From positions 1 through 64,000 of the forward strand of contig NZ_JACIIV010000015.1 in the NCBI RefSeq assembly GCF_014205635.1: a stretch of 64,000 nucleotides of DNA, in the 5' to 3' direction. This document shows, one piece after another, positions 1 through 64,000 of this stretch. Position 1 is the first letter of the stretch; every line of letters starts with the position of its first letter. A model generated the notes under the pieces. That model was not told the DNA's origin. It was given only the letters and a program-made list of their open reading frames with translations, and searched no databases. The translations under genes and the position numbers were made by a program. Origin of the DNA: Polymorphobacter multimanifer. Lineage in GTDB: Bacteria > Pseudomonadota > Alphaproteobacteria > Sphingomonadales > Sphingomonadaceae.

Positions 1-43
1 TCAACTCAGGCTTCGTAAGCTGCTCAAGTTCCTCGCGATTCAT
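1..43 (-). CDS. 5' end of an unidentified minus-strand gene, cut by the window edge
   Basis: An ATG at 41-43 on the minus strand opens a frame that runs off the left edge and reads MNREELEQLTKPEL. The run of Glu, Leu and Lys suggests a helical start, and the pattern loosely recalls N-termini of H-NS-like or transposase proteins. Fourteen residues cannot support a call. No convincing Shine-Dalgarno sequence precedes the ATG, so the start is uncertain. Confidence 0.3.
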   Translation of the reverse strand, partial: MNREELEQLTKPEL

Positions 44-67
44 GGATAGTGTGAATCATAGACGCGA

Positions 68-82
68 CCCCTTGGCAAGGGG
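68..82. repeat. Short palindrome CCCCTTG-G-CAAGGGG
   Basis: A perfect 7-bp palindrome around a single G lies between the partial gene at the left edge and the small reading frame at 91-156. The central gap is too small for a stable hairpin unless inner pairs open, so it could equally be a protein-binding site. No function can be assigned. Confidence 0.3.
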
Positions 83-90
83 GTGGGTAA

Positions 91-156
91 TTACAGCGCC
101 GCCGCCGAGGCGCCAATCGAAATCGCCAACGCCAACAACAATCCGGAAGTCTTCAT
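91..156 (-). CDS. Possible 21-residue hydrophobic peptide
   Basis: An ATG at 154-156 preceded by GAGGAAAAG opens a 21-codon frame. It has a Lys at position 2, a hydrophobic core and an Ala/Ser/Gly-rich end, which is the look of a signal peptide with almost no mature part. It could be a small membrane peptide, a decayed secreted protein or chance. The good ribosome binding site is the only reason to list it. Confidence 0.3.
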   Translation of the reverse strand: MKTSGLLLALAISIGASAAAL

Positions 157-177
157 TGCATCTTTTCCTCATTGATA

Positions 178-210
178 TCGCGTCATCGGTTACGACAACC
201 GAAACCGCGA
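178..210. repeat. Imperfect inverted repeat between oxyR and the small reading frame
   Basis: TCGCG at 178-182 and TCGGTT at 186-191 pair with AACCGA at 197-202 and CGCGA at 206-210. This gives a two-part stem with a 3x3 internal loop and a 5-nt apical loop. It lies downstream of oxyR and just upstream of the small frame at 91-156. No T-run follows, so it is at best a weak terminator or an RNA structure in a 5' leader. Confidence 0.35.
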
Positions 211-265
211 CACAAGATGAGAAACCATTATTTTGCAATTAGTTACGGCTATTAGGGCTAACGCT

Positions 266-1189
266 TCACTGTTCTGGAAGTGCATTGCCTCTTGCCGTGC
301 CGGGCTCGCGCAAGCCAGCGCCCAGCAGCCGGAATTCCTCGGCGCGTGGGCTGCCGCTGCGCCAGGCCAGCGCAATGGTGCGCGCGGCATCCCCTTCCAG
401 CGGGCGCGCGATCAGCCCCGTGTCTTCGAGAATGCCGCCATCGAGCGCCATCTTCGGCACCAGCGTCTGCCCCAGTCGGCCAGCCACCATCTGCACAAGT
501 GTCACCAGCGATGTGCCGCGGTGGCCCGGGTCGGCACGCAATTCCGGGCGGCCGCAGGCGGCAAGTGCCTGGTCCTTGAGGCAATGCCCGTCTTCCAGCA
601 GCAGCAGGTCGGTATCGTGGATCGAATCCGGCGACACGAACGGCGGCGGATCGCGCCGGTCGCGCGGATGGAAAACGAGGAAAAAGGCATCATCGAACAG
701 CGCCATCGTCTCCACCGCCCCGCAGTCCCAGGGCAGCGCCAGCAGCACCGCATCGAGCTGGCCACGCGCCAGCGCCTCGCACGCCGCATGGCTCATCGCC
801 TCGCGCAGGTAGAGCTTGAGCTCGGGATAGGCCTGGCGGAGTGCGGGCAGCACGCGCGGCAGCAGATAGGGGGCGATGGTGGGGATGACGCCGAGCCGCA
901 GTTCGCCGGTGAGCGGGCGGGCCGAAGCGCGGGTGAGCCCGGCCAGCGCATCGGCTTCGCGCAACACATCATAGGCCTTGGCCACCACCCGCTCGCCGAG
1001 CGGCGTGAAGCGCACCACGCGGCGATTGCGCTCGACAAGCTGCACGCCGAGCAGTGTTTCGAGCTCGCGCAGTCCGGCGGACAATGTGCTCTGCGTCACG
1101 AAGCACGCCTCGGCAGCACGTCCGAAATGACCATGGATGTGCAACGCGGCAAGATACTGGAGTTGCTTCAGCGTCGGCAGGAATGTCAT
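266..1189 (-). CDS. oxyR: OxyR, hydrogen-peroxide-sensing LysR-family regulator
   Basis: A 307-residue LysR-type regulator with an N-terminal winged helix-turn-helix (about 1-62, HFGRAAEACFVTQSTLSAGL) and a C-terminal sensor domain. The sensor carries the redox signature GHCLKDQALAAC: C203 and C212 are nine residues apart, as for C199 and C208 in E. coli OxyR, where peroxide forms an activating disulfide. The gene is divergent from ahpC-ahpD, the classic OxyR targets, with about 105 bp between the start codons. The ATG start fits the usual LysR N-terminus. OxyR is probably autoregulated from the shared intergenic region. Confidence 0.93.
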   Translation of the reverse strand: MTFLPTLKQLQYLAALHIHGHFGRAAEACFVTQSTLSAGLRELETLLGVQLVERNRRVVRFTPLGERVVAKAYDVLREADALAGLTRASARPLTGELRLGVIPTIAPYLLPRVLPALRQAYPELKLYLREAMSHAACEALARGQLDAVLLALPWDCGAVETMALFDDAFFLVFHPRDRRDPPPFVSPDSIHDTDLLLLEDGHCLKDQALAACGRPELRADPGHRGTSLVTLVQMVAGRLGQTLVPKMALDGGILEDTGLIARPLEGDAARTIALAWRSGSPRAEEFRLLGAGLREPGTARGNALPEQ

Positions 1190-1202
1190 CGATTAACTCG
1201 AT
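1188..1202. promoter_or_regulatory. Candidate OxyR operator in the oxyR/ahpC intergenic region
   Basis: ATCG-N7-CGAT at 1188-1202 is a dyad with the arm length and spacing of an OxyR half-site (ATAG-N7-CTAT) and contains a T-N11-A LysR motif. A further ATCG at 1219-1222 lies 16 bp downstream. The dyad overlaps the oxyR start codon, which would suit autorepression. The match rests on symmetry and context only. Confidence 0.35.
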
Positions 1203-1294
1203 ATGTAACAGTCAAATTATCGATTGGATTTGTAGAGCGGGTTTCGCCAGTGAGCAATGGCGATTTCACGCAACCCGAATCACAGGAGCATCTC

Positions 1295-1843
1295 ATGGCC
1301 CTTACCGTTGGCGATACCGTCCCCTCGTTCGAACTTCCCGTCCAGCAGGGCATCGGCGCCCTTCCCGATGGCGAAACGCTCGACATCACCACCGCATACC
1401 CGAACAAGTGGAAGGTGCTGTTCTACTGGCCGAAGGATTTCACCTTCGTCTGCCCGACCGAAATCATCGGCTATGGCGACCTCAAGAGTGACTTCGAGGA
1501 CCGCGACGCCGTGCTGATCGGCGCCTCGACCGACACCGATTTCGTCCACTTTGCCTGGCGCAAGTCGGACGAGCGTCTGGCCGCAGCCGATTTCCCCTGG
1601 CTGGCCGACAACTCCAAGCACCTCGCCGATGCACTCGGCATCATCGTCAAGGACGCTGGCGTGGCGCTGCGCGCGACCTTCATCATCGATCCGGACAATG
1701 TCATCCAGCATGTCACGATCAACGGCCTCAACGTCGGCCGCAACCCCGCCGAAACGCTGCGCATCCTCGATGCGCTGCAGACCGACGAGCTGTGCCCGTG
1801 CAACTGGAGCGAAGGGCAAGAGGTTCTCAAGCCCGCCGCGTAA
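1295..1843 (+). CDS. ahpC: AhpC-type peroxiredoxin
   Basis: A 182-residue thiol peroxidase that reduces hydrogen and alkyl peroxides in the cytoplasm. The peroxidatic cysteine is C53 in FVCPTE; the C-terminal LCPCNW supplies C167 and C169, the resolving region of AhpC proteins that work with AhpD. The ATG at 1295 follows CAGGAGCA and starts right before the thioredoxin fold. The frame is open much further upstream, but that part is antisense to oxyR and is not coding. It is followed at 81 bp by ahpD, so the pair is probably one OxyR-controlled transcript. Confidence 0.95.
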   Translation: MALTVGDTVPSFELPVQQGIGALPDGETLDITTAYPNKWKVLFYWPKDFTFVCPTEIIGYGDLKSDFEDRDAVLIGASTDTDFVHFAWRKSDERLAAADFPWLADNSKHLADALGIIVKDAGVALRATFIIDPDNVIQHVTINGLNVGRNPAETLRILDALQTDELCPCNWSEGQEVLKPAA

Positions 1844-1924
1844 ACTCGATATCGCCGCATGACAGGAGGGCGCGGGCCTCGCCTGCGCCCTTCTTCATGC
1901 CCGTTTTCCCTGAAAGGACACCCC

Positions 1925-2443
1925 ATGCTCTTCTCCGAACTCGCCAAGACGCTGCCCGATTATGCCAAGGACCAGCGGCTCAACGTCTCCAGCCTGATTT
2001 CCGAGCAGCTGCTCACCGACCAGCAGAAGTGGGGCACCTTCGTCGCCTGCGCGCACGCCACTGCGTACAAGCCGCTCATCGACGCGGTGGAAGCCGAAGC
2101 CGCCGACAAGCTGACGCCCGAAGCGATGAACGCCGCCAAGGCCGCCGCCAGCATCATGGCGATGAACAACATCTACTATCGCTTCACCCACCTCGCCTCG
2201 CGCCCCGAATATCGCACCATGCCGGCCCGGTTGCGCATGAACGTCATCGGTGCCCCCGGCATCGACAAGGCCGATTTCGAGCTGTTCAGCCTCGCCGTCT
2301 CGGCGATCAACGGCTGCGGCATGTGCATCGACAGCCATGACAAGGTGCTTGCCCAGCACGGCATGGCCGCCGACAAGATCCAGACCTCGGTGCGCATCGC
2401 CTCGGTCGTCCATGCCGTGGCGCGCACGCTCCAGGCCATGTGA
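1925..2443 (+). CDS. ahpD: AhpD alkylhydroperoxidase / AhpC reductant
   Basis: A 172-residue carboxymuconolactone-decarboxylase-fold protein. NGCGMCIDSH gives the CxxC pair C131/C134 and H138, with E119 upstream; this matches the E118-C130-C133-H137 proton-relay set of Mycobacterium tuberculosis AhpD. AhpD reduces oxidised AhpC with electrons from a lipoylated partner. The start at 1925 follows GAAAGGAC. Position and orientation behind ahpC support joint function and OxyR control. Confidence 0.94.
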   Translation: MLFSELAKTLPDYAKDQRLNVSSLISEQLLTDQQKWGTFVACAHATAYKPLIDAVEAEAADKLTPEAMNAAKAAASIMAMNNIYYRFTHLASRPEYRTMPARLRMNVIGAPGIDKADFELFSLAVSAINGCGMCIDSHDKVLAQHGMAADKIQTSVRIASVVHAVARTLQAM

Positions 2444-2451
2444 TGCCCTTC

Positions 2452-2496
2452 GCAGCCCGGCGCTCCCCCGCACGACAAGAACTGGCGCCGGGCTGC
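2452..2496 (+). terminator. Long GC-rich hairpin after ahpD
   Basis: GCAGCCCGGCGC (2452-2463) and GCGCCGGGCTGC (2485-2496) form a perfect 12-bp stem with a 21-nt loop directly behind the ahpD stop. The following AATTAGG is not a U-tract, so it may terminate imperfectly or protect the 3' end of the ahpCD message. Confidence 0.6.
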
Positions 2497-2559
2497 AATT
2501 AGGATTATCTGGCACAAAAGCCGAGCTTGTCAGCCGACTCGTCTGGGCGGAGTATTGCC

Positions 2560-3237
2560 ATGGCTTTCGCCTTTCTCGATTCGATCAAGTCGCGTGATCC
2601 CGCCCCGCGCTCGCGCTGGGAGATCCTCACCTATCCAGGTGTCTGGGCGCTCGGCTTCCACCGTGTCGCGCACGCCCTGTTCACGGCACGGCTGTTCCTG
2701 CTGGCGCGCATCGTCAACCACATCAGCCGGCTGTTGACGGCGATCGACATCCATCCCGGCGCGCAGATCGGCCGCAATTTCTTCATCGATCACGGCTTTG
2801 TCGTCATCGGCGAGACGGCGGTGATCGGCGATGACGTGACCATCTACCAGTGCGTCACGCTGGGCGGCACCGATCCGGCGAACGGCGTCCCCGGCAAGCG
2901 CCACCCGACGCTGGAAAACGGCGTCATCATCGGCTCGGGCGCACAGGTGCTGGGGCCGATCACTGTCGGTGCCCGCGCCCGCGTCGGCGCCAATGCCGTC
3001 GTCACCCGCGATGTGCCGGCGGGTGCCACCATGGTCGGCATCCCGGCGCGCGCCGTGCCGGTGGAGGCCGAAGTCAAGGCCAAGGACTTCATGCCCTATG
3101 GCACGCCGTGCGCGCAGAAGTTCGATCCCGAAACGCAGAAGCTCGAACTGCTGCGCTGCGAGATCGAGACGCTGCGCGCCCGGCTCGATGCCATTACCAG
3201 CGAACAGCAACCCCAAGAAAACAAGAAGGTCGGCTGA
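2560..3237 (+). CDS. cysE: Serine O-acetyltransferase
   Basis: A 225-residue left-handed beta-helix acetyltransferase that makes O-acetylserine for cysteine synthesis. It has the short N-terminal helical domain (about 1-60), the [17 protein letters not shown] segment with the catalytic-site histidine and DHG, and hexapeptide repeats through about residue 165. A polar 60-residue tail follows ([14 protein letters not shown], then a coiled-coil-like end), as in EpsC/CysE short forms. The ATG at 2560 follows GGGCGGAG. Cysteine supply beside peroxide-defence genes is a sensible setting. The next gene starts 3 nt after the stop. Confidence 0.88.
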
Positions 3238-3240
3238 CTC

Positions 3241-3591
3241 TTGGAGAATGTGACCCCGCTGCGCACCCCCCGGAGCACCGGCGCCGAGCCGCAGGTCGCC
3301 TTCACCCGCCCCGAACTCGACCGCATCCTCTCCCTCTACGGCCGCATGGTCGCCGCCGGCCTGTGGCGGGATTATGCCCTCACCTTCGGCCCGCGCACCG
3401 CCAGCTTCAGCGGCTTCCGCCGCACCGCCGAAAACCCCGAGGCGCGCATCGTCAAGGACCCGGCACTGCGGTTGAAGCAGGGCGAATGGATCCTCTATGG
3501 CGAGGGCGGCGTTGTGCTCAAGCGCGGCCACGATCTCGCCGGCGTCCTGGCCCCACTCGAGCGCCGCCTGGTGAAGATCGTCGAGGGATGA
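3241..3591 (+). CDS. DUF2794 family protein
   Basis: A 116-residue protein with the alphaproteobacterial DUF2794 pattern: RPELDRILSLYGRMVAAGLWRDYAL, FRRTAE, QGEWILYGEGG and a C-terminal KRGHDLAGVL. Its function is not known. The frame opens with TTG at 3241, 3 nt after cysE. GTG at 3250 is an alternative, but the GGAGA before it sits very close. It overlaps the next gene by ATGA, so cysE, this gene and the GFA protein are likely one transcript. Confidence 0.75.
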   Translation: MENVTPLRTPRSTGAEPQVAFTRPELDRILSLYGRMVAAGLWRDYALTFGPRTASFSGFRRTAENPEARIVKDPALRLKQGEWILYGEGGVVLKRGHDLAGVLAPLERRLVKIVEG

Positions 3592-4001
3592 GCGCCGAGG
3601 GGCTTGCCGGCGGTTGCCACTGCGGCCGCATCCGCTTCGCCGTGCCACTGTCCGCACTGCTCGGCACCGGCTATTGCCATTGCTCGATCTGCCGCCGCCT
3701 CTCCGGCGGTCCGGTCAACGCCTGGGTCGCCGTCGATCCGCAGGCGCTGCGCGTGGAGGGCGATCCCCGCCGCTACCGCTCCTCGGCCACCGGAACCCGC
3801 GCCTTTTGCGACGATTGCGGCGGGCAGCTCTGGTTCGCGCCCGACGACGGCAGCTTCATCACCCTCAACGCCACCGGCTTTGACGATCCGGAGGCTCACG
3901 CGGTGCGGCCGACGCTCCACGTCTACGAGGCCGACCGGCTGTGCTGGTTCGACATCGCCGACAAGCTGCCGCGCCATGCCGGCGGGTCGCAGCCCGACTG
4001 A
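3588..4001 (+). CDS. GFA-family zinc protein (formaldehyde-activating-enzyme-like)
   Basis: A 137-residue protein with the glutathione-dependent formaldehyde-activating (Gfa/CENP-V) fold. Zinc ligands are visible in GGCHCGRI, YCHCSICRRLSG and CDDCGG. Members bind structural and catalytic zinc; substrates are mostly unproven, so S-hydroxymethylglutathione synthesis should not be assumed. The start overlaps the DUF2794 stop. The stop lies one base from the stop of the convergent SDR gene. Confidence 0.85.
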   Translation: MSAEGLAGGCHCGRIRFAVPLSALLGTGYCHCSICRRLSGGPVNAWVAVDPQALRVEGDPRRYRSSATGTRAFCDDCGGQLWFAPDDGSFITLNATGFDDPEAHAVRPTLHVYEADRLCWFDIADKLPRHAGGSQPD

Positions 4002-4002
4002 G

Positions 4003-4899
4003 CTAGCGCTGCCCGCCCAGGGCAACCGCGCCTTGCGCAGCGCCGGTGTCGGGAACGATTTCGCCGGTGCGATCGCTGATTTCGTCGAAGCGCGCCGCGA
4101 TCGTCTCGGCCGACATGTCTTCGGCCGCGACATGGATGCCGCGCGTCAGCGTCACATAGGCACGCTCGAAGCCGCCGCCGCCGGCGTTGATGATGGCATT
4201 GGTCGGCGCCTCGTCGCTCACCAGATACACCGCCGCCGGTGCCACCGTCTCCGGCCCCATCTTCGCCAGCAGCTCGGGCGGCATCAGGTCCTCGGTCATC
4301 CGCGTCGCCGCAAGCGGGGCGATGGTGTTGACCTTAACGTTGTACTTCGCTCCCTCGAGCGCCAGCGTCTTCATCAGCCCGACCAGCGCCAGCTTGGCAG
4401 CGCCATAATTGGCCTGGCCGAAATTGCCGTAGAGCCCGGTCGAGGAGGTTGTCATCAGGATACGGCCATAGGCCTGCTCGCGCATGATCTCCCACACCGC
4501 CTTGGTGCAGATGACCGACCCCATCAGATGCACGTCGGTCACCTGCCGAAAGTCCTCGATCGTCATCTTGACGAAGGTCTTGTCGCGCAGGATGCCGGCG
4601 TTGTTGACGAGGATATCGATCCGGCCCCAGCGCTCCTTCACGAAAGCGACCATCTTCTCGACAGCGGCAGCATCGGTGACGCTCGCTCCGTTCGCCATCG
4701 CCTCGCCGCCGGCCGCAACGATCTCGTCGACCACCGCCTGCGCCGCCGAAAGCGAGCTTCCGGTGCCATCGCGCGATCCGCCCAGATCATTGACCACAAC
4801 CTTGGCGCCGCGCCGCGCCAGCTCGAGCGCATAGGCGCGCCCGAGGCCGCCGCCGGCCCCGGTGACGATGGCAACACGGTCTGCAAAACTGATCGTCAT
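4003..4899 (-). CDS. SDR-family NAD(P)-dependent dehydrogenase, (3R)-hydroxyacyl-CoA dehydrogenase-like
   Basis: A 298-residue short-chain dehydrogenase. It has TGAGGGLG for the dinucleotide, NNAG, and the catalytic Ser-Tyr-Lys in SSTGLYGNFGQANYGAAK. The long insert VVNDLGGSRDGTGSS and the SITY-like context resemble the dehydrogenase part of peroxisomal multifunctional enzyme type 2, so beta-oxidation or a related acyl-CoA step is possible. The substrate cannot be read from sequence. About 80 bp separate it from the phoB stop upstream on the same strand. Confidence 0.82.
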   Translation of the reverse strand: MTISFADRVAIVTGAGGGLGRAYALELARRGAKVVVNDLGGSRDGTGSSLSAAQAVVDEIVAAGGEAMANGASVTDAAAVEKMVAFVKERWGRIDILVNNAGILRDKTFVKMTIEDFRQVTDVHLMGSVICTKAVWEIMREQAYGRILMTTSSTGLYGNFGQANYGAAKLALVGLMKTLALEGAKYNVKVNTIAPLAATRMTEDLMPPELLAKMGPETVAPAAVYLVSDEAPTNAIINAGGGGFERAYVTLTRGIHVAAEDMSAETIAARFDEISDRTGEIVPDTGAAQGAVALGGQR

Positions 4900-4978
4900 A
4901 CGCTAATCACGCCCCTGATGTTCAAGGCGCGCTGTCTATCGCAACCGAGCCGAGCCGCAAAGCTCAAATGGATGCGTC

Positions 4979-5695
4979 TCAGGCCCGCAGAAGCACCGGC
5001 TCCGAGTCGAGCGCATAGCCCGCCGAGCGCACGGTGCGGATCACATCGGGAAGCTCCTGCGTGCCAGGCCCGGCGTTGATCGCCTTGCGCAGCCGGCGGA
5101 TATGCACATCCACCGTGCGCTGCTCGACATAGACATCGCGCCCCCACACCGCATCGAGCAGTTGCTCGCGGCTGAAGACCCGGCCGGGATGCTCGAGGAA
5201 GTGGCGCAGCAGCCGGAATTCGGTCGGCCCCAGCTGCACCACCCGGCCGTCGCGCGTCACCTTGTGCGCCGATGTGTCCATGTTGATTCCGGCATAATCG
5301 AGGTTGCCGCCAGAAAGTGCAGGCCGCAGCCGCCGCAGCAACGCCCGGATGCGGGCAACGAGCTCGCGCGGCGAGAAAGGCTTGGTCACGTAATCGTCAG
5401 CACCCGTCTCTAGCCCGCGGATGCGATCGGCTTCCTCGGCACGCGCGGTCAGCATCACGATGGGCAGGTTGGCGGTGGCCGGCGCGCGGCGCAGCCGGCG
5501 GCAGACCTCGATGCCCGAGAGGTTGGCGATCATCCAGTCGAGAATCACCAGATCAGGCTTCTCCTCCTGCGCCAGCACCAGGGCTTCCTCGCCGTCGCCG
5601 GTGCGAATCACATCGAAATTCTCCTTCTCGAGATTGTAGCTCACCAGCTCCACGAGATGGGCATCGTCTTCGACCAGCAGGATCTTGGGGCGCAT
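4979..5695 (-). CDS. phoB: PhoB, phosphate-regulon response regulator
   Basis: A 238-residue OmpR/PhoB-type regulator. The receiver domain (1-120) has the acidic pair E9/D10/D11, phosphoacceptor D53 (LVILDW), T83 and K105. The winged-helix DNA-binding domain covers about 135-230 (LGPTEFRLLRHFLEHPGRVFSREQLL). It is phosphorylated by PhoR and binds Pho boxes. It is the last gene of the pst-pho block; its ATG overlaps the phoU stop as ATGA, so the two are translationally coupled. Confidence 0.95.
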   Translation of the reverse strand: MRPKILLVEDDAHLVELVSYNLEKENFDVIRTGDGEEALVLAQEEKPDLVILDWMIANLSGIEVCRRLRRAPATANLPIVMLTARAEEADRIRGLETGADDYVTKPFSPRELVARIRALLRRLRPALSGGNLDYAGINMDTSAHKVTRDGRVVQLGPTEFRLLRHFLEHPGRVFSREQLLDAVWGRDVYVEQRTVDVHIRRLRKAINAGPGTQELPDVIRTVRSAGYALDSEPVLLRA

Positions 5696-6492
5696 CAGTC
5701 ATCCTCCTCAGGGGGGGCTTTGGCGGGGTAGCCTTTGGGTGGGGAGCCTTTGAGGGGCGGAGCGTCGGTGTTGGGAATGGCGTATATGCTGCGGGCGAAC
5801 AGCGCGCTGTCATCGCCCTTGGTCCGCTCGGCCATGCGTTCGCCGGTGACGGCATAATGCACCATCTCGGCGATCGAAGTGGCATGATCGCCGATCCGCT
5901 CGAGGTTCTTGGCGACGAACAGCAGGTGCGTGCTCGGCGTGATGTAATGAGGATTTTCCATCATGAAGGTGAGCAGCGAGCGGAACAGGCTGTTGTAGAA
6001 ATCATCGACCCAGCGGTCGCGCTCGCACACCGTCGCGGCAAGGGCGGCATCGCGATCGACATAGGCATCGAGCACGTCGCGGATCATCCCCACCACGGCG
6101 CGTGCCATTTCGGGAACGATCACCACCGGGCCGATCGGCTGCGCCTGCGACACGGCATAGGCGCGCTTGGCGATGTTCTTCGCATAATCGCCGATCCGCT
6201 CGAGCACATTCGCCATTTTCAGCGCCGCAATGATCTCGCGCAGATCGTCCGCCAGCGGCGCGCGCAATGCGATGATCCGCACCGCCAGCGCCTCGGCTTC
6301 CATTTCCAGCGCATCGATCCGCGCATCATCGCGGACGATCTGCTCGGCCGCCTCGATGTTGCGCGACACCAGCGCATCGACCGCGGCGGCAATCTGCACC
6401 TCGCACAGCCCGCCCATCTGGCTGATGATGGCGCGCAGCTGGCCGATGTCCTCATCGAAGGACTTGACGGTATGGCCGTGGGAGTCTGCCAT
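5695..6492 (-). CDS. phoU: PhoU, negative regulator of phosphate signalling
   Basis: A 265-residue protein with two PhoU three-helix bundles, each with its metal-binding type motif (ERIGDYAKNIA at about 100-110 and ERIGDHATSIAEM at about 200-212). PhoU links PstB activity to PhoR and limits phosphate uptake. The ATG at 6492 starts the typical region HTVKSFDEDIGQLR. The C-terminus carries an extra Pro/Lys-rich tail (PPLKGSPPKGYPAKAPPEEDD) beyond the usual fold. It lies 14 bp from pstB and overlaps phoB. Confidence 0.93.
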   Translation of the reverse strand: MADSHGHTVKSFDEDIGQLRAIISQMGGLCEVQIAAAVDALVSRNIEAAEQIVRDDARIDALEMEAEALAVRIIALRAPLADDLREIIAALKMANVLERIGDYAKNIAKRAYAVSQAQPIGPVVIVPEMARAVVGMIRDVLDAYVDRDAALAATVCERDRWVDDFYNSLFRSLLTFMMENPHYITPSTHLLFVAKNLERIGDHATSIAEMVHYAVTGERMAERTKGDDSALFARSIYAIPNTDAPPLKGSPPKGYPAKAPPEEDD

Positions 6493-6506
6493 GTTCTTGT
6501 CCTGGT

Positions 6507-7304
6507 TCAGCCGTAGCGGCCGGTGATATAGTCCTTGGTGCGACCCTCGGACGGATTGGTGAAGATCGTCGAAGTATCCCCATACTCGACCATCGTCCCC
6601 AGGTGGAAAAACGCCGTCTTCTGGCTCACGCGCGCGGCCTGCTGCATGTTGTGCGTGACGATGATGATGGCATATTTGCCGCGCAGATCGTCGATCAGCT
6701 CCTCGATGCGCGCCGTGGCGATCGGGTCGAGCGCCGAGCATGGTTCATCCATCAAAATCACTTCGGGATCGACGGCAATGGCGCGCGCGATGCACAGCCG
6801 CTGCTGCTGCCCGCCCGACATGGCGGTGCCGCTCTCGCCGAGCCGGTCCTTCACCTCTTCCCACAGCCCGGCGCGGCGCAGCGATCCCTCGACGATGCCG
6901 TCCATATCCGTCTTGTTCGCCGCAAGCCCATGGATTCGCGGGCCATAGGCGATGTTCTCGTAGATCGATTTCGGAAACGGGTTGGGCTTCTGGAAGACCA
7001 TGCCGACGCGCGCGCGCAGCTGCACCACGTCCATCGAGGCTGCATAGATGTCGGTTTCGTCGAGCTTGATCTCGCCCTCCACCCTCGCGCTGTCCACGGT
7101 GTCGTTCATCCGGTTGAAGCAGCGCAGGAAGGTGGACTTGCCGCAGCCCGATGGCCCGATGAACGCCGTCACTTCATCGGCGCGCACATCGAGCGACACA
7201 TTCTTGATCGCCTGCTTGGCGCCATAAAAGACATTGACGCCGCGCGCCGTCATCTTCGGCGGCTGGTTGCTGCCGACTGGTGGTGGTGCGTTGTTGGTGT
7301 TCAC
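6507..7304 (-). CDS. pstB: PstB, phosphate ABC transporter ATPase
   Basis: A 265-residue ATP-binding subunit: Walker [10 protein letters not shown], signature MSGGQQQR, Walker [14 protein letters not shown] and the H-loop THNM. Family hallmarks include [10 protein letters not shown] and [22 protein letters not shown]. The GTG at 7304 is chosen because it overlaps the pstA stop as GTGA and follows GAGAGGCG at good distance. It powers phosphate import through PstCA. Confidence 0.95.
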
Positions 7305-8623
7305 CAGCGCCTCTCGAACTTGTTGCGGAGATAGATGGCCACGCTGTTCATGGCGATGAGGATCATCATCAGCACCATGATTGCGGCACTGGTCTTCTCG
7401 ATGAAGCCGCGCGCCACATCGTCGGACCACAGGAACACCTGCACCGGCAGCACCGTTGCCGGCTGGGTGAAGCCTTGCGGAGTATCGACGACAAAGGCGC
7501 GCATGCCGATGAGCAGCAGTGGTGCGGTCTCGCCCAGTGCCCGGGCGATGCCGATGATCGTGCCGGTGAGGATGCCCGGAAGCGCGAGCGGCACCACATG
7601 CTGGAACACCACCTGGATCGGCGAGGCGCCGATGCCAAGGGCTGCATCGCGGATCGACGGCGGCACCGACTTGATCGCCACGCGCGTCGAGATCACGATC
7701 ACCGGCAGCGTCATCAGCGCCAGCGTCAGCCCGCCCACCAGTGGCGCCGAGCGCGGCATGCCGAAGACGTTGAGGAACACCGCCAGCCCGAGCAGCCCGA
7801 AAATGATCGAGGGCACTGCCGCCAGATTGTTGATGCTCACCTCGATGATGTCGGTCCAGCGGTTCCGGGGCGCAAACTCCTCGAGCCAGATCGCGGCACC
7901 GACGCCAACGGGAAAGGACACCGCGATGGTGACCAGTAGCGTGAGCAGGCTGCCGAGTGCGGCTCCCCAGATGCCGGCCAGCTCGGGAACGGTGGAATCG
8001 GCGGTGCTCAGGAAGATGCCGTTGAAGCCGGTGCGAAGCTTGCCCTGGGCCTCCAGCGCCTGCCAGGCACGGATATCCCGGTCAGACACGCCGCGGCTGA
8101 TCTCGGGCGCTTCGAGATCGAACTTGCCCTTGTTGAGCAAGTCGATCGTGCTGCGAACCGGCACCCAGACCTGCTCGGTCTGCCCCAGCAGCGCCGGGTC
8201 CGCCTCCAGCCGGTCGCGCAGTGCCAGCCATGCACCTTCGCTCACCACCGAATCAAAGTCGCCGAGCTGCTCCGAGGCGGCGAGCATCAGCCCGGCGAAA
8301 TCCGCCTGGCGAAACGCAGCCCGCCGCGCCGCCGGGTCGGCGGTGGCGGCAATGCGCCCGGCGTCGAGGCCGAGGATGGCGGGTTCATAGGTCACCGCCA
8401 CCCGCACTTCGGTGTTCAGAAAACCGGTCCAGCCATCGCGCACGATGGTGAACAGCAGAAACACCAGGAAGCTGGCGGCCAGGCCGAGTGCTGCCAGGCC
8501 AAGGAAACGGAAGTTGCGCTCGGCGGCATAGCGGCGCGCGATGCGGCGCTGCATCCGCGTCGACGACCAGTCGGTCGGCTCGCGCTCGACAGGCATGGCG
8601 GTGCTGGATGCAAGCGTGGCCAT
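7301..8623 (-). CDS. pstA: PstA, phosphate ABC transporter permease (DUF3333 type)
   Basis: A 440-residue inner-membrane permease. The first 200 residues are a DUF3333-type extension with one membrane span ([19 protein letters not shown]) and a periplasmic loop, as is common in alphaproteobacteria. The second half is the BPD-transport permease core with the EAA-type loop ([26 protein letters not shown]). The start overlaps the pstC stop (ATGA) and the stop overlaps the pstB start. Confidence 0.93.
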
Positions 8624-10041
8624 CAGTCATATGCCTCGCGATATTTCTTCACCACGGCGAGCGCGTAAATGTTGAGCACCAGCGTGATGCCGAACAGCAC
8701 CAACCCCAGCGCAAAGGCGGAGAGCGTCTTGGGGCTGTCGAACTCCTGGTCGCCGGTCAGCAATGCCACGATCTGCGTCGTCACCGTCGTCACGCTGTCG
8801 AACGGGTTGATCGTCAGGTTGGCGGCAAGCCCGGCCGCCATCACCACGATCATCGTCTCGCCGATCGCCCGGCTGACGGCGAGGAGGATGCCGCCCACGA
8901 TGCCCGGCAGGGCCGCCGGCAGCAGCACGCGCTTGACCGTTTCGGAGGGCGTCGCGCCCATCGCCAGGCTGCCGTCGCGCATGCTGCCCGGCACCGCATT
9001 GAGCGCATCATCGGCCATCGAGCTGACGAACGGGATGATCATCACCCCCATCACCACCCCGGCGGCAAGCGCCGATTCGGAGCTGGCGTCGCTCATGCCG
9101 AGCCACACCGCAAAGTCGCGCACCCTCGGCGCCACGGTGAGCGCTGCGAAAAAGCCGTAAACCACCGTCGGCACCCCTGCGAGCAGTTCGAGAATCGGCT
9201 TCAGCACCTTGCGCACCGATGGCTTGGCATATTGGGTGAGGTAGATGGCGGACATCAGCCCGAGCGGGATCGCCACCAGCATGGCGATGATGGCGCCGAT
9301 GAAGATCGTCCCCCAGAAGAGCGGCACCGCGCCGAACGCGCCCGACGACCCCACCTGGTCGGCACGAATCGCGGTCTGCGGAGACCAGCGCGTGCCGAAC
9401 AGGAATTCGATCGGGGACACCATCTGGAAGAAGCGCAGGCTCTCGAAGATCAGGCTGAGCACGATGCCGAGCGTGGTCAGGATGGCCACCAGCGATGCCA
9501 GCATCAGCCCCCATCGCACCGCCACTTCCACCCGGTTGCGCGCCCGGAACTGCGGCGTGAGCCGCGAATAGGCCCAGAACCCGCCCAGCGCCGCAAGCGT
9601 CGCTGCAACCGCGCCGGCAAGCATGTTGTAGTTCGTCTGCGTCGCGGCATAGACCCTGGAGGCAGGTATTGTGGCCAGGTCGAACGGCTCGTCGATCTCG
9701 CCCGCTGCGAGGCCCCTGACCTCGTTCATGAAGCTGGTGCGATCGAGCGAAGTTTCCGGACGTTCCGCGGCCGGCACTGATGCCAGCACGCTGTCAGTCA
9801 GCACGCCTTCGCTGATGAAGCTCCAGCCGAGCAGCACCACGAGCGCCGGGGCCAGGGCAAGCAATGCTACAAAGCTGCCATGATAATTCGGCCGCGAATG
9901 CACGGCACCAATGCGGGCGCGCGCCGCAGTTCCCGCCGCAATGCCGCTCGTCGCCACCAGCGTGCGGCCGCGCGCACGGCCGATCTGGAAGCCGACCAGC
10001 GCCAGCCCGAAGGCAGCGAGGAAGAGGATGGTCAACGACAT
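8623..10041 (-). CDS. pstC: PstC, phosphate ABC transporter permease
   Basis: A 472-residue permease, longer than E. coli PstC because of an N-terminal region (about 1-185) with extra membrane spans and a periplasmic stretch. The core includes PLFWGTIFIGAIIAMLVAIPLG and the cytoplasmic loop DGSLAMGATPSETVKRVLLPAALPGI. It forms the channel with PstA. It begins 3 bp after the pstS stop, so it is co-transcribed with pstS. Confidence 0.93.
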   Translation of the reverse strand: MSLTILFLAAFGLALVGFQIGRARGRTLVATSGIAAGTAARARIGAVHSRPNYHGSFVALLALAPALVVLLGWSFISEGVLTDSVLASVPAAERPETSLDRTSFMNEVRGLAAGEIDEPFDLATIPASRVYAATQTNYNMLAGAVAATLAALGGFWAYSRLTPQFRARNRVEVAVRWGLMLASLVAILTTLGIVLSLIFESLRFFQMVSPIEFLFGTRWSPQTAIRADQVGSSGAFGAVPLFWGTIFIGAIIAMLVAIPLGLMSAIYLTQYAKPSVRKVLKPILELLAGVPTVVYGFFAALTVAPRVRDFAVWLGMSDASSESALAAGVVMGVMIIPFVSSMADDALNAVPGSMRDGSLAMGATPSETVKRVLLPAALPGIVGGILLAVSRAIGETMIVVMAAGLAANLTINPFDSVTTVTTQIVALLTGDQEFDSPKTLSAFALGLVLFGITLVLNIYALAVVKKYREAYD

Positions 10042-10044
10042 ACG

Positions 10045-11082
10045 CTATAGAACGTCGGACGGATCGAGGAACACCGGCGTCCGCGCTGCCGCGGCATTGG
10101 CCGATCGCGCCGGCACCGGCGATGCCACCAGCCCGCGGCGCGACAGATAGCCCTTCGGACCCCAGGTCGATTCGCGGCTGAGCTCGACCAGGAACTCGCG
10201 CATCCCGCGCACCGCGCGCATGTGCTGGCCCTTCACATAGACATAGAGCGGCCGCGACGCCGGAAAGGCGAAGCTGGCGATATTGTCATAGGTCACCGGC
10301 ACACCCGAGATCGGCACGCCCTTCACCTTGTCCAGATTTTCCTCAAGGTAGGAAAAGCCGAATACCCCGAGCAGCCGCGGGTTAGCCGCCAGCTTCTGCA
10401 CGATCAGATTGTCGTTCTCGCCGGCCTCGACATAGGCGCCATCCTCGCGAAGTGCCGTGCAGACCTGCTGGTGGCGATCGGGATCGGACTTCTTGAGCAC
10501 CTTCATGGCCGGGTTCGCGTCGCAGCCCTTCTCCATATAGAGTTCGTTGAAGGCATCGCGCGTCCCTGAGGTGGGCGGCGGACCCAGCACTTCGATGCGG
10601 ATGGCCGGAAAGCTGGGGTTGACGTCGCTCCACAGCCGGGCGGTCTGCTTGCGGCCATAGGGGTTGGCGGCAAGTGCCCGGTAGATGTCGGCTTCGGTCA
10701 TGCCCGGAAAACGTCCTGCCCGGCCTTGGGCCAGCGCAAGCCCGTCAAGCCCGATCTGCACTTCGATGATGTCGGTCACGCCATTGCTGCGGCAATCGGC
10801 GACCTCGGTGGCCTTGATGCGCCGCGATGCATTGGCAACATCGGGGAAGCGCTCGCCCACGCCCGAGCAGAACAGCTTGATGCCGCCGCCGGTGCCGGTC
10901 GATTCGACGATCGGCCCTGGAAACTGCGGGTTGGTGCGCTTGAACTGCTCGGCCACTGCCGTGACGAAAGGATAGAGCGTCGACGAACCGACGATCCGCA
11001 ACTGGCTGCGCGCCGCCACCGGCGCCGGGAGCAGCACTGCAAGCATTCCGAGCATTGCTCCCAAGATCGCCCGGCGTCGCAA
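10045..11082 (-). CDS. pstS: PstS, periplasmic phosphate-binding protein
   Basis: A 345-residue secreted binding protein for phosphate. The phosphate loops IVGSSTLYP, STGTGGGIKLFCSG and PPTSGTRDAF are visible. The N-terminus is an Arg-rich signal peptide (RRRAILGAMLGMLAVLLPAPVAARS). TTG at 11080-11082 is preferred: GGGAGAG lies about 7 nt upstream and the signal peptide then starts correctly. A GTG at 11151 would add an unlikely leader and would lie at or above the expected transcription start of the Pho-box promoter. It is the first gene of the pstSCAB-phoU-phoB unit. Confidence 0.9.
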   Translation of the reverse strand: MRRRAILGAMLGMLAVLLPAPVAARSQLRIVGSSTLYPFVTAVAEQFKRTNPQFPGPIVESTGTGGGIKLFCSGVGERFPDVANASRRIKATEVADCRSNGVTDIIEVQIGLDGLALAQGRAGRFPGMTEADIYRALAANPYGRKQTARLWSDVNPSFPAIRIEVLGPPPTSGTRDAFNELYMEKGCDANPAMKVLKKSDPDRHQQVCTALREDGAYVEAGENDNLIVQKLAANPRLLGVFGFSYLEENLDKVKGVPISGVPVTYDNIASFAFPASRPLYVYVKGQHMRAVRGMREFLVELSRESTWGPKGYLSRRGLVASPVPARSANAAAARTPVFLDPSDVL

Positions 11083-11165
11083 CTTCCACTCTCCCGATCT
11101 GCGCCTGAGCGCGGCAGCATGGTTGCTGCACGATGATTGCCTTAGCGACACTCGATGCGGCGCAT

Positions 11166-11194
11166 ATGACAGTTCAATTGCAGTTTGATGACAG
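11166..11194 (-). promoter_or_regulatory. Triple Pho box upstream of pstS
   Basis: Read on the minus strand, three 7-mers follow one another with 4-nt spacers: CTGTCAT, CTGCAAT, CTGTCAT. This is the PhoB-binding arrangement of direct repeats at 11-bp period, and two of the three are identical to the consensus. The array begins 4 nt after the phoR stop and about 85 bp before the pstS start, so PhoB should activate pstS and the genes behind it separately from phoR. Confidence 0.85.
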
Positions 11195-11198
11195 CGCT

Positions 11199-12407
11199 TC
11201 AGTCGGCTCCCGCCGCTTCGACCGGGACAGGCGCCGGTCGAGGCGGCTGTGCGAGCGGCAGCGTGAAGCTGACCCTGCTCCCCTCGCCCAGCTGGCTTTC
11301 GATCTCGAGCCGACCGCGGTGCCGCTCGACGATGTGCTTGACGATCGCCAGTCCCAGCCCGGTCCCCCCCATCTTGCGCGAACGCTGCGAATCGACGCGG
11401 TAGAAGCGTTCCGTCAGCCGCGGCAGATGCTCGGGCGCAATTCCCTCGCCGATATCGCTCACCAGCACCCGCAGCTGCGCAGGGGAAGCCGGCCCGGCCT
11501 CCTCGACCGTCACCCCCACCGTTACCGGTGTCCCCGATTGGCCATATTTGAGTGCATTCGAAACCAGATTGTGGAGCACCTGCAGGATCTGGTCACGGTC
11601 TCCGATCACCGGCGGCAACGCTGGCGGCACCTGCAGCAGCAACTGCCGCTGGTCCTGCTCCAGCCGCATCGCCAGTGTCTTGCCGACGTCGGCAAAAACG
11701 CTGCCCATGTCGAGTGACATCGACGGGCGCACATGCTTGTCGAGCTCGATCCGGGAAAGCGACAGCAGATCGTCGATCAACCGGCTCATCCGACTGGCCT
11801 CGTTCGCCATGATCGCCAGGAACCGCCGCCGCGCTGGCTCGTCCTCGGCCGCCGGCCCGGCCAGCGTTTCGATGAACCCGGAGAGCGTGGCCAGCGGTGT
11901 CCGCAGCTCATGGCTGGCGTTGGCGACGAAATCGACGCGCATCCGCTCGGTCAGCCGCGTCTGGGTGATATCGTCGAACACCACCAGCACCCTGCCCTGC
12001 CCGGCATCGACCGCGCGCAGCCGCCAGGCGCTGTTGCCGGCACCAATGCCGCCGAACTCGCGATTGCTGCTGGTGCCGCTCGCCGCCGCCTCGGCAATCG
12101 CGTCGAGCACCGCCGGGTGCCGCACCACAAGCCGCAAGTCACCGCCTTCCACCCTCGCACCGAACAGCGCCCGAGCTGCGGCATTGGCCGCGACGGCGGT
12201 CGCACCTTCCGCAATGAGTGCCGCATCGGAGAGCGCCTCGATGCTGATCCGGTCGGCCGGCTGCGCAACCGATGGCGACGGCAGCGGCGGCGGCTGCAGG
12301 ATGGGCTCACCCACAGCCGGCAAGGGGCTGCGCCGGCCGATCACCCAGCCCATCCCCAGCGCTGCCAGCATCAACGCGAGAAAGGCAAGGACGAGAGTGG
12401 AGCTCAT
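11199..12407 (-). CDS. phoR: PhoR, phosphate-regulon sensor histidine kinase
   Basis: A 402-residue membrane histidine kinase: one N-terminal span (LVLAFLALMLAALGMGWVIG), a PAS-like linker (about 45-160), a HisKA dimerisation helix with the phosphoacceptor in FVANASHELRTPL, and an HATPase_c domain with N-box NLVSNALKYG and G-boxes DIGEGI and GGTGLGLAIVKHI. The single span fits PhoR, which senses phosphate through Pst and PhoU. The ATG at 12407 overlaps the gph stop as ATGA. The PstS operon and its Pho box follow directly. Confidence 0.92.
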   Translation of the reverse strand: MSSTLVLAFLALMLAALGMGWVIGRRSPLPAVGEPILQPPPLPSPSVAQPADRISIEALSDAALIAEGATAVAANAAARALFGARVEGGDLRLVVRHPAVLDAIAEAAASGTSSNREFGGIGAGNSAWRLRAVDAGQGRVLVVFDDITQTRLTERMRVDFVANASHELRTPLATLSGFIETLAGPAAEDEPARRRFLAIMANEASRMSRLIDDLLSLSRIELDKHVRPSMSLDMGSVFADVGKTLAMRLEQDQRQLLLQVPPALPPVIGDRDQILQVLHNLVSNALKYGQSGTPVTVGVTVEEAGPASPAQLRVLVSDIGEGIAPEHLPRLTERFYRVDSQRSRKMGGTGLGLAIVKHIVERHRGRLEIESQLGEGSRVSFTLPLAQPPRPAPVPVEAAGAD

Positions 12408-13075
12408 ACCGGTTGCCAACGCAGCAGGGCGGCATCGAGTTCATCATAATGGTCGATCACCGCATCGGCTCCGAGCTCGGCCACCGGCCGATCCGAAAAG
12501 CCGAACCCCACGACGATCACCGGCAACCCCGCCGCACGTGCGGCCGACACATCGGCGATCGAATCGCCGATGAACACCGCACGGCCGCGCACGCCCCCCG
12601 CGGCATCTATCGTCGCCCACACATGCCCGGGGTCCGGCTTGGGGGCCGGCACCGAGTCGAAGCCCAGCACCGCCGCAAAGCGCTCGCCCCAGCCCAGCGC
12701 TGCCACGAGCGCATGGGCAAGGGCAGCCGGCTTGTTAGTGCAGATCGCCAGCCGGTGCCCTGCCGCCATAAGCCGGTCGAGTGCCGCTTCCACGCCGGGA
12801 AACGGCCGCGAGCCATCGGCGATATGCGCGCCATAATAATCGAAGAAGGCGGGCACCCCGGCCTCGACAAGCGCTGGCGTGCTCTCCCCGCTTTCCGCAA
12901 GCCCGCGTGCCAACAGCGCACGCGACCCATGCCCCACCATGTGGCGCACATCGTCAGGCGGCACCGGCGGCCTTCCGAGTGTGGCCAGCGCGTGGTTGAG
13001 GGCAGCACAAATGTCGGGGCCGGTGTCCACCAGGGTGCCGTCGAGGTCGAAAATGATGGAAAGTGGAGCCGTCAC
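12404..13075 (-). CDS. gph: Phosphoglycolate phosphatase (HAD family)
   Basis: A 223-residue HAD phosphatase with motif I FDLDGTLVDT, motif II TNKPAALA, and motif III/IV PKPDPGHVW and GDSIADVSAARAAG. The cap domain and lengths match Gph, which removes 2-phosphoglycolate formed during DNA repair. The GTG at 13075 gives the exact family N-terminus. It is divergent from glmU (60 bp between starts) and overlaps phoR, so phoR may be transcribed from the gph promoter. Confidence 0.85.
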   Translation of the reverse strand: MTAPLSIIFDLDGTLVDTGPDICAALNHALATLGRPPVPPDDVRHMVGHGSRALLARGLAESGESTPALVEAGVPAFFDYYGAHIADGSRPFPGVEAALDRLMAAGHRLAICTNKPAALAHALVAALGWGERFAAVLGFDSVPAPKPDPGHVWATIDAAGGVRGRAVFIGDSIADVSAARAAGLPVIVVGFGFSDRPVAELGADAVIDHYDELDAALLRWQPV

Positions 13076-13135
13076 GCTGCCAAGGTGCGCATGCGTGCCT
13101 TTCCAACGCAAGGCCGATATGGCAGGGCGGGCAGT

Positions 13136-14491
13136 GTGACCGGAGCGACCACCAGAACCCCCTTGGCGGCCATCATCCTGGCCGCGGGCCAGGGCACCCG
13201 CATGAAGTCGGCTTTGCACAAGGTTCTGCATCCGATCGCCCATAAACCCATGGTGTTGCATCTTGTGGACAGTCTGGCGCCTTTGTTGCCGCAGGCGGTC
13301 GTTGCCGTGGTGGGGGCCGGGCGCGAGCAGGTGGAAGCCGCCCTCGCCGGGCGCGATGTGGTGCTGGCCGTTCAGGCCGAGCAGCTTGGCACCGGCCATG
13401 CCACGGCCCGGGCCGAAGCCGCACTCACCGGCTTTTCGGGCACGGTGCTCATCCTGTTCGGCGATTGCCCGCTGGTACCGAGCGCGACGCTGGCAGCGCT
13501 CGCCGATGCATTGGCCGATAATGTCGCCGTGGCGGTGCTCGGCTTCCGGCCCGCTGATCCGGCGCGCTATGGCCGCATCATCGCCGAGGGCAACCAGGTG
13601 GCGAAGATGGTCGAATGGAAGGATGCGACCGAAGCGGAGCGCGCCACGACCCTCTGCAACACCGGGCTGATGGCGGTGCGCGCTGCCGATCTCTGGCCGC
13701 TGCTGGCGCGGCTCGACAATGCCAATGCCGCCGGCGAATATTATCTGCCCGATATCGTCATGCTGGCCCTCGCCGATGGGCGGCGCGCAACCGTGATCGA
13801 AACCGACTCCGACGATGTGCTCGGCGCCAACAGCCGCGGAGAACTCGCCGCCATCGAAGCGGTGTTCCAGGCGCGCTCGCGCACCGCGATGATGGCCGCG
13901 GGCGTGTCGCTGACGGCACCCGACACGGTTTTCTTCGCCTATGATACCGCGATCGAAGCCGATGTGACCATCGAGCCCTTTGTCGTCTTCGGTCCCGGCG
14001 TGCGCGTTGCCACGGGCAGCCGCATCCGGTCGCACAGCCACCTCGAGGGCGCCACCATCGGCCCCGATTGCGAGGTCGGCCCCTTCGCCAGGTTGCGCCC
14101 CGGCACCGTGCTCGCGGCCGGCGCCAAGGTCGGCAATTTCGTCGAGATGAAGAAGTCGGTGCTCGGCGCGCACGCCAAGGCCAATCACCTGAGCTACATC
14201 GGCGATGCGCAGGTGGGCGCCGGCGCCAACATCGGCGCGGGCACCATCACCTGCAACTATGATGGCTTCGGCAAATACCAGACCGTCATCGGCGCTGGCG
14301 CCTTCATAGGCTCGAACAGCGCGCTGGTGGCACCCGTCAACATCGGCGCCGGTGCCATCGTCGGCGCAGGCAGCACCATCACCACCGATGTGTCGCCCGA
14401 TGCGCTGGCGATGGTGCGCCCGGCACAGCAGGAAAAGCCCGGCTGGGCCGCGCGCTTCCGCGCCGCAAAAACCATGCGAAAGGCAGACTGA
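13136..14491 (+). CDS. glmU: GlmU, bifunctional GlcNAc-1-phosphate uridylyltransferase / glucosamine-1-phosphate acetyltransferase
   Basis: A 451-residue two-domain enzyme for the last two steps to UDP-GlcNAc. The N-terminal pyrophosphorylase has LAAGQGTRMKSALHKVLH, FGDCPL and NTGLMAV. The C-terminal left-handed beta-helix has RPGTVLAAGAKVGNFVEMKKS, AKANHLSYIGDA and NIGAGTITCNYDG. The GTG at 13136 follows AGGGCGG and sits 10 codons before the nucleotide-binding motif; a longer open frame upstream is antisense to gph. glmS follows 5 bp later, forming a hexosamine operon. Confidence 0.95.
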   Translation: MTGATTRTPLAAIILAAGQGTRMKSALHKVLHPIAHKPMVLHLVDSLAPLLPQAVVAVVGAGREQVEAALAGRDVVLAVQAEQLGTGHATARAEAALTGFSGTVLILFGDCPLVPSATLAALADALADNVAVAVLGFRPADPARYGRIIAEGNQVAKMVEWKDATEAERATTLCNTGLMAVRAADLWPLLARLDNANAAGEYYLPDIVMLALADGRRATVIETDSDDVLGANSRGELAAIEAVFQARSRTAMMAAGVSLTAPDTVFFAYDTAIEADVTIEPFVVFGPGVRVATGSRIRSHSHLEGATIGPDCEVGPFARLRPGTVLAAGAKVGNFVEMKKSVLGAHAKANHLSYIGDAQVGAGANIGAGTITCNYDGFGKYQTVIGAGAFIGSNSALVAPVNIGAGAIVGAGSTITTDVSPDALAMVRPAQQEKPGWAARFRAAKTMRKAD

Positions 14492-14496
14492 ACCCC

Positions 14497-16341
14497 ATGT
14501 GCGGCATCATCGGAATCGTCAGCACATCCGCCAGCGCAGCGGTTGCCCCTCGCCTGCTCGATGGGCTGCGGCGGCTCGAATATCGCGGCTACGACAGCGC
14601 CGGCATCGCCACCCTCCACGAGGGCGCGCTGCTGCGCCGCCGTGCCGAAGGCCGGCTCGACAATCTGGCGCGTGCGCTGGCGGCAGACCCGCTCGCGGGC
14701 CACACCGGCATCGCCCACACGCGCTGGGCCACACACGGCGGCCCCACCACCGACAATGCCCACCCGCATGCCACCGAAGCGGTGGCGCTGGTGCACAATG
14801 GCATCATCGAGAATTACAAGACGCTGCGCGCCGAAGTCCTCGCCGCCGGCCGCACGCTCACATCGCAGACCGACACCGAAGTGGTGGCCCAACTGCTCAC
14901 ACTTGCGGTCCTGCGCGGCCTCACGGCGGCCGAGGCCTTTGCCGAAACCCTGCCGCGCCTGCACGGGGCCTTCAGCTTCGCGGTACTGTTCAAGTCCGAG
15001 CCCGGCACCCTTTACGGTGCCCGCCAGGGCAGCCCGCTCGTGCTCGGCCATGGCACCGATCCGGCGCTGCCCGAGATGTTTCTCGGCTCGGACGCGCTCG
15101 GCCTCGCCCCCTTCACCAACCGCATCACCTATCTGGAAGAAGGCGACCGTGTGCGCCTGACCGCGACATCGTGCGAAATCCACGACCGCGGCGGCGCGCT
15201 TGTCGACCGGCCGATCACCATTTCCAGCGCCTCGGCAGCGCTCATCGAAAAGGGCAACCACCGGCACTTCATGGAAAAGGAAATCCATGAGCAGCCGATC
15301 GTCGTGGCGCAAACGCTTGGCGCCTATCTCGATCCGCTTGCCGAGACGGTCGGCCTGCCCCCGTGCGACTTCGATCTCGCCGCCATCACCCGCATCCAGA
15401 TCGTCGCCTGCGGAACAGCATTGCTGGCGGGTCATGTCGCCAGCTACTGGCTCGAATCGCTGGCGCGCATCCCCGTCGCCATCGAGAACGCCTCCGAGTT
15501 CCGCTACCGCGAGCCCGTCTGCGGCCCCGATGCGCTGCTGCTCGTCATCTCGCAATCGGGCGAGACGGCCGACACGCTAGCAGCCCTCCGCCATGCCCGC
15601 GCTGCTGGCCAGAAGGTCGCGGCGGTCGTCAACGTGCCCAGCAGCACCATGGCGCGCGAGGCCGATCTGCTGCTCCCCACCCATGCCGGCCCCGAGATCG
15701 GCGTCGCCAGCACCAAGGCCTTCACCTGCCAGTTGGCCGTGCTCGCCGCCTTCGCCGTCGCCCTGGCGCGGCTGCGCGGCACCATCGATGCCGAAGCCGA
15801 GGCCGCCCATGTGCGGATGCTTACCGAAGCCCCGGCGGCCATGAACGCCGCACTGGCACTCGAAGCCCCGATCCAGGCGCTCGCACAGCCGCTCAGCCGT
15901 GCACAGGACATTCTCTACATCGGCCGCGGCCCCGATTTTCCGATGGCGCTGGAAGGCGCCCTCAAGCTGAAGGAAATCAGCTATATCCATGCCGAGGGCT
16001 ATGCCGCAGGCGAACTCAAGCACGGCCCGATCGCCCTTGTGGACGAGCATATGCCCGTCATCGTCATCGCCCCCTCGGGCCCGCGCTTCGAAAAGACCAT
16101 CTCCAACATGGCCGAAGTGATGGCTCGCGGCGGCCAGGTGGTGTTGATCTCGGACGCAGCCGGACTGGCTGCACAGGCTGCGGGCACCATGGCGGCGATC
16201 GAAGTGCCGCAGGTACCATCCTTCATCCAGCCGCTTGTCATGGCCGTGCCGGTGCAGTTGCTCGCCTATCACGTGGCTCTCGCCAAGGGCACCGACGTCG
16301 ACCAGCCACGCAACCTCGCGAAATCGGTCACTGTCGAGTAG
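14497..16341 (+). CDS. glmS: GlmS, glutamine-fructose-6-phosphate aminotransferase (isomerising)
   Basis: A 614-residue enzyme making glucosamine-6-phosphate from fructose-6-phosphate and glutamine. The N-terminal nucleophile is Cys2 (MCGIIGIV), with RLEYRGYDSAG and HTRWATHG in the glutaminase domain (1-240). Two SIS isomerase domains follow (ACGTALLAGHVASYWLE, SQSGETADTL, ASTKAFT), ending in the conserved PRNLAKSVTVE. It is the second gene of the glmU-glmS pair. Its product also feeds peptidoglycan and lipopolysaccharide. Confidence 0.96.
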   Translation: MCGIIGIVSTSASAAVAPRLLDGLRRLEYRGYDSAGIATLHEGALLRRRAEGRLDNLARALAADPLAGHTGIAHTRWATHGGPTTDNAHPHATEAVALVHNGIIENYKTLRAEVLAAGRTLTSQTDTEVVAQLLTLAVLRGLTAAEAFAETLPRLHGAFSFAVLFKSEPGTLYGARQGSPLVLGHGTDPALPEMFLGSDALGLAPFTNRITYLEEGDRVRLTATSCEIHDRGGALVDRPITISSASAALIEKGNHRHFMEKEIHEQPIVVAQTLGAYLDPLAETVGLPPCDFDLAAITRIQIVACGTALLAGHVASYWLESLARIPVAIENASEFRYREPVCGPDALLLVISQSGETADTLAALRHARAAGQKVAAVVNVPSSTMAREADLLLPTHAGPEIGVASTKAFTCQLAVLAAFAVALARLRGTIDAEAEAAHVRMLTEAPAAMNAALALEAPIQALAQPLSRAQDILYIGRGPDFPMALEGALKLKEISYIHAEGYAAGELKHGPIALVDEHMPVIVIAPSGPRFEKTISNMAEVMARGGQVVLISDAAGLAAQAAGTMAAIEVPQVPSFIQPLVMAVPVQLLAYHVALAKGTDVDQPRNLAKSVTVE

Positions 16342-16408
16342 CACAATTGCTGAATGGCCGGTTTTGCAGTGTCATAACAGAGATTTCCGAGTTCCTCTGA
16401 CGTTGATG

Positions 16409-17470
16409 TCATGGATCGGCTGCTGTTCGAGCGCGGCTGGGCGCCTGCGGGGATACGCACGGGATGGTCAGTTGCGAGTGCAACCCGGCTGGCTTCCAGT
16501 CGCGCTCCAGCATGCCGCGAAGCTGCTTCGTCACGACTGCATCGGCGATAAGCAGGCCATATCCCCGCGACAGTCCTGGCTTCGGGGCGGGCCCGCCTCG
16601 CTCTGCAAACTCGATCACAAGAGTCTCGCGTTCGGCATGCCAGTGGACACTCAACAGGCCGGAAGGTGTCGATAACGCGCCATGTTCCACGGCGTTGGCG
16701 ATGATCTCATGGAAAACAAGCGCCAAGGGCTGGACCTGGGAGGCGTCGAGAACGACGGCGGGGCCGGACAGGTCGACGCGGTCGATGCCGGCAGGCAGTT
16801 CACACCTGACCACCTGATCGATCGGCACCGCCTGCCATTTGCCCCTCGCTAGCAACCTGTGCGCGTTGGCGAGCGCGGCAATGCGTCCTTGGACGGTATG
16901 CATGTATCGTTCGACATTGTCCGCTCGGGTCATCCGGACAATGCCCTGCACCAACGCCAGCACGTTCATGGCGCGGTGATCGATCTCGCCCAGCATGGCG
17001 TGCTCGGTACGCTCCAGGTCGCGCACACGCCTGGCCGCAGTCATATCGATGTGCGAGCCGAAAAAGTAGATCAGCTTGCCGTTGTCATCGAAGATCGGGC
17101 TTACATGGATCTGGTTCCAGAACGGCGAGCCATCCTTGCGGTAGTTGAGAACCTCATGGGTTACCCCGACCCGCCGATCTATTGCGCTCCGCACGACGTC
17201 GACGTCGGCGGGCATTGTGTCGGAGCCTTGCATGAAGCGGCAATTCCGCCCGATGACCTCCTCGGCGGCATAGCCCGACATGTCGAGAAAGGCGCGGTTT
17301 GCAAGAACGATCGGGTTGTCGTGCTGGTTGGGATCGGTCACCACCATTGGCATGAACGTGCGGTCGACGGCGATCATCGCAAGCTTGGCATGATCGACCA
17401 TCCCTTGTGCACTCACTGCTGCCGGCAGGGCTTCGTGCATTTCGGCGCTATGGGACACGGTATCGGCCAC
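16409..17470 (-). CDS. LOV-domain (blue-light) histidine kinase, HWE/HisKA_2 type
   Basis: A 353-residue soluble sensor kinase. The LOV/PAS domain (about 30-145) carries GRNCRFMQG, whose C77 is the flavin-adduct cysteine of LOV photoreceptors, and the flavin-contact residues of NYRKDGSPFWNQIHVSPI. The kinase has a phosphoacceptor H165 in LGEIDHRAMNVLALVQ and an N-box HEIIANAVEHGAL. Where HWE kinases have W-x-E before GGP, this protein reads FAERGGP, so the Trp is Phe. GTG at 17470 is chosen for its strong TTGGAGGA site; open sequence upstream looks non-coding. No response regulator is adjacent. Related kinases feed the general stress response of alphaproteobacteria. Confidence 0.85.
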   Translation of the reverse strand: MADTVSHSAEMHEALPAAVSAQGMVDHAKLAMIAVDRTFMPMVVTDPNQHDNPIVLANRAFLDMSGYAAEEVIGRNCRFMQGSDTMPADVDVVRSAIDRRVGVTHEVLNYRKDGSPFWNQIHVSPIFDDNGKLIYFFGSHIDMTAARRVRDLERTEHAMLGEIDHRAMNVLALVQGIVRMTRADNVERYMHTVQGRIAALANAHRLLARGKWQAVPIDQVVRCELPAGIDRVDLSGPAVVLDASQVQPLALVFHEIIANAVEHGALSTPSGLLSVHWHAERETLVIEFAERGGPAPKPGLSRGYGLLIADAVVTKQLRGMLERDWKPAGLHSQLTIPCVSPQAPSRARTAADP

Positions 17471-17880
17471 AAGTTGTCCTCCAACATTTTGAATTCCAAC
17501 GTCGAGATCGCGATCGGGTCGCTTCCGCTCACCGCATTTTTTCGCGTGATGGCTCGGCTTGGCTGGGCAGGGGCTCCCGCGCGATCCGTGACAAACTTCG
17601 AAGGCGCGGCCGGTCCCAAACCGGGCTGCGGCATGAGCCGATCTGAGCGGCAGTTCCTTGTCGATCCGACACTGAAAGTCCGACGGACATCGCATCTTTA
17701 TATAAATTGACCATTAAGACCAAATATTAACCGCGATCTTTATCGGATATGCTCACTACAGCTGCTACAGCTTGACCGATACGGTTCAAATGCTTGTCAT
17801 TACTGCATAGTTTTATTGTGTATTTATTACCGGAATCCATGAAATGAGTTTTATACCTCAGGCTTTTGAATGCAAACACG
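17471..17880. other. Intergenic region between the LOV kinase and the cellulose operon
   Basis: About 410 bp with no credible gene, holding the divergent control regions of the kinase and the bcs operon. The part from 17690 is clearly AT-richer than its surroundings. It includes the palindrome TTTATATAAA and a small dyad ACCG-ATA-CGGT near 17776-17786. No convincing -35/-10 pair or EcfG-type promoter was found by eye. Confidence 0.5.
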
Positions 17881-18288
17881 ATGCGTCGTGACGCAAAAGA
17901 ACTTCTGAGCCGGCTTGGTGCTGGGAGTTTCAAGTATCAAGAATTCGAGAACGCCTGGTCGGATCTCGACAGCTGGCCGATTTTCCAGGCCATCGTGCAA
18001 GATGGAAGGGTTGTCGGCAACGAGGCCTTGAAAGCGGGCCATCAGGCAATGTCGCTGGAGGATGGCGGGCATGACGAAGCGGCATCGCTTGTCTTGCAGG
18101 CGCCGATGCCTCGGTTCGATGCTCCGGTTCGCCCCCTGCCGCAGCCGACAGCGTCCCCGATCCGCGACTCCCTCTTCAGCGCCTATGCACCAGCGGCCCA
18201 AAGCGCAGATCGCGGCATCGGCGGCGCTTCAAATCGCGGCGAGAGTGTGCGCGCAGTCCTTTCGCGATTGTCGCAGGCTCGCGCATGA
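17881..18288 (+). CDS. BcsP/BcsR-like cellulose biosynthesis accessory protein
   Basis: A protein of about 135 residues at the head of the cellulose operon. The segment FKYQEFENAWSDLDSWPIFQAI resembles the short conserved core of BcsR/BcsP proteins (aromatic residue, helix, then WPLL-like motif). The rest is low-complexity and Pro/Ala-rich. BcsR and BcsP help membrane targeting or assembly of the synthase together with BcsQ. ATG at 17881 is used; an in-frame TTG lies at 17866, and neither has a clear ribosome site. The stop overlaps bcsQ (ATGA). The family call rests on weak similarity plus position. Confidence 0.55.
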   Translation: MRRDAKELLSRLGAGSFKYQEFENAWSDLDSWPIFQAIVQDGRVVGNEALKAGHQAMSLEDGGHDEAASLVLQAPMPRFDAPVRPLPQPTASPIRDSLFSAYAPAAQSADRGIGGASNRGESVRAVLSRLSQARA

Positions 18289-19055
18289 CGCTCATCCTGG
18301 TCCAATCCCCGAAAGGCGGGGTTGGCTCCACCTTCATGACGGCCCAGTTGGCCATCCGGCTGGCCAAGCAAGGACTGCAGGTCGCCGCGATCGATTGCAC
18401 CGGGCAGGATTCGCTGAAGCTGCATTTCGGACTGCGCCCGGCACAGCCGCTCGGCTTGCCGGGCGAAGTCGTGCCGCAAGCCCTTGTGGTTCTCGGCGTT
18501 GCACTGATGAGCGGCGACGACCTGCAACGCGAGATAACCCACGGCACCCCGGCATCGCTGGCCTCGCAGTTCCCACCCGAACGGGTGACGATCATCGATG
18601 TGGCGTCGAGCGACCGGCGATTGATGGATGCGCTGATGCCGCTGGCGACAGTCCATCTCTGCGTGCTGACCCCTTCGCCCGCCGCGATCGCCACCCTGCC
18701 ACTCACCGATCCCGGCAAGCCCGTGATCGAATTGCAAAGGACATTGTTCATTCTCAACCAGCTTGACGACCGCCTGAAGCTGTCGCGCGACACTTCGAAG
18801 TTTCTCGGCGAACTGCTGGGGGACAAGCTGGTCGGCAGTGTCCGGCGCGACGAGGCAGTGAACCAGTCATTGGCGATGCTCCAGCAGATCGGCCGCTTTG
18901 CGCCATCAAGCGTCGTTCTTCACGATCTTGCAGCGTTGACGGCCGTCATCGCGCATCGGTGCGGGTTCGTGTCCGATGCTCCGGACAATGCGCCGGACAA
19001 TGCACTGGCCGGCGCAAAGGCAGACGCGCTCGCTGGCACTGGCGTTCCGGAGTGA
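18285..19055 (+). CDS. bcsQ: BcsQ, MinD/ParA-like cellulose biosynthesis ATPase
   Basis: A 256-residue SIMIBI-class protein. The deviant Walker A reads SPKGGVGSTF: the signature Lys is kept but the second Lys of KGGxGK[ST] is Ser, as BcsQ proteins often diverge here. IDCTGQD and TIIDVASSD follow as the switch regions. BcsQ is needed for cellulose secretion and polar placement of the synthase in enterobacteria. The gene overlaps both neighbours (ATGA and GTGA). The C-terminal 35 residues include a small DNAPDNALAGA repeat with no known role. Confidence 0.82.
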   Translation: MTLILVQSPKGGVGSTFMTAQLAIRLAKQGLQVAAIDCTGQDSLKLHFGLRPAQPLGLPGEVVPQALVVLGVALMSGDDLQREITHGTPASLASQFPPERVTIIDVASSDRRLMDALMPLATVHLCVLTPSPAAIATLPLTDPGKPVIELQRTLFILNQLDDRLKLSRDTSKFLGELLGDKLVGSVRRDEAVNQSLAMLQQIGRFAPSSVVLHDLAALTAVIAHRCGFVSDAPDNAPDNALAGAKADALAGTGVPE

Positions 19056-22000
19056 GCAGGGTCGCTGGCGGTCTGCCCGAAGCATTGACCGGAAACAGCG
19101 CGCCATCGCGCGTTGCTGCCGTGCTGGCGGCAATCATTGCCGTCCCGTTGTTGCTCCTCGTGATCGCCGTGCCGCTCGATCTCCGGTCACAGTGGCTGTT
19201 CGCCGCCGTGACGGTGGTCGGTGCAATCCTGTTCGGGCGCGTCAAGGGCCGTCGCGCCACACTGGCCATTGCGCTGCTTTCGGTGATCGTCTCGACCCGG
19301 TACATGGTCTGGCGCACGACCCAGACGCTGGAGTTCCAGACACTGCCCGAATTGCTGCTCGGGGGCGGCCTCTATCTCGCCGAAGTCTATGCCTGGGTCA
19401 TCCTCGTGCTCGGTGTCGTCCAGACCGGCTGGCCGCTCGAGCGCCCGGTCGTCGAGATTGCCGGCGAACCCGACACCTGGCCGATGATCGACGTCTACAT
19501 CCCCACGTACAACGAAAGCCTCGCCATCGTCCGCACCACCGTGTTCGCCGCGCAGGATATGGACTATCCCGAGGATCGCTACCGCATCTTCATCCTCGAC
19601 GATGGCCGCCGCCCCGAATTTCGTGCCTTCGCTCGCGAGGCAGGCTGCGGCTATCTCACCCGCCCGGACAATCTGCACGCCAAGGCCGGCAACCTCAACG
19701 CCGCGCTCAAGCGCACCGATGGCGAACTCATCGCCATTTTCGACTGCGACCATGTGCCGACGCGCGCCTTTCTGCAGTTGACGGTCGGCTGGTTCCAGAA
19801 GGACCAGAAGCTTGCGCTGCTGCAAACCCCGCACCATTTTTATTCCGCCGATCCTGTCCAGCGCAACCTCAGCCGGGTCAGCGACATGCCCGGCGAGGGC
19901 GAGCTGTTCTACAACGTCGTCCAGGGTGGCAATGATCTCTGGAACGCCGCCTTTTTCTGCGGGAGCTGCGCGATCATTCGCCGGACCGCGCTCGAAGAAA
20001 CCCAGGGCTTTGCCGGCGAGACCGTCACCGAAGACGCGCACACTGCCCTCAAACTCCAGCGAAAGGGGTGGAATACCGCCTACATCAATATCCGCCTGTC
20101 AGCCGGCCTCGCGACCGAGCGGCTCATCCTGCACATCGGCCAGCGCATTCGCTGGGCGCGCGGCATGACGCAGATCCTGCGGATCGACAATCCGCTGTTC
20201 GGCCCCGGACTGACCATCCAGCAGCGCCTTTGCTACCTGAACGCGATGCTGCACTTCCAGTTTCCGCTGCCGCGGATCGTATTCATAACGTCGCCGCTGG
20301 CCTATCTGCTTGCGGGCCAGAACATCATCAAGGCGTCCGCCGCACTGATCTTCGCCTATGCCCTCCCGCACCTGTTCGTTTCGATGGCGTCGGGCAAGCG
20401 GCTTCACGGCGGCGACCGTCGTCCGTTCTGGGGGGAAATCTACGAGACGTTGCTGGCCTTCCATCTGGTGAAGCCGACGCTCTACACGCTGATCAACCCT
20501 CGCAAGGGCAAGTTCAACGTCACCGACAAGGGAAGTCTGCTCGATCGAAACTATTTCGATTTCGCGACCGTCAGGCCGCACCTCATCACGCTGGGCCTGC
20601 TGGTCGCAGGCATTCTTGGCGCGCTTGCCCAGATATTCCTGCCTGGCGGTGACGTGGGGCAGCAAGGCACGTTGCTTCTCAACACGGCATGGGCCGGCTT
20701 CAGCATCGTCATCCTGACGGCCGCAATCGCGGTAGCGCGTGAGCGCCGGCAGATCCGGTCCGATATCCGCATCGAAGTCAGCATGCCGGTCACCGTGCAT
20801 TTCACCGACGGTTTTGTCGTCGACGGGCACAGCGTCGATATCTCGATGGGCGGCCTGTCGATCCAGCTGCCGCCGGGCACTTCACCGCACCAGCAAGGCA
20901 TTACCGACGTGTCGATGTCGATGGGCGACGAGACGCTCACCCTGCCCGCGACGATGCTCCGCATGGATGACCTGCTCGGCCGCGTCATCTTCCTGCCGAT
21001 GGAGCCGTACCAGACGCGCCAGCTGGTCAGGGCGGTGATGGGGCGCGCCGATGCGTGGCAGCTCGCCGATCCGCACCCCGTCGTGTCCGGCGCGCAATCG
21101 CTCCGAGACATCGCCATCGTCGCCTGGGCGACGCTGCGAGCGATTGCCCGCTGGCGGCCCGGCAGCCGCAACCAGCCGTTGCCAGCAACAGCCAAGGCAC
21201 CTGCCATGGCATCCATTGCAGCGCTCGCAGCACTCGGCCTGCTGGCATTTGCCGGCGCGGATCCGGCCCGCGCCCAGCCCGTCGCGGCTGCCATCTCGCC
21301 GCGTGCTGACCAGCTGCCGGCCACTGGCAGCGCGGCGCCCACCAGCATCCGGCTTTCGCTCAAGGATCTTCGCGTCACGAGCCCGATCAGGCTCGCCGGC
21401 ACCCGCGGCGAAATCGGCATCGCGTTCGGCATGCGGCGCGATCTCGTCGTTACCGGCGCCAGCCTGACGCTCAACCTTGCGCACTCGCCGGCGCTTTTGG
21501 GGGACCTCAGCCAGCTCGTCGTCCTGCTCAATGGCGAGGTCGTGCAGATCGTGCCGCTGCGCGCCGATACCGCTGGTGGGCAGCTGCTGCGGATCCCGGT
21601 CAATCCGTCGCTGTTCCTGGCGGGAGACAACCAGCTCAACATCCGCTTCCTCGGCCATTACACCCGTGATTGCGAAGACCAGTTCAGTTCGGTGCTCTGG
21701 GCGAATGTGAGCAACACCCGCTCGTTCCTCGATCTGACGGTCCAGCCGCTCACGCTTGCTCCCGATCTCAATGCTCTGCCGGCGCCGTTCTTCGATCGAT
21801 TTGCGCCCGGCCCGCTGCGCCTGCCGTTCGTTTTCGCGGCATCGCCGACCGATGGGGAGCTCGAAGCCGCAGCCAGTGTCGCATCCTGGATGGGGGCCAA
21901 CGCAAGCTACCGCACCTTCAACTTCCGCACCTTTTTCAATCAGCTGCCCAAGGGCAATGCGGTCGTGTTCATCACGCGGACACGCCGTGTCACCGGCGTC

Positions 22001-23455
22001 CCGGCGGAGATTACAGGCCCGGCGATCGAGGTGATGCGCAATCCGGTTGATCCGGCCGGGCAATTGCTCGTTGTGATGGCTGAAGACGATCGCCAGCTGA
22101 AGCAGGCGGCAGCAACGCTCGCCAGCGGCCGAGGACTGTTTTCGGGCCGCAAGGTCTCGACGGCCGATGCCCGCATTCCGACGTATGGCGCCTATGGTGC
22201 CGTTCGCTGGCTGCGCACCGATCGCCCGGTCAGGCTCGGCGAACTCGTCGACCCGCTGACCCTTCAGGGCCGCGGCCTGCCGCCCGGTCCGCTGACGACG
22301 CCGTTCCGTGCCGCACCCGATCTGTTCTTCTGGCCGCGACAGGGCGGCAAGCTCGATCTGCGGTACCGCTATCCGACCGCGTCCTGGCTCGATCCACGCG
22401 CGTCGCGTCTCGATGTCTCGATGAACGGCCAGTATCTCAACACTTTGGGCATTTCGAGCGCGCCATGGTGGAACCGCCTGATCGGTGGTCCGGAGACGTT
22501 GACCCCGCAGTCGCAGGCCTCGCTGGTGATCCCCAAATACATCCTGTTCGGACAGAACGAGCTGATCTTCGATTACAATCTCGTCCTCGCCAACCAGAAG
22601 GCCTGCTCCACCGTCCTCCCCCAGAATGTGCGGACCAGCATCCTGCCGGACAGTTCGATCGACCTCTCGAACACCTACCATGCTGCCTATATGCCCGATC
22701 TCGCCACCTTCGCGGGCGCCGGCTATCCGTTCACCATCTATCCGGATCTCGCGCAGACCATGGTGGTGTTGCAGCGCGACGCCCGCCCCGAGGTCGTCGA
22801 GACATTCCTTGGCATCATGGGCCGGTTCGGAGATTCGACCGGCGTGCCCGCCACCGCTGTCTCGGTCACGCGGCAGATCAACAGCGATCAGCTGGGCGGC
22901 AAGGATATCCTCGTCATCGGGACGCTCGGCATCACGCGTGGCGGTGGCCTGTTCGCCGATGCGCCGATCCAATATGCCGATGGCCGCTTCCGGGTGCGGG
23001 AACGGACCCTCGCCGAACTGGGTTTCAATGCGCTTTCATATTATGAGCGCGCTCCCGCAAAGACCGTCAACGACTTCCTGTACAGCACGACGACGTTCAG
23101 TGGCCTGACCAGCTTCGAATCGCCCTTCAGCAGTGCCCGCACCGTCGTCGCGGTCCTGGCCAATGATCCCGAGATGCTGCCGCCGCTCATCGCCGGTCTC
23201 AGCGATGTCGCCGTCAACGCACAGGTCCAGGGCGATTTGTCGGTTGCGGTGGGAGACGGCATGGTCAGCTATGCTGTCGGCGAAGGCTATTGGGTGGGCA
23301 CACTTCCCGTCTGGTTGAAGATGGCCTATCTCGCCAGCCAGAGGCCGATGCTGTTGGCACTGGCCGGCATCCTGCTCGCGCTGCTGCTGTCCTGGCCGGT
23401 CTATGCCATGCTGCATCGCCAGCAGCGCCGGCGCCTCTCGGTCGGTGACCGGTGA
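19052..23455 (+). CDS. bcsAB: Fused BcsA-BcsB cellulose synthase
   Basis: A 1467-residue fusion of the catalytic and periplasmic subunits, as in Komagataeibacter AcsAB. The BcsA part has N-terminal spans, a GT2 domain with ILDDGRRPEF (about 180), FDCDHVPT (about 231), VTED (about 326) and QRIRW (about 364), further spans, and a C-terminal PilZ domain with RRQIR (about 565) and DISMGG (about 595) for c-di-GMP activation. The BcsB part begins near residue 745 and ends in one membrane span (about 1427-1450). It polymerises UDP-glucose into cellulose and exports it. The GTG start overlaps the bcsQ stop as GTGA; the stop overlaps bcsC likewise. Confidence 0.94.
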   Translation: MSRVAGGLPEALTGNSAPSRVAAVLAAIIAVPLLLLVIAVPLDLRSQWLFAAVTVVGAILFGRVKGRRATLAIALLSVIVSTRYMVWRTTQTLEFQTLPELLLGGGLYLAEVYAWVILVLGVVQTGWPLERPVVEIAGEPDTWPMIDVYIPTYNESLAIVRTTVFAAQDMDYPEDRYRIFILDDGRRPEFRAFAREAGCGYLTRPDNLHAKAGNLNAALKRTDGELIAIFDCDHVPTRAFLQLTVGWFQKDQKLALLQTPHHFYSADPVQRNLSRVSDMPGEGELFYNVVQGGNDLWNAAFFCGSCAIIRRTALEETQGFAGETVTEDAHTALKLQRKGWNTAYINIRLSAGLATERLILHIGQRIRWARGMTQILRIDNPLFGPGLTIQQRLCYLNAMLHFQFPLPRIVFITSPLAYLLAGQNIIKASAALIFAYALPHLFVSMASGKRLHGGDRRPFWGEIYETLLAFHLVKPTLYTLINPRKGKFNVTDKGSLLDRNYFDFATVRPHLITLGLLVAGILGALAQIFLPGGDVGQQGTLLLNTAWAGFSIVILTAAIAVARERRQIRSDIRIEVSMPVTVHFTDGFVVDGHSVDISMGGLSIQLPPGTSPHQQGITDVSMSMGDETLTLPATMLRMDDLLGRVIFLPMEPYQTRQLVRAVMGRADAWQLADPHPVVSGAQSLRDIAIVAWATLRAIARWRPGSRNQPLPATAKAPAMASIAALAALGLLAFAGADPARAQPVAAAISPRADQLPATGSAAPTSIRLSLKDLRVTSPIRLAGTRGEIGIAFGMRRDLVVTGASLTLNLAHSPALLGDLSQLVVLLNGEVVQIVPLRADTAGGQLLRIPVNPSLFLAGDNQLNIRFLGHYTRDCEDQFSSVLWANVSNTRSFLDLTVQPLTLAPDLNALPAPFFDRFAPGPLRLPFVFAASPTDGELEAAASVASWMGANASYRTFNFRTFFNQLPKGNAVVFITRTRRVTGVPAEITGPAIEVMRNPVDPAGQLLVVMAEDDRQLKQAAATLASGRGLFSGRKVSTADARIPTYGAYGAVRWLRTDRPVRLGELVDPLTLQGRGLPPGPLTTPFRAAPDLFFWPRQGGKLDLRYRYPTASWLDPRASRLDVSMNGQYLNTLGISSAPWWNRLIGGPETLTPQSQASLVIPKYILFGQNELIFDYNLVLANQKACSTVLPQNVRTSILPDSSIDLSNTYHAAYMPDLATFAGAGYPFTIYPDLAQTMVVLQRDARPEVVETFLGIMGRFGDSTGVPATAVSVTRQINSDQLGGKDILVIGTLGITRGGGLFADAPIQYADGRFRVRERTLAELGFNALSYYERAPAKTVNDFLYSTTTFSGLTSFESPFSSARTVVAVLANDPEMLPPLIAGLSDVAVNAQVQGDLSVAVGDGMVSYAVGEGYWVGTLPVWLKMAYLASQRPMLLALAGILLALLLSWPVYAMLHRQQRRRLSVGDR

Positions 23456-26400
23456 AAGTCCGGATTCTGCTGCTGCTTGCGCTGGCGCCGCTCGCCGTGG
23501 AGGCCCGTGCGCAGACCCCGGCGATCGAGGCGCTCCTGAACCAGGCATCCTATTGGCAAGGCAAGGGCCGGCAGGATCTGGCAGCACGGGCATTCCGCCG
23601 CGTGCTGGCGATCGATCCGACCAATTCCCGCGCCAAGCGCGGCCTTGCTGGCGACCTCCCGGTTGCTGCTTCGACCCCTGCGCCGGCACGGACTCCTGTG
23701 CCGGCACGGACTCCGGCGCCCGCGAATGCGCCCGCCAGCGCTCCCGCTCCGACCACCAGCCCGCGTCCGGCTGCCCCTGCCGCGACGACGGTTGCCAATC
23801 GCGCCGGCGAAAGCAGGGCGGCCGGGTTCCGCAAGCTCGAAGCCGGCAACCTTGCAGACGCCGCGCGGGATTTTCGCGCAGCCCTTGCGGCGCGCCCGGA
23901 CGATGCGGAAGCCCTGGGCGGCCTCGGCCTTGTCCAGCTCCGGCTCCAGCAGTTCGGCGCAGCGCGGGACAATCTGGCGCGCGCCTCGGCCCGCGGTCGC
24001 GCCGCACAATGGGCGGATGCGCTGGCATCGGCACGCTTCTTTGCAGATCTCGAAGCCGCGCGCGCGCTTCGCGCCGCAGGCCAGATCGACGAGGCACAGA
24101 AGCTTGCCGAGCAACTGACGGCCTCGACGTTCGCCGGCCGCGGTCCCGCACTCGAGCTGCTCGCCGAAATCTACGAGAGCAAGGGCCATTTCGCGGAAGC
24201 TGCAGCCCTCTACAAGACCGCTGGCGGCCTTCCGGGCTTGGCGCGCACCGCCGATGGCCGGCTCCAACGGCAGGCAACGCGGGCGCTGGCGTTGCAGGCT
24301 GCCGCGACCAACAACGACACCGAGGCCGAGGAGCTTTTCCGGCGCGGCCTGATGGAGGGGCCGAGCGACCCCTGGATCCGCTATGATTATGCGCGATTTC
24401 TGGACCAGCGCGGCCGCCGGAACGATGTGCTGGCAATCATTTCGGCCTTGTCCATGCTGCCCGGCACCGAGCCGGTCTATGCCGCCGCACTTCTCAACAG
24501 CCAGATCGGGCAGGACGGCGTTGCCGAACAACTGATGGGCCGCATTCCCGAAGCGCAGCAGACCGAGCCGATGCGCAGCTTTGTCGCCGGGCTGAAGATC
24601 GATGCTGCCGTGGCACGTGCCCGCTCGCTCGCCGGGCGCGGAAAGCCGACGGAAGGGCTGGCGCTGCTCCGCCAGCAGGCCGCGACGCCCGGCCTGACGA
24701 TGGCCAAGCAGGGCCAGCTCGCCAGCGCTCTTTTCGATCTGGGGGAAAAGCCCGCAGCCACGGCGCTGGCCCTGCAGGCGCTGCGGACCGGATCGACCAA
24801 CCCTGCCGATTTCGAGGCGACCATCCGTGTGCTGGCACAAAGCGGGCAGGACGATCTGGCGGTTCAGGCAATCCGGCAGGCGACGACCGCCGCGGGGGCA
24901 TTCGGCGACAACCAGCTGTTGCTGGCGCGGCTGAACGCCGTTGTCGTCGTGACCCAAGCCGACCGCATGCGCGAGGCAGGCGAATATGCCCCGGCTTTCG
25001 ACCTGCTCCAGAACGCCTGGCAAAGCGCGTCGGGCAATGTCGAAATTCTCGCGGCACTGGCCCGGCTGTATCAGTCCGGCGGCCTCACGGTGCAGGCGGC
25101 GCAAACATATCGCATGGTTCTCGACAAGCTCCCGAACGACAAGAGCGCCCTGATCGGGCTCGTCGACACTGCGGGAAGCTCGGGCGATTATGCGCTGGCT
25201 CGCTCGGCGCTTGAACGCGCCGTCCGCATCGATCCTGCAGACTACACCATCTATCTCGCTGCCGCCCGCATGGAGCGGACACGCGGCAACGAAGGCGCCG
25301 CGGCGCGCTATCTCAAGCAGGCGCGTGCACTCTACACGCGGCAGGCACAGACGGTCGGCGGTGGCTTCGGCACTGCCAACCCTTTCGCCGCCGCCCCGCG
25401 ATCGGCAATCGCAGCCGCCCCCCTCAACCCGTTCGCCCTCCCCGGCAGGTCTGCGGGCAGGCGAGCGGACTCCGATGATGAACTGCTTGCCGGGCTGGAC
25501 GGCGACAGGTCCGGCTTCATCACTGCCGGCGCCCCGCCGCTCGCCGCCCGGGCCGGTCGTCCGCTCGCGAGCAGCGATCCGATCCTGCAATCGATCGAGC
25601 AGGATCTCGGCGATATTGCATCGGCCGACGAGACGCGCGCCGATGTGAAGACCGAATATCGCCAGCGCGTCGGAGAAGTCGGTCTCAGCCAGTTGAAGTC
25701 GATCAGCGGCCGTGCCGAACTGTCGACCGGCCTTGCCGGCGGCCGGGTATCCGCTTCCGCACTGGCGAGCACCATCGACGCCGGCCGTCCGACCGGATCG
25801 GGTCTCGCGCGCTTCGGCCGCAACGCCACCCGGGAGGCCGAGGCCATTGTCGCCGCACTTCCATCTGCTCTGGTCAATGCCGAGACGCAGGTGGCCACGG
25901 GCGTGGCGCTTTCGGTCGGCTGGGCCAATGAGCTCGTCAAGGCCGATGTCGGCACCACGCCGCTCGGCTTTGGCCAGACCAGTGTGGTGGGCGGCGTGTC
26001 GGTGTCACCGCGGCTGTCGGAATCGGTCACCGCCCGGCTCTGGGCCGAGCGCCGCGCCGTGGAGGACAGCATCATCTCGCATGCCGGCACCCGCGATCCG
26101 GTCAGCGGTGATTTCTGGGGTGCGGTCCGGCGCGCCGGCGGCGGTGCATCGCTCTCCTATGATGTGGAGGGGACCGGCGTGTATGCCGACGGCTCCTATT
26201 ATCGCTACGCAGGCACGGCGGTGAAGTCGAACAGCGGCGTCCAGGCCAATGTCGGCGGCTATTTGCGCGTGCTGAAGGACGAAAGCTCGCTGCTGAGCCT
26301 CGGCATCAATGCGAACTACCAGACCTTCGACAATCAGCAGAATTACTTCACCTTCGGCCATGGTGGTTATTTCAGCCCACAGAGCTTCCTCAGCATCAGT

Positions 26401-26739
26401 TTTCCCGTGCACTACCAATATCGCCAGCCGCAGGGTCTGGACATCGACATCAATGTGGCACCAGGCTACCAGAGCTACAGCCAGTCCGCTTCCGATGTTT
26501 ATCCGACCGATCCTGCCGCACAGGCGCGGCTCAATGCGCTCAAGGCCCTCAACACCGACGTTCGCTCCACCTTCGACAGCAGCAGCGAGACCGGGTTCGG
26601 CCTGTCTGCGAACGCCGCGCTTTACTATGTGCTCAACCCGCGCCTGAAGATCGGTAGCGATATCAATTACAACAGTTTTGGTGCCTATAAGGAGTTCCGG
26701 GGATCGGTCGGCATCAAGCAGGCAATCGGAGAACGATGA
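23452..26739 (+). CDS. bcsC: BcsC, cellulose export outer-membrane protein
   Basis: A 1095-residue protein with a signal peptide (LLLLALAPLAVEARAQ), a long periplasmic TPR scaffold to about residue 630, and a C-terminal BcsC-type beta-barrel ending in YNSFGAYKEFRGSVGIKQAIG. An Ala/Pro-rich linker lies near residues 70-110 (repeated PARTPVPARTPAPA). It takes cellulose through the periplasm and outer membrane. The GTG start overlaps the bcsAB stop as GTGA; the end overlaps bcsD. Confidence 0.9.
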   Translation: MKVRILLLLALAPLAVEARAQTPAIEALLNQASYWQGKGRQDLAARAFRRVLAIDPTNSRAKRGLAGDLPVAASTPAPARTPVPARTPAPANAPASAPAPTTSPRPAAPAATTVANRAGESRAAGFRKLEAGNLADAARDFRAALAARPDDAEALGGLGLVQLRLQQFGAARDNLARASARGRAAQWADALASARFFADLEAARALRAAGQIDEAQKLAEQLTASTFAGRGPALELLAEIYESKGHFAEAAALYKTAGGLPGLARTADGRLQRQATRALALQAAATNNDTEAEELFRRGLMEGPSDPWIRYDYARFLDQRGRRNDVLAIISALSMLPGTEPVYAAALLNSQIGQDGVAEQLMGRIPEAQQTEPMRSFVAGLKIDAAVARARSLAGRGKPTEGLALLRQQAATPGLTMAKQGQLASALFDLGEKPAATALALQALRTGSTNPADFEATIRVLAQSGQDDLAVQAIRQATTAAGAFGDNQLLLARLNAVVVVTQADRMREAGEYAPAFDLLQNAWQSASGNVEILAALARLYQSGGLTVQAAQTYRMVLDKLPNDKSALIGLVDTAGSSGDYALARSALERAVRIDPADYTIYLAAARMERTRGNEGAAARYLKQARALYTRQAQTVGGGFGTANPFAAAPRSAIAAAPLNPFALPGRSAGRRADSDDELLAGLDGDRSGFITAGAPPLAARAGRPLASSDPILQSIEQDLGDIASADETRADVKTEYRQRVGEVGLSQLKSISGRAELSTGLAGGRVSASALASTIDAGRPTGSGLARFGRNATREAEAIVAALPSALVNAETQVATGVALSVGWANELVKADVGTTPLGFGQTSVVGGVSVSPRLSESVTARLWAERRAVEDSIISHAGTRDPVSGDFWGAVRRAGGGASLSYDVEGTGVYADGSYYRYAGTAVKSNSGVQANVGGYLRVLKDESSLLSLGINANYQTFDNQQNYFTFGHGGYFSPQSFLSISFPVHYQYRQPQGLDIDINVAPGYQSYSQSASDVYPTDPAAQARLNALKALNTDVRSTFDSSSETGFGLSANAALYYVLNPRLKIGSDINYNSFGAYKEFRGSVGIKQAIGER

Positions 26740-27200
26740 TGGCTTTGGCAATAGTTGGGTCCCGTCACGGGGATGGCACTGCTCCCGTTCGCCCGAGCGA
26801 ACTGGCGTTGCAAATCGCGATGGTCGACGAAGTGTTCGCAAACGCTTCCGCCGAGCAGGCGACGAGCTTCTTCGAGGCGGTTGGCCGCCGGCTCGCTGCG
26901 GCACTGGTGCTGCCGTCCGACGATTGGCTGCTGCCGCTCGAACATGCAATCAACGGCTTCTGGCAGCCGCTCGGCCTCGGCCATGTGTCGCTGGCCATCG
27001 ACAAGGACGGCATTGCCATCATCCACGATCATCATGCCGCCATCGGCGCGGCTCGCTCGCCGGCCTGGCCGCAGGCCACTGCGGCCGTGGTGTTCGGGGC
27101 CTATTGTGCCTGGTTTGCAGCACTTGGCGGTGCCGGCGCGTTTCACACGCGGCTTGTGCAGCAGACAAGCGATCAACTGGTCATCCACCATGGAGTTTGA
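26736..27200 (+). CDS. bcsD: BcsD, cellulose crystallisation subunit
   Basis: A 154-residue protein similar in size and pattern to AcsD/BcsD, whose octamer bundles glucan chains in the periplasm of cellulose-ribbon makers. Recognisable parts are FFEAVGRRLAA, the Trp-rich middle WLLPLEHAINGFWQPLGLGHV and a hydrophobic end. Its place between bcsC and bcsZ defines a type I-like operon. The first ATG overlaps the bcsC stop; a second ATG follows immediately. Confidence 0.8.
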   Translation: MMALAIVGSRHGDGTAPVRPSELALQIAMVDEVFANASAEQATSFFEAVGRRLAAALVLPSDDWLLPLEHAINGFWQPLGLGHVSLAIDKDGIAIIHDHHAAIGAARSPAWPQATAAVVFGAYCAWFAALGGAGAFHTRLVQQTSDQLVIHHGV

Positions 27201-28254
27201 TCGGCGCAGCCTGCTGGCGGCGATTGTGCTGACGACATCCGCCTGCGCCCGCGCCAACGGCGAGACCGACGAGCAGCGCGAGACGTCACGAAAAAGCCTT
27301 TCATCGGCCAGCGACTGGCAAGCCTTCAGCGCGGTGTATCTTCGCCCCGACGGGCGGATCGTCGACAATGGCAATGGCGCGATCAGCCACAGCGAAGGGC
27401 AAGGCTATGGCATGCTGCTTGCCGAAGCAGCAGCCGACCGCGCCGCGTTCGACAGCATGTGGGGCTGGACGGAGAAGACGCTCGCCCGAAGCGATGTCGC
27501 GCTCTACTCGTGGCGATACTCGCCCGGCGAAGCAGTCCCGGTCTCCGATCCCAACAACGCCACCGATGGGGATATCCTCATCGCATGGGCACTGCTGCGC
27601 GCCCATGCGCGGTGGCGGCAGCCCGAACATATGGCCCGGGCGCGCGAAATCGCCACGACGATCCGCACAAAGCTCATCCATCGCCAGGCCGGTCGATCGC
27701 TGCTTCTACCGGCGCTGACCGGCTTCGTCCGGCCGGACAGGACAACGATCAATCCCTGCTATTATATCTGGCCAGCGATCGATCTTTTCCGTCGCATCGA
27801 CCCCTCGGATGCCTGGGAAGCGCTCGCCCGCGATGGCGAGCGCCTTGCGCGCGACGCCCGTTTTGGCCCGTCGCGGCTTCCGTGCGACTGGGTCGACGTC
27901 ACCGCGACCGGCGTCGTGCTTCCCGCAGCCGACAAGCCGCCGCGGTTCGGCTTCGATGCCATCAGGATCCCGCTGTACCAGCTTGCCGGCAACCGCCGTT
28001 CGCTCGCCACCGAAGTCGTCAGCTACTGGCGCCAGCTGATCGAACGCAAGACGATGATCCCGGCCTGGATCGATGTCGTCAGCGGCGAGCGCGCGCCATA
28101 CGCCTTGTCCCCGGGCGGCACCGCCATGGTCGGGCATTTGTTGCACGCCAGCGACATGGTTCCTGCCAGTCTCCCCGTTCTGGGAAGCGATTATTACTCG
28201 GATGTACTGACCTTGCTTTCGCGTTTATTGCTGCCTGGCAAGACCGGCCGTTAG
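27190..28254 (+). CDS. bcsZ: BcsZ, periplasmic endo-1,4-beta-glucanase (GH8)
   Basis: A 354-residue glycoside hydrolase family 8 enzyme that trims glucan during cellulose export. Catalytic residues are E69 in SEGQGYGML and D126 in NNATDGDILIAW; NPCYYIWPA and FGFDAIRIPLY complete the GH8 core. The N-terminus RRSLLAAIVLTTSACARA is a signal peptide or possible lipoprotein signal. The ATG at 27190 lies within the last codons of bcsD (11-nt overlap); the longer open frame above it is a shadow of bcsD. Confidence 0.9.
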   Translation: MEFDRRSLLAAIVLTTSACARANGETDEQRETSRKSLSSASDWQAFSAVYLRPDGRIVDNGNGAISHSEGQGYGMLLAEAAADRAAFDSMWGWTEKTLARSDVALYSWRYSPGEAVPVSDPNNATDGDILIAWALLRAHARWRQPEHMARAREIATTIRTKLIHRQAGRSLLLPALTGFVRPDRTTINPCYYIWPAIDLFRRIDPSDAWEALARDGERLARDARFGPSRLPCDWVDVTATGVVLPAADKPPRFGFDAIRIPLYQLAGNRRSLATEVVSYWRQLIERKTMIPAWIDVVSGERAPYALSPGGTAMVGHLLHASDMVPASLPVLGSDYYSDVLTLLSRLLLPGKTGR

Positions 28255-28436
28255 CGATCCGGGACGGACTCGCAATCCCCGCGCAAGTGAAATACAATTG
28301 TTAAATAGCGTCGATTCGCATCAGTTGGCCTTCATGGCAGCTGGTGTGACTATAGGCGTACCATAGCGAAAGCAGCTGCATAAAGGCGCTTTGGCTTACT
28401 CTGATCTCCCTCGATGACGGGGAAAAGGAGAGGTGC

Positions 28437-29105
28437 ATGGGGGGTGCCGACGCTGCTGGTCGATCGACCGAACAACTTGTCGAGTTGTTGGCCGTCCATC
28501 TTGACGATGTATCTGTTGCACCCGTTGCCTTGCACGATTCCGCAAGCAGTGTTGATGTTGCGTTACGAATGCTGGGATGCGCCCCGGCGCACCATACGCA
28601 CCGCGGTACTGGCAGCCGCATGGCGCTCACCCTCAGCTACCTGGTCACGGTCCGGCTCGATGATCCGGTCGCCGAACATCGCGTTGCGGCAGCGATCGCG
28701 TTCGCGGTCATGTCGGCGCAGGGCTTCGAGCTCTCCGATCGCAGCGCTGCCGAGACGTGCGTGGCCATCGGACTGCCACCAGCGGCCGGCTGCGTCATCA
28801 TCGCATCGATAGAGCAGGAGCGCGTGATGCCGCGCGCGCCGCTGGTGCGCGAGCCGGCCAGGATCAAGATCTCGCCGGCCGACTGGCTGGACGGCATCGT
28901 GCTCGGCCCCGGCGATGTGCCGGTTGCCGGAGCCTATGTCCGGCTGGCCGATGCGGCGACGGTCACCGGGCCGGACGGGCGGTTTCGCTTCCGCGTCCCG
29001 GCGGAGACGACCGTCGAAGTGACCGCCAGGGCGCGCGACGTCGGCGCCAGTGTCCAGGCCAAGCCTGGCATCCCCGCCAGAATCTCTCTGCCGTTGGAGG
29101 CCTGA
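28437..29105 (+). CDS. Pvc16/DUF4255-like tail-cap protein with a carboxypeptidase-regulatory-like domain
   Basis: A 222-residue protein that opens the contractile-injection cluster. Its middle, LTLSYLVTVRLDDPVAEHRVAAAIAFAVM, fits the DUF4255/Pvc16 N-terminal pattern (tail terminator of Afp/PVC-type systems). The last 75 residues form a small beta-sandwich of the carboxypeptidase-regulatory type (VPVAGAYVRLADAATVTGPDGRFRF). The ATG at 28437 follows AAGGAGAGG. A later ATG at 28620 would remove part of the cap domain. The gene begins 182 bp after bcsZ, so it may have its own promoter, though none is clear. Confidence 0.65.
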   Translation: MGGADAAGRSTEQLVELLAVHLDDVSVAPVALHDSASSVDVALRMLGCAPAHHTHRGTGSRMALTLSYLVTVRLDDPVAEHRVAAAIAFAVMSAQGFELSDRSAAETCVAIGLPPAAGCVIIASIEQERVMPRAPLVREPARIKISPADWLDGIVLGPGDVPVAGAYVRLADAATVTGPDGRFRFRVPAETTVEVTARARDVGASVQAKPGIPARISLPLEA

Positions 29106-29108
29106 CCC

Positions 29109-30323
29109 ATGCGCTACTCCGCTCCAGGTGTTTACATCGAGGAAATCGACAGCGGTCCGCGGCCGATCTCCGCGGTCGGCACCGAAACAGCCGGCTTCAT
29201 CGGCACCGCACCGCGCGCCGATGCGGCGATCAACGAAGCCATTGCGATCAACAACTGGAGCGAGTTCCTGCGCCGCTATGCGGGCGATGGCCTGGCCAGT
29301 ACCGACCTAGCCAATGCAGTGCAGGGCTTCTTCCTGAACGGCGGCTCGCGCTGCTACATCGCCAATATTCCCGAGGGTGCGCCAATCGCCGGCAAGGGTC
29401 TCGACGCGCTCAACCTGGTCGACGAGATCGCCATGATCGCGGCACCCGGCCGCACCGACTTCTCGTCGCATGAAGCGCTGGTGAGCGCTGCCGCCTCGCT
29501 GAAAGACCGGGTCGCCATTCTCGACGGTCCGGCGCAGGTCGACGACATCGCCCGGCTCACCCAGGTTGGCTCGGTGGAAAGCGAGCCGGCAAGCGGTGGC
29601 GACGAGGGCGGCGAGGGCACCGGCGGCGGGCGCCGGTCGCGCGCCAAGGCTGGCGGCCTGCGCCCTCCGATGGACGACAAGGGCTATGGCGCCTTCTACT
29701 TCCCGTGGCTGCGGGCGCGCGACGCGCTCGACCCGGCGAAGATCGTGTCGGTGCCGCCGTCGGGCCATATGGCGGGGATCTTCGCGCGCACCGACGCCGA
29801 ACGTGGCGTGCACAAGGCGCCGGCCAACCTGCCGATCCGCGGTGCACTCGGCCTTACCCAGATGCTTTCGCAGGCGGAACAGGGGCTGCTCAACGATGCC
29901 GGCGTCAATTGCATCCGCTTCTTCACACGAGAAGGCATCCGCATCTGGGGGGCCCGCACCATCGCACCCGCCGAAAGCAACTGGCGCTATCTCAACGTCC
30001 GCCGGCTGTTCGCGATGATCGAGGAATCGATCGCGATCAGCACGCGCTGGGTGGTGTTCGAGCCCAATGATCGGCCGCTGTGGAAGGCGATCGAGCGCGA
30101 TGTCGGCGCCTTTCTCACCCTGCTCTGGCGGCAGGGTGCGCTCGCCGGGGCCAAGCCCGAGCAGGCGTTCTTCGTCAGATGCAACGAGGAGACCAATCCG
30201 CCCGAGGTGATCGATGCTGGGCAGGTGGTGGTTCTGGTCGGCATCGCGCCGGTGAAACCTGCTGAGTTCGTCATCTTCCGCATCGGCCAGTCGCCGACAG
30301 GCACCATGGTCGAAGGCAATTGA
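29109..30323 (+). CDS. Contractile tail sheath protein
   Basis: A 404-residue sheath subunit. The N-terminal YSAPGVYIEEIDSGPRPISAVGTETAGFIG and C-terminal NVRRLFAMIEESIAISTRWVVFEPND, then LWRQGALAGAKPEQAFFVRC, are typical of phage/Afp/PVC sheaths. A Gly/Glu/Ser-rich loop at about 154-185 precedes GYGAFYFPWLRARD. It forms the contractile outer tube. Only one sheath gene is present, whereas Afp and PVC carry three. Three bp separate it from the cap gene. Confidence 0.93.
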   Translation: MRYSAPGVYIEEIDSGPRPISAVGTETAGFIGTAPRADAAINEAIAINNWSEFLRRYAGDGLASTDLANAVQGFFLNGGSRCYIANIPEGAPIAGKGLDALNLVDEIAMIAAPGRTDFSSHEALVSAAASLKDRVAILDGPAQVDDIARLTQVGSVESEPASGGDEGGEGTGGGRRSRAKAGGLRPPMDDKGYGAFYFPWLRARDALDPAKIVSVPPSGHMAGIFARTDAERGVHKAPANLPIRGALGLTQMLSQAEQGLLNDAGVNCIRFFTREGIRIWGARTIAPAESNWRYLNVRRLFAMIEESIAISTRWVVFEPNDRPLWKAIERDVGAFLTLLWRQGALAGAKPEQAFFVRCNEETNPPEVIDAGQVVVLVGIAPVKPAEFVIFRIGQSPTGTMVEGN

Positions 30324-30343
30324 TCCGCTAGAGGAGACCGGAC

Positions 30344-30823
30344 ATGGCAAGCGCTCCCCCGCAAGGGAAATCGGGCGGCGCGGCGGCGCAGGCGCCGCTC
30401 GCGCAGAGCGAAATGTATCGCAACTACAACTTCGTGCTGCGCCTCGATGCCACCGAGGTGCGGTTTACCGAATGCCTCGGCCTCGGTGTGCGGATCGAAC
30501 CGATCCGATACCGGGAATCGGGTGCCGGTTCGATCGTGCGCGCCCTTCCCGGCCCGGTCGACTATGCCGAGGCGGTGCTCCGCTACGGACTGACCGCCAC
30601 GCCCGATCTGTGGACCTGGCTGCAGGAAACCGTCGACGGCACCGTCCGCCGCCGCAACGTGACGATCAGCCAGCTCGACAATGACGGGACGACGGCGCGG
30701 ATCAACTGGAACCTTTATGGTGCCTGGCCCTGCCAGTGGAGCGGCGTGCCGTTCGATGCGCTCGGGCGTGAAGTGGCGATCGAGGAGCTGCACCTGGCCT
30801 TTGACCGGCTCGATCGTTCGTGA
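30344..30823 (+). CDS. Contractile system inner tube protein (T4 gp19-like)
   Basis: A 159-residue tube subunit with YRNYNFVLRLDATEVRFTECLGLGVRIEPIRYRESG, LPGPVDYAEAVLRYGLT and the conserved end LHLAFDRL, as in Afp1/5-type proteins. The N-terminal 20 residues are Ala/Gly/Pro-rich and flexible. It builds the tube through which cargo passes. A single tube gene is present. The stop overlaps the next gene as GTGA. Confidence 0.9.
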   Translation: MASAPPQGKSGGAAAQAPLAQSEMYRNYNFVLRLDATEVRFTECLGLGVRIEPIRYRESGAGSIVRALPGPVDYAEAVLRYGLTATPDLWTWLQETVDGTVRRRNVTISQLDNDGTTARINWNLYGAWPCQWSGVPFDALGREVAIEELHLAFDRLDRS

Positions 30824-31797
30824 CGGCAGCGGCGCAAGTGCTCGCGCACCTCGTGCGGCTGCTGGCAGGCTGGCTGGCAAGCGTGGCGGCGCGGCTGGAG
30901 CCTGCGCATGCCCCGGTCGTCAGCCACGCCGATCTCGCCGCTGCCTTCCCCGGCGCGCCGGCGCATTGGCTCGATGCCGTTGTGACCGGCCTCGACCGGT
31001 CGCACGATGCAAACGCCAGCGCACCCGGAACAGCGCCGCGCATCGAAGCGCACGTTGCCCCCCGCCAGACGGCCAAGGCGCGGCGAAGCGCAGCTCGCGC
31101 CGGGCCGCGCCGCGGCAGTGAACCGCGGGTGCGCGGCACTTCGCCAGCACAGGCTGTTGCACGCGCCGTTACGGCAGCGACTTCACCACAGGCATCGGGG
31201 CACCGCGTACGCCGCAGCATGGCGATGCTCTTCGGCGCCGAAAACGCCGACGTGCCAGGCTCGAAACCGGCATCGGCAACGCTGCCCCAGCGCACCGCAG
31301 CGCGATCACGACCGAACATGCCTTTCGCCGCGCGGCCGCAGTCAACGCATCCTGTGGACAATGGGGCCTCCCCGGTGTCCGGCCGCCGTCCAGTCGATGC
31401 GCCCGCCAAAGCTGTTTTGCCTGCCTCGTCGCCACACCTGAATCGCGCTGCGGATGGTCGCTATCCAGCCTCGTTGCCGCGCATCGAGGCCGATACGAAC
31501 GGGCGCTATCCTGCCTCGCAGAAGGCGATGTATCGCGCCCCAGTCTTTGCCGCTGCTTCCCCGCCGGGCACCGAGCCGCACGCGTTCACCGGTCAAGTCG
31601 GCCACATCCGTCCGAACCCTCTGTTTCCCGGGCGGGTGCTCAGGCGCGGCGCGCGCGATTCTCCGTCTGGCGCTCCACCTGCCGATCGATGGCCCGCGCT
31701 GCCACCGGTGGAGGATACACTGGCGGAGATCGACCCGCCGGCGCTCGACCTGGCGCGTTACCGCCGCGAACAGGAGCTGGGCGGATGGAGCGGGTGA
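30820..31797 (+). CDS. Unknown disordered protein within the injection cluster
   Basis: A 325-residue protein. The first 55 residues are helical and hydrophobic-patterned (VLAHLVRLLAGWLASVAARL). Residues 60-290 are low-complexity, rich in Ala, Pro, Arg and Ser, with a duplicated GRYPAS motif about 20 residues apart. A short acidic end follows (DRWPALPPVEDTLAEIDPPALDLARYRREQEL). It resembles no family I can name. Position between the tube and the LysM adaptor suggests a structural, ruler-like or cargo-related role. The GTG start overlaps the tube stop. Confidence 0.6.
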   Translation: MTAAAQVLAHLVRLLAGWLASVAARLEPAHAPVVSHADLAAAFPGAPAHWLDAVVTGLDRSHDANASAPGTAPRIEAHVAPRQTAKARRSAARAGPRRGSEPRVRGTSPAQAVARAVTAATSPQASGHRVRRSMAMLFGAENADVPGSKPASATLPQRTAARSRPNMPFAARPQSTHPVDNGASPVSGRRPVDAPAKAVLPASSPHLNRAADGRYPASLPRIEADTNGRYPASQKAMYRAPVFAAASPPGTEPHAFTGQVGHIRPNPLFPGRVLRRGARDSPSGAPPADRWPALPPVEDTLAEIDPPALDLARYRREQELGGWSG

Positions 31798-32636
31798 CCT
31801 TTCTGATCGAGCGGACCGGCGAGCGCATCTCCTGCCTGCTCAATCCGGAAGCGCTGGAGGCGCGGCGCACCGCCGGAATCGCCCGCCGCCGCAGTGCCGG
31901 CGGTGCGCTGCTTGCTGCTCCCGCCGGCGACGACCCGTTGTTGCCGACCGGCGGCGGTGTCACCGAATATGATCTCCGGCTGCTGTTCGACATCGATGTC
32001 GCGAATGAAGGGCGTGCGCCTCCGGCTCGAACACCGGCACTGCCGCCCGGCGCTGCCGATGCCGAGCAAGGACCGCAGACGTCGCCGCCAGCATTGCAGC
32101 CCCCGCCGCCGGTGCTCGATGTTCGCAGCCTGACCCAGCCGCTCTGGGCACTTGCGGAAACCGGCATGCCCATCGACGGCGCGCTGGCACTGCAGCGCGT
32201 GCGGGTGATCTGGGGCCGGTCGTGGAACGTGCCTGGCGTGATCACCGCGGTTGCCGAGCGGCTGGAGCGTTTCACGACCGAGGGTGTGCCGCAGCGCTCG
32301 TGGCTCAGCCTCCGCCTGCGCCGGGTGCCCGATGACGGCGCCGCGAGCGCACCACCGCCCTCCCCGATCACGCCGCAGTTCGAGCATCGCGACGGCGCGG
32401 GCCCGGCTGCCGCACCGGAAGACGAGACGATTGTCGTGCCTGTCGATGAGGACGGCTTCATCCTCGAACGCCTCGACCAGATCGCCGCCGATCACTATGG
32501 CGATCCCGCACTTGCGCGCCTGCTTGGTGCATATAATGGGCTCGAAGATCTCCTGCGGCTCGCCGAAGGCCAGGCGCTGCGGCTCCCGTCACGCCGTACC
32601 CTGCTGGCCCTCGCAGGCGCAGAAGCCCGCGCATGA
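31785..32636 (+). CDS. LysM-type tube adaptor (Afp7/CIS tube protein)
   Basis: A 283-residue baseplate-tube adaptor. The N-terminus MERVTFLIERTGERISCLLNPEAL is the CIS tube-protein pattern, the middle includes ALQRVRVIWGRSWNVPGVITAVAERLERFTTEG, and the C-terminal 50 residues (ILERLDQIAADHYGDPALARLLGAYNG) form a LysM-like motif. In Afp/PVC it joins tube to spike. An internal Pro-rich insert lies at about 80-115. AGGAG precedes the ATG at 31785, which lies inside the end of the previous gene. Confidence 0.82.
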   Translation: MERVTFLIERTGERISCLLNPEALEARRTAGIARRRSAGGALLAAPAGDDPLLPTGGGVTEYDLRLLFDIDVANEGRAPPARTPALPPGAADAEQGPQTSPPALQPPPPVLDVRSLTQPLWALAETGMPIDGALALQRVRVIWGRSWNVPGVITAVAERLERFTTEGVPQRSWLSLRLRRVPDDGAASAPPPSPITPQFEHRDGAGPAAAPEDETIVVPVDEDGFILERLDQIAADHYGDPALARLLGAYNGLEDLLRLAEGQALRLPSRRTLLALAGAEARA

Positions 32637-34129
32637 GCGCTCCCGTTCTCCTGGTCGATGGCAATCCGGCCTCGCCGCTCCTCGCCGCCGCGATCATTTC
32701 GATCCGCGTCGAACAGGTGCTGGGCGTGCCGGCGCAACTGCTGTTGCTCTTCGCGGACCTGCCGGCCGAAGGCGGTACCGATCTTCGGCTCGGCACCGCG
32801 ATCACGGTCAAGGCGCGCGACGGGGTCACGCTCATCGAAGCGGAGATCACCGCCATCGCGCACCAGGCAACATCGGGCGGCGGCCCGACCTTGATGGTGC
32901 GCGGATACGACCGGCTGCACCGGCTGCGCAAGAAGCAGGCGGTGCGCGCGCTGCCGGCGACATCGCTGGTCGAGCTCGTTCGCGAAGCCGCCGACGCGGT
33001 CGGAGCAACTCCGGTCACGCCGCCCGGTTTGCCCGGCCCACGCTTTCGGCTGCAGCATGAGGGGAGCGATTTCGACCATCTGCGCGATGCTGCCGCCGAA
33101 TGTGGCTGCTATCTGCGCCTCGGTGACGGCCGGCTCGAAGCGTTCACCCTCGCGGGTGACGGCGCGGACGCCGCGACTCTGCGCCTTGGCGCGAACCTTT
33201 ACGAGGCGCGGATCGAAGCGAGCGCCGAGGCGCTTCGCCGATCGGTCGCCGTGGTCGGCTGGGGGCTCGATGGAGATGCGATCACCGCCCGCGCGACCGT
33301 CGCCGCGCAGGATCAGGTCGATATCGAGGATGGCGGCGCCTTGCAGGGCTTCGAAGGCCTTGGCGACCGCCTGTTGCCCAATCGCCGCGCCGACACCCCC
33401 GAAGAGGCCATGGCGCTCGCACAGGCCGATCTCGATGTGGCGGCGGCGCGCGCCAGGACATTCACCGGCCTTGCCGAGGGCGATCCGGCACTCCGGCCCG
33501 GCCGCCGCGTCAGCGTGGTCGGCGTTGGCCCCCGCGCCGACGGCATGTTCGTCCTCACTCGCGCCGTGCACCAGTTCTCGGCCGAACGCGGCCATGTCGT
33601 CGAGCTCGACACCACGCCGCCCGCCCGCCCGGCGCGGGCGATGCAGTCGACCTCTACCGTCGGGATCGTCACAAACTGCGACGATCCCGAGCAGCTCGGA
33701 CGGGTAAAGGCGCTTTTGCCGGCGTTCTTCGACAATGTGGAGACCGACTGGATGCAGGTGCTGGCCCTGGGTGCCGGTGCCGGCAAGGGTGCGGCGATCT
33801 TTCCCGAAATCGATGACCGGGTGCTCGTCCTCTTTACCGATGGCGATCCGGCCCGCGGCGTGGTGCTGGGTGGACTATGGGGCCGCCAGGCGCTGCCATC
33901 GCCAGCCGATGCCGCGTCCCCGCGCGCCTATGTGCTGCGCACGCCCGGCGGCCAGCAACTGACGCTCGACTCGCACCGTCCCGCCATCCGGCTGGAGACC
34001 GCGGCAGGCGATCTGCTGGACATCTCGCCCGATGGCGCGCGGCTGCATGTCACCCGCGACCTGACCATCGAGGCGCCGGGCCGGCGGTTGCGCATCCGCG
34101 CCGACCGCGTGGACTTCGAGCAAGGCTGA
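32633..34129 (+). CDS. Baseplate spike protein (VgrG/Afp8-like)
   Basis: A 498-residue spike hub. The first 340 residues resemble the gp27-like hub (SIRVEQVLGVPAQLLLLFADLP, FRLQHEGSDFDHLRDAAAECGCYLRL). A gp5-type OB domain follows ([43 protein letters not shown]). The end is a short beta-helix-like stretch (RLETAAGDLLDISPDGARLHV). It is expected to form the trimeric needle beneath the tube. It overlaps both neighbours (ATGA and TGATG). Confidence 0.88.
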   Translation: MSAPVLLVDGNPASPLLAAAIISIRVEQVLGVPAQLLLLFADLPAEGGTDLRLGTAITVKARDGVTLIEAEITAIAHQATSGGGPTLMVRGYDRLHRLRKKQAVRALPATSLVELVREAADAVGATPVTPPGLPGPRFRLQHEGSDFDHLRDAAAECGCYLRLGDGRLEAFTLAGDGADAATLRLGANLYEARIEASAEALRRSVAVVGWGLDGDAITARATVAAQDQVDIEDGGALQGFEGLGDRLLPNRRADTPEEAMALAQADLDVAAARARTFTGLAEGDPALRPGRRVSVVGVGPRADGMFVLTRAVHQFSAERGHVVELDTTPPARPARAMQSTSTVGIVTNCDDPEQLGRVKALLPAFFDNVETDWMQVLALGAGAGKGAAIFPEIDDRVLVLFTDGDPARGVVLGGLWGRQALPSPADAASPRAYVLRTPGGQQLTLDSHRPAIRLETAAGDLLDISPDGARLHVTRDLTIEAPGRRLRIRADRVDFEQG

Positions 34130-34473
34130 TGAAGTGGCTGACCGAAGACGCGCTGCTCGTGTGCGACCATCGGGGCAAGGTCGACAACCGCCCCTCGCAG
34201 GCTTTCGTGCGGATCGAAGGCCGGCGCGTGCTGGTCGCGACCGACCCGGAAGGCCGGGGCATTTCGGGCTGCCCCAATGCCAACCCTCTCGCCGGCATCC
34301 GGCCGTGCCTGACAACGATGAAGGTCGATGAGGGCTATTCGACGCTGGTGCGCATCGCTGGCCGGCCGGTCGCGCTCGACGCGCTGAAAGGCAGGACCGA
34401 CGGCACACCGCCGGCGACGGTCGACTACATCGTGCAGCGGCCAGGGCAGTCGCTGGTCAAGGCGCGGAGCTGA
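34129..34473 (+). CDS. PAAR-like spike-tip protein
   Basis: A 114-residue protein with regularly placed Cys and His (LLVCDHRGKV, ISGCPNANP, GIRPCLTTM) and the phrase RPSQAFVRIEGRRVLVATDPEGR, as in small tip proteins of eCIS clusters. The cysteines suggest a metal-sharpened tip like PAAR/Afp10. The ATG at 34129 overlaps the spike gene stop (TGATG), which also supports partnership with the spike. Confidence 0.7.
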   Translation: MKWLTEDALLVCDHRGKVDNRPSQAFVRIEGRRVLVATDPEGRGISGCPNANPLAGIRPCLTTMKVDEGYSTLVRIAGRPVALDALKGRTDGTPPATVDYIVQRPGQSLVKARS

Positions 34474-34476
34474 GCT

Positions 34477-34911
34477 TTGGTAGCTGTCCGGGCCATCCGC
34501 TTCGAGGGCGCCGGCAACCAGCAGATCCGTCCTGATGCGGGTGCGGGACCGCTGCTCACGCCCGGCCGCCGCCTTGCCTTTGTCGCCGGGCCGGAGGCGA
34601 TCCGCCAATCGATCCTGTTGCTGCTGACGACGGCACCGGGCGAGCGGGTGATGCGGCCCGACTATGGCTGCCCCCTCCACAGGCTGCTGTTTTCCCCCAA
34701 TGATGCGACCACCGCTGGTCTCGCCATCCATTATGTGCGTCAGGCGATCGCCCGCTTCGAGCCGCGGGTGGAGATCGTCCGGCTGGATGCCGAGGCCGAT
34801 CCGCTCGACGTCGGCGGGCTGCTGGTGACGCTCGACTATCGCATCCGCGCAACCGGCGAGACAGCACGCCTCGACCTTGCGATCGCGCTCGACGGAGGAG
34901 GCGGCGCATGA
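34477..34911 (+). CDS. GPW/gp25 baseplate wedge protein
   Basis: A 144-residue gp25-like wedge subunit: GPEAIRQSILLLLTTAPGERVMRPDYGCPLHRLLFSPNDATT matches the conserved gp25/Afp9 core, where the Glu-Arg region nucleates sheath assembly. The TTG at 34477 follows GGAG at 7 nt. Its stop overlaps the start of the J-type gene (ATGA). Confidence 0.92.
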   Translation: MVAVRAIRFEGAGNQQIRPDAGAGPLLTPGRRLAFVAGPEAIRQSILLLLTTAPGERVMRPDYGCPLHRLLFSPNDATTAGLAIHYVRQAIARFEPRVEIVRLDAEADPLDVGGLLVTLDYRIRATGETARLDLAIALDGGGGA

Positions 34912-37421
34912 CGGTGCCCCTGCCACGGCTCGACGATCGCAGCTTTGCGGAGCTGGTCGCCGCCGGCACCGCCCGCGCGCGCGCGCTGTGCCCCGAATGG
35001 ACCGATCTGTCGGTCGGAGATCCCGGTGCCGCACTGATCGATGTCTTTGCCTTTCTCACCGAGGCCCTGCTCTACCGGGTCAACCGCATTCCGCCGAGAC
35101 TGCAGCTCGCCCTGCTCAACCTGGCAGGCGTGCAGATGCGGCCGCCCGCCGCCGCTGTCGTCGAGCTGCTGTTCACCCGCCGTGCCGAGAGCAAGGGCCG
35201 GATCGAGATTCCCGCCGGCACCCGCGTGGCGACCGGCGATGCGAGCGTTGCCTTCACGCTGGTCGACATGGTCGTGCTCGGCGATGGCGACGCCGAGGCG
35301 CGCGGCACGGCGCTGCACTGCGAGCTGGTCGAAAACGAGGCGCTCGGTCGCAGCAGCAACAGCGGCAGCGGCGGCGGTGGCGGGCAGCTTTTCCGGCTGG
35401 CACGCGCGCCGGTGGTGCGCGGGCTGCCGGACGGGCGGGACTTCATGCTGGGCGTCGAAACCGACGACGACCTGTCGCCGGGGCGCGCGCTGCGGGCGGT
35501 CGATGGCCGCGTCTTCGAGATCTGGCGCGAAGTGGCGCATATGGCCGATACTGCGGCGGGCGAGCCGGTGTATCTCCTCGATCGTGGTGCCGGAGTCGTC
35601 CAGTTCGGCCAGGGCAGCAGCGGTGCCGCACCCCTGCCCGACCGGCAGTTGCGAGCCTGGTACCGGCGCGGTGGCGGGGCAGCCGGCAATGTTGCGGCGG
35701 GCACCCTGACCAGCATCGCTGCTGTGCCACAGGTGCAGGTGACCAACCCGGAAGCCGCACGCGGGGGCGCCGATGCCGAGACGATCGAGCAGCTGCTGCG
35801 CCGCGCTCCTTCCGCCATGGCCGCGCGCGATGTCGCGGTCACTGTCCGCGACTATGAGGAGGTGGTGCTCGAGCCGGGGGGCATTTCGCGCGCCCTCGCC
35901 TTCGCCCAGGCGCAGGTCTGGCGCCATGCGGCCCCCGGCGTGGTCGAAGTGCTCGCCGTGCCATCCATCGACGCCGACGCGCATCCGGGCACCGGCATCA
36001 CCGCAGCGGTCGTCGCGTCGCACCGCACCGAAGCCGTGCGGGCCCGTGCCGAAGCAGCGCTCGACCGTCGCCGGCCGCTGGGTGTGCGCGCAACGGTGCG
36101 GTGGGCGAAAGTACGACCGGTCTCGGTGTCCGCGCGCGTCGTCATCGGGCCCGAAGCCGATCCCGCTGCGGTCGAGCACGGCATCTACCGTCGTATCCAC
36201 GCCTTTCTCTCGCCGCTCCGCGAACTTGCCTTCGGCCGCCAGATTCGCGCCTCCGAAGTGTACGAGCGCATTCTGGGCGAGCCCGGTGTCCGCTATGCCG
36301 ACCAGCTCGTCTTCCGGATCGACGAGACGCCGCATCGCAACGTCTGCGACCTGCGCGCCGACCCCGCGCAGCCGGGCCTGTGGTTTGCAGTCACCGACGT
36401 GGCACTCCACCGCAGCGAGGACGATGGCGACAGCTGGTCGGTGCTGCATCTGCAGGAAGGCGAGGCACCGCGCTTCGTCCGCCGCCATCCGACGCGGCCG
36501 GGGCTGCTGGCACTCGGAATCGCGCGGGGCACCGGGAGCGTCGTGCATCTGAGCCGGGACCTGGGGGAGACCTGGAGCCTCGATGCCGCGGCGATCGACG
36601 GCGAGCTGTCCGACGCCGCCTGGCTGGAGCAGGACGGGCAGCCGGCGCTTCTGCTCGCGACCAGCACCGGCCTGCTCCACTTCGCTCCTGGCTCGGACAA
36701 GGTGCCGGCGCCGGTGGTGGTCGATCCGGCCCAAGACGCCAAGGGCTTCTGGGCCGTGGCGACAGCGACATCGAGCTCGGGTCTTGTCCATGTCGCAGTC
36801 GCTGCCCGTGCCAGAGGCGGCGTGTATGTTTCGCCCGCAGGCGGCGTTTCGAACAGCTATCTGGCGCCAGGGCTCAAGGACCATGACGTGCGCGTGCTCG
36901 GTGTGCATGCGACCGGATCGCGGCTGTTCCTCTGGGCGACGATGGCGGCGGAAGCCGGCGAGGAAGGGCATGGCGCACAGCGGCTCGAACTGCGTGCGGA
37001 CGGCGCCCGCGACCCCGCCGGCTGGGTCGAGTTTCGGGAGGGATGGCGCGGCGGATCGGCCCAGGCGCTATCCTTTGCCGGCAATCTCGTCATTGCCGGC
37101 TCCAATCGCGCCGGCGTGCTGACCCTCGATGTCGATGCTGCGGCGCCCGCATGGGTGCCCGCCCGCCTCGATGCCGGCCTGCCGCTGCTGAGCGAACGCC
37201 GATTGCTGCACGAGGTCCGCGCAGTGGCGGCGGCGCGCCGGCCGGACGGCCTGGTGATATTGAGCGGCGGCATCCGCGGCATCCATGCCAGCCTCGACGG
37301 TGGCCAGAGCTACACGCTTGCCTCGGCAATCGAGTATCGCGAGCGCGTGCCGCTGCCACCGCGCTGGCTCTATTGCTCGGGGGAGCACCGCCTCGTCATC
37401 GTTCAGGATGGAGGCGGCTGA
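34908..37421 (+). CDS. Baseplate J-type protein fused to a BNR/Asp-box beta-propeller
   Basis: An 837-residue fusion. Residues 1-475 are a J/Afp11-type baseplate wedge (RARALCPEWTDLSVGDPGAALIDVFAFLTEALLYRVNRIP at the start, VRDYEEVVLEPGGISRALA and YRRIHAFLSPLRELAFGRQIRASEVYERI later). From about 478 the sequence changes to a beta-rich repeat domain with Asp-box motifs SEDDGDSW, SRDLGETW and SLDGGQSY, as in sialidase-like or WD/BNR propellers. Such a domain may bind a glycan or protein. Classic Afp11 lacks it, so it could replace a tail fibre. It overlaps gp25 by ATGA. Confidence 0.85.
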   Translation: MTVPLPRLDDRSFAELVAAGTARARALCPEWTDLSVGDPGAALIDVFAFLTEALLYRVNRIPPRLQLALLNLAGVQMRPPAAAVVELLFTRRAESKGRIEIPAGTRVATGDASVAFTLVDMVVLGDGDAEARGTALHCELVENEALGRSSNSGSGGGGGQLFRLARAPVVRGLPDGRDFMLGVETDDDLSPGRALRAVDGRVFEIWREVAHMADTAAGEPVYLLDRGAGVVQFGQGSSGAAPLPDRQLRAWYRRGGGAAGNVAAGTLTSIAAVPQVQVTNPEAARGGADAETIEQLLRRAPSAMAARDVAVTVRDYEEVVLEPGGISRALAFAQAQVWRHAAPGVVEVLAVPSIDADAHPGTGITAAVVASHRTEAVRARAEAALDRRRPLGVRATVRWAKVRPVSVSARVVIGPEADPAAVEHGIYRRIHAFLSPLRELAFGRQIRASEVYERILGEPGVRYADQLVFRIDETPHRNVCDLRADPAQPGLWFAVTDVALHRSEDDGDSWSVLHLQEGEAPRFVRRHPTRPGLLALGIARGTGSVVHLSRDLGETWSLDAAAIDGELSDAAWLEQDGQPALLLATSTGLLHFAPGSDKVPAPVVVDPAQDAKGFWAVATATSSSGLVHVAVAARARGGVYVSPAGGVSNSYLAPGLKDHDVRVLGVHATGSRLFLWATMAAEAGEEGHGAQRLELRADGARDPAGWVEFREGWRGGSAQALSFAGNLVIAGSNRAGVLTLDVDAAAPAWVPARLDAGLPLLSERRLLHEVRAVAAARRPDGLVILSGGIRGIHASLDGGQSYTLASAIEYRERVPLPPRWLYCSGEHRLVIVQDGGG

Positions 37422-37422
37422 A

Positions 37423-38028
37423 ATGGAGCCCTCGCGCATCCTGCACTATCTGCCGGAGAATTATCAGGCGGCGGGTGCGCGCCAGGACGGGCCCTTGCTG
37501 GCGCTGCTCGCAGCGATGGACGCGATGCACGAGCAAGTCGAAGCCCTGCTTCAGGACATCGACACGATCGTGTCCCCGCATGCTGCACCCAACGACGCCC
37601 TGGTGCTGCTGATGGCGAGCTGGCTGGGGCTCGATCGATATCTCGACGGGACGGCTGACAGCCCGGGCAAAGGAACCCCCAGCTTCCGCGCCGGCACCCG
37701 CCAGTTGCGACTGCTGGTGGCCGAGACCGCCCGGCTCGGGCGTGCTCGCGGAACCCGCGGGTCGCTCACGCGCCAGCTCGAACTGGCGACCGGGCTGACG
37801 GGTTTCGAGATCAATGACGACGACGGGCGGCCCTTTCATCTCGATGTCAGGGCCCCTGCCGCCGCACGGCCGCTCGCGAAGCTCGTCGAGCGCATCATCG
37901 AGGGCGAGCGGCCTGCGCATGCGACCTGGTCGATCGAGTTTGCCGAGGCGCCGAACGCTTTGGATCCCGCTCCGGATCCCGCTCCGGAACCAGTCCCAAC
38001 CCCTGCGCCGGAGGCATCAGAGCCATGA
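37423..38028 (+). CDS. gpI-like tail/baseplate protein (Afp12-like)
   Basis: A 201-residue protein starting RILHYLPENYQ, then HEQVEALLQDIDTIVSPHAAPNDALVLLMASWLGLDRYLD, the pattern of phage tail protein I / Afp12 that closes the baseplate periphery. The last 30 residues are a Pro/Ala-rich tail (PAPDPAPEPVPTPAPEASEP). GGAGG at 37411 precedes the ATG at 37423 by 7 nt; an earlier ATG at 37408 lies in the end of the J gene. Confidence 0.82.
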   Translation: MEPSRILHYLPENYQAAGARQDGPLLALLAAMDAMHEQVEALLQDIDTIVSPHAAPNDALVLLMASWLGLDRYLDGTADSPGKGTPSFRAGTRQLRLLVAETARLGRARGTRGSLTRQLELATGLTGFEINDDDGRPFHLDVRAPAAARPLAKLVERIIEGERPAHATWSIEFAEAPNALDPAPDPAPEPVPTPAPEASEP

Positions 38029-38071
38029 TGCACCGGCGTTCCCCTGCTTTGGCTGATCGGGAGTCATGACC

Positions 38072-39028
38072 ATGCCGAGTTTCGAAATTCCGGACGGACC
38101 CACCACCGTGGCGCTGAAAGGCGGCGGCCAGGCGCCTCAGACCGGCGCAATCCAGTTCAGCGTCACCAATCGGAGCGGCGGACCCCGCAGCGGGCGGCTG
38201 AGCCTGCGCGTGACCGGCGATACCAGGGCCGAATGGTTCAAGATCGAGGGCGAAACCGAGCGCAATTTTCTGGCAGGAGAGACGCACACCGCAAGCGTGG
38301 TCATCTCGGTCCCGCCAGGCACGGCGCCGGGCGATTATCCCTTCCGGCCGCGGGTGGTGGCGGTGAACGATCCGGACAATGACTTTGCCGACGGCCCGGC
38401 CTCGACCCTGAGGGTGGATGCGAGCGCGCCGCCACCGCCCAACCGGACCTGGCTATGGATCCTGATTGCGGTGATCGTGGTCGTCATCGTCGGTGGTGTG
38501 GCGTTTCTGGCCTTCCGCCCCGATGGCGACGAGCCTCCGCCCGCCGACCCGCCGCCAGTGGCCGATCCCGTGGCGACGCTGCCCGAGCTTTCTGGAAGGC
38601 CGCTGGCGGAACTGGAGGCGCTTGCCACGCAGCACGGCTTCCAGGTGACGGTCGCCGAGCGTGTCGAGGGGCTCGAACCGGGACATATCGTCAGCGTCTT
38701 TCCCGCGGCCAACACGCCGATCACAGCCGATCTGCGTGTCACGGCGATCGTCGATCCGGGTATTGCGGTGCCCGATCTGCGCAACAAGCGCTTGGCGGCC
38801 GCGCAGAACGAGATTCGGCAGGCGCGGCTCACGCTTTCGGAGATAAGGCAGAGTTGCCGGCAATCCGGCGTCGACGATCTGGTCATCAGCCAGGAGCCGG
38901 CGGGTGGCGTCAGGGTCAAGCTGAACCAGCCGCTGGTGATCACAATCACCGATGTGCAGACATCGTGCCTTGTCTTCCGCCCCGAAATCCTTCGCATTCC
39001 TTCGGATCTCGTGTTCAGGCGGATGTGA
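38072..39028 (+). CDS. Single-span membrane protein with two PASTA domains
   Basis: A 318-residue protein. Residues 1-120 form an Ig/COG1470-like beta domain (SVTNRSGGPRSGRLSLRV, FLAGETHTASVVISVPPGTAPGDYPFR). There is no signal peptide; one membrane span covers about 126-148, followed by an acidic Pro-rich spacer. Two PASTA domains sit at about 168-228 and 231-296. Charge distribution suggests the Ig-like domain is cytoplasmic and the PASTA pair periplasmic. PASTA domains elsewhere bind peptidoglycan. As part of the injection operon it could anchor the machine to the inner membrane and wall. ATG 38072 has GGGAG at 8 nt; ATG 38066 is too close to it. Confidence 0.75.
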   Translation: MPSFEIPDGPTTVALKGGGQAPQTGAIQFSVTNRSGGPRSGRLSLRVTGDTRAEWFKIEGETERNFLAGETHTASVVISVPPGTAPGDYPFRPRVVAVNDPDNDFADGPASTLRVDASAPPPPNRTWLWILIAVIVVVIVGGVAFLAFRPDGDEPPPADPPPVADPVATLPELSGRPLAELEALATQHGFQVTVAERVEGLEPGHIVSVFPAANTPITADLRVTAIVDPGIAVPDLRNKRLAAAQNEIRQARLTLSEIRQSCRQSGVDDLVISQEPAGGVRVKLNQPLVITITDVQTSCLVFRPEILRIPSDLVFRRM

Positions 39029-39031
39029 CGG

Positions 39032-39604
39032 ATGCGGCTAGCCGTCATCGTCCTGCTGCTCCTGGGGCTGAGCTTCGTCGTGCTGCAGGTGGCCGGCGCG
39101 CGGGAGGACAAGACTGACACGGACCGCGGATCATCGGGCAGCGGCTGGACTCCACCGATGAAGAGTGGCGAAGTCGATGAGGAGGCAGCAGAAGACTGGG
39201 AGCCGCCGGCGTTGATGGCGGGTGTGCTGCGCGTCTTCGGAGGCTTCGTGCCTGCAGTCGCGGTGGAGCAACCCGAAGTGATCGTCCGCGCTGGGGAAGA
39301 GGCCGTGCGATCGGTGCCGCCGGACACCGATAGCCGGATGCGGGCGGCGCGGGCGCGGCTGGTTGCCGGCAGTGTCGCGACGATATCCTTCCCCGTTCCC
39401 GAAAAGGGTCGGCGCACGCTCTGTCTCTGCCTGCCCGGTCAACCGATGACGCGAGACGCCACGACCGCCTGCCCGGCCGGCTGGCGCGACGAGAATATAC
39501 CCTTTTGCCAGCGCGGCAGCGACGTGACGATGATCCCGGTCTCCGAGCTTGGCGCGCAATTTGTCTATGCGGCGCCGCGCGGGGCAACGGTGCGGATGGA
39601 ATAG
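39032..39604 (+). CDS. Unknown signal-anchored protein at the end of the injection cluster
   Basis: A 190-residue protein with an N-terminal membrane anchor or signal (LAVIVLLLLGLSFVVLQVAGA), a polar acidic stretch, and a C-terminal domain with four cysteines (LCLCLPGQ, ACPAGW, FCQRGSD) that may form disulfides in the periplasm. No family is recognised. It starts 3 nt after the PASTA gene, so the two probably act together. Confidence 0.6.
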   Translation: MRLAVIVLLLLGLSFVVLQVAGAREDKTDTDRGSSGSGWTPPMKSGEVDEEAAEDWEPPALMAGVLRVFGGFVPAVAVEQPEVIVRAGEEAVRSVPPDTDSRMRAARARLVAGSVATISFPVPEKGRRTLCLCLPGQPMTRDATTACPAGWRDENIPFCQRGSDVTMIPVSELGAQFVYAAPRGATVRME

Positions 39605-39605
39605 A

Positions 39606-40298
39606 TCAGCCGTGTCGCAGGCTCGCCACCGCCTTGATCGTGCCGATGATTGCGAAAACGAAGAGCAGCAGCAGAAGGACGAGCCCGATGACCGCAATGA
39701 CCACGGCAATCGCCGCGTCCGCGATGCTGATCAGGACAGCGGGTACCAGCGCATGGACAAAGGCAATGCCCCAGGTCAGGCCGAGCGACAGCAGCACATA
39801 GAAGAGCAGGCCCTTGTTCTGCAGGAACCGCTGCTGGGCGAGCAGGAGAAAGAGGGAAAACAGCAGCTTGAGTGCCATCACCAGTGTCAGGGTCGCCGCT
39901 GCGCCGCTTTTTGCAAAACTGCCCCAGCCTGCGACATAGGCGATGGTCCCGAAAGGTACTGCCAACAACAGGCCGACCATCAGCATGAGCAGCCCGAAGG
40001 CCAGCATCAGCGCTGCAAAGCCGGCCAGAAGCGCAAGCAGGGACAGGAGCAATGTCGTGATCGGCTGGACGCGACCAACAAGCTCGCGCGGCACGGGCAC
40101 CGAAAGGCTCTGGCAGAGCAGATTGTAGAGGAGGGTGCCGTCGATGATGAAAAGATACTTGATGGCGAGCCCGGGCACTTCGTTTTCACCACGCGCAAAC
40201 ATGTCCGAAAGAAAATCGGCGGCTGTCAGTTCAATCAATGCAGCTAGCGCGAGCAGCGCGACGGCGAAAATGAAGAAAGGCAGTCGAAGTTGATCCAT
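39606..40298 (-). CDS. Multi-span membrane protein, convergent with the injection cluster
   Basis: A 230-residue hydrophobic protein with about five or six membrane spans, starting LRLPFFIFAVALLALAALIELTAA and ending with a long hydrophobic helix. The loop QQRFLQNKGLLFYVLLSL is its most distinctive polar part. The stop lies 1 bp from the stop of the previous plus-strand gene. Tight convergent packing hints at shared function, but no role can be read from sequence. Confidence 0.6.
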   Translation of the reverse strand: MDQLRLPFFIFAVALLALAALIELTAADFLSDMFARGENEVPGLAIKYLFIIDGTLLYNLLCQSLSVPVPRELVGRVQPITTLLLSLLALLAGFAALMLAFGLLMLMVGLLLAVPFGTIAYVAGWGSFAKSGAAATLTLVMALKLLFSLFLLLAQQRFLQNKGLLFYVLLSLGLTWGIAFVHALVPAVLISIADAAIAVVIAVIGLVLLLLLFVFAIIGTIKAVASLRHG

Positions 40299-40517
40299 GG
40301 CGCATGCTCCAGGCAGGCGTTAATGCGTCGTAAGCAATTCATAGCCCTTGATGCAGTCCTATAATTCTGAACCGGGCAACAACATCGGTTGGCAAAACAG
40401 CATTATTGAGTTATATTAACATCAAAAGGTCGGATAGTATCGTTTCCATGCCCTCCCGGATGTATCGGTCCGTTTGCGGCGCGCACACTAGAAGTTGCTG
40501 GTTGGAAAGGCATATCT

Positions 40518-40832
40518 ATGACTGCTTCAAGCACAACGAGCAATCCCACAGTCAAGAAAATCCTCACCGTGCTCGGCTATCTCGGGGTTGCCGCAGCGAC
40601 GATCCTGCTCATCTATTTTTTCGTCCTTACCCGCGAGATATGGATGATCACGCTCGCCGCGACAACGTTGTTCGTGGCAGTGGTGGGCCTGATCGGCGGT
40701 CTTTCTGCGAAGCCGAAATTCGATTACAAGAAGAAGATGCTTGGCGGCGAGATCACCGGCCTGCCCGACTGGGCAACGATCGTCGCACTGGCAGGCCTTG
40801 TCGCCAGCCTTATCATCGGCGCGGTGACCTGA
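40518..40832 (+). CDS. Small three-span membrane protein
   Basis: A 104-residue protein with three hydrophobic segments (VLGYLGVAAATILLIYFFVL, WMITLAATTLFVAVVGLIGGL, WATIVALAGLVASLIIGAV) and a basic loop KPKFDYKKKML. GGAAAGG precedes the ATG at a good distance. It is unrecognised. About 220 bp upstream, shared with the divergent membrane gene, is moderately AT-rich and holds a TATAAT at 40360 without a clear -35 partner. Confidence 0.6.
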   Translation: MTASSTTSNPTVKKILTVLGYLGVAAATILLIYFFVLTREIWMITLAATTLFVAVVGLIGGLSAKPKFDYKKKMLGGEITGLPDWATIVALAGLVASLIIGAVT

Positions 40833-40894
40833 CCTCTTCGAGCGCATGACGTCTCAAATGGTGCACGGACGATTGCCCGGCCTCCGCGCTGCCG

Positions 40895-41545
40895 TCAGCG
40901 CAGCGTCGGGAAGACGCCAAGCAGGTCGCGCTGCTCGGGCAGGATGTAGACTATGCCGACCGTGCCGAGGAAAAGCGGGCGGACCACATCATCGAAGAAA
41001 TCGGCGGGCACATTGATGCAACCGTACGAGATGCGGTTGTCATCCGGGCTGTGCGACATCAGGCGGCGCTGGCGCTCGTCGGATGGCTTGCCGGTGACGA
41101 CGCGGTGCAGCGACAGGCTGTTGGCATAATCGACCCATAATATATCGTTCTTGCCGAGGTCGTTGCCAAGCTCCGCGACATAGCGGCCGGCAGCGGTGAT
41201 GCGATCTTCCGGCCCGATGGCGGACAGAGGCCGGTCGCCGATGCCGGGCGGATTGATGTCGCCGCGAGCGAGCCCGAGCAGCACGGGTGACGTGCCGCGC
41301 AGCGTGCCGTCGGCGGCATAGGCGAAGGCGCGGGCATTGTGCTTGTCGACGATGACATACGCCATGCCGGCGTTGTCGCCACCGGCACGGATGCGATCAG
41401 CGATCGTGGCAACATCGGCTGATGGCATCGTCATGGCCAGGGCCGATTCCGCAGCAGCGCCCGCAGCATAGGCACCGGCCGGCGCCGCCACGAGCGCCAG
41501 CGCGAGGCAGAGGTGCCGCAAGCGGCGCTCGGCGGCCCGGTCCAT
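40895..41545 (-). CDS. L,D-transpeptidase-family (YkuD-type) protein
   Basis: A 216-residue exported protein: signal peptide (LCLALALVAAPAGAYAAG), then a catalytic core with SLHRVV and the SYGCINVPADFF motif that supplies the active cysteine and the His/Ser context of YkuD transpeptidases. It would crosslink peptidoglycan or attach proteins to it in the periplasm. The ATG at 41545 overlaps the stop of the TPS exoprotein gene (TGATG), so translation is coupled. The last gene of that operon. Confidence 0.8.
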   Translation of the reverse strand: MDRAAERRLRHLCLALALVAAPAGAYAAGAAAESALAMTMPSADVATIADRIRAGGDNAGMAYVIVDKHNARAFAYAADGTLRGTSPVLLGLARGDINPPGIGDRPLSAIGPEDRITAAGRYVAELGNDLGKNDILWVDYANSLSLHRVVTGKPSDERQRRLMSHSPDDNRISYGCINVPADFFDDVVRPLFLGTVGIVYILPEQRDLLGVFPTLR

Positions 41546-44154
41546 CAATTCCGCGACGGCTTGGGCTTCAGCACGGGGCGCGGTGCCGGCGCTACGGGTG
41601 CCGGCTGTGCAACAGGCTCAGGCGCGACTTCGACCGGAGCCGGTACCTCTGCCACCGGAACTGCGGGCATCCTGACTCCACCATCGAACACGGCGAACTG
41701 GATCCCGGCGAGCGGCATGCCGGTGACCACCGCAGGAATCGGTGTGGTCGAGATCGGCGACACCGGGAGCGGAGCGGGTGCCGGCGTCGGGGTGGGGGTA
41801 GGCGTCGGAGTCGGAGTCGGAGTCGGGGTCGGAGTCGGGGTGGGGGTAGGCGTCGGGGTAGGCGTTGGCGTTGGCGTTGGCGTTGGCGTTGGAGTGGGTG
41901 TGGGGGTCGGGGTGGGCGTGGGCGTTGGTGTCGGCGTCGGAGTCGGAGTAGGCGTCGGAGTGGGGGTAGGCGTTGGAGTTGGGGTTGGGGTTGGGGTTGG
42001 GGTTGGCGTTGGCGTTGGGGTCGGGGTTGGTGTTGGTGTGGGGGTCGGTGTCGGTGTGGGGGTAGGTGTTGGCGTGGGGGTGGGTGTCGGTGTGGGAGTA
42101 GGTGTTGGCGTTGGAGTTGGCGTTGGAGTGGGGGTAGGGGTCGGAGTCGGGGTCGGAGTAGGCGTAGGCGTCGGAGTAGGCGTAGGCGGTGTGACGACGC
42201 CAGCCGTGCGCTGCCCGGCTTCGCAGCACGAGCTCGCAAGTGCGTATTGCGCGGCATCGGCGCCGCCCAGCGTGTAGCCGCTGAAGCTGACGCCGCCGTC
42301 TTCACCCGGCACGGCGCTGTCGAAATCGGCCCGCGCATCGGGTCCGGCGACGAGTGTGACACCCGTCGGCAGCCCCGAGGTCGCGGTGCTGTTGAAGCCG
42401 CTGAGCACCACCGCGGTGGTCCCGTCGCCGACCTTTGTCGCCGTCGGGAAAACCAGCATCCGGGCATCGATCGTGGAGCCGCCGCTGAGAGTGAAGCGCG
42501 GCGTGAAGTTCGTCGGCGTCGCATAGGAGGTCGGGTTGTAGTTGATGGTGACGAGCGCCGTCGGGCCGGTGACGACGATCGGCGGCGCCGAAGCGCCGAA
42601 GATCACCGTGCCGCCCTCGACTCCCGGGCCGGTGCCGTCGAAGCCGGCGATCAGCGTCATGCCCGCTGGCACGCCGAGCGACTGCGCCGGGATCGTCGTG
42701 CCTCGGGTCAGCACGATCGCGCCCTGGATAAGAAGGTCGTGCCCGGCACAGAGCACCATGTTGCCGTCGGTGACGGTGAGCGCGGCGATGGTCTGGATGG
42801 TGACGTTGCGCCCGGCATTGACGATCATGCTGCCGTTGGTCGTCGTCATCGCCGCCGCCAGGTTCACATCGCGGCCGCAGCACAGCACGATGTTGCCATT
42901 GGTCGCGGTGATCGACGCGTTGACGTTGATGTCGCGCACCGCATTGAGCCGCAGCGTGGTGGTGCTCGGGCTGGCGGTCCAGGCGATCGCTTCGTTGACG
43001 AAGATGTCGCCATTGCCGGTCGCCGACGTGAACAGGTTGGTGGTCGGCGGCGTGCCGCTGACGGTGTTGTCGTTGCCCGGAAAAGTGCTGATGACGATGC
43101 TGTTGGTGACGAGCAGCGCCGAAAGCGCCGCGCCCGAGATGTTCTTGCCGGCCTCGATCGTGAAATCCTCCGGGTCGATCAGCCAGGTGCCGGTGGTGCC
43201 GCTCGCTGCCAGCGTCGTGATGCGTGCCGTATCGGCGATGTTGACCGAGGCCGCCGAGGTTTCGATGAAGCCGCCGTCGCCGCCATCGGGAGCGCTGGCA
43301 TCGAGGCTGCCGTCGATGGTCATGGTGCCGCTGGTCATGTCGCCGAGCAGCAGGATGACGCCGCCGCGGTTGGCAACGGTCTGCGCAACGATGACCCCGG
43401 TGTTGTTGACAGCGGTCTTGAGCAACTGCCCCGCGGCCTGGGCGGTGAGCAGGACCCGGCCGCCATTGGCCGCGATCAGCCCGCCGTTCTCGACGATGGC
43501 CTGGATGGCGCCGCGCTCGATGGCGACGTTGAGGAGGCCGTCGCCGGCAAAATCGAGCGTCACCGCCTCACCGCCGACGAGCGCCACGCTGCCGAGCTGC
43601 GCCTGGATCGTTCCCTGGTTGCTCACCTGCGAGCCCATCAGCGCAACAACGCCGCCATCGGCATTGATGCTCCCCTCGTTGCGGACGCTGCCGCCACTGC
43701 CTTCGAAGCGGAAGCGGTTCGCCATGAAGTCGCTGTCGGAGATGCCGAGCGTCGAGGCGACAAGGCCGCCGACATTGACCTGGGCGTTGCGACCGAAAAG
43801 GATGCCGTTCGGATTGACGATGAAGACCCGGCCATTGGCCGACATCTGGCCCATGATGGCGCTGGGGTCCTGGCCAAGGACGCGGTTGAGCGTCACCGAC
43901 TGGGCGTTGGGCTGGGCGAAGGTCACGCTCTCGCCCGTTGCGATGCCGAAGCTCTGCCAGTTGACGACGGCATTCTGGCTCGACTGGTTGATCGTCAGCG
44001 CCGCGTTTGCAGCCGAGATCGTCGCACTGCCGGCGACAACGACGCCGCCGCCGGGAAGTGCAAGCGCTGCGCCGGGCAGCGACACCAGCGCCGCGACCAT
44101 GGTGCCGGCGAGGAGTCGAATGCGATGGGCCTTGGCGAGAACGGCGAGAAACAT
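41545..44154 (-). CDS. Two-partner secretion exoprotein (TpsA) with FHA N-terminal domain and Thr-Pro repeat
   Basis: An 869-residue exoprotein. After a long signal region ([19 protein letters not shown]) comes the haemagglutinin-activity/TPS domain with [56 protein letters not shown] and GGLVAST. Beta-helix repeats follow ([42 protein letters not shown]), with an MBG-like segment. Then come about 67 Thr-Pro dipeptides and a Pro/Val-rich end. The inner ATG at 44154 (AAGG upstream) gives a better start than ATG 44187. It lies 55 bp downstream of its transporter gene. Confidence 0.85.
41783..42187 (-). repeat. Hexanucleotide array encoding about 67 Thr-Pro dipeptides
   Basis: About 405 bp made of degenerate 6-bp units. 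On the coding strand each is ACN-CCN; both third positions vary from unit to unit, so the array is repetitive mainly at protein level. It lies between the secreted beta-helix part and the C-terminus of the exoprotein. Length may differ between strains by slippage or unequal exchange. Confidence 0.9.
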
Positions 44155-44208
44155 GGGCTTTACCTTGTGAAAATCATGCGTCCGCACCGGGTTCGGTGGC
44201 GGAACGGA

Positions 44209-45864
44209 TCAGAAGAACTTGCTTGCCTGGAACCAGAACTGCCCCGACGCATCGGGGCCCGAGGTGACGCGCTGGTTGCCGAGGCGGTGGGCATAGGAGG
44301 CCCGGACCTGGAAATTGCCGTTGTCGGCCCAGGCGATGCCGCCGCCGGCACCGCTGAGGCTGGTGCTGTTGTCGGCGGGCGAAAAGCGGTTGCGGTTGAA
44401 GGTGACGCCGCCATGGTCGACGAACGCGACAAGCGAGACATCGCCGGGCACCGCGTCCGACACGCCGGCCAGTCGCAGCCGCGCTTCGGCGGTGACGATA
44501 TAGCCCTGGTCGCCGAAGCCCTCGCCTTCCGGATAGGCGCGGACGCCATAGGCGCCGCCAAGCTGCATCTTTTCGGAAATGTCGAGGTTCTTCGACGCCA
44601 GCTGGCCGCGAGCAAAAAGGTACAGCGACAGGTTCTCGGTCAACGACTGGTTGCGGCCGGCGGCGAGGTTGAGCTTGTGGAAGCCGCCGTTGCTGCGCGC
44701 CGTCACTGCATCGATGGCGCGAACGGCGGGGGTGCGGATGTCGAGGTTGCCCATCGACCAGCCGATCGACCAGAAGCTGCTGCCGCTGGCATCGCGCCCG
44801 TCGCCTGAAAGGCCGAGCGAGCCGACCTGCGACCGCCGGTCGATCACGCTGTTGGTGGTGTCGACCTCATCGTGGAAGAATTTGAAGTCGGCGGCAGCGA
44901 GCAGATACACGTTGTAATCATAGGTCCGGAGCAGCGGGTAGCTGGCAAAGACGCTGAAGATGTCGGCCGAGCCATGGGCATCGAGCGCCTCGAATTCCTT
45001 GCCGAGCGAATAATCCAGCCGCGCATAGGCGACACCGAGGGTTAGGGCACCGACGGGAAGCTGATAGGCGCCGCGAACATAGGTGAGCCCGCCATCCGAC
45101 ACGAGGCCGCGGACGCTCAGCACATCGCCCAACCCAAGCGGATTGTTGAAGTTGAGGCTGCCGCCGGCGCGGTAATAGCCGGTGTAGCGGTTGCCGCCAT
45201 TGTCGACATCGATGCTGCCGGTGATGCTGCGGCCGGGGGTGACGTCGACGCGAAGATCGGCGGTGCCGGTTTCGGCGCCGGGCGACAGCGTCGACTTGAC
45301 CAGCGTGCCGGGCACGTCCGAGAGCAGCAGCAGCCGGCGTTCCAGTGCGCGATTGGCCACGATGTCGCCGCTGTCGAGGCCGGCGAGACGACTGGCGACA
45401 ACCCCATTGGCAACGCGGGTGGTGTTGTTGGTCGTCACGGCGCCGTAGCGGCCCTCGATCACCGCAATGGTGACGGTGCCATCGGCAACAGCCTGCGCCG
45501 GCAGATAGGCCTGGGCGACGAAATAGCCGCGGGCGGCATAGAAGCTGGTGATCCTGGCGGCCATGGCGTTGAGATCACCGAGGCTGAGGCTGGCGCCGGG
45601 CACGAAGCCGGTGACGCTGCGCAGTTCGGATTCGGAAAACACCGTCATGCCGGTGATGGCGATTGCGCTGACCGAAAAGGCGGGGCCGGCATCGGCTGCA
45701 ACGACAGCTGGTGCCGGCCGCTCGATGCGCAGTTCGGGATTGACGGGTGTCATCTGCGCCGGGGGTGGCAGCTGCCGCAGCTGGCCACCGGCACTGGGGA
45801 GCTGTTGCGCCAGTGCCGCCTCGGCGCCTGTCGACAGTATCAGTCCGATCATCGCAGTCCGCAC
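44209..45864 (-). CDS. Two-partner secretion transporter (TpsB, ShlB/FhaC family)
   Basis: A 551-residue outer-membrane transporter. It has a signal peptide ending ALAQQ, a first POTRA region (FSVSAIAITGMTVFSESELRSVTGFVPG), a second with GYFVAQAYLPAQAVADGTVTIAVIEGRYG, and a 16-strand barrel with the family motif RAYPEGEGFGDQGYIVTAEARLRL. The end WFQASKFF carries the terminal Phe of barrel proteins. It secretes the adjacent exoprotein. GTG at 45864 after AAGGTGG is preferred; TTG at 45933 adds an unlikely leader. Confidence 0.88.
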   Translation of the reverse strand: MRTAMIGLILSTGAEAALAQQLPSAGGQLRQLPPPAQMTPVNPELRIERPAPAVVAADAGPAFSVSAIAITGMTVFSESELRSVTGFVPGASLSLGDLNAMAARITSFYAARGYFVAQAYLPAQAVADGTVTIAVIEGRYGAVTTNNTTRVANGVVASRLAGLDSGDIVANRALERRLLLLSDVPGTLVKSTLSPGAETGTADLRVDVTPGRSITGSIDVDNGGNRYTGYYRAGGSLNFNNPLGLGDVLSVRGLVSDGGLTYVRGAYQLPVGALTLGVAYARLDYSLGKEFEALDAHGSADIFSVFASYPLLRTYDYNVYLLAAADFKFFHDEVDTTNSVIDRRSQVGSLGLSGDGRDASGSSFWSIGWSMGNLDIRTPAVRAIDAVTARSNGGFHKLNLAAGRNQSLTENLSLYLFARGQLASKNLDISEKMQLGGAYGVRAYPEGEGFGDQGYIVTAEARLRLAGVSDAVPGDVSLVAFVDHGGVTFNRNRFSPADNSTSLSGAGGGIAWADNGNFQVRASYAHRLGNQRVTSGPDASGQFWFQASKFF

Positions 45865-46584
45865 GTTGGCCACCTTGCTGGAGTCGATGCCCGGAGCGGC
45901 GGAAATGCCGCTTGGACACGAATCTCGTGCCAAGGACTTCAGTTTTCGGCATTGTACGCGATGCTACACGCTGCAGAATGCTATAGGCCCCTAGAGAGAC
46001 TAATATACGTGAACAAGTTCGACTTTCAAGTAGCAGAGATCATCTTAATTTTTGTTAAGTAATTAGTATTTCATATATATATAGTATTAGGTTTCTATTT
46101 ACCATAATTTGAAATGGTAATGTATTTAATTTTTGAAGTATGGAGTGATTATTATTTCGACGAGAGGCGAGCTATTTTATGCATTCTGGCTTTGTTTGCA
46201 TGCCCGCGCTGTACAAAAGCCAAGTTTCCGATCTTTCCGCCAATAGTGAATCTCATAACGGTCGTTTATGCTTTCGCATCTTTGCGGCATGTCTCCGCCA
46301 GTGGCGCAGGGCGGGGGTTTCGGGCGGCTGATCAATGCAGAGCGTGCGCTCCCTGTTGCTCGATTGACGGTGATGCTGACCGGTGCCGGGTTTGCCGGAG
46401 ATTGCATTCCCCCGGATGGTGACCGCCGGGCCAGCCGCTTTCGCCACGCAATTTCGCTCCGGACTTTCCCAGCACCCCGACACAGCGGCTCCATCCGGCT
46501 GCACGATCGGGGTTGCGATGATGGCGCCGATCTTCCACTTTGTTGCGGCGCGGCAATCTGGTCGGCGCCACCACGGGGTTTTCG
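45865..46584. other. Non-coding region with an AT-rich island
   Basis: About 720 bp without a convincing gene between the divergent TPS operon and the transglutaminase cluster. The stretch from about 45985 to 46180 is strikingly AT-rich (runs such as CATATATATATAG) in a GC-rich genome. From 46200 to 46584 composition returns to normal, yet no frame there has a plausible protein. The region must hold promoters for both sides. Confidence 0.6.
46099..46120. repeat. Inverted repeat TTACCAT-N8-ATGGTAA
   Basis: A perfect 7-bp dyad with an 8-nt spacer inside the AT-rich island. It may be a regulator binding site for the divergent genes or a small hairpin. No T-run follows that would make it a terminator. 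Confidence 0.45.
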
Positions 46585-47397
46585 ATGCTGATTCGTGCCG
46601 GGTACCGGATTGTGCTGGGGGTGAACGTGCCGACGGCGATGACAGCGCTTCTGAAGGTCCATCCATCGCGCCACGGCGATCTGCGGACGCCCGAGCAGGT
46701 GCTGACCAGCCCGGCGATCGAGCAGCACGACTATATCGACCAGTTCGGCAACATCTGCACGCGGATGACATTGCCGCCCGGCGACACCGTGCTGAGTTGT
46801 GACCTGCTCGTCGAGGACAGCGGCGAGCCCGACCGGCAGTCACCCGATGCCGAGCAGCATCCGGTGCACGACCTGCCCGACGACGTGCTCGTCTATCTGC
46901 TGGGCAGCCGCTATTGCGAGACCGACCGCATGTCGAGCATGGCGTGGAACATGTTCGGGCATCTGGAGCCCGGATGGTCACGCGTCCAGGCGATCGTCGA
47001 CTATGCCCATCGCCACATGAAATACGGATACGAGCATGCCGACGCAACGCGCACGGCGTTCGAAGGGCATGTGCAGCAAGTTGGAGTGTGCCGCGACTTC
47101 GCGCATCTGGCCATCACCCTGTGTCGCTGCCTGAACATCCCTGCGCGCTATTGCAGTGGCTATCTCGGCGATATCGGCGTGCCGCCGGCGCCCACGCCAA
47201 TGGATTTCCACGCCTGGTTCGACGTCTATCTGGGTGGGGAATGGCACGTGTTCGATGCACGGCACAACAAGCCGCGCATCGGCCGCATCCTGATGGCGCG
47301 AGGCCGCGATGCGACCGACACCGCGTTGACGACGACATTCGGCCCCGTGTGGCTGAACGGCTTCTCCGTGCATACCGATCAGATCGACGAGGCTTGA
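46585..47397 (+). CDS. Transglutaminase-like protein (first of cluster)
   Basis: A 270-residue protein with an N-terminal beta domain and a transglutaminase core. The catalytic Cys is in GVCRDFAHLAI, the His in DFHAWFDVYL and the Asp in FDARHN. Such bacterial proteins are thought to act as peptidases or amide-forming enzymes rather than crosslinkers. The ATG at 46585 is chosen because the preceding sequence does not look like protein. It leads the transglutaminase/ATP-grasp cluster, about 100 bp before the DUF2126 gene. Confidence 0.8.
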   Translation: MLIRAGYRIVLGVNVPTAMTALLKVHPSRHGDLRTPEQVLTSPAIEQHDYIDQFGNICTRMTLPPGDTVLSCDLLVEDSGEPDRQSPDAEQHPVHDLPDDVLVYLLGSRYCETDRMSSMAWNMFGHLEPGWSRVQAIVDYAHRHMKYGYEHADATRTAFEGHVQQVGVCRDFAHLAITLCRCLNIPARYCSGYLGDIGVPPAPTPMDFHAWFDVYLGGEWHVFDARHNKPRIGRILMARGRDATDTALTTTFGPVWLNGFSVHTDQIDEA

Positions 47398-47495
47398 GCA
47401 GGCTTCGTTGCCGCCATGCCACCGCTTCGCTACGATACCCCCTTCCCTCTTGATATCTGGAAACGATCCTGTCGGTCATCGCCGCCCTCAACCAT

Positions 47496-50400
47496 GTGAC
47501 CCGGTACCGCTATGACGAGCCGACCATGCTCGGCCCGCATGTGGTTCGTTTGCGGCCGGCGCCGCACAACAGGACACGGATTCCCAGCTATTCGATGAAG
47601 ATCACGCCGGCGGTGCATTTCATCAACTGGCAGCAGGATCCGCATGGCAACTGGCTGGCGCGAATCGTCTTTCCCGAGCCGACGACCGAGCTCAGCATTT
47701 CGGTCGACCTGACCGCCGAGATGGTGGTGATCAACCCGTTCGACTTCTTCGTCGAACCCTATGCGATGTCGCTGCCTTTCGAATATCCGCCGCAGCTGGC
47801 GCAGGATCTCTCCCCCTATCTGGCGATCGACGATGATGGCCCGGGGCTTGAAGCACTGGTGCGCGATCTTCGCCCCGAAGGTGCGGCGACGGTGGACTTC
47901 ATTGTCGGCGTCAACGAGCGGATCGCGCGGCAGGTCGGCTATACGGTGCGCATGGAGGCGGGGGTGCAGACCCCCGACGAAACGCTGGCACTGGCGCTCG
48001 GATCGTGCCGCGACAGCGCATGGCTGCTCGTGCAGCTGCTCCGCAGGCTCGGCCTCGCGGCGCGCTTCGTCTCGGGCTATCTCATCCAGCTCAAGGCCGA
48101 CATTGACCCGGTGGAAGGTGCGCAGGGCACGCGCACCGACTTCACCGATCTTCATGCCTGGGCCGAAGTCTATATCCCCGGCGCCGGCTGGATCGGACTC
48201 GACGCCACATCGGGGCTGCTGTGCGGAGAGGGGCATATTCCGCTTGCCGCGTCGCCGCACCACCGATCGGCGGCAGCGATCACCGGCGGCGCCAGCCGCC
48301 CGGCCGACCATTTCGACTTCTCGATAACCGTGACGCGGCTGGTGGAGCCGATCCGCATCACCCGCCCGTTCGAGAATGGCGACTGGGACGCCCTCGACCG
48401 TGTCGGCGAGCAGGTGGAGGCGGACCTGCAGAAGCAGGATGTGCGGCTGACCATGGGCGGCGAACCGACCTTCGTGTCGATCGACGATTTCGAATCGAAC
48501 GAGTGGAACATCGACGCTTCGGGCCCGACCAAGCCGATGATCGCCGAAGCACTGCTCCACCGGCTGCGCGACCGGTTCGGCCGCAGCGGCATGCTGCATC
48601 ACGGCCAGGGCAAATGGTATCCCGGCGAGCCACTGCCGCGCTGGGCGCTGGGGCTCTTTTGGCGGCGGGACGGCCTGCCGATCTGGCCGGAGGCAACGGC
48701 GGACCCGCTGAGGGTCGAGGCCGGGGTGACGACCGCAGATGCCGAAGCGCTGATCGCGCGCCTCGCAGGGCGGCTCGGGATCGACCCTGGGCTCGTGATC
48801 CCGGCACGCGAGGATGCGCTGCACTTCATCAAGGCGGAAGGCGACCTGCCCGCCAACCTCGTGCTCGACGAGTCGGCCATCGACGATCCGGCATCGCGCA
48901 CCCGGCTGCGCCGCGCCATGCAGGGCGGGCTGTCGAAGACCATCGGCTATGTGCTGCCGCTGCGCCGCACCTTCGGCAAGGCCGAGGGCGAGGGCTGGGT
49001 AAGCGAGGCTTGGACGTTCACCCGCGAGGGGCTGTTCGTCATCCCCGGCGATTCGCCGCTCGGGCTGCGGCTGCCGCTCGACACATTGCCGGCGCTCGAC
49101 CCCAAAGACTATCCGCATATCGTGCCGCTCGATCCCTATGCCGAGCGCGGACCGCTGCCCGATTTCAGCGCGCTGCCGCCGGCACCGCCACCGAAGCGCA
49201 CGCGCCGCAAGCCGCCGGTGGTGCGCACGGCGCTCAACATCGAGGCGCGCGACGGCATGCTCTACGTGTTCATGCCACCCATCGCGCGGCTCGAGGATTA
49301 TCTCGAGCTGGTCGCGCATCTGGCGGTGGCGGCCGAGGCGCTGCCGGTGCGGATCGAGGGCTACCCGCCACCCGCGGACGCGCGGCTCGGGGTGCTGAAG
49401 GTGACCCCCGATCCCGGGGTCATCGAGGTCAATGTCCAGCCGGCGTCATCGTGGCGCGAGGCGGTGGAGATCACCAACGGCGTGTACGAAGATGCCCGGG
49501 CCACACGGCTGGGCGCCGACAAGTTCATGATCGACGGGCGCCATACCGGGACGGGCGGCGGCGCGCATGTGGTGGTCGGCGGTGCCAGCCCGGCGGATTC
49601 GCCGTTCCTGCGCCGACCCGATGTGTTGAAGAGCCTGTTGATCTACTGGCAGCGCCACCCGTCGCTTTCCTATCTGTTCGCCGGGCTGTTCGTCGGGCCG
49701 ACGAGCCAGGCGCCGCGAGTCGACGAGGCCCGGCACGATGCCTTGTACGAGCTGGAGATCGCGCTCGGGATGATCCCGGGGCCGAAGGCGAGGCGCCCGG
49801 CGCCGTGGCTGGTTGACCGGCTGCTGCGCAACCTGCTCACCGATGTCAGCGGCAACACCCACCGCACCGAGATCTGCATCGACAAGCTCTATTCCCCCGA
49901 CGGCCCGACGGGACGGCTCGGGCTGGTCGAGTTCCGCAGCTTCGAGATGCCGCCGGATGCGCGGATGAGCCTTTCGCAGCAGTTGCTCATCCGGGCGCTG
50001 ATCGCCTGGTTCTGGCGCCAGCCGCAAAGCGGGCCGCTGGTGCGCTGGGGCACCGGGCTGCACGATCGCTTCATGCTGCCGCACTTCGTCTGGAACGACT
50101 TCAAGGACGTGCTCGCCGACCTCGGCGGCGCCGGCTACGCATTCGACAGCCAATGGTTCGAGGCGCAGCGCGCCTTCCGCTTCCCGGTGCACGGCCGCGT
50201 CCAATATGGCCCTGTGTCGCTCGAACTGCGCCATGCCCTCGAACCCTGGCATGTGATGGGCGAAGAGAGCACGGGCTCCGGCACGGTGCGCTTCGTCGAT
50301 GCCTCGGTCGAGCGCCTGCAGGTTCGCGCCGAGGGCTTCAACCCCGAGCGCCACATCATCACCTGCAATGGCCGGATGCTGCCGATGACGCCGACCGAGA

Positions 50401-50729
50401 CCTCGATGGAGGCGGTCGCCGGGGTGCGTTACAAGGCGTGGAAGCTCCACAGCGGGCTGCACCCGACGCGGCCCGTCGATGCACCGCTGACCTTTGACGT
50501 CATCGACCGGGCGCACAACCGCTCGATCGGCGGCTGCGTCTATCACGTCACCCATCCGGGCGGGCGCAGCTACGATACCTTTCCCGTCAACGCCTATGAG
50601 GCACAGGCACGGCGCAAGGCGCGCTTCGACGAGCATGGCCATACCCCCGGCATCATCAAGCCGCCGGTGTCCGAACGGACAGCGGAGTTCCCGATGACGC
50701 TGGACCTGCGGCGCGCGCATGGGAATTGA
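47496..50729 (+). CDS. Large transglutaminase-DUF2126 protein
   Basis: A 1077-residue protein. The N-terminal transglutaminase domain (1-290) has catalytic Cys in [19 protein letters not shown], His in [12 protein letters not shown] and Asp in GLDATSG. The remainder is DUF2126, with [28 protein letters not shown] and [25 protein letters not shown]. The first possible canonical codon is GTG 47496, which begins at VTRYRYDEP. Homologues I remember start about nine residues earlier, and the frame is open to a CTG at 47469 ([10 protein letters not shown]), so the true start may be that CTG. Predicted to act with the ATP-grasp/alpha-E protein in peptide-like ligation or processing. Confidence 0.88.
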
Positions 50730-53244
50730 GGCAGTAACGGCACGCCCGCAATCCGATCTCGGGCCGGAAGCAGCAGCGCGGCTTTCGGGCTGGCTGCGCG
50801 ATTACCAGATGCTGCCGGGCGTGCCCGACGAGCTTTTCGACGTGATGCGCCGCCCGCGTGCCGACTGGCTGGAGCTGCTGGCCGGCTTTGCCGAATACCC
50901 CGAGGCGGAATCGCGGAGCCGCTTCTCGGTGGCGACGCGGCACATCCGCGATACCGGGGTGACCTACCGCGTCTATGGCGAGGAAAATGAGCGCATCTGG
51001 CCGGTCAACCCGCTGCCATTGATCCTGGGGCATCGCGAATGGGCGGCGATCGCCGCCGGCGTGGAGCAGCGCGCGACGCTCATCGAGGCGATCCTGCAGG
51101 ACATCTACGGCGAGGCGAAGCTGGTCGAAAGCGGCGCCCTGCCCGCTGCGGCGCTGACCGGAAGCGTCGATTTCGTGCGCGCCATGCGCGGCGTCGAGCC
51201 GCCCGGCGGGCGCCACATGCCGCTCTATGCCTGCGATCTCGGGCGCGGCCCGGACGGGCGCTGGTGGGTGCTCGATGATCGCACCCAGGCGCCCTCGGGC
51301 GCCGGCTATGCGCTCGAGAATCGGCTGGTGCTGTCGCGCGCCTACCCTGCCCTCTACAACCGCATGAACGTCCAGCGGCTCGCGCCCTTCTTCGACGGCA
51401 TGCGCAAGGGGCTGTCGGCAAGCGCCCAGCGCAGCGACCCGCGCATCTGCCTGCTCACCCCGGGGCCGTTCAGCGAAACCTATTTCGGCCAGGCGCAGCT
51501 GGCACGCTACCTGGGCTTGCTGCTGGTCGAAGGCGACGATCTCTTGGCGCGCGACGGCAAGGTTTATCTGCGCACCATCGCCGGCCTGAAGCGCGCCGAT
51601 GTCATCCTGCGGCGGGTCGATGCCGATTATCTCGATCCGCTCGAACTCAACGGCGCCTCGCAACTCGGTGTTCCCGGCATCCTCGAGGCAATCCGCGAAG
51701 GCGGGGTGGCGATGGTCAACATGCCCGGCACCGGCGTGATGGAATCGAAGGCGCTGCTCGGCTTCATGCCCAAGCTCTGCCGCATCATGCTGGGCGAAAC
51801 ATTGAAGCTGCCCAATGTCGCGACCTGGTGGTGCGGCCAGCCGGCAGAGCAGAAATATGTCGAGGACAATCTGAGCCGGCTCGTCGTCGGCCCGGCGTTC
51901 AATGCCTCGGCGGGCCAGTGCAGCCGGTCACGGCTCATCGCCGATCTGTCGGTGGAAGACCGCGAGTCGGTCAGCGCTTGGCTTCGCGACCGCCCGGGCG
52001 ACCATGTCGGGCAGGAGGTGGTGCGGCTTTCGACCATGCCGGTGCTGCGCGGCGACCGGCTGGAAGCCGCTCCCTTCGTGCTCAGGGTCTATGCGGCGTG
52101 GACGCCCGATGGCTTCCGCATCATGCCCGGTGGCTTCTGCCGGACCTCGGAGCGCCCCGACGCGCGCGCCGTGTCGATGGGCGAGGGCGCGCGCACGGCC
52201 GATGTCTGGGTGCTCGACGACAAGCCGGTGGAAGGCGCAACGCTGCTCGCCAGCCATGACGATGTGAAGATCCGGCGGGTGGCCGGCACGCTGCCGAGCC
52301 GGGCGGCCGACAATCTGTTCTGGCTCGGGCGATACCTCGAGCGCGCCGAGGCGACATTGCGGCTGGCGCGCAGCCTGTGCACCAGCCTGATGGTCACCGA
52401 AACGGCCATCCACGGCAGCGGCGAAACACTGGAGGGGCTGCAGACGCTGCTCGTGGGCTGGGGCGCGCTCGACGAAGACGCCCTCGGAAGCGGCTCGCTG
52501 GAGGCAACGGTCAGCACGCTTCGCGACGAGGATGCCGATGGCTCGGTCATTCGGCTGGTCCGCGCCGCGCGGCGAACGGCGGCGAGCATGCGCGAGCGGC
52601 TTTCGGCCGACTTCTGGACCCTGCTGCTCGGCCTCGAGACCGAGCTTGCCGCCACCTGGCCGATGCCGCGCTCGGAAGCCGAGGCGCTCGGGCAGGTCGA
52701 GCGGGCGCTGCAGGTCCTTGCAGCGCTCTCGGGGCTGGCGCAGGAAAACATCAACCGCGATGCCGGCTGGCGGTTTCTCGACATGGGCCGCCGCATCGAG
52801 CGCGGGATCAACGCCTGCCGCATGGCGCGCACCTTCGCGCATGAGGCCGCGACGACCGACGACCTCGACCTGTTGCTCGATCTGGTCGACAGCCAGATCA
52901 CCTACCGCGCCCGCTATCTTGTCGGCCTGTCGATGATCCCGGTGCGGGACACGGCGGTGCTCGACGGCTTCAACACACGGTCGCTGGCGTTCCAGGTGCT
53001 GACGCTGAAGGATCATCTGGCGAAACTGCCGACGCTGCTCGACGACGGCGTGCCGGAGGAGCCGCACCGCGTGCTGCTGCCGCTTTCCACCGAGATAGAG
53101 ACCAGCGAAGCGGCGAGCCTTACCATCGAGCGGATCGCACATTTCGAGGCGACGCTGCTGCACCTGTCGGGCGTGATTGCCGACCGCTACTTCCTGCAGG
53201 GTGCCAAGGCGGTGCCCACGATCAAGCTCTCGGGTCTCGGATGA
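50719..53244 (+). CDS. Circularly permuted ATP-grasp ligase fused to an alpha-E domain
   Basis: An 841-residue fusion. Residues 1-490 form the circularly permuted ATP-grasp type 2 domain (YEVYGE-like [65 protein letters not shown]). Residues 515-841 form the alpha-helical alpha-E domain ([24 protein letters not shown]). The two parts are often separate genes. Comparative work on ATP-grasp amidoligases predicts formation of peptide bonds on an unknown substrate. It overlaps the DUF2126 gene by 11 nt and the next transglutaminase by ATGA. Confidence 0.88.
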
Positions 53245-54116
53245 TCTACACCATCCGCCACCGGACGACCTATGACTATGGCAAGCCGGTGGGGTTCGCG
53301 CGGTGCATGCTGCGGCTGACGCCGGTATCCTCGGCCACGCAGACCCTCATCGAAAGCGCGGTGTGCATCTCGCCCACGCCGCTGCGCCTGCTGGTCGGGC
53401 AAGGGCCGTTCGGCGAGACGACGCGGACGATCATCCTCGACCGGCCGCACGACCAGCTGGTGATCGAGGCCCGGTCGCGGGTCGACGTGCATGCTCCCGA
53501 GCGGCTGCCCTCGGCCGCGCCGGCGTGGGAGGCGGTGCGTGTCGCGGCCTTCGGCACCCGGCAACTGGGGGCGGATGGGCCGGCCGCCTATCTCTATCCG
53601 ACACGTCGGACACCGTGCGTGGGGGCGATCACCGATTATGCCCGGGCCAGTTTCCTGGCCGGCCGCCCGATCATCGAGGCCGCCTGCGATCTGATGGTGC
53701 GCATCCACCGGGATTTCACCTATGATCCCGACACCACCACCGTCTCCACCCCTGCCATCGAGGCGTTCGAGGCGCGCAGCGGCGTTTGCCAGGATTTCGC
53801 ACATATCATGATCGCCGGGCTGCGCGGGCTCGGGCTGCCTGCCGCCTATGTCAGCGGCTATCTGCGCACCAATCCGCCACCAGGAAGGCCGCGGCTGGAA
53901 GGCGCCGACGCCACCCATGCCTGGATCGCGCTGTGGTGCGGTGAAAGCGGCTGGATCGGGCTCGATCCGACCAATGCGGTGCCGGCGCTCAACGATCATG
54001 TCGTGCTTGCCACCGGACGCGACTATTCCGATGTGGCGCCGATCGACGGCATCATCCTTGCCCCCGGCAAGCAGGCGATCAAGGTCGAGGTGGATGTGGT
54101 TCCCGAGGCCGACTGA
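53241..54116 (+). CDS. Transglutaminase-like protein (last of cluster)
   Basis: A 291-residue protein with the BTLCP-type N-terminus ([28 protein letters not shown]) and a transglutaminase core: Cys in GVCQDFAHIMIAGLRGLGLPAAYVSGYL, His in ATHAWIAL and Asp in GLDPTNAV. It is coupled to the ATP-grasp gene by ATGA. It ends 8 bp from the convergent glucokinase stop. Confidence 0.87.
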   Translation: MIYTIRHRTTYDYGKPVGFARCMLRLTPVSSATQTLIESAVCISPTPLRLLVGQGPFGETTRTIILDRPHDQLVIEARSRVDVHAPERLPSAAPAWEAVRVAAFGTRQLGADGPAAYLYPTRRTPCVGAITDYARASFLAGRPIIEAACDLMVRIHRDFTYDPDTTTVSTPAIEAFEARSGVCQDFAHIMIAGLRGLGLPAAYVSGYLRTNPPPGRPRLEGADATHAWIALWCGESGWIGLDPTNAVPALNDHVVLATGRDYSDVAPIDGIILAPGKQAIKVEVDVVPEAD

Positions 54117-54124
54117 CAGGCGCT

Positions 54125-55120
54125 TCACCCTGCCTGGTGCAACGAGGCAAAGGCCGCTGCGGCACCGAAAAGCCCGGGTTCGGCATCCGTCAGCAGCCGG
54201 ACCGGCATGTCCGCCATCGCCGCGGAAAACCGGCCCTTGTCGATGAAACCGCGAGAGAAAGAGGCAAGCGCGCCATGGCCGAGCAGCCGATTGGCAAGGC
54301 TGCCGGCAAGGACCACGCCGGCAGCACCCTGGACAAGCGCCATGTCGCCGGCAAAGGCCCCGAGGCACAGGCAGAACCGATCGAGCGCGCGGGCGTGCCG
54401 CGTGTCGTGCCCTGCAATGGCACGCTGCCAGAGCGCCGCATCATCCGGAACATCGCCGCTCGCCGCATCGGGCGCCAACGCCCGGAAGATGTGCCGCAGC
54501 CCCGGTCCGGACACGACGCGCTCCGCTGAGACCCGTCCGAAGTGCCGGCGCAGCTGTGATGCAAGCGCCGCGTCCTCGTCGTCGCGCACGGCAAAGCTGC
54601 TGTGCCCGCCCTCCGACACCAGGATCTCGTAGCGGCCCGGCCATTGCGCAAGGCAGGCCACGCCGAGCCCGGTGCCAGGGCCGATCACCGAAATGCACCC
54701 GTCGGGCGGCAGGTCGCGGTCGGGGCCGCAGATCGGCTGGAATCGGTCTGCGGGAGCCTGGGCGACGGCATGCGCCACCGCAGCGAAGTCGTTGATCAGA
54801 TGGACCGTGCGAACGCCGATCTCGGCGGCGAGGCATGAACGCTGCAGCACCCAGGGATTGTTTACGAGCTCGATCGTCTCGCCGCTGACAGGCCCGGCCA
54901 CCGCGATCGCCGCCGCCGACGGCAGTGGCCGGCCGATCACGCCGGCATAGCGCGCCCAGCTGGCGGCGAAGCCCGGATCGTCGGCGCATTTGAAGCGATG
55001 CTCGTCGCGCAGCACGAGGACGCGCCCGGCGCTGATGGTGGCGATGGCAAAACGTGCATGCGTGCCGCCGATGTCGACGGCAACGATCTCGCGGCCACCC
55101 TCCCCCGCCCCCATCCTCAT
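54125..55120 (-). CDS. glk: Glucokinase (Glk family)
   Basis: A 331-residue sugar kinase of the Glk (non-ROK) family: ATP phosphate loop VDIGGTHARFA, sugar site LINDFAAVAHAV, ISVIGPGTGLGVA, EGGHSSFA, and the late adenosine motif GVVLAGSLANRLL. It phosphorylates glucose to glucose-6-phosphate. It is the last gene of the sugar locus, 24 bp after the MFS stop, so it likely handles glucose released by the GH3 enzyme. ATG at 55120 or 55114 may be used. Confidence 0.88.
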   Translation of the reverse strand: MRMGAGEGGREIVAVDIGGTHARFAIATISAGRVLVLRDEHRFKCADDPGFAASWARYAGVIGRPLPSAAAIAVAGPVSGETIELVNNPWVLQRSCLAAEIGVRTVHLINDFAAVAHAVAQAPADRFQPICGPDRDLPPDGCISVIGPGTGLGVACLAQWPGRYEILVSEGGHSSFAVRDDEDAALASQLRRHFGRVSAERVVSGPGLRHIFRALAPDAASGDVPDDAALWQRAIAGHDTRHARALDRFCLCLGAFAGDMALVQGAAGVVLAGSLANRLLGHGALASFSRGFIDKGRFSAAMADMPVRLLTDAEPGLFGAAAAFASLHQAG

Positions 55121-55144
55121 GCCGCCGCCCTCATGCCGCCTTCC

Positions 55145-56416
55145 TCATTGCGGTGTCAGTCGCCGTGTCGCGAGGGCAAAGCCGGCGATATAGACATAAC
55201 AGGCCAGCGGCACGAACAGCGCCGCGCGCAACCCCAGCCCATCGGCCGCCACCCCGGTGACCAGCGGCACGATCGCGCCACCGACGATCGCCATGCAGAT
55301 GATCCCCGACCCTTCGGCGGCGCGCGTGCCAAGGCCTTCGGACGCCAGGCTGAAGATCGTCGGGAACATGATCGAGTTCATCAGGCCGATGGCGATCAGC
55401 GACCAGCCGGCAACAAGCCCGACGGTGTTGGCCGAGGTCAGGAGCAGCAGCCCGGCGCCCACGGCAAAGGCGCACAGCACCAGCGCCGGCTCGAACCGCC
55501 GCAACAGGCCTGCGCCGATGAAGCGGCCAATCATGGCGCCGCCCCAGTAGAAGGCGATCAGTTCGCCCGCCGATTGCGCCGCCACCGCCAGCGTATCGGC
55601 CTGCATCAGGAAATTGGCGAGCAGGCTGCCGATCGAGACTTCGGCGCCGACATAGACGAAGATCGCCAGCGCCCCGAGCGCAAAGCGGGGCCGCTTCAGC
55701 AGGTCGAACGCCGCGAACATCGAGATCCTCGGCACCGGCGTTTCGGCAAGCCGATCGCGGCGCAGCCAGACCGCAACTGCCACGATCACCAGCGCCGCAG
55801 CGATGCCGAGATAGGTCGTCACGATGACGCCGGTCTCCTGCGCGCGCAGCGTCGCCAGCGCTGCGGCATCGAGCGCCGCCGGATCGATGTCGGGCAGCGA
55901 TCCCAGGATCAGCCGGGCGCCGAAAAATGGAAACACCGTCGTGCCGAGCGCATTGAAGGCCTGGGCGAAGGTCAACCGGCTGTGCACGGTCTCGGCGCGC
56001 CCCAACATCGAAATCAACGGGTTGGCGACAACCTGGACGATGGTGACGCCACTCGCCAGCACGAACAGTGCGGCGAGGAACGCCGGAAAAACCGCGCTCA
56101 CCGACGCCGGGATGAACATCAGGCACCCCGCCGTCATCGTCACCAACCCGAGTGCCGCGGTCCGCATGTAGCCGATCCGCCGCACGATCGCCGCCGCCGG
56201 CAGCGACACCAGGAAATAGGCGGCGAAGAACGCCGACTGCACCAGCATCACCTCGGCATAGTCGAGCGTGAACAGCGATTTCAGCTTGGGGATCAGCACA
56301 TCGTTGAGGCTGGTGATGCCGCCGAAGATGAAGAACAGCGCAAAGACGAACCACCGCAGGTCGGCGGGGGTGTCGTCGTGGGACGCGAGCGAAGTCGAGG
56401 CAGGTGCGAGGGCCAT
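55145..56416 (-). CDS. Sugar MFS transporter (FucP/GluP family)
   Basis: A 423-residue 12-span transporter. The start RWFVFALFFIFGGITSLNDVLIPKLKSLFTLDYAEVMLVQSAFFAAYF and the motif QVVANPLISMLG are typical of the FucP/GluP proton-sugar symporter family. SIMFPTIFSLASEGLG in the second half agrees. With a glucokinase behind it, glucose or a glucose-containing sugar is the most likely substrate. About 87 bp separate it from the TonB receptor, with a hairpin between. Confidence 0.87.
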   Translation of the reverse strand: MALAPASTSLASHDDTPADLRWFVFALFFIFGGITSLNDVLIPKLKSLFTLDYAEVMLVQSAFFAAYFLVSLPAAAIVRRIGYMRTAALGLVTMTAGCLMFIPASVSAVFPAFLAALFVLASGVTIVQVVANPLISMLGRAETVHSRLTFAQAFNALGTTVFPFFGARLILGSLPDIDPAALDAAALATLRAQETGVIVTTYLGIAAALVIVAVAVWLRRDRLAETPVPRISMFAAFDLLKRPRFALGALAIFVYVGAEVSIGSLLANFLMQADTLAVAAQSAGELIAFYWGGAMIGRFIGAGLLRRFEPALVLCAFAVGAGLLLLTSANTVGLVAGWSLIAIGLMNSIMFPTIFSLASEGLGTRAAEGSGIICMAIVGGAIVPLVTGVAADGLGLRAALFVPLACYVYIAGFALATRRLTPQ

Positions 56417-56472
56417 GCGGATCCTTCAAGCCGTTGCGCGTCTTGCGTAGCGGCACGGTGGCGGAGTCGAAA

Positions 56473-56492
56473 CCCCCGCCGGGTGGCGGGGG
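56473..56492 (-). terminator. Hairpin terminator after the TonB receptor gene
   Basis: CCCCCGCC and GGCGGGGG form a perfect 8-bp stem with a 4-nt loop; on the minus strand TTTCG follows. It stands 11 bp downstream of the receptor stop and above the MFS gene. It may terminate or attenuate, which would give the receptor and GH3 higher expression than the MFS and kinase genes. Confidence 0.65.
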
Positions 56493-56503
56493 GCTTGCAC
56501 TGG

Positions 56504-59140
56504 CTAGAAGGTCACCCGCCCGCGAAGCCCGAACGTGCGGGCATCGTTGAGGAAACGGATGTTCAGCGACGATCCGACAAGCGCCTTCTGTGACGCCTGC
56601 ACATCGAACAGGTTCGATGCCCAGGCCTCGATCCGGTAATTGTCGATCGTATAGCCCGCCGCGATGTTGACGGTGGCAAACGCCTTCTGCTCGTCCGGAA
56701 ACCCGACCTCGAGCGACGTCTGGCGCGTGCCATCCAGAAACACCACGTCGCGCTCGTTGAACTGCGACAGGAAGAACGCCGATCGATAATTGACCAGCGC
56801 CTGCCAGTCGAAGGTGCCGCTGCCGAGACCGATCGCCTGCTGGATCCGGGCGTTGACGTTCCACCGCGAGGCCAGCGGCAGCCGGTTGCCGCTCAGGTCG
56901 ATCAACGGCGAGTTGCCGCCAGCGCCGAAATCCTGCCCGCGCGCATCGGCGACGATACCGCTGGTGACCTTGGTATCGAGATAGGTCAGGTTGAAATCGA
57001 GGCCGATCCGCGCCGGCAGCGAAAACCGCGTCTCCAGCTCGAAGCCGCGGATCCGCGACGACCCGATGTTGCGGTTCACCAGCGAATAACCGTTGCACAC
57101 CGGCGGCACCTGCGTCTGGTCGAGATTGATGCAGGTCAGGTCCTGGAACACCTGATCGCTGTAGTCATACCAGAATCCGGTCAGATTGAAGACCGATCGG
57201 CGGCCGTCGAGTTCGAAGACATTGCGCGACCCGATTTCATAAACGACCACCTTCTCCGGGTTGAATGCCTCGGGAATCGTCGATCCGTTGAAGCTGTCGT
57301 TGAAGCCGCCGGCCTTGTGCCCGGTCGAAACCTTCGCATACACCTTGCTGTCGTCGCTCAGGTCGAAGTCGGCACCCAGCCGGAAGTCGAAATAATTGAA
57401 CGCCGCACTGCCGACCTGCTGCGTCGGAATGCCCAGATTCGCATAGCTGAAGCCACCGTTGCGATCGCTCGGGTTGTTGACCGGGCAGGTCACGAAGCCG
57501 TTGTCGATATCCGGGCGGGTAAAGCAGGTGCCATTGGGGTTGGTGCCGTTGGCGATCGTCTGGATCTGCTGGATCAGCGTATCGCGCACCCCTGGCGTCT
57601 TGGTGCTCTCGATCAGGAACTGCGCCACCTGCTGCGGTGTCTGGACATTGCTCAGGTCGAAATTGGGCCGGTCGAGCAGGTTCGGGCGGAAACCCTCGGT
57701 GCCGAAGCGCGTGGCGATGCAGCAATCGAAGTTCTCGCCGCCCAATGTCAGGGCCAAATTGCCGCCGATGCCGTAGCGGGACTTGGTCTCGTCGGTATAG
57801 CGCATGCCGCCGAACAGCCGCAGCCGGTCACTCACGTCATAGGTCGTGTCGGCGAAGAAGGCATAGGATTTGCCCTCCACCTCGGGCATCACGAACTCGG
57901 TGCCCGAATAGCAGCAGAAGCCGCGGTCGGCGAGCGACAGGAACCCGACCTGCTGCTCTTCCTTGAAGTAGAAACCGCCCAGCGTCCAGCGCAGCGAAGA
58001 CTCCTCGTCGGCAAACAAGCGCAGTTCGTAGATCTGGCTCTGCGAACGCGTCTCCCAGAAGTTGTTCGAAAAATTGTCATACTGGATGGCGTCGAGATCG
58101 CGGCCCGGCCAATTGATGCTCTCCGAGCTCGCATTGGCCTGGAAAAAGTCGACATCGCGGTAGCTGGCGTTGAACTCCGCCGACACGCTGCCGAAATCAT
58201 AGCGCAACTTGCCCTGCACGCCCCAGTTCGTGTTGTCGAGCACACCCTGCTGCCCGCGATAGACGACATCGCGCAAGTCGAGCTGGTCAGGCCGCAGGCC
58301 CGTGGCAATCACCGCGGGGAAGATGTTGGCGCCAGGATAGCCGGTGCCGGTCTCCTTGCCATAATCGCCGACGATCGACACCGACAGCGCGCTGGTCGGC
58401 TCCCACAGCAGCGACAGCCGTCCGCCATAATTCTCCTCCAGCCCCGCCGGGTCGAGGGTGCGCGCCTGCGCCCCGGTGGCGGCGTTCCTGAAGCCGAAAT
58501 CCTTGTTGGCATAAAAGCCCGAGGCGCGGACGGCCGCGGTCGCCCCGAGCGGCAGGTTGAGCGCGCCTTCGAAGCCATAGGAACTGCGGTTGGCGACTTC
58601 GCCCTGCACATAGCCGCTCGTCTCGCCCAGCCGTGGCCTTGCGGTGATGATGTTGATTGTCCCCGCCAGCGCGTTACGGCCATAAAGCGTCCCCTGCGGC
58701 CCCTTGTTCACCTCGACCCTTTCGAGATCGTAGAACATCGACCCCAGCCCGCGCGGCCGCGGGATATAGATGCCATTGAGATGCGGCGCCGCCGCCGGGT
58801 CGCCGAGCTCGGTATTGTTCGCCGACCCCACGCCGCGAATGAAGATCTCGATATTGCCTTCCTGGTTGGCGATGCTCAGCCCCGGGATCGCCACCTGCAA
58901 CTGCCGCAGGTCGGCAATACCATCGGCGCGTAGCTGTGCCGCGGACAGGGACTGGACGACGCCGGTCACATCCTGGATATTCTGGTCGCGCCGCTCGGCC
59001 GTGACGATGATTGCCGCATCGTCCTCCGCGGCGGCCGGCGTGTCCGATTGTGCGGTCGTCGCCTGCTGCGCCAGCAGCGGGGTTGCGATGCCGGCGAGCA
59101 GCAGAGCTGCAACTGTGATCCGATAGGTCTGCATCTTCAT
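56504..59140 (-). CDS. TonB-dependent outer-membrane receptor
   Basis: An 878-residue receptor with a signal peptide (VAALLLAGIATPLLA), a TonB-box-like AAIIVTAERR, a plug domain (VQSLSAAQLRADGIADLRQLQVAIPGLSI, ERVEVNKGPQGTLYGRNALAGTINIIT) and a C-terminal barrel ending RTFGLRGRVTF. Context suggests uptake of oligosaccharides or glycosides rather than iron. It follows GH3 by 16 bp on the same transcript. Several cysteines (ENFDCCIAT, GFCCYSG) occur in extracellular-loop regions. Confidence 0.92.
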   Translation of the reverse strand: MKMQTYRITVAALLLAGIATPLLAQQATTAQSDTPAAAEDDAAIIVTAERRDQNIQDVTGVVQSLSAAQLRADGIADLRQLQVAIPGLSIANQEGNIEIFIRGVGSANNTELGDPAAAPHLNGIYIPRPRGLGSMFYDLERVEVNKGPQGTLYGRNALAGTINIITARPRLGETSGYVQGEVANRSSYGFEGALNLPLGATAAVRASGFYANKDFGFRNAATGAQARTLDPAGLEENYGGRLSLLWEPTSALSVSIVGDYGKETGTGYPGANIFPAVIATGLRPDQLDLRDVVYRGQQGVLDNTNWGVQGKLRYDFGSVSAEFNASYRDVDFFQANASSESINWPGRDLDAIQYDNFSNNFWETRSQSQIYELRLFADEESSLRWTLGGFYFKEEQQVGFLSLADRGFCCYSGTEFVMPEVEGKSYAFFADTTYDVSDRLRLFGGMRYTDETKSRYGIGGNLALTLGGENFDCCIATRFGTEGFRPNLLDRPNFDLSNVQTPQQVAQFLIESTKTPGVRDTLIQQIQTIANGTNPNGTCFTRPDIDNGFVTCPVNNPSDRNGGFSYANLGIPTQQVGSAAFNYFDFRLGADFDLSDDSKVYAKVSTGHKAGGFNDSFNGSTIPEAFNPEKVVVYEIGSRNVFELDGRRSVFNLTGFWYDYSDQVFQDLTCINLDQTQVPPVCNGYSLVNRNIGSSRIRGFELETRFSLPARIGLDFNLTYLDTKVTSGIVADARGQDFGAGGNSPLIDLSGNRLPLASRWNVNARIQQAIGLGSGTFDWQALVNYRSAFFLSQFNERDVVFLDGTRQTSLEVGFPDEQKAFATVNIAAGYTIDNYRIEAWASNLFDVQASQKALVGSSLNIRFLNDARTFGLRGRVTF

Positions 59141-59156
59141 CCTCCCCTTCTTGTTG

Positions 59157-61670
59157 TTATCGTGCGCCGTCAGCCGATCCGATCCTGATCCCCGAAATGG
59201 TCAGGTCGAGCCGGCCGGCGGTGCCGAGCTCGAACGGTGTGTCGATCCGCGCCATGTCGGCGCCGGCAGCGGCGATCCGCGCCAGCGGCACGGCGATGCG
59301 TGTCCAGCCCTTGCCGGCGGCAGCACGCAGCTGCGGCGCCACGTCGACGCTGCCGGCACAGCCATCGCCGCATCGCATCATCAGCGGCACCGCCGCGGTC
59401 GGCGGCGCATCGACCCGCAGGTCGATGATCAGCGCCAGCTCGCCATTGGCTTCGCGCTGCAGGTCACGCCCGGCGGGCTCGCGGATCAGCACGCTCGCCA
59501 TCGCCGGCCCGGTCCAGGTGAAGCGCCGCGAATCCTCCTGCGCGCTGCGGTCGGCGGCGCGCGCCTGCAAGGATGGCAGTGTCGCCGCCAGCTCCACGCT
59601 CTGCGGCGCCATGCCATCGGTGGCGATGAACAATTGCCGTCCCCCGGCGGCACGCCCGGCGGTGAACAGCGTGCCCGGCGCGGCGCGGTCGGCGCTCGGG
59701 CCGTCCTCCGGCAAGGCTCCAAGGTTGCCCGCCGTCGCCAGCGTCCGGCCGAAGCCGAGCGCGAACAGCGGATCATAGCCCGCATCGCCCTTGTTGAGGA
59801 CAACCTGGTCGGCACGGCGCGGCCAGGAATATGGCAGGGTGCCGCTGAAGTCGCTCTTGCCGAACAGCAGGTCGGCAACGCCGCCACCCTCCGATCCCGG
59901 CAGCCATGCGGCGACAAACGCCGTTGCCGCATTGATCTCGCGGTTCACCCACAATGGCCGTCCCGAAAGGAACACCGCCACCACCGGCACGCCCTGCTGC
60001 TGCAGCCGCTGCATCATCGCCAGCGTGTCGCGCGTGTCGTTGAAGGCGACATCGGCGCGGTCCCCCTGGAACTCCGCATAGGGATCCTCACCAAAGACGA
60101 CGATCGCCGCATCGGGCCGCGTCTTCCAGCTGCCATCGGTCGACAGGGTGGCGCTGCCGCCCCCCGCCGCAACGGCCTCCTCGATGCCGCGCCAGATCGA
60201 CTGGGCGTTGGGAAAATGCTCGGGCCTGGTCCCCGTCCCCTGCCAGGTCAGCGTCCAGCCGCCGGCCTGCTTGGCAACATTGTCGGCTCCATCACCGGCC
60301 ACCAGGATGCGCGCGCCCGGCCTCAGCGGCAGCACGCCGTCGTTGTTCTTCAGCAGCACCAGCGATTTGCGCACCGCTTCGCGCGCCAGCGCCCGGTGCT
60401 CGGGCGATGCGAGCCTCGACCAGTCCCCGGCGAACGGCCGCGTCGATGGCCGCCCGGCCTCGAACACTCCAGCACGCAGCTTGACCCGCAGCACCCGGCG
60501 CACCGCATCGTCGAGCCGCGCCATCGGCAGCGCACCGCTTTTCACATCGGCAAGGGTATTGTGCCAGAGCCCCTTCCAGCTGTCCGGCGCCATGAAGATG
60601 TCGAGCCCGGCGCGCACCGAGGCGGCGCAATGGTCGACGGTGCAGCCCGGCACCTGGCCATGGCCGTTCCAGTCCCCGACGATGAAGCCATCGAACTTCC
60701 ACCGGTCCTTCAGCACGCCGGTCAGCAACGACGCATTGCCGTGCAGCTTGACGCCGTTCCAGCTCGAAAACGACGCCATCACCACCTGCACGCCGGCCTG
60801 GAGTGCGGCCGGATAGCCGGCGGCATATACCGTGCGCAGCTCGGCTTCGCTGGCCAGCGTGTCGCCCTGGTCCTTGCCGCCGGTGGTGCCGCCATCGCCA
60901 ACGAAATGCTTGGCGGTGGCGATGATGCGGGCGCCGCGCAGCCAGTCCTTGTCGCCGATGCGGCCCTGCAACCCCTCGACCAGCGGGCCGGCAAAACTCG
61001 CGGTGATCGCCGGGTCCTCGCCGAACCCCTCATAGGTGCGGCCCCAGCGATCATCGCGCACGACCGTCAGCGTCGGCGCAAAGGTCCAGTCGAGCCCGGT
61101 GACGCGCATCTCGAGCGCCGTCGCCGCGCCGATGCGGCGCACGAGCTCGGGGTCGCGCGTCGCGCCGAGCGCGATATTGTGCGGAAACAGCGTGGCGCCG
61201 ACGATATTGTTGTGACCATGGACAGCATCGCTGCCCCAGATCGAGGGAATGCGCACCAGCTTGCCGTTCGGCCGCATCGACGCATCGTAAAAGGCATCCG
61301 CCGCCTTCAGCCATGCCGAGGCGGGGGCGAATTCATCGTTGCCGGGGCTGGAATTTCCACCGTTGAACACCGATCCGAGGTGATAATCGTAAACATCCTG
61401 CGGCGTGATGCTGGCGAGATCGCCCTGGATGATCTGGCCGACCTTCTGCTCGGTCGTCATCGCGGCCAGCAAGGCATCGATCCGCCGCTCGATCGCCGGA
61501 TCGACCGCAAGCGGCGGCTGCAGCGCCGGCCAGGTCGCGGGATCCGCGACGGCAGACAAGGGCGCTGCCCCCGCCGCGTGGGCGGAAACCGCGCACGCGC
61601 CGACGGAAAGCGCGAGCGCTGCGGCCGCCAGCGGGCGCGCGATCAGCCATGAAGCACCTTGCCGTCCCAC
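59157..61670 (-). CDS. GH3 exo-beta-glucanase/beta-glucosidase
   Basis: An 837-residue exported glycoside hydrolase family 3 enzyme of the barley ExoI kind. The nucleophile is D333 in FDGFIVGDWNGHG and the acid/base is E533 in GEDPYAEFQGD. RWGRTYEGFGEDP and AKHFVGDGGTTGGKDQGD shape the substrate site. A C-terminal jelly-roll (about 690-837) may bind glycan. The signal peptide includes VGAC and could be lipoprotein-type. GTG at 61670 lies at good distance from GAGGGGAG; GTG 61685 is further upstream. It removes glucose from beta-glucans or cello-oligosaccharides in the periplasm. Confidence 0.9.
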   Translation of the reverse strand: MGRQGASWLIARPLAAAALALSVGACAVSAHAAGAAPLSAVADPATWPALQPPLAVDPAIERRIDALLAAMTTEQKVGQIIQGDLASITPQDVYDYHLGSVFNGGNSSPGNDEFAPASAWLKAADAFYDASMRPNGKLVRIPSIWGSDAVHGHNNIVGATLFPHNIALGATRDPELVRRIGAATALEMRVTGLDWTFAPTLTVVRDDRWGRTYEGFGEDPAITASFAGPLVEGLQGRIGDKDWLRGARIIATAKHFVGDGGTTGGKDQGDTLASEAELRTVYAAGYPAALQAGVQVVMASFSSWNGVKLHGNASLLTGVLKDRWKFDGFIVGDWNGHGQVPGCTVDHCAASVRAGLDIFMAPDSWKGLWHNTLADVKSGALPMARLDDAVRRVLRVKLRAGVFEAGRPSTRPFAGDWSRLASPEHRALAREAVRKSLVLLKNNDGVLPLRPGARILVAGDGADNVAKQAGGWTLTWQGTGTRPEHFPNAQSIWRGIEEAVAAGGGSATLSTDGSWKTRPDAAIVVFGEDPYAEFQGDRADVAFNDTRDTLAMMQRLQQQGVPVVAVFLSGRPLWVNREINAATAFVAAWLPGSEGGGVADLLFGKSDFSGTLPYSWPRRADQVVLNKGDAGYDPLFALGFGRTLATAGNLGALPEDGPSADRAAPGTLFTAGRAAGGRQLFIATDGMAPQSVELAATLPSLQARAADRSAQEDSRRFTWTGPAMASVLIREPAGRDLQREANGELALIIDLRVDAPPTAAVPLMMRCGDGCAGSVDVAPQLRAAAGKGWTRIAVPLARIAAAGADMARIDTPFELGTAGRLDLTISGIRIGSADGAR

Positions 61671-61696
61671 GATCACTCCCCTCACGTTCCTCTTTA

Positions 61697-61710
61697 TGGA
61701 AACGTTACCA
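61697..61710. promoter_or_regulatory. LacI-family operator upstream of GH3
   Basis: On the minus strand TGGTAACGTTTCCA is a 14-bp dyad with a central CG and one mismatch, the common operator form for LacI/GalR proteins. It sits 27 bp before the GH3 start and directly downstream of a candidate promoter, so bound repressor would block transcription. The regulator is encoded next door. Confidence 0.7.
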
Positions 61711-61712
61711 GA

Positions 61713-61741
61713 AAAGTGGATGGACAGCGCTTATCTGTCAA
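61713..61741 (-). promoter_or_regulatory. Candidate promoter of the GH3-TonB receptor operon
   Basis: A perfect TTGACA lies at 61741-61736 on the minus strand. Seventeen bases later CACTTT would be a poor -10 element. The good -35, the distance to the operator at 61697-61710 and the GH3 start support it. The weak -10 leaves doubt. Confidence 0.4.
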
Positions 61742-61765
61742 GAAGTTTCTGTTACATGTGTGTTT

Positions 61766-62773
61766 TCAAGATTTTAGGCGCTGTTGCGCGACTGTCGATC
61801 CGCGTATCACCAGCTCGAAATCGAGCTGCTGCCCACCAGTATCGGTGGCATCGATGAGCATCTTGGCAGCGGCATGGGCGAGCTCGCGCGTGGGCTGCCT
61901 GATCGTTGTCAGCGGCGGCCATACCAGCCGGGCAAGGTCGGTATCGTCGAACCCGGCGATGGCGATGTCGCCCGGCACTGCCAGCCCGAGTTCATGCGCG
62001 GCGGTCAGCACGCCAGCGCCCATGTCGTCGTTGCTGGCAAAGATCGCCGACGGGCGCCGCGCCATCGTCAGCATGCGCCGCCCGGCGGCATGCCCCGACG
62101 TGAAATCGAACAGCCCCTGCTGGATCAGTTCGGCCTCCTCCGCGATGCCGTGTCGGGCCAGCGCCCGCCGAAACCCCGTCAGCCGCTGGTTGCTGGCGAC
62201 ATGGTCGGGATGGCCGATGATGAAGCCGATGCGGCGATGGCCAAGCCCGACCAGATGGTCGGTAATCCTCTCCGCCGCCGCTTCATCATCGATGAACACG
62301 CGCGGCGAGATATCGAGCGACCCGCCCGGCGCGATCCGGACAAACGGCAGGTTGCTGCGTTGCAGCGCCGCAATCACCTCGGCCGAATCGGATACCGGCG
62401 GGGACAGGATGACACCGTCGAGATGGGTCTCGGCAAGCAGCCCGGCAATGTCGCGCGCCAGGTCCGCCGAGGTCACGTCGCATTCCTGAAAGACCACGCG
62501 AAAGCCGCGTTCGATGCAGTGCGCTCGGGCGCCGGTCTGGATGCTGTAGATGTAATAGGGACTGGGATTGTCGTACAGCAGCGCGATCTGGAAGGATCGC
62601 TGCCCGGCCAATGCGCGCGCGGCAACGCTCGGCCGGAAATCCAGCCGGGCAATGGCCTCCTCGACACGGCGCCGCGTCGCCGGCTTCACATAGGGCTCGT
62701 TGTTGAGCACCCGCGATACCGTCGTCACCGAAACGCCTGCGGCAGCCGAAACCTCCCTGATCGTGCTGCGCAT
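61766..62773 (-). CDS. LacI-family transcriptional repressor
   Basis: A 335-residue regulator. The N-terminal helix-turn-helix and hinge are TIREVSAAAGVSVTTVSRVLNNEPYVKPATRRRVEEAI and ARALAGQRS. The periplasmic-binding-like sensor follows (IALLYDNPSPYYIYSIQTGA, ASNDDMGAGVLTAAHELGLAVPGDIAIAGFDD). ATG at 62773 after GGAGAG fits the family start; ATG 62803 adds a tail with no ribosome site. It probably represses the adjacent GH3-receptor-MFS-glk genes and releases DNA on binding a sugar. Confidence 0.9.
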   Translation of the reverse strand: MRSTIREVSAAAGVSVTTVSRVLNNEPYVKPATRRRVEEAIARLDFRPSVAARALAGQRSFQIALLYDNPSPYYIYSIQTGARAHCIERGFRVVFQECDVTSADLARDIAGLLAETHLDGVILSPPVSDSAEVIAALQRSNLPFVRIAPGGSLDISPRVFIDDEAAAERITDHLVGLGHRRIGFIIGHPDHVASNQRLTGFRRALARHGIAEEAELIQQGLFDFTSGHAAGRRMLTMARRPSAIFASNDDMGAGVLTAAHELGLAVPGDIAIAGFDDTDLARLVWPPLTTIRQPTRELAHAAAKMLIDATDTGGQQLDFELVIRGSTVAQQRLKS

Positions 62774-62900
62774 CGCTCTCCGATCCTGCCGTTCCCCTGC
62801 CATCTTGTTGGCGGGCCGGCGGTCACAATGTCAACGCCCCGCGGTTCCCCCATGCTCCGCGCAACCACCGTTGTCCCGCAATCGGCAGGGGTGAACCGCG

Positions 62901-64000
62901 TCAGGCCTGCACGCTCGAAATCAGGTCCTCGCGAAACAACGCCTCGAGAAGCGCTGCCATGTCCGCGCGGATCTCTTCGAGCGCGCCGTCGAAACGACTT
63001 GCCATCACATGTGCGATCTCGTCGGTCGTGCGGGGTGTCTCCAGCAGGCACCAGGCCAGCTCTGCCGTATCGTCCACCACCAGATAGCGGCCGCTCTCGA
63101 CATTCATCACCACATGCATCCCCGGCCCTCCGGGTGCGATGACCGCCGCCGGGTTGCGAGCGTAGCGGTCCCGGCACGAACGCCTCGGCGTCAGGGCACG
63201 CGGCTTCACGCCCACCTCGGACACATCGCAGCCATGCCGCAGGATATCGAAGGAAATGCACAGCCGCTCGGCCGACAGGCCGGTCGGCCAGGTCCGGTGC
63301 GCCAGATAGGACGGGAAGAGCAGAAGATCGCCGGTCCGCGGGGTCAACCGCATCGGCGGCCAGACAAGATCGGGTGCCGGCTGTGCCAGCGGGAGCGGAC
63401 CGAACTCGATCTGCCCGGCATTGGGCGCCGGGCTCGCTGACAGCTGTGGCACATCGACATAATAGACGCCGCTCAGCCAGCCGTCCGGATGCAGGTGCCA
63501 GTCTTCATGGCCATCACCCCGGACACCCAGCGCCCAGCTCCTGATGGCGATCGTGTCCGGCTTCAGCGCCACCAGCGGATGGTCGCCGTCCAACGCTGCC
63601 ATCGGCGTCCGGACATAGTCCGCCACGGCATCCTCGACCGCTGCGAACAGCAAATCCAGCGCCGGTGCCGATGCCAGCATGTGCAGCGCTTCGAGGCGGC
63701 GGCCGCTCCCCTTCGTCGCCTTGGTCCGCGGCAGAGGCCGCCAGTCCTCGACCGCATCGAGCTGCGCCTTGATGTCCGCAGCATCGATCCCGGCAGGCGT
63801 GCTGCGCGCAATCCAGCGCCCGCCATCGGTCATCGCCCGCACGCGCTCGGCCTGCGCCGGCGTCGTCGCAGCGAAGGCCAGCGCCGAGACCATCCGGGCC
63901 GTCCAGCGGCCCCGCGCGCGGAGATCGTTGCACAAGGCCCACAAGTCCGACCGTCGCCCGTCGGACAGCATCAGCCCGAACATCACCAGCGCGGCGGCAT
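62901..64000 (-). CDS. 2OG-Fe(II) oxygenase fused to a C-terminal PqqD-like domain, cut by the window edge
   Basis: The visible C-terminal 366 residues of a gene that continues beyond the right edge. An upstream helical part (perhaps repeats) leads to a double-stranded beta-helix oxygenase. Counting from the GTG at 63986, the iron ligands are H166 and D168 in DWHLHPDGWLSGVYYVDVP and H230 in LFPSYLAHRTWPTG, with the 2-oxoglutarate Arg at about 241 (SAERLCISFD). The last 75 residues (MHVVMNVESGRYLVVDDTAELAWCLLETPRTTDEIAHVMASRF) read as a PqqD-like domain. PqqD-type domains recognise leader peptides in ribosomal-peptide pathways. The start lies outside the window. Confidence 0.75.
   Translation of the reverse strand, partial: AAALVMFGLMLSDGRRSDLWALCNDLRARGRWTARMVSALAFAATTPAQAERVRAMTDGGRWIARSTPAGIDAADIKAQLDAVEDWRPLPRTKATKGSGRRLEALHMLASAPALDLLFAAVEDAVADYVRTPMAALDGDHPLVALKPDTIAIRSWALGVRGDGHEDWHLHPDGWLSGVYYVDVPQLSASPAPNAGQIEFGPLPLAQPAPDLVWPPMRLTPRTGDLLLFPSYLAHRTWPTGLSAERLCISFDILRHGCDVSEVGVKPRALTPRRSCRDRYARNPAAVIAPGGPGMHVVMNVESGRYLVVDDTAELAWCLLETPRTTDEIAHVMASRFDGALEEIRADMAALLEALFREDLISSVQA

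Follow-up and report, generated by a model that had tools for sequence, protein, structure and literature searches.

What kind of contractile machine lies next to the cellulose operon of Polymorphobacter multimanifer, and at which envelope does it act? In the window (the whole 64,000-nucleotide stretch of DNA analyzed), positions 28437-39604 hold 12 co-oriented genes with intergenic gaps of at most 37 bases, where a sequence-only reading had placed such a set, and sheath, tube, spike, gp25 and J-type wedge all occur within this one locus by Pfam/TIGRFAM matches and PDB chains, which identifies it as a contractile injection system (CIS; Table 1). That reading was also right that the operon has a single sheath and a single tube gene, and the 3.92-Mb genome contains one PF04984 sheath. 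One T6SS sheath gene is found in the genome as well, and therefore the operon is not its only contractile machine. Family searches of the 12 proteins recognized no tail fibre, with limited sensitivity for fast-evolving fibres, and no ATPase of the Afp15-type AAA or sheath-recycling kind; no effector gene was recognized in the operon. The set extends beyond position 39604, where a convergent 6-TM gene belongs to the cluster.

Table 1. Features of the CIS cluster, with positions in the window, strand and evidence.
Feature	Position	Strand	Evidence
Cap candidate	28437..29105	+	possibly Pvc16-like N-part and CarboxypepD_reg C-domain
Sheath, single gene, 404 aa	29109..30323	+	PF17482 1.4e-18; PF04984 6.3e-17
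Inner tube, single gene	30344..30823	+	PF06841 1.9e-31; TIGR02241 above cut-off
Ala/Pro/Arg-rich protein	30820..31797	+	no family; composition; conserved N- and C-terminal stretches
LysM-type tube/baseplate adaptor (Cis7-like)	31785..32636	+	CIS_tube family members; 9gtp_P
VgrG-type spike, GPD-like and OB parts in a single chain	32633..34129	+	PF04717 7.7e-22
PAAR-like tip candidate	34129..34473	+	PAAR_motif in relatives; nearly invariant Cys/His
gp25 wedge	34477..34911	+	PF04965 5.5e-26
J-type wedge (~1-470) with BNR-type beta-propeller-like extension (~463-837)	34908..37421	+	TIGR02243; PF04865; 9gtp_1K
I-type baseplate protein	37423..38028	+	Tail_P2_I PF09684 3.5e-4, just above cut-off
Bitopic membrane protein, fibre/CisA position	38066..39028	+	Ig-like N-domain, one TM, two PASTA repeats
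Small bitopic protein, N-terminal TM	39032..39604	+	profile matches in relatives
6-TM protein, convergent	39606..40298	-	co-occurs with sheathed cluster
Small 3-TM protein, possible accessory (weak case)	40518..40832	+	similar genes beside relatives

Among solved structures, the S. coelicolor CIS (9GTP/9GTS) supplies the chains most closely related to the sheath, J and LysM adaptor; the cap is weakly similar to it. The best PDB chain for the sheath is 8bky_A (identical sequence in 9gtp; E 3.9e-95), followed by 8bl4_V, and that for J is 9gtp_1K (E 2.9e-40), in addition to J matches to TIGR02243 (2.4e-66, above cut-off) and PF04865 (2.2e-22). CIS_tube is found in all eight members of the LysM adaptor family, below cut-off for the window protein, and a LysM domain in two of the eight; the match to 9gtp_P has an E of 1.1e-9. 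Among PDB chains the tube is closest to Pvc1 (E 4.4e-13), with Afp1 close behind. In the cap family none of six members has a Pvc16 Pfam match; the one weak profile match to 9gts_0A, a Streptomyces CIS "Pvc16 N-terminal domain-containing protein" (E 0.0023), ranks below matches of the cap's C-terminal domain to SusC-type proteins, and the structure model has a pLDDT of 74.6 and a pTM of 0.53. The spike also matches PF05954 just under cut-off (4.2e-7) and NF033848 below it, and the I-type protein TIGR02242 below cut-off (4.6e-8). PAAR_motif is recognized in three of ten family rows (best E 0.0037; one row is out of frame) and not in the window protein. The Ala/Pro/Arg-rich protein is probably disordered, with short conserved stretches at both termini that include invariant columns across six rows and an open frame of 277-441 aa at the same position in all 19 loci compared; by position it is a candidate tape measure or lumen cargo.

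The same gene order recurs in other phyla, far beyond chance, and all 12 window frames are open. Twenty-four sheathed loci were read in Alphaproteobacteria, Myxococcota and Deinococcus, four of them on plasmids, including a plasmid copy in Rhodovulum sulfidophilum DSM 1374. Judged from its genes, the set forms a separate lineage with three marks: the J extension, a bitopic protein at the fibre/CisA position and the 6-TM protein. No paper on it was found among the listings of searches in the open PubMed Central library, one of them on eCIS subtypes, and terms for it are absent from one eCIS review; it may be described elsewhere. The proximity to cellulose genes is taken as a chance neighbourhood and a functional link was dropped, as the annotation of the four plasmid stretches, which is incomplete, lists no cellulose gene. 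Under the same incomplete annotation, none of the four plasmid operons contains an AAA ATPase; in locus L115, a protein annotated as AAA-family lies before the operon and was read by eye as a ParA-type partition protein encoded upstream of it. In Rhodovulum MB263, T6SS VgrG and PAAR genes adjoin the CIS cluster. Four Myxococcota genomes keep only the tube, disordered protein, propeller-J and I, and in these sheathless clusters tube, J and I are under purifying selection.

The membrane proteins at the operon end had been noticed from the sequence; they are not add-ons but are conserved together with the CIS. The bitopic protein (PASTA 1.4e-13; NPCBM_assoc 7.8e-4, below cut-off; TM at 132-150 by hydropathy) has a profile match in 24 of 24 sheathed loci. 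Across hosts its N-domain and TM are constant and its ectodomains differ, with PASTA in sphingomonads, Rhodobacterales and Deinococcus and Cys-rich repeats in Myxococcota. The ectodomain has 20-44 Cys in all 14 Myxococcota rows counted (L087-L099, L104) and 28 in L022, against 0-1 in the N-domain of 19/19 rows; the C-terminus is therefore taken to be exported. Mean identity among 15 Myxococcota rows is 64% for the N-domain and 48% for the ectodomain. Evidence from the positive-inside rule is weak, with 41 K/R preceding the TM and 30 following it in 19 rows. The small bitopic protein, whose domain beyond the N-terminal TM is probably exported, has profile matches in 20 loci (window, L022-L026, L087-L099 and L104), a weak match in L115 and none in L116-L118. 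Genes similar to the 3-TM one adjoin the cluster in L024, L117, L118 and weakly L026, by a profile whose input was these genes plus one unrelated row. L024 and L115 also encode a membrane protein with an HExxH motif, for which a DUF4157-like identity was considered and found no support in Pfam.

The 6-TM profile matches 18 of 195 Myxococcota genomes, which are exactly the 18 propeller-J carriers that are not sheathless, and is absent from the four sheathless and the other 173 genomes. A sheathed cluster was read in 16 of the 18; in G898 a sheath lies on the same contig as J, and in G918 a 396-aa sheath lies on a different contig. Among 396 Sphingomonadales genomes only two match, the same two that carry propeller-J. 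The relatives are not independent, and these co-occurrence counts therefore overstate the number of events.

The C-terminal extension of J looks like a BNR-type beta-propeller, a reading based on how the strands are arranged in an AlphaFold model (pTM 0.81, pLDDT 78), Asp-box-like motifs, weak Pfam matches and profile matches. Counted with a loose pattern that we take to represent the motif, at least one Asp-box-like motif occurs in the last 400 residues of 27 of 28 clade proteins and at least two in 18, compared with one of 17 outgroup proteins scanned over their whole length; the Paracoccus J protein has none. Pfam BNR and Sortilin each match two of six proteins weakly, below cut-off for the window protein, and profile matches include BNR-type and glycoside-hydrolase propellers and also Sec13 chains. 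Across five relatives the extension is 60, 41, 41, 28 and 27% identical to that of the window protein and whole J 60, 43, 43, 34 and 32%, so that the extension is about as well conserved as the whole protein. In a J tree of 44 rows, 27 propeller-J rows form one clade (support 100/100) within a 34-row group (90/97) that also contains Streptomyces, Deinococcus, Treponema, Oscillatoria and one Nostoc row, with an open fork inside. A class-wide propeller search matched 28 of 385 genomes, full length only in the window's own; the other 27 matches, all short, are candidates for other propellers.

Such propellers often bind glycans, and the glycoside-hydrolase and BNR propellers among the profile matches of the extension would suit a classical eCIS that leaves the cell by lysis, in which the J propeller replaces fibres by binding glycans of the target surface and the membrane proteins serve release or self-protection. 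We consider this unlikely: the extension is conserved about like whole J, in contrast to fibre domains, which are reported to evolve fast, and the reading explains neither the differing ectodomains nor why the 6-TM gene goes with the sheathed cluster. A T6SS-like machine of other descent, with a trans-envelope docking complex and outward firing that the producer survives, would account for the dedicated membrane proteins, which number at least three and of which two probably have an exported domain, and fits the T6SS genes adjoining the Rhodovulum MB263 cluster. It is nonetheless doubtful, given that neither a T6SS membrane subunit nor an ATPase for sheath recycling was recognized among the 12 proteins (the membrane proteins match PASTA or no family, not TssJLM), that a T6SS sheath gene is already present in four of the four alphaproteobacterial genomes checked, and that the window operon lacks a recognized effector gene. 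A decayed prophage tail or domesticated tailocin is highly improbable and was rejected, in agreement with the sequence-only reading: all structural parts belong to phage-tail families and the sheath matches 2569 of 50,697 phage records (25-39% identity among the matches listed), but J matches only two, from one phage (37% of J at 29% identity), no capsid, portal, terminase or integrase was found among ten other window proteins (PHROGs, which gave no head, terminase or integrase family), the flanking proteins (Pfam) or the incomplete annotations of the four plasmid stretches, and the frames are open with their order kept across phyla.

The Afp/PVC-type order that had been proposed did not hold: here the cap comes first and the PAAR-like gene precedes gp25. 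The operon shares sheath, tube, LysM adaptor, spike, tip, gp25, J and perhaps the cap with Afp/PVC, and Pvc1 is the best PDB match of its tube. Afp/PVC clusters have several sheath and tube paralogues, a fibre, a tape measure and an AAA ATPase, whereas this operon has one sheath, one tube and no recognized fibre or ATPase gene. The Streptomyces cytoplasmic (type IId) CIS provides the nearest solved sheath, J and LysM adaptor and a weak cap match, and is likewise reported to lack a fibre. S. clavuligerus also has a single-chain VgrG, a tube gene followed by a 1381-aa low-complexity ORF at the position of the disordered protein here, and, after J and I, a 584-aa protein whose single hydrophobic stretch resembles a TM, a candidate for its CisA by position. 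CisA is reported to be bitopic with its N-terminus inside and to be required for contraction. Unlike the operon here, S. clavuligerus has two tube genes; further differences from the Streptomyces CIS are the J extension, the extra 6-TM and small TM proteins, the PAAR-like gene and a membrane protein with an Ig-like N-domain and a PASTA or Cys-rich ectodomain, all seen here. Type IId is further characterized by free cytoplasmic particles that fire on stress. The thylakoid-anchored CIS (tCIS) of Anabaena is reported to be similarly held by a membrane via a baseplate extension and a TM-bearing protein, but its TM belongs to the fibre-like Cis13 and its extension to Cis12, whereas in this operon J bears the extension and the TMs lie on separate proteins. 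S. davawensis-type CISs with a tapemeasure-related effector (Tme) are also reported in clusters across distant phyla, one on a plasmid; they are defined by a large DUF4157-bearing Tme, in contrast to this operon, which has no such gene. If docked to a membrane, the machine would resemble T6SS, without a recognized T6SS membrane subunit or sheath-recycling ATPase in the operon.

With moderate confidence in the reading as a whole, we propose a cell-retained, membrane-docked CIS of its own lineage, related to type IId. Because dedicated membrane proteins replace target-binding fibres, the gene content suggests that the CIS acts at the envelope of the producing cell, most likely with an envelope-sensing membrane complex as both its docking partner and its trigger. 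Particles would assemble in the cytoplasm, where the baseplate, through J and its propeller, may bind the cytosolic Ig-like domain of the bitopic protein; the periplasmic ectodomain, whether PASTA or, in Myxococcota, Cys-rich, would read the state of the wall or envelope, and the 6-TM and small bitopic proteins may form the docking site. A signal would lead to contraction, and spike and tube would then pierce the cell's own membrane, with death, lysis or release as the outcome and little or no loaded toxin needed. Against this proposal, the profile of the bitopic protein does not match the presumed CisA of S. clavuligerus, the only CisA compared, and the two differ in Pfam domains; the positive-inside signal of the bitopic protein is weak, a T6SS sheath gene is present, the tube is nearest to Pvc1 among PDB chains, and the J tree has an open fork where the clade would join Streptomyces. 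The propeller on J could bind an outside target instead. More tentatively, and with less than even confidence, the membrane-docked CIS may be receptor-gated, with an exchangeable periplasmic sensor on a constant cytosolic adaptor and a 6-TM docking protein, and one Myxococcota lineage may have lost the sheath and membrane parts and retained tube, disordered protein, propeller-J and I, which would now serve another function in a module that does not contract.

What makes an intracellular CIS fire is an open question; CisA is reported to be required in Streptomyces, with its signal and its partner still to be established. The lineage offers a cleaner test, with a small operon, a host-variable exported domain on a bitopic protein and a 6-TM gene that tracks the sheath; sheathless derivatives that arose naturally and copies on plasmids add to the material.

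The contractile injection system (CIS) that the sequence-only reading had claimed is borne out by family scans of the window proteins, which recovered CIS parts from 12 co-oriented genes that overlap or are spaced by at most 37 bases and are preceded by a cellulose operon (GH8, BcsC and BcsA-BcsB by Pfam). Assignment is firm or fair for the sheath, tube, spike, gp25, J-type wedge (J) and I-type baseplate protein (I), while family/profile comparisons support the LysM adaptor, PAAR-like tip and cap at the family level only. The contig is 106 kb long, of which the window is the first 64 kb; the genome of P. multimanifer contains one PF04984 sheath and one T6SS sheath gene, the latter on a different contig from the window.

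Coordinates of the CIS operon and of features in the window and at related loci
Sequence	Position	Strand	Feature
Window	18959-23455	+	Single 1498-aa open frame holding cellulose synthase glycosyltransferase and BcsB parts (Pfam)
Window	28437-39604		CIS operon
Window	39606-40298	-	Gene for a protein with six transmembrane segments (6-TM)
Window	41545-44187; 44209-45933	-; -	Two-partner secretion pair (Pfam TPS, ShlB); exoprotein with a very long Thr-Pro repeat tract ahead of its end
L024, Sphingomonas horti	15366-16295	-	Membrane protein with HExxH-type motif adjoining the cluster
L115, Deinococcus plasmid	13046-13960	+	Membrane protein with HExxH-type motif adjoining the cluster
L097, Myxococcota	13082-15319		Two receptor-like bitopic genes in tandem
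L118, Rhodovulum MB263 plasmid pRSMBA	1-1920		Annotated T6SS VgrG and PAAR genes upstream of the compact CIS

The cluster is a CIS but not of the Afp/PVC type, whose gene order it had been said to follow. In sequence searches, the nearest PDB chains are 8bky/8bl4 for the sheath (the 8bky sheath is also that of 9gtp), 9gtp_1K for J and 9gtp_P for the LysM adaptor, and 9GTP and 9GTS are described as models of the Streptomyces coelicolor CIS. The tube is the exception, with Pvc1 as its top chain, and the cap profile matched 9gts_0A weakly, ranked under C-terminal-domain matches to unrelated SusC-type proteins. Against 50,697 phage records, J gave two matches with 37% covered and the sheath 2569, as any contractile sheath may give.

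The TIGR02243 match on J stops at residue 469 of 837. The C-terminal extension of J is kept across relatives at 27-60% identity to the window protein and, in a structure model (pLDDT 78, pTM 0.81), consists of successive predicted strands, which we read as putative propeller blades; Asp-box-like motifs are present in 27 of the 28 J proteins of the clade. In a J tree of 44 rows, built on columns excluding the extension, all 27 extension-bearing rows form one clade (100/100), and in the sheath tree the 23 sheathed rows group weakly (80/83).

A scan of genome contigs returned five relatives, from Sphingomonas horti, Myxococcus (two), Pseudaestuariivita and Sulfitobacter, all with identical gene order. 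J with the full extension occurs in 2 of 396 Sphingomonadales genomes (P. multimanifer itself and G671, whose match sits at the S. horti coordinates) and in 22 of 195 Myxococcota genomes, one of them partial; J proteins of 11 further Sphingomonadales match over the J part only. Of the 50 plasmid records with a J match, five match over its full length (Deinococcus AJ005, Paracoccus MC1862, two of Rhodovulum sulfidophilum and Rhodovulum MB263), and four of these were read. The 24 sheathed loci examined comprise the window, the five contig-scan relatives (L022-L026), 14 of the 18 fetched Myxococcota loci and four plasmid loci (L115-L118). Within the same bacterial family, five eCIS loci that are larger or have several sheaths (L062-L066), read as pieces cut at 19 kb, matched none of the profiles for the tip, the bitopic protein, the small bitopic protein and the 6-TM protein. 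Searches of an open-access library found no paper describing the lineage. A further compact CIS, on a Treponema succinifaciens plasmid (L126), has gp25 and J followed by a 401-aa sheath and tube; its J protein of 988 aa was matched over the J part only.

The 6-TM gene lies within the pieces read in 23 of the 24 sheathed loci (partial in L092, Myxococcota), and in the 24th (L104, genome G913) the match is on a different contig. It is convergent downstream of the operon in most loci, co-directional in L025 and L026 and upstream in L116. Its profile matched 18 of the 195 Myxococcota genomes, which are the 22 propeller-J genomes minus four sheathless ones, and 2 of the 396 Sphingomonadales genomes, identical to the two with propeller-J. 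The sheathed cluster was read in 16 of the 18 Myxococcota genomes. Of the remaining two, G898 carries its sheath (410 aa) on the J contig, and in G918, where the J match is partial, the sheath (396 aa) is on a different contig from J. The link among 6-TM protein, propeller-J and sheath is strict across these non-independent relatives, including one joint loss.

In the four sheathless Myxococcota genomes (G893-G896; loci L100-L103), just the tube, disordered protein, propeller-J and I are left, at one syntenic site surrounded by metabolic genes. PF17482 sheaths were not found in G894 and G896, and those of G893 and G895 are on the same contig as the module, at least 79 kb off. Pairwise dN/dS is 0.11-0.31 for the tube, 0.17-0.47 for J, 0.17-0.40 for I and 0.42-0.90 for the disordered protein; tube, J and I are under purifying selection. 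The sheathless rows nest within the Myxococcota clade of the J tree, so that loss of the sheath, with the remainder kept by selection, is the probable history; the case for selection is least clear for the disordered protein, which the module ties to the tube and baseplate. That protein, whose disorder was judged from composition, is encoded between the tube and LysM adaptor genes in all 19 loci of 19, where the open frame spans 277-441 aa; most copies have an 'HWL'-like stretch close to the N-terminus, and there is a 'WP' stretch at the C-terminus. We take it as a candidate short tape measure or lumen cargo; in S. clavuligerus, a low-complexity ORF of 1381 aa follows the first tube gene.

The gene after I encodes a bitopic protein with an N-domain, one transmembrane segment and an ectodomain. 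Among six members scanned, the N-domain resembles NPCBM_assoc in two and the ectodomain has PASTA repeats in four; Pfam found none in the Cys-rich protein of L022, and all four plasmid copies read are annotated as PASTA proteins. The C-terminus is probably exported, because Myxococcota ectodomains contain 20-44 Cys versus 0-1 in the N-domain. The small bitopic gene comes next, with a profile match in 20 loci and a weak one in L115; in the plasmid copies L116-L118, which the profile did not match, a 149-162 aa protein with an N-terminal transmembrane segment occupies its position. Variable genes are inserted between the small bitopic and 6-TM genes in L087-L092 and L097 and behind the small bitopic gene in L104 (one peptidase M23 and one PD40 match in L089, one PD40 in L088); the window has nothing comparable. 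The HExxH-motif membrane proteins of S. horti and Deinococcus are weakly related (27% over 119 aa, E 5e-7) and have no Pfam match.

CisA of S. coelicolor is described as a bitopic protein encoded at the usual fibre position and required for contraction, with Cis11, a baseplate component, as its predicted partner; from chain 9gtp_1K, we read Cis11 as the J protein. Compared with that system, J here has an added domain, and the cytosolic part of the protein in the CisA position is a folded domain; this would fit a contact between the propeller of J and the Ig-like cytosolic domain of the bitopic protein. PASTA domains bind peptidoglycan fragments, so the firing signal may be wall damage. In PVC, an AAA ATPase is described as helping to load effectors; none was recognised among the 12 proteins of this operon, which suggests that the payload is piercing itself or the disordered protein. 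We do not file the cluster under type IId, because the comparison with CisA did not support it and the J tree did not settle its placement. The cluster may function like the Streptomyces cytoplasmic CIS.
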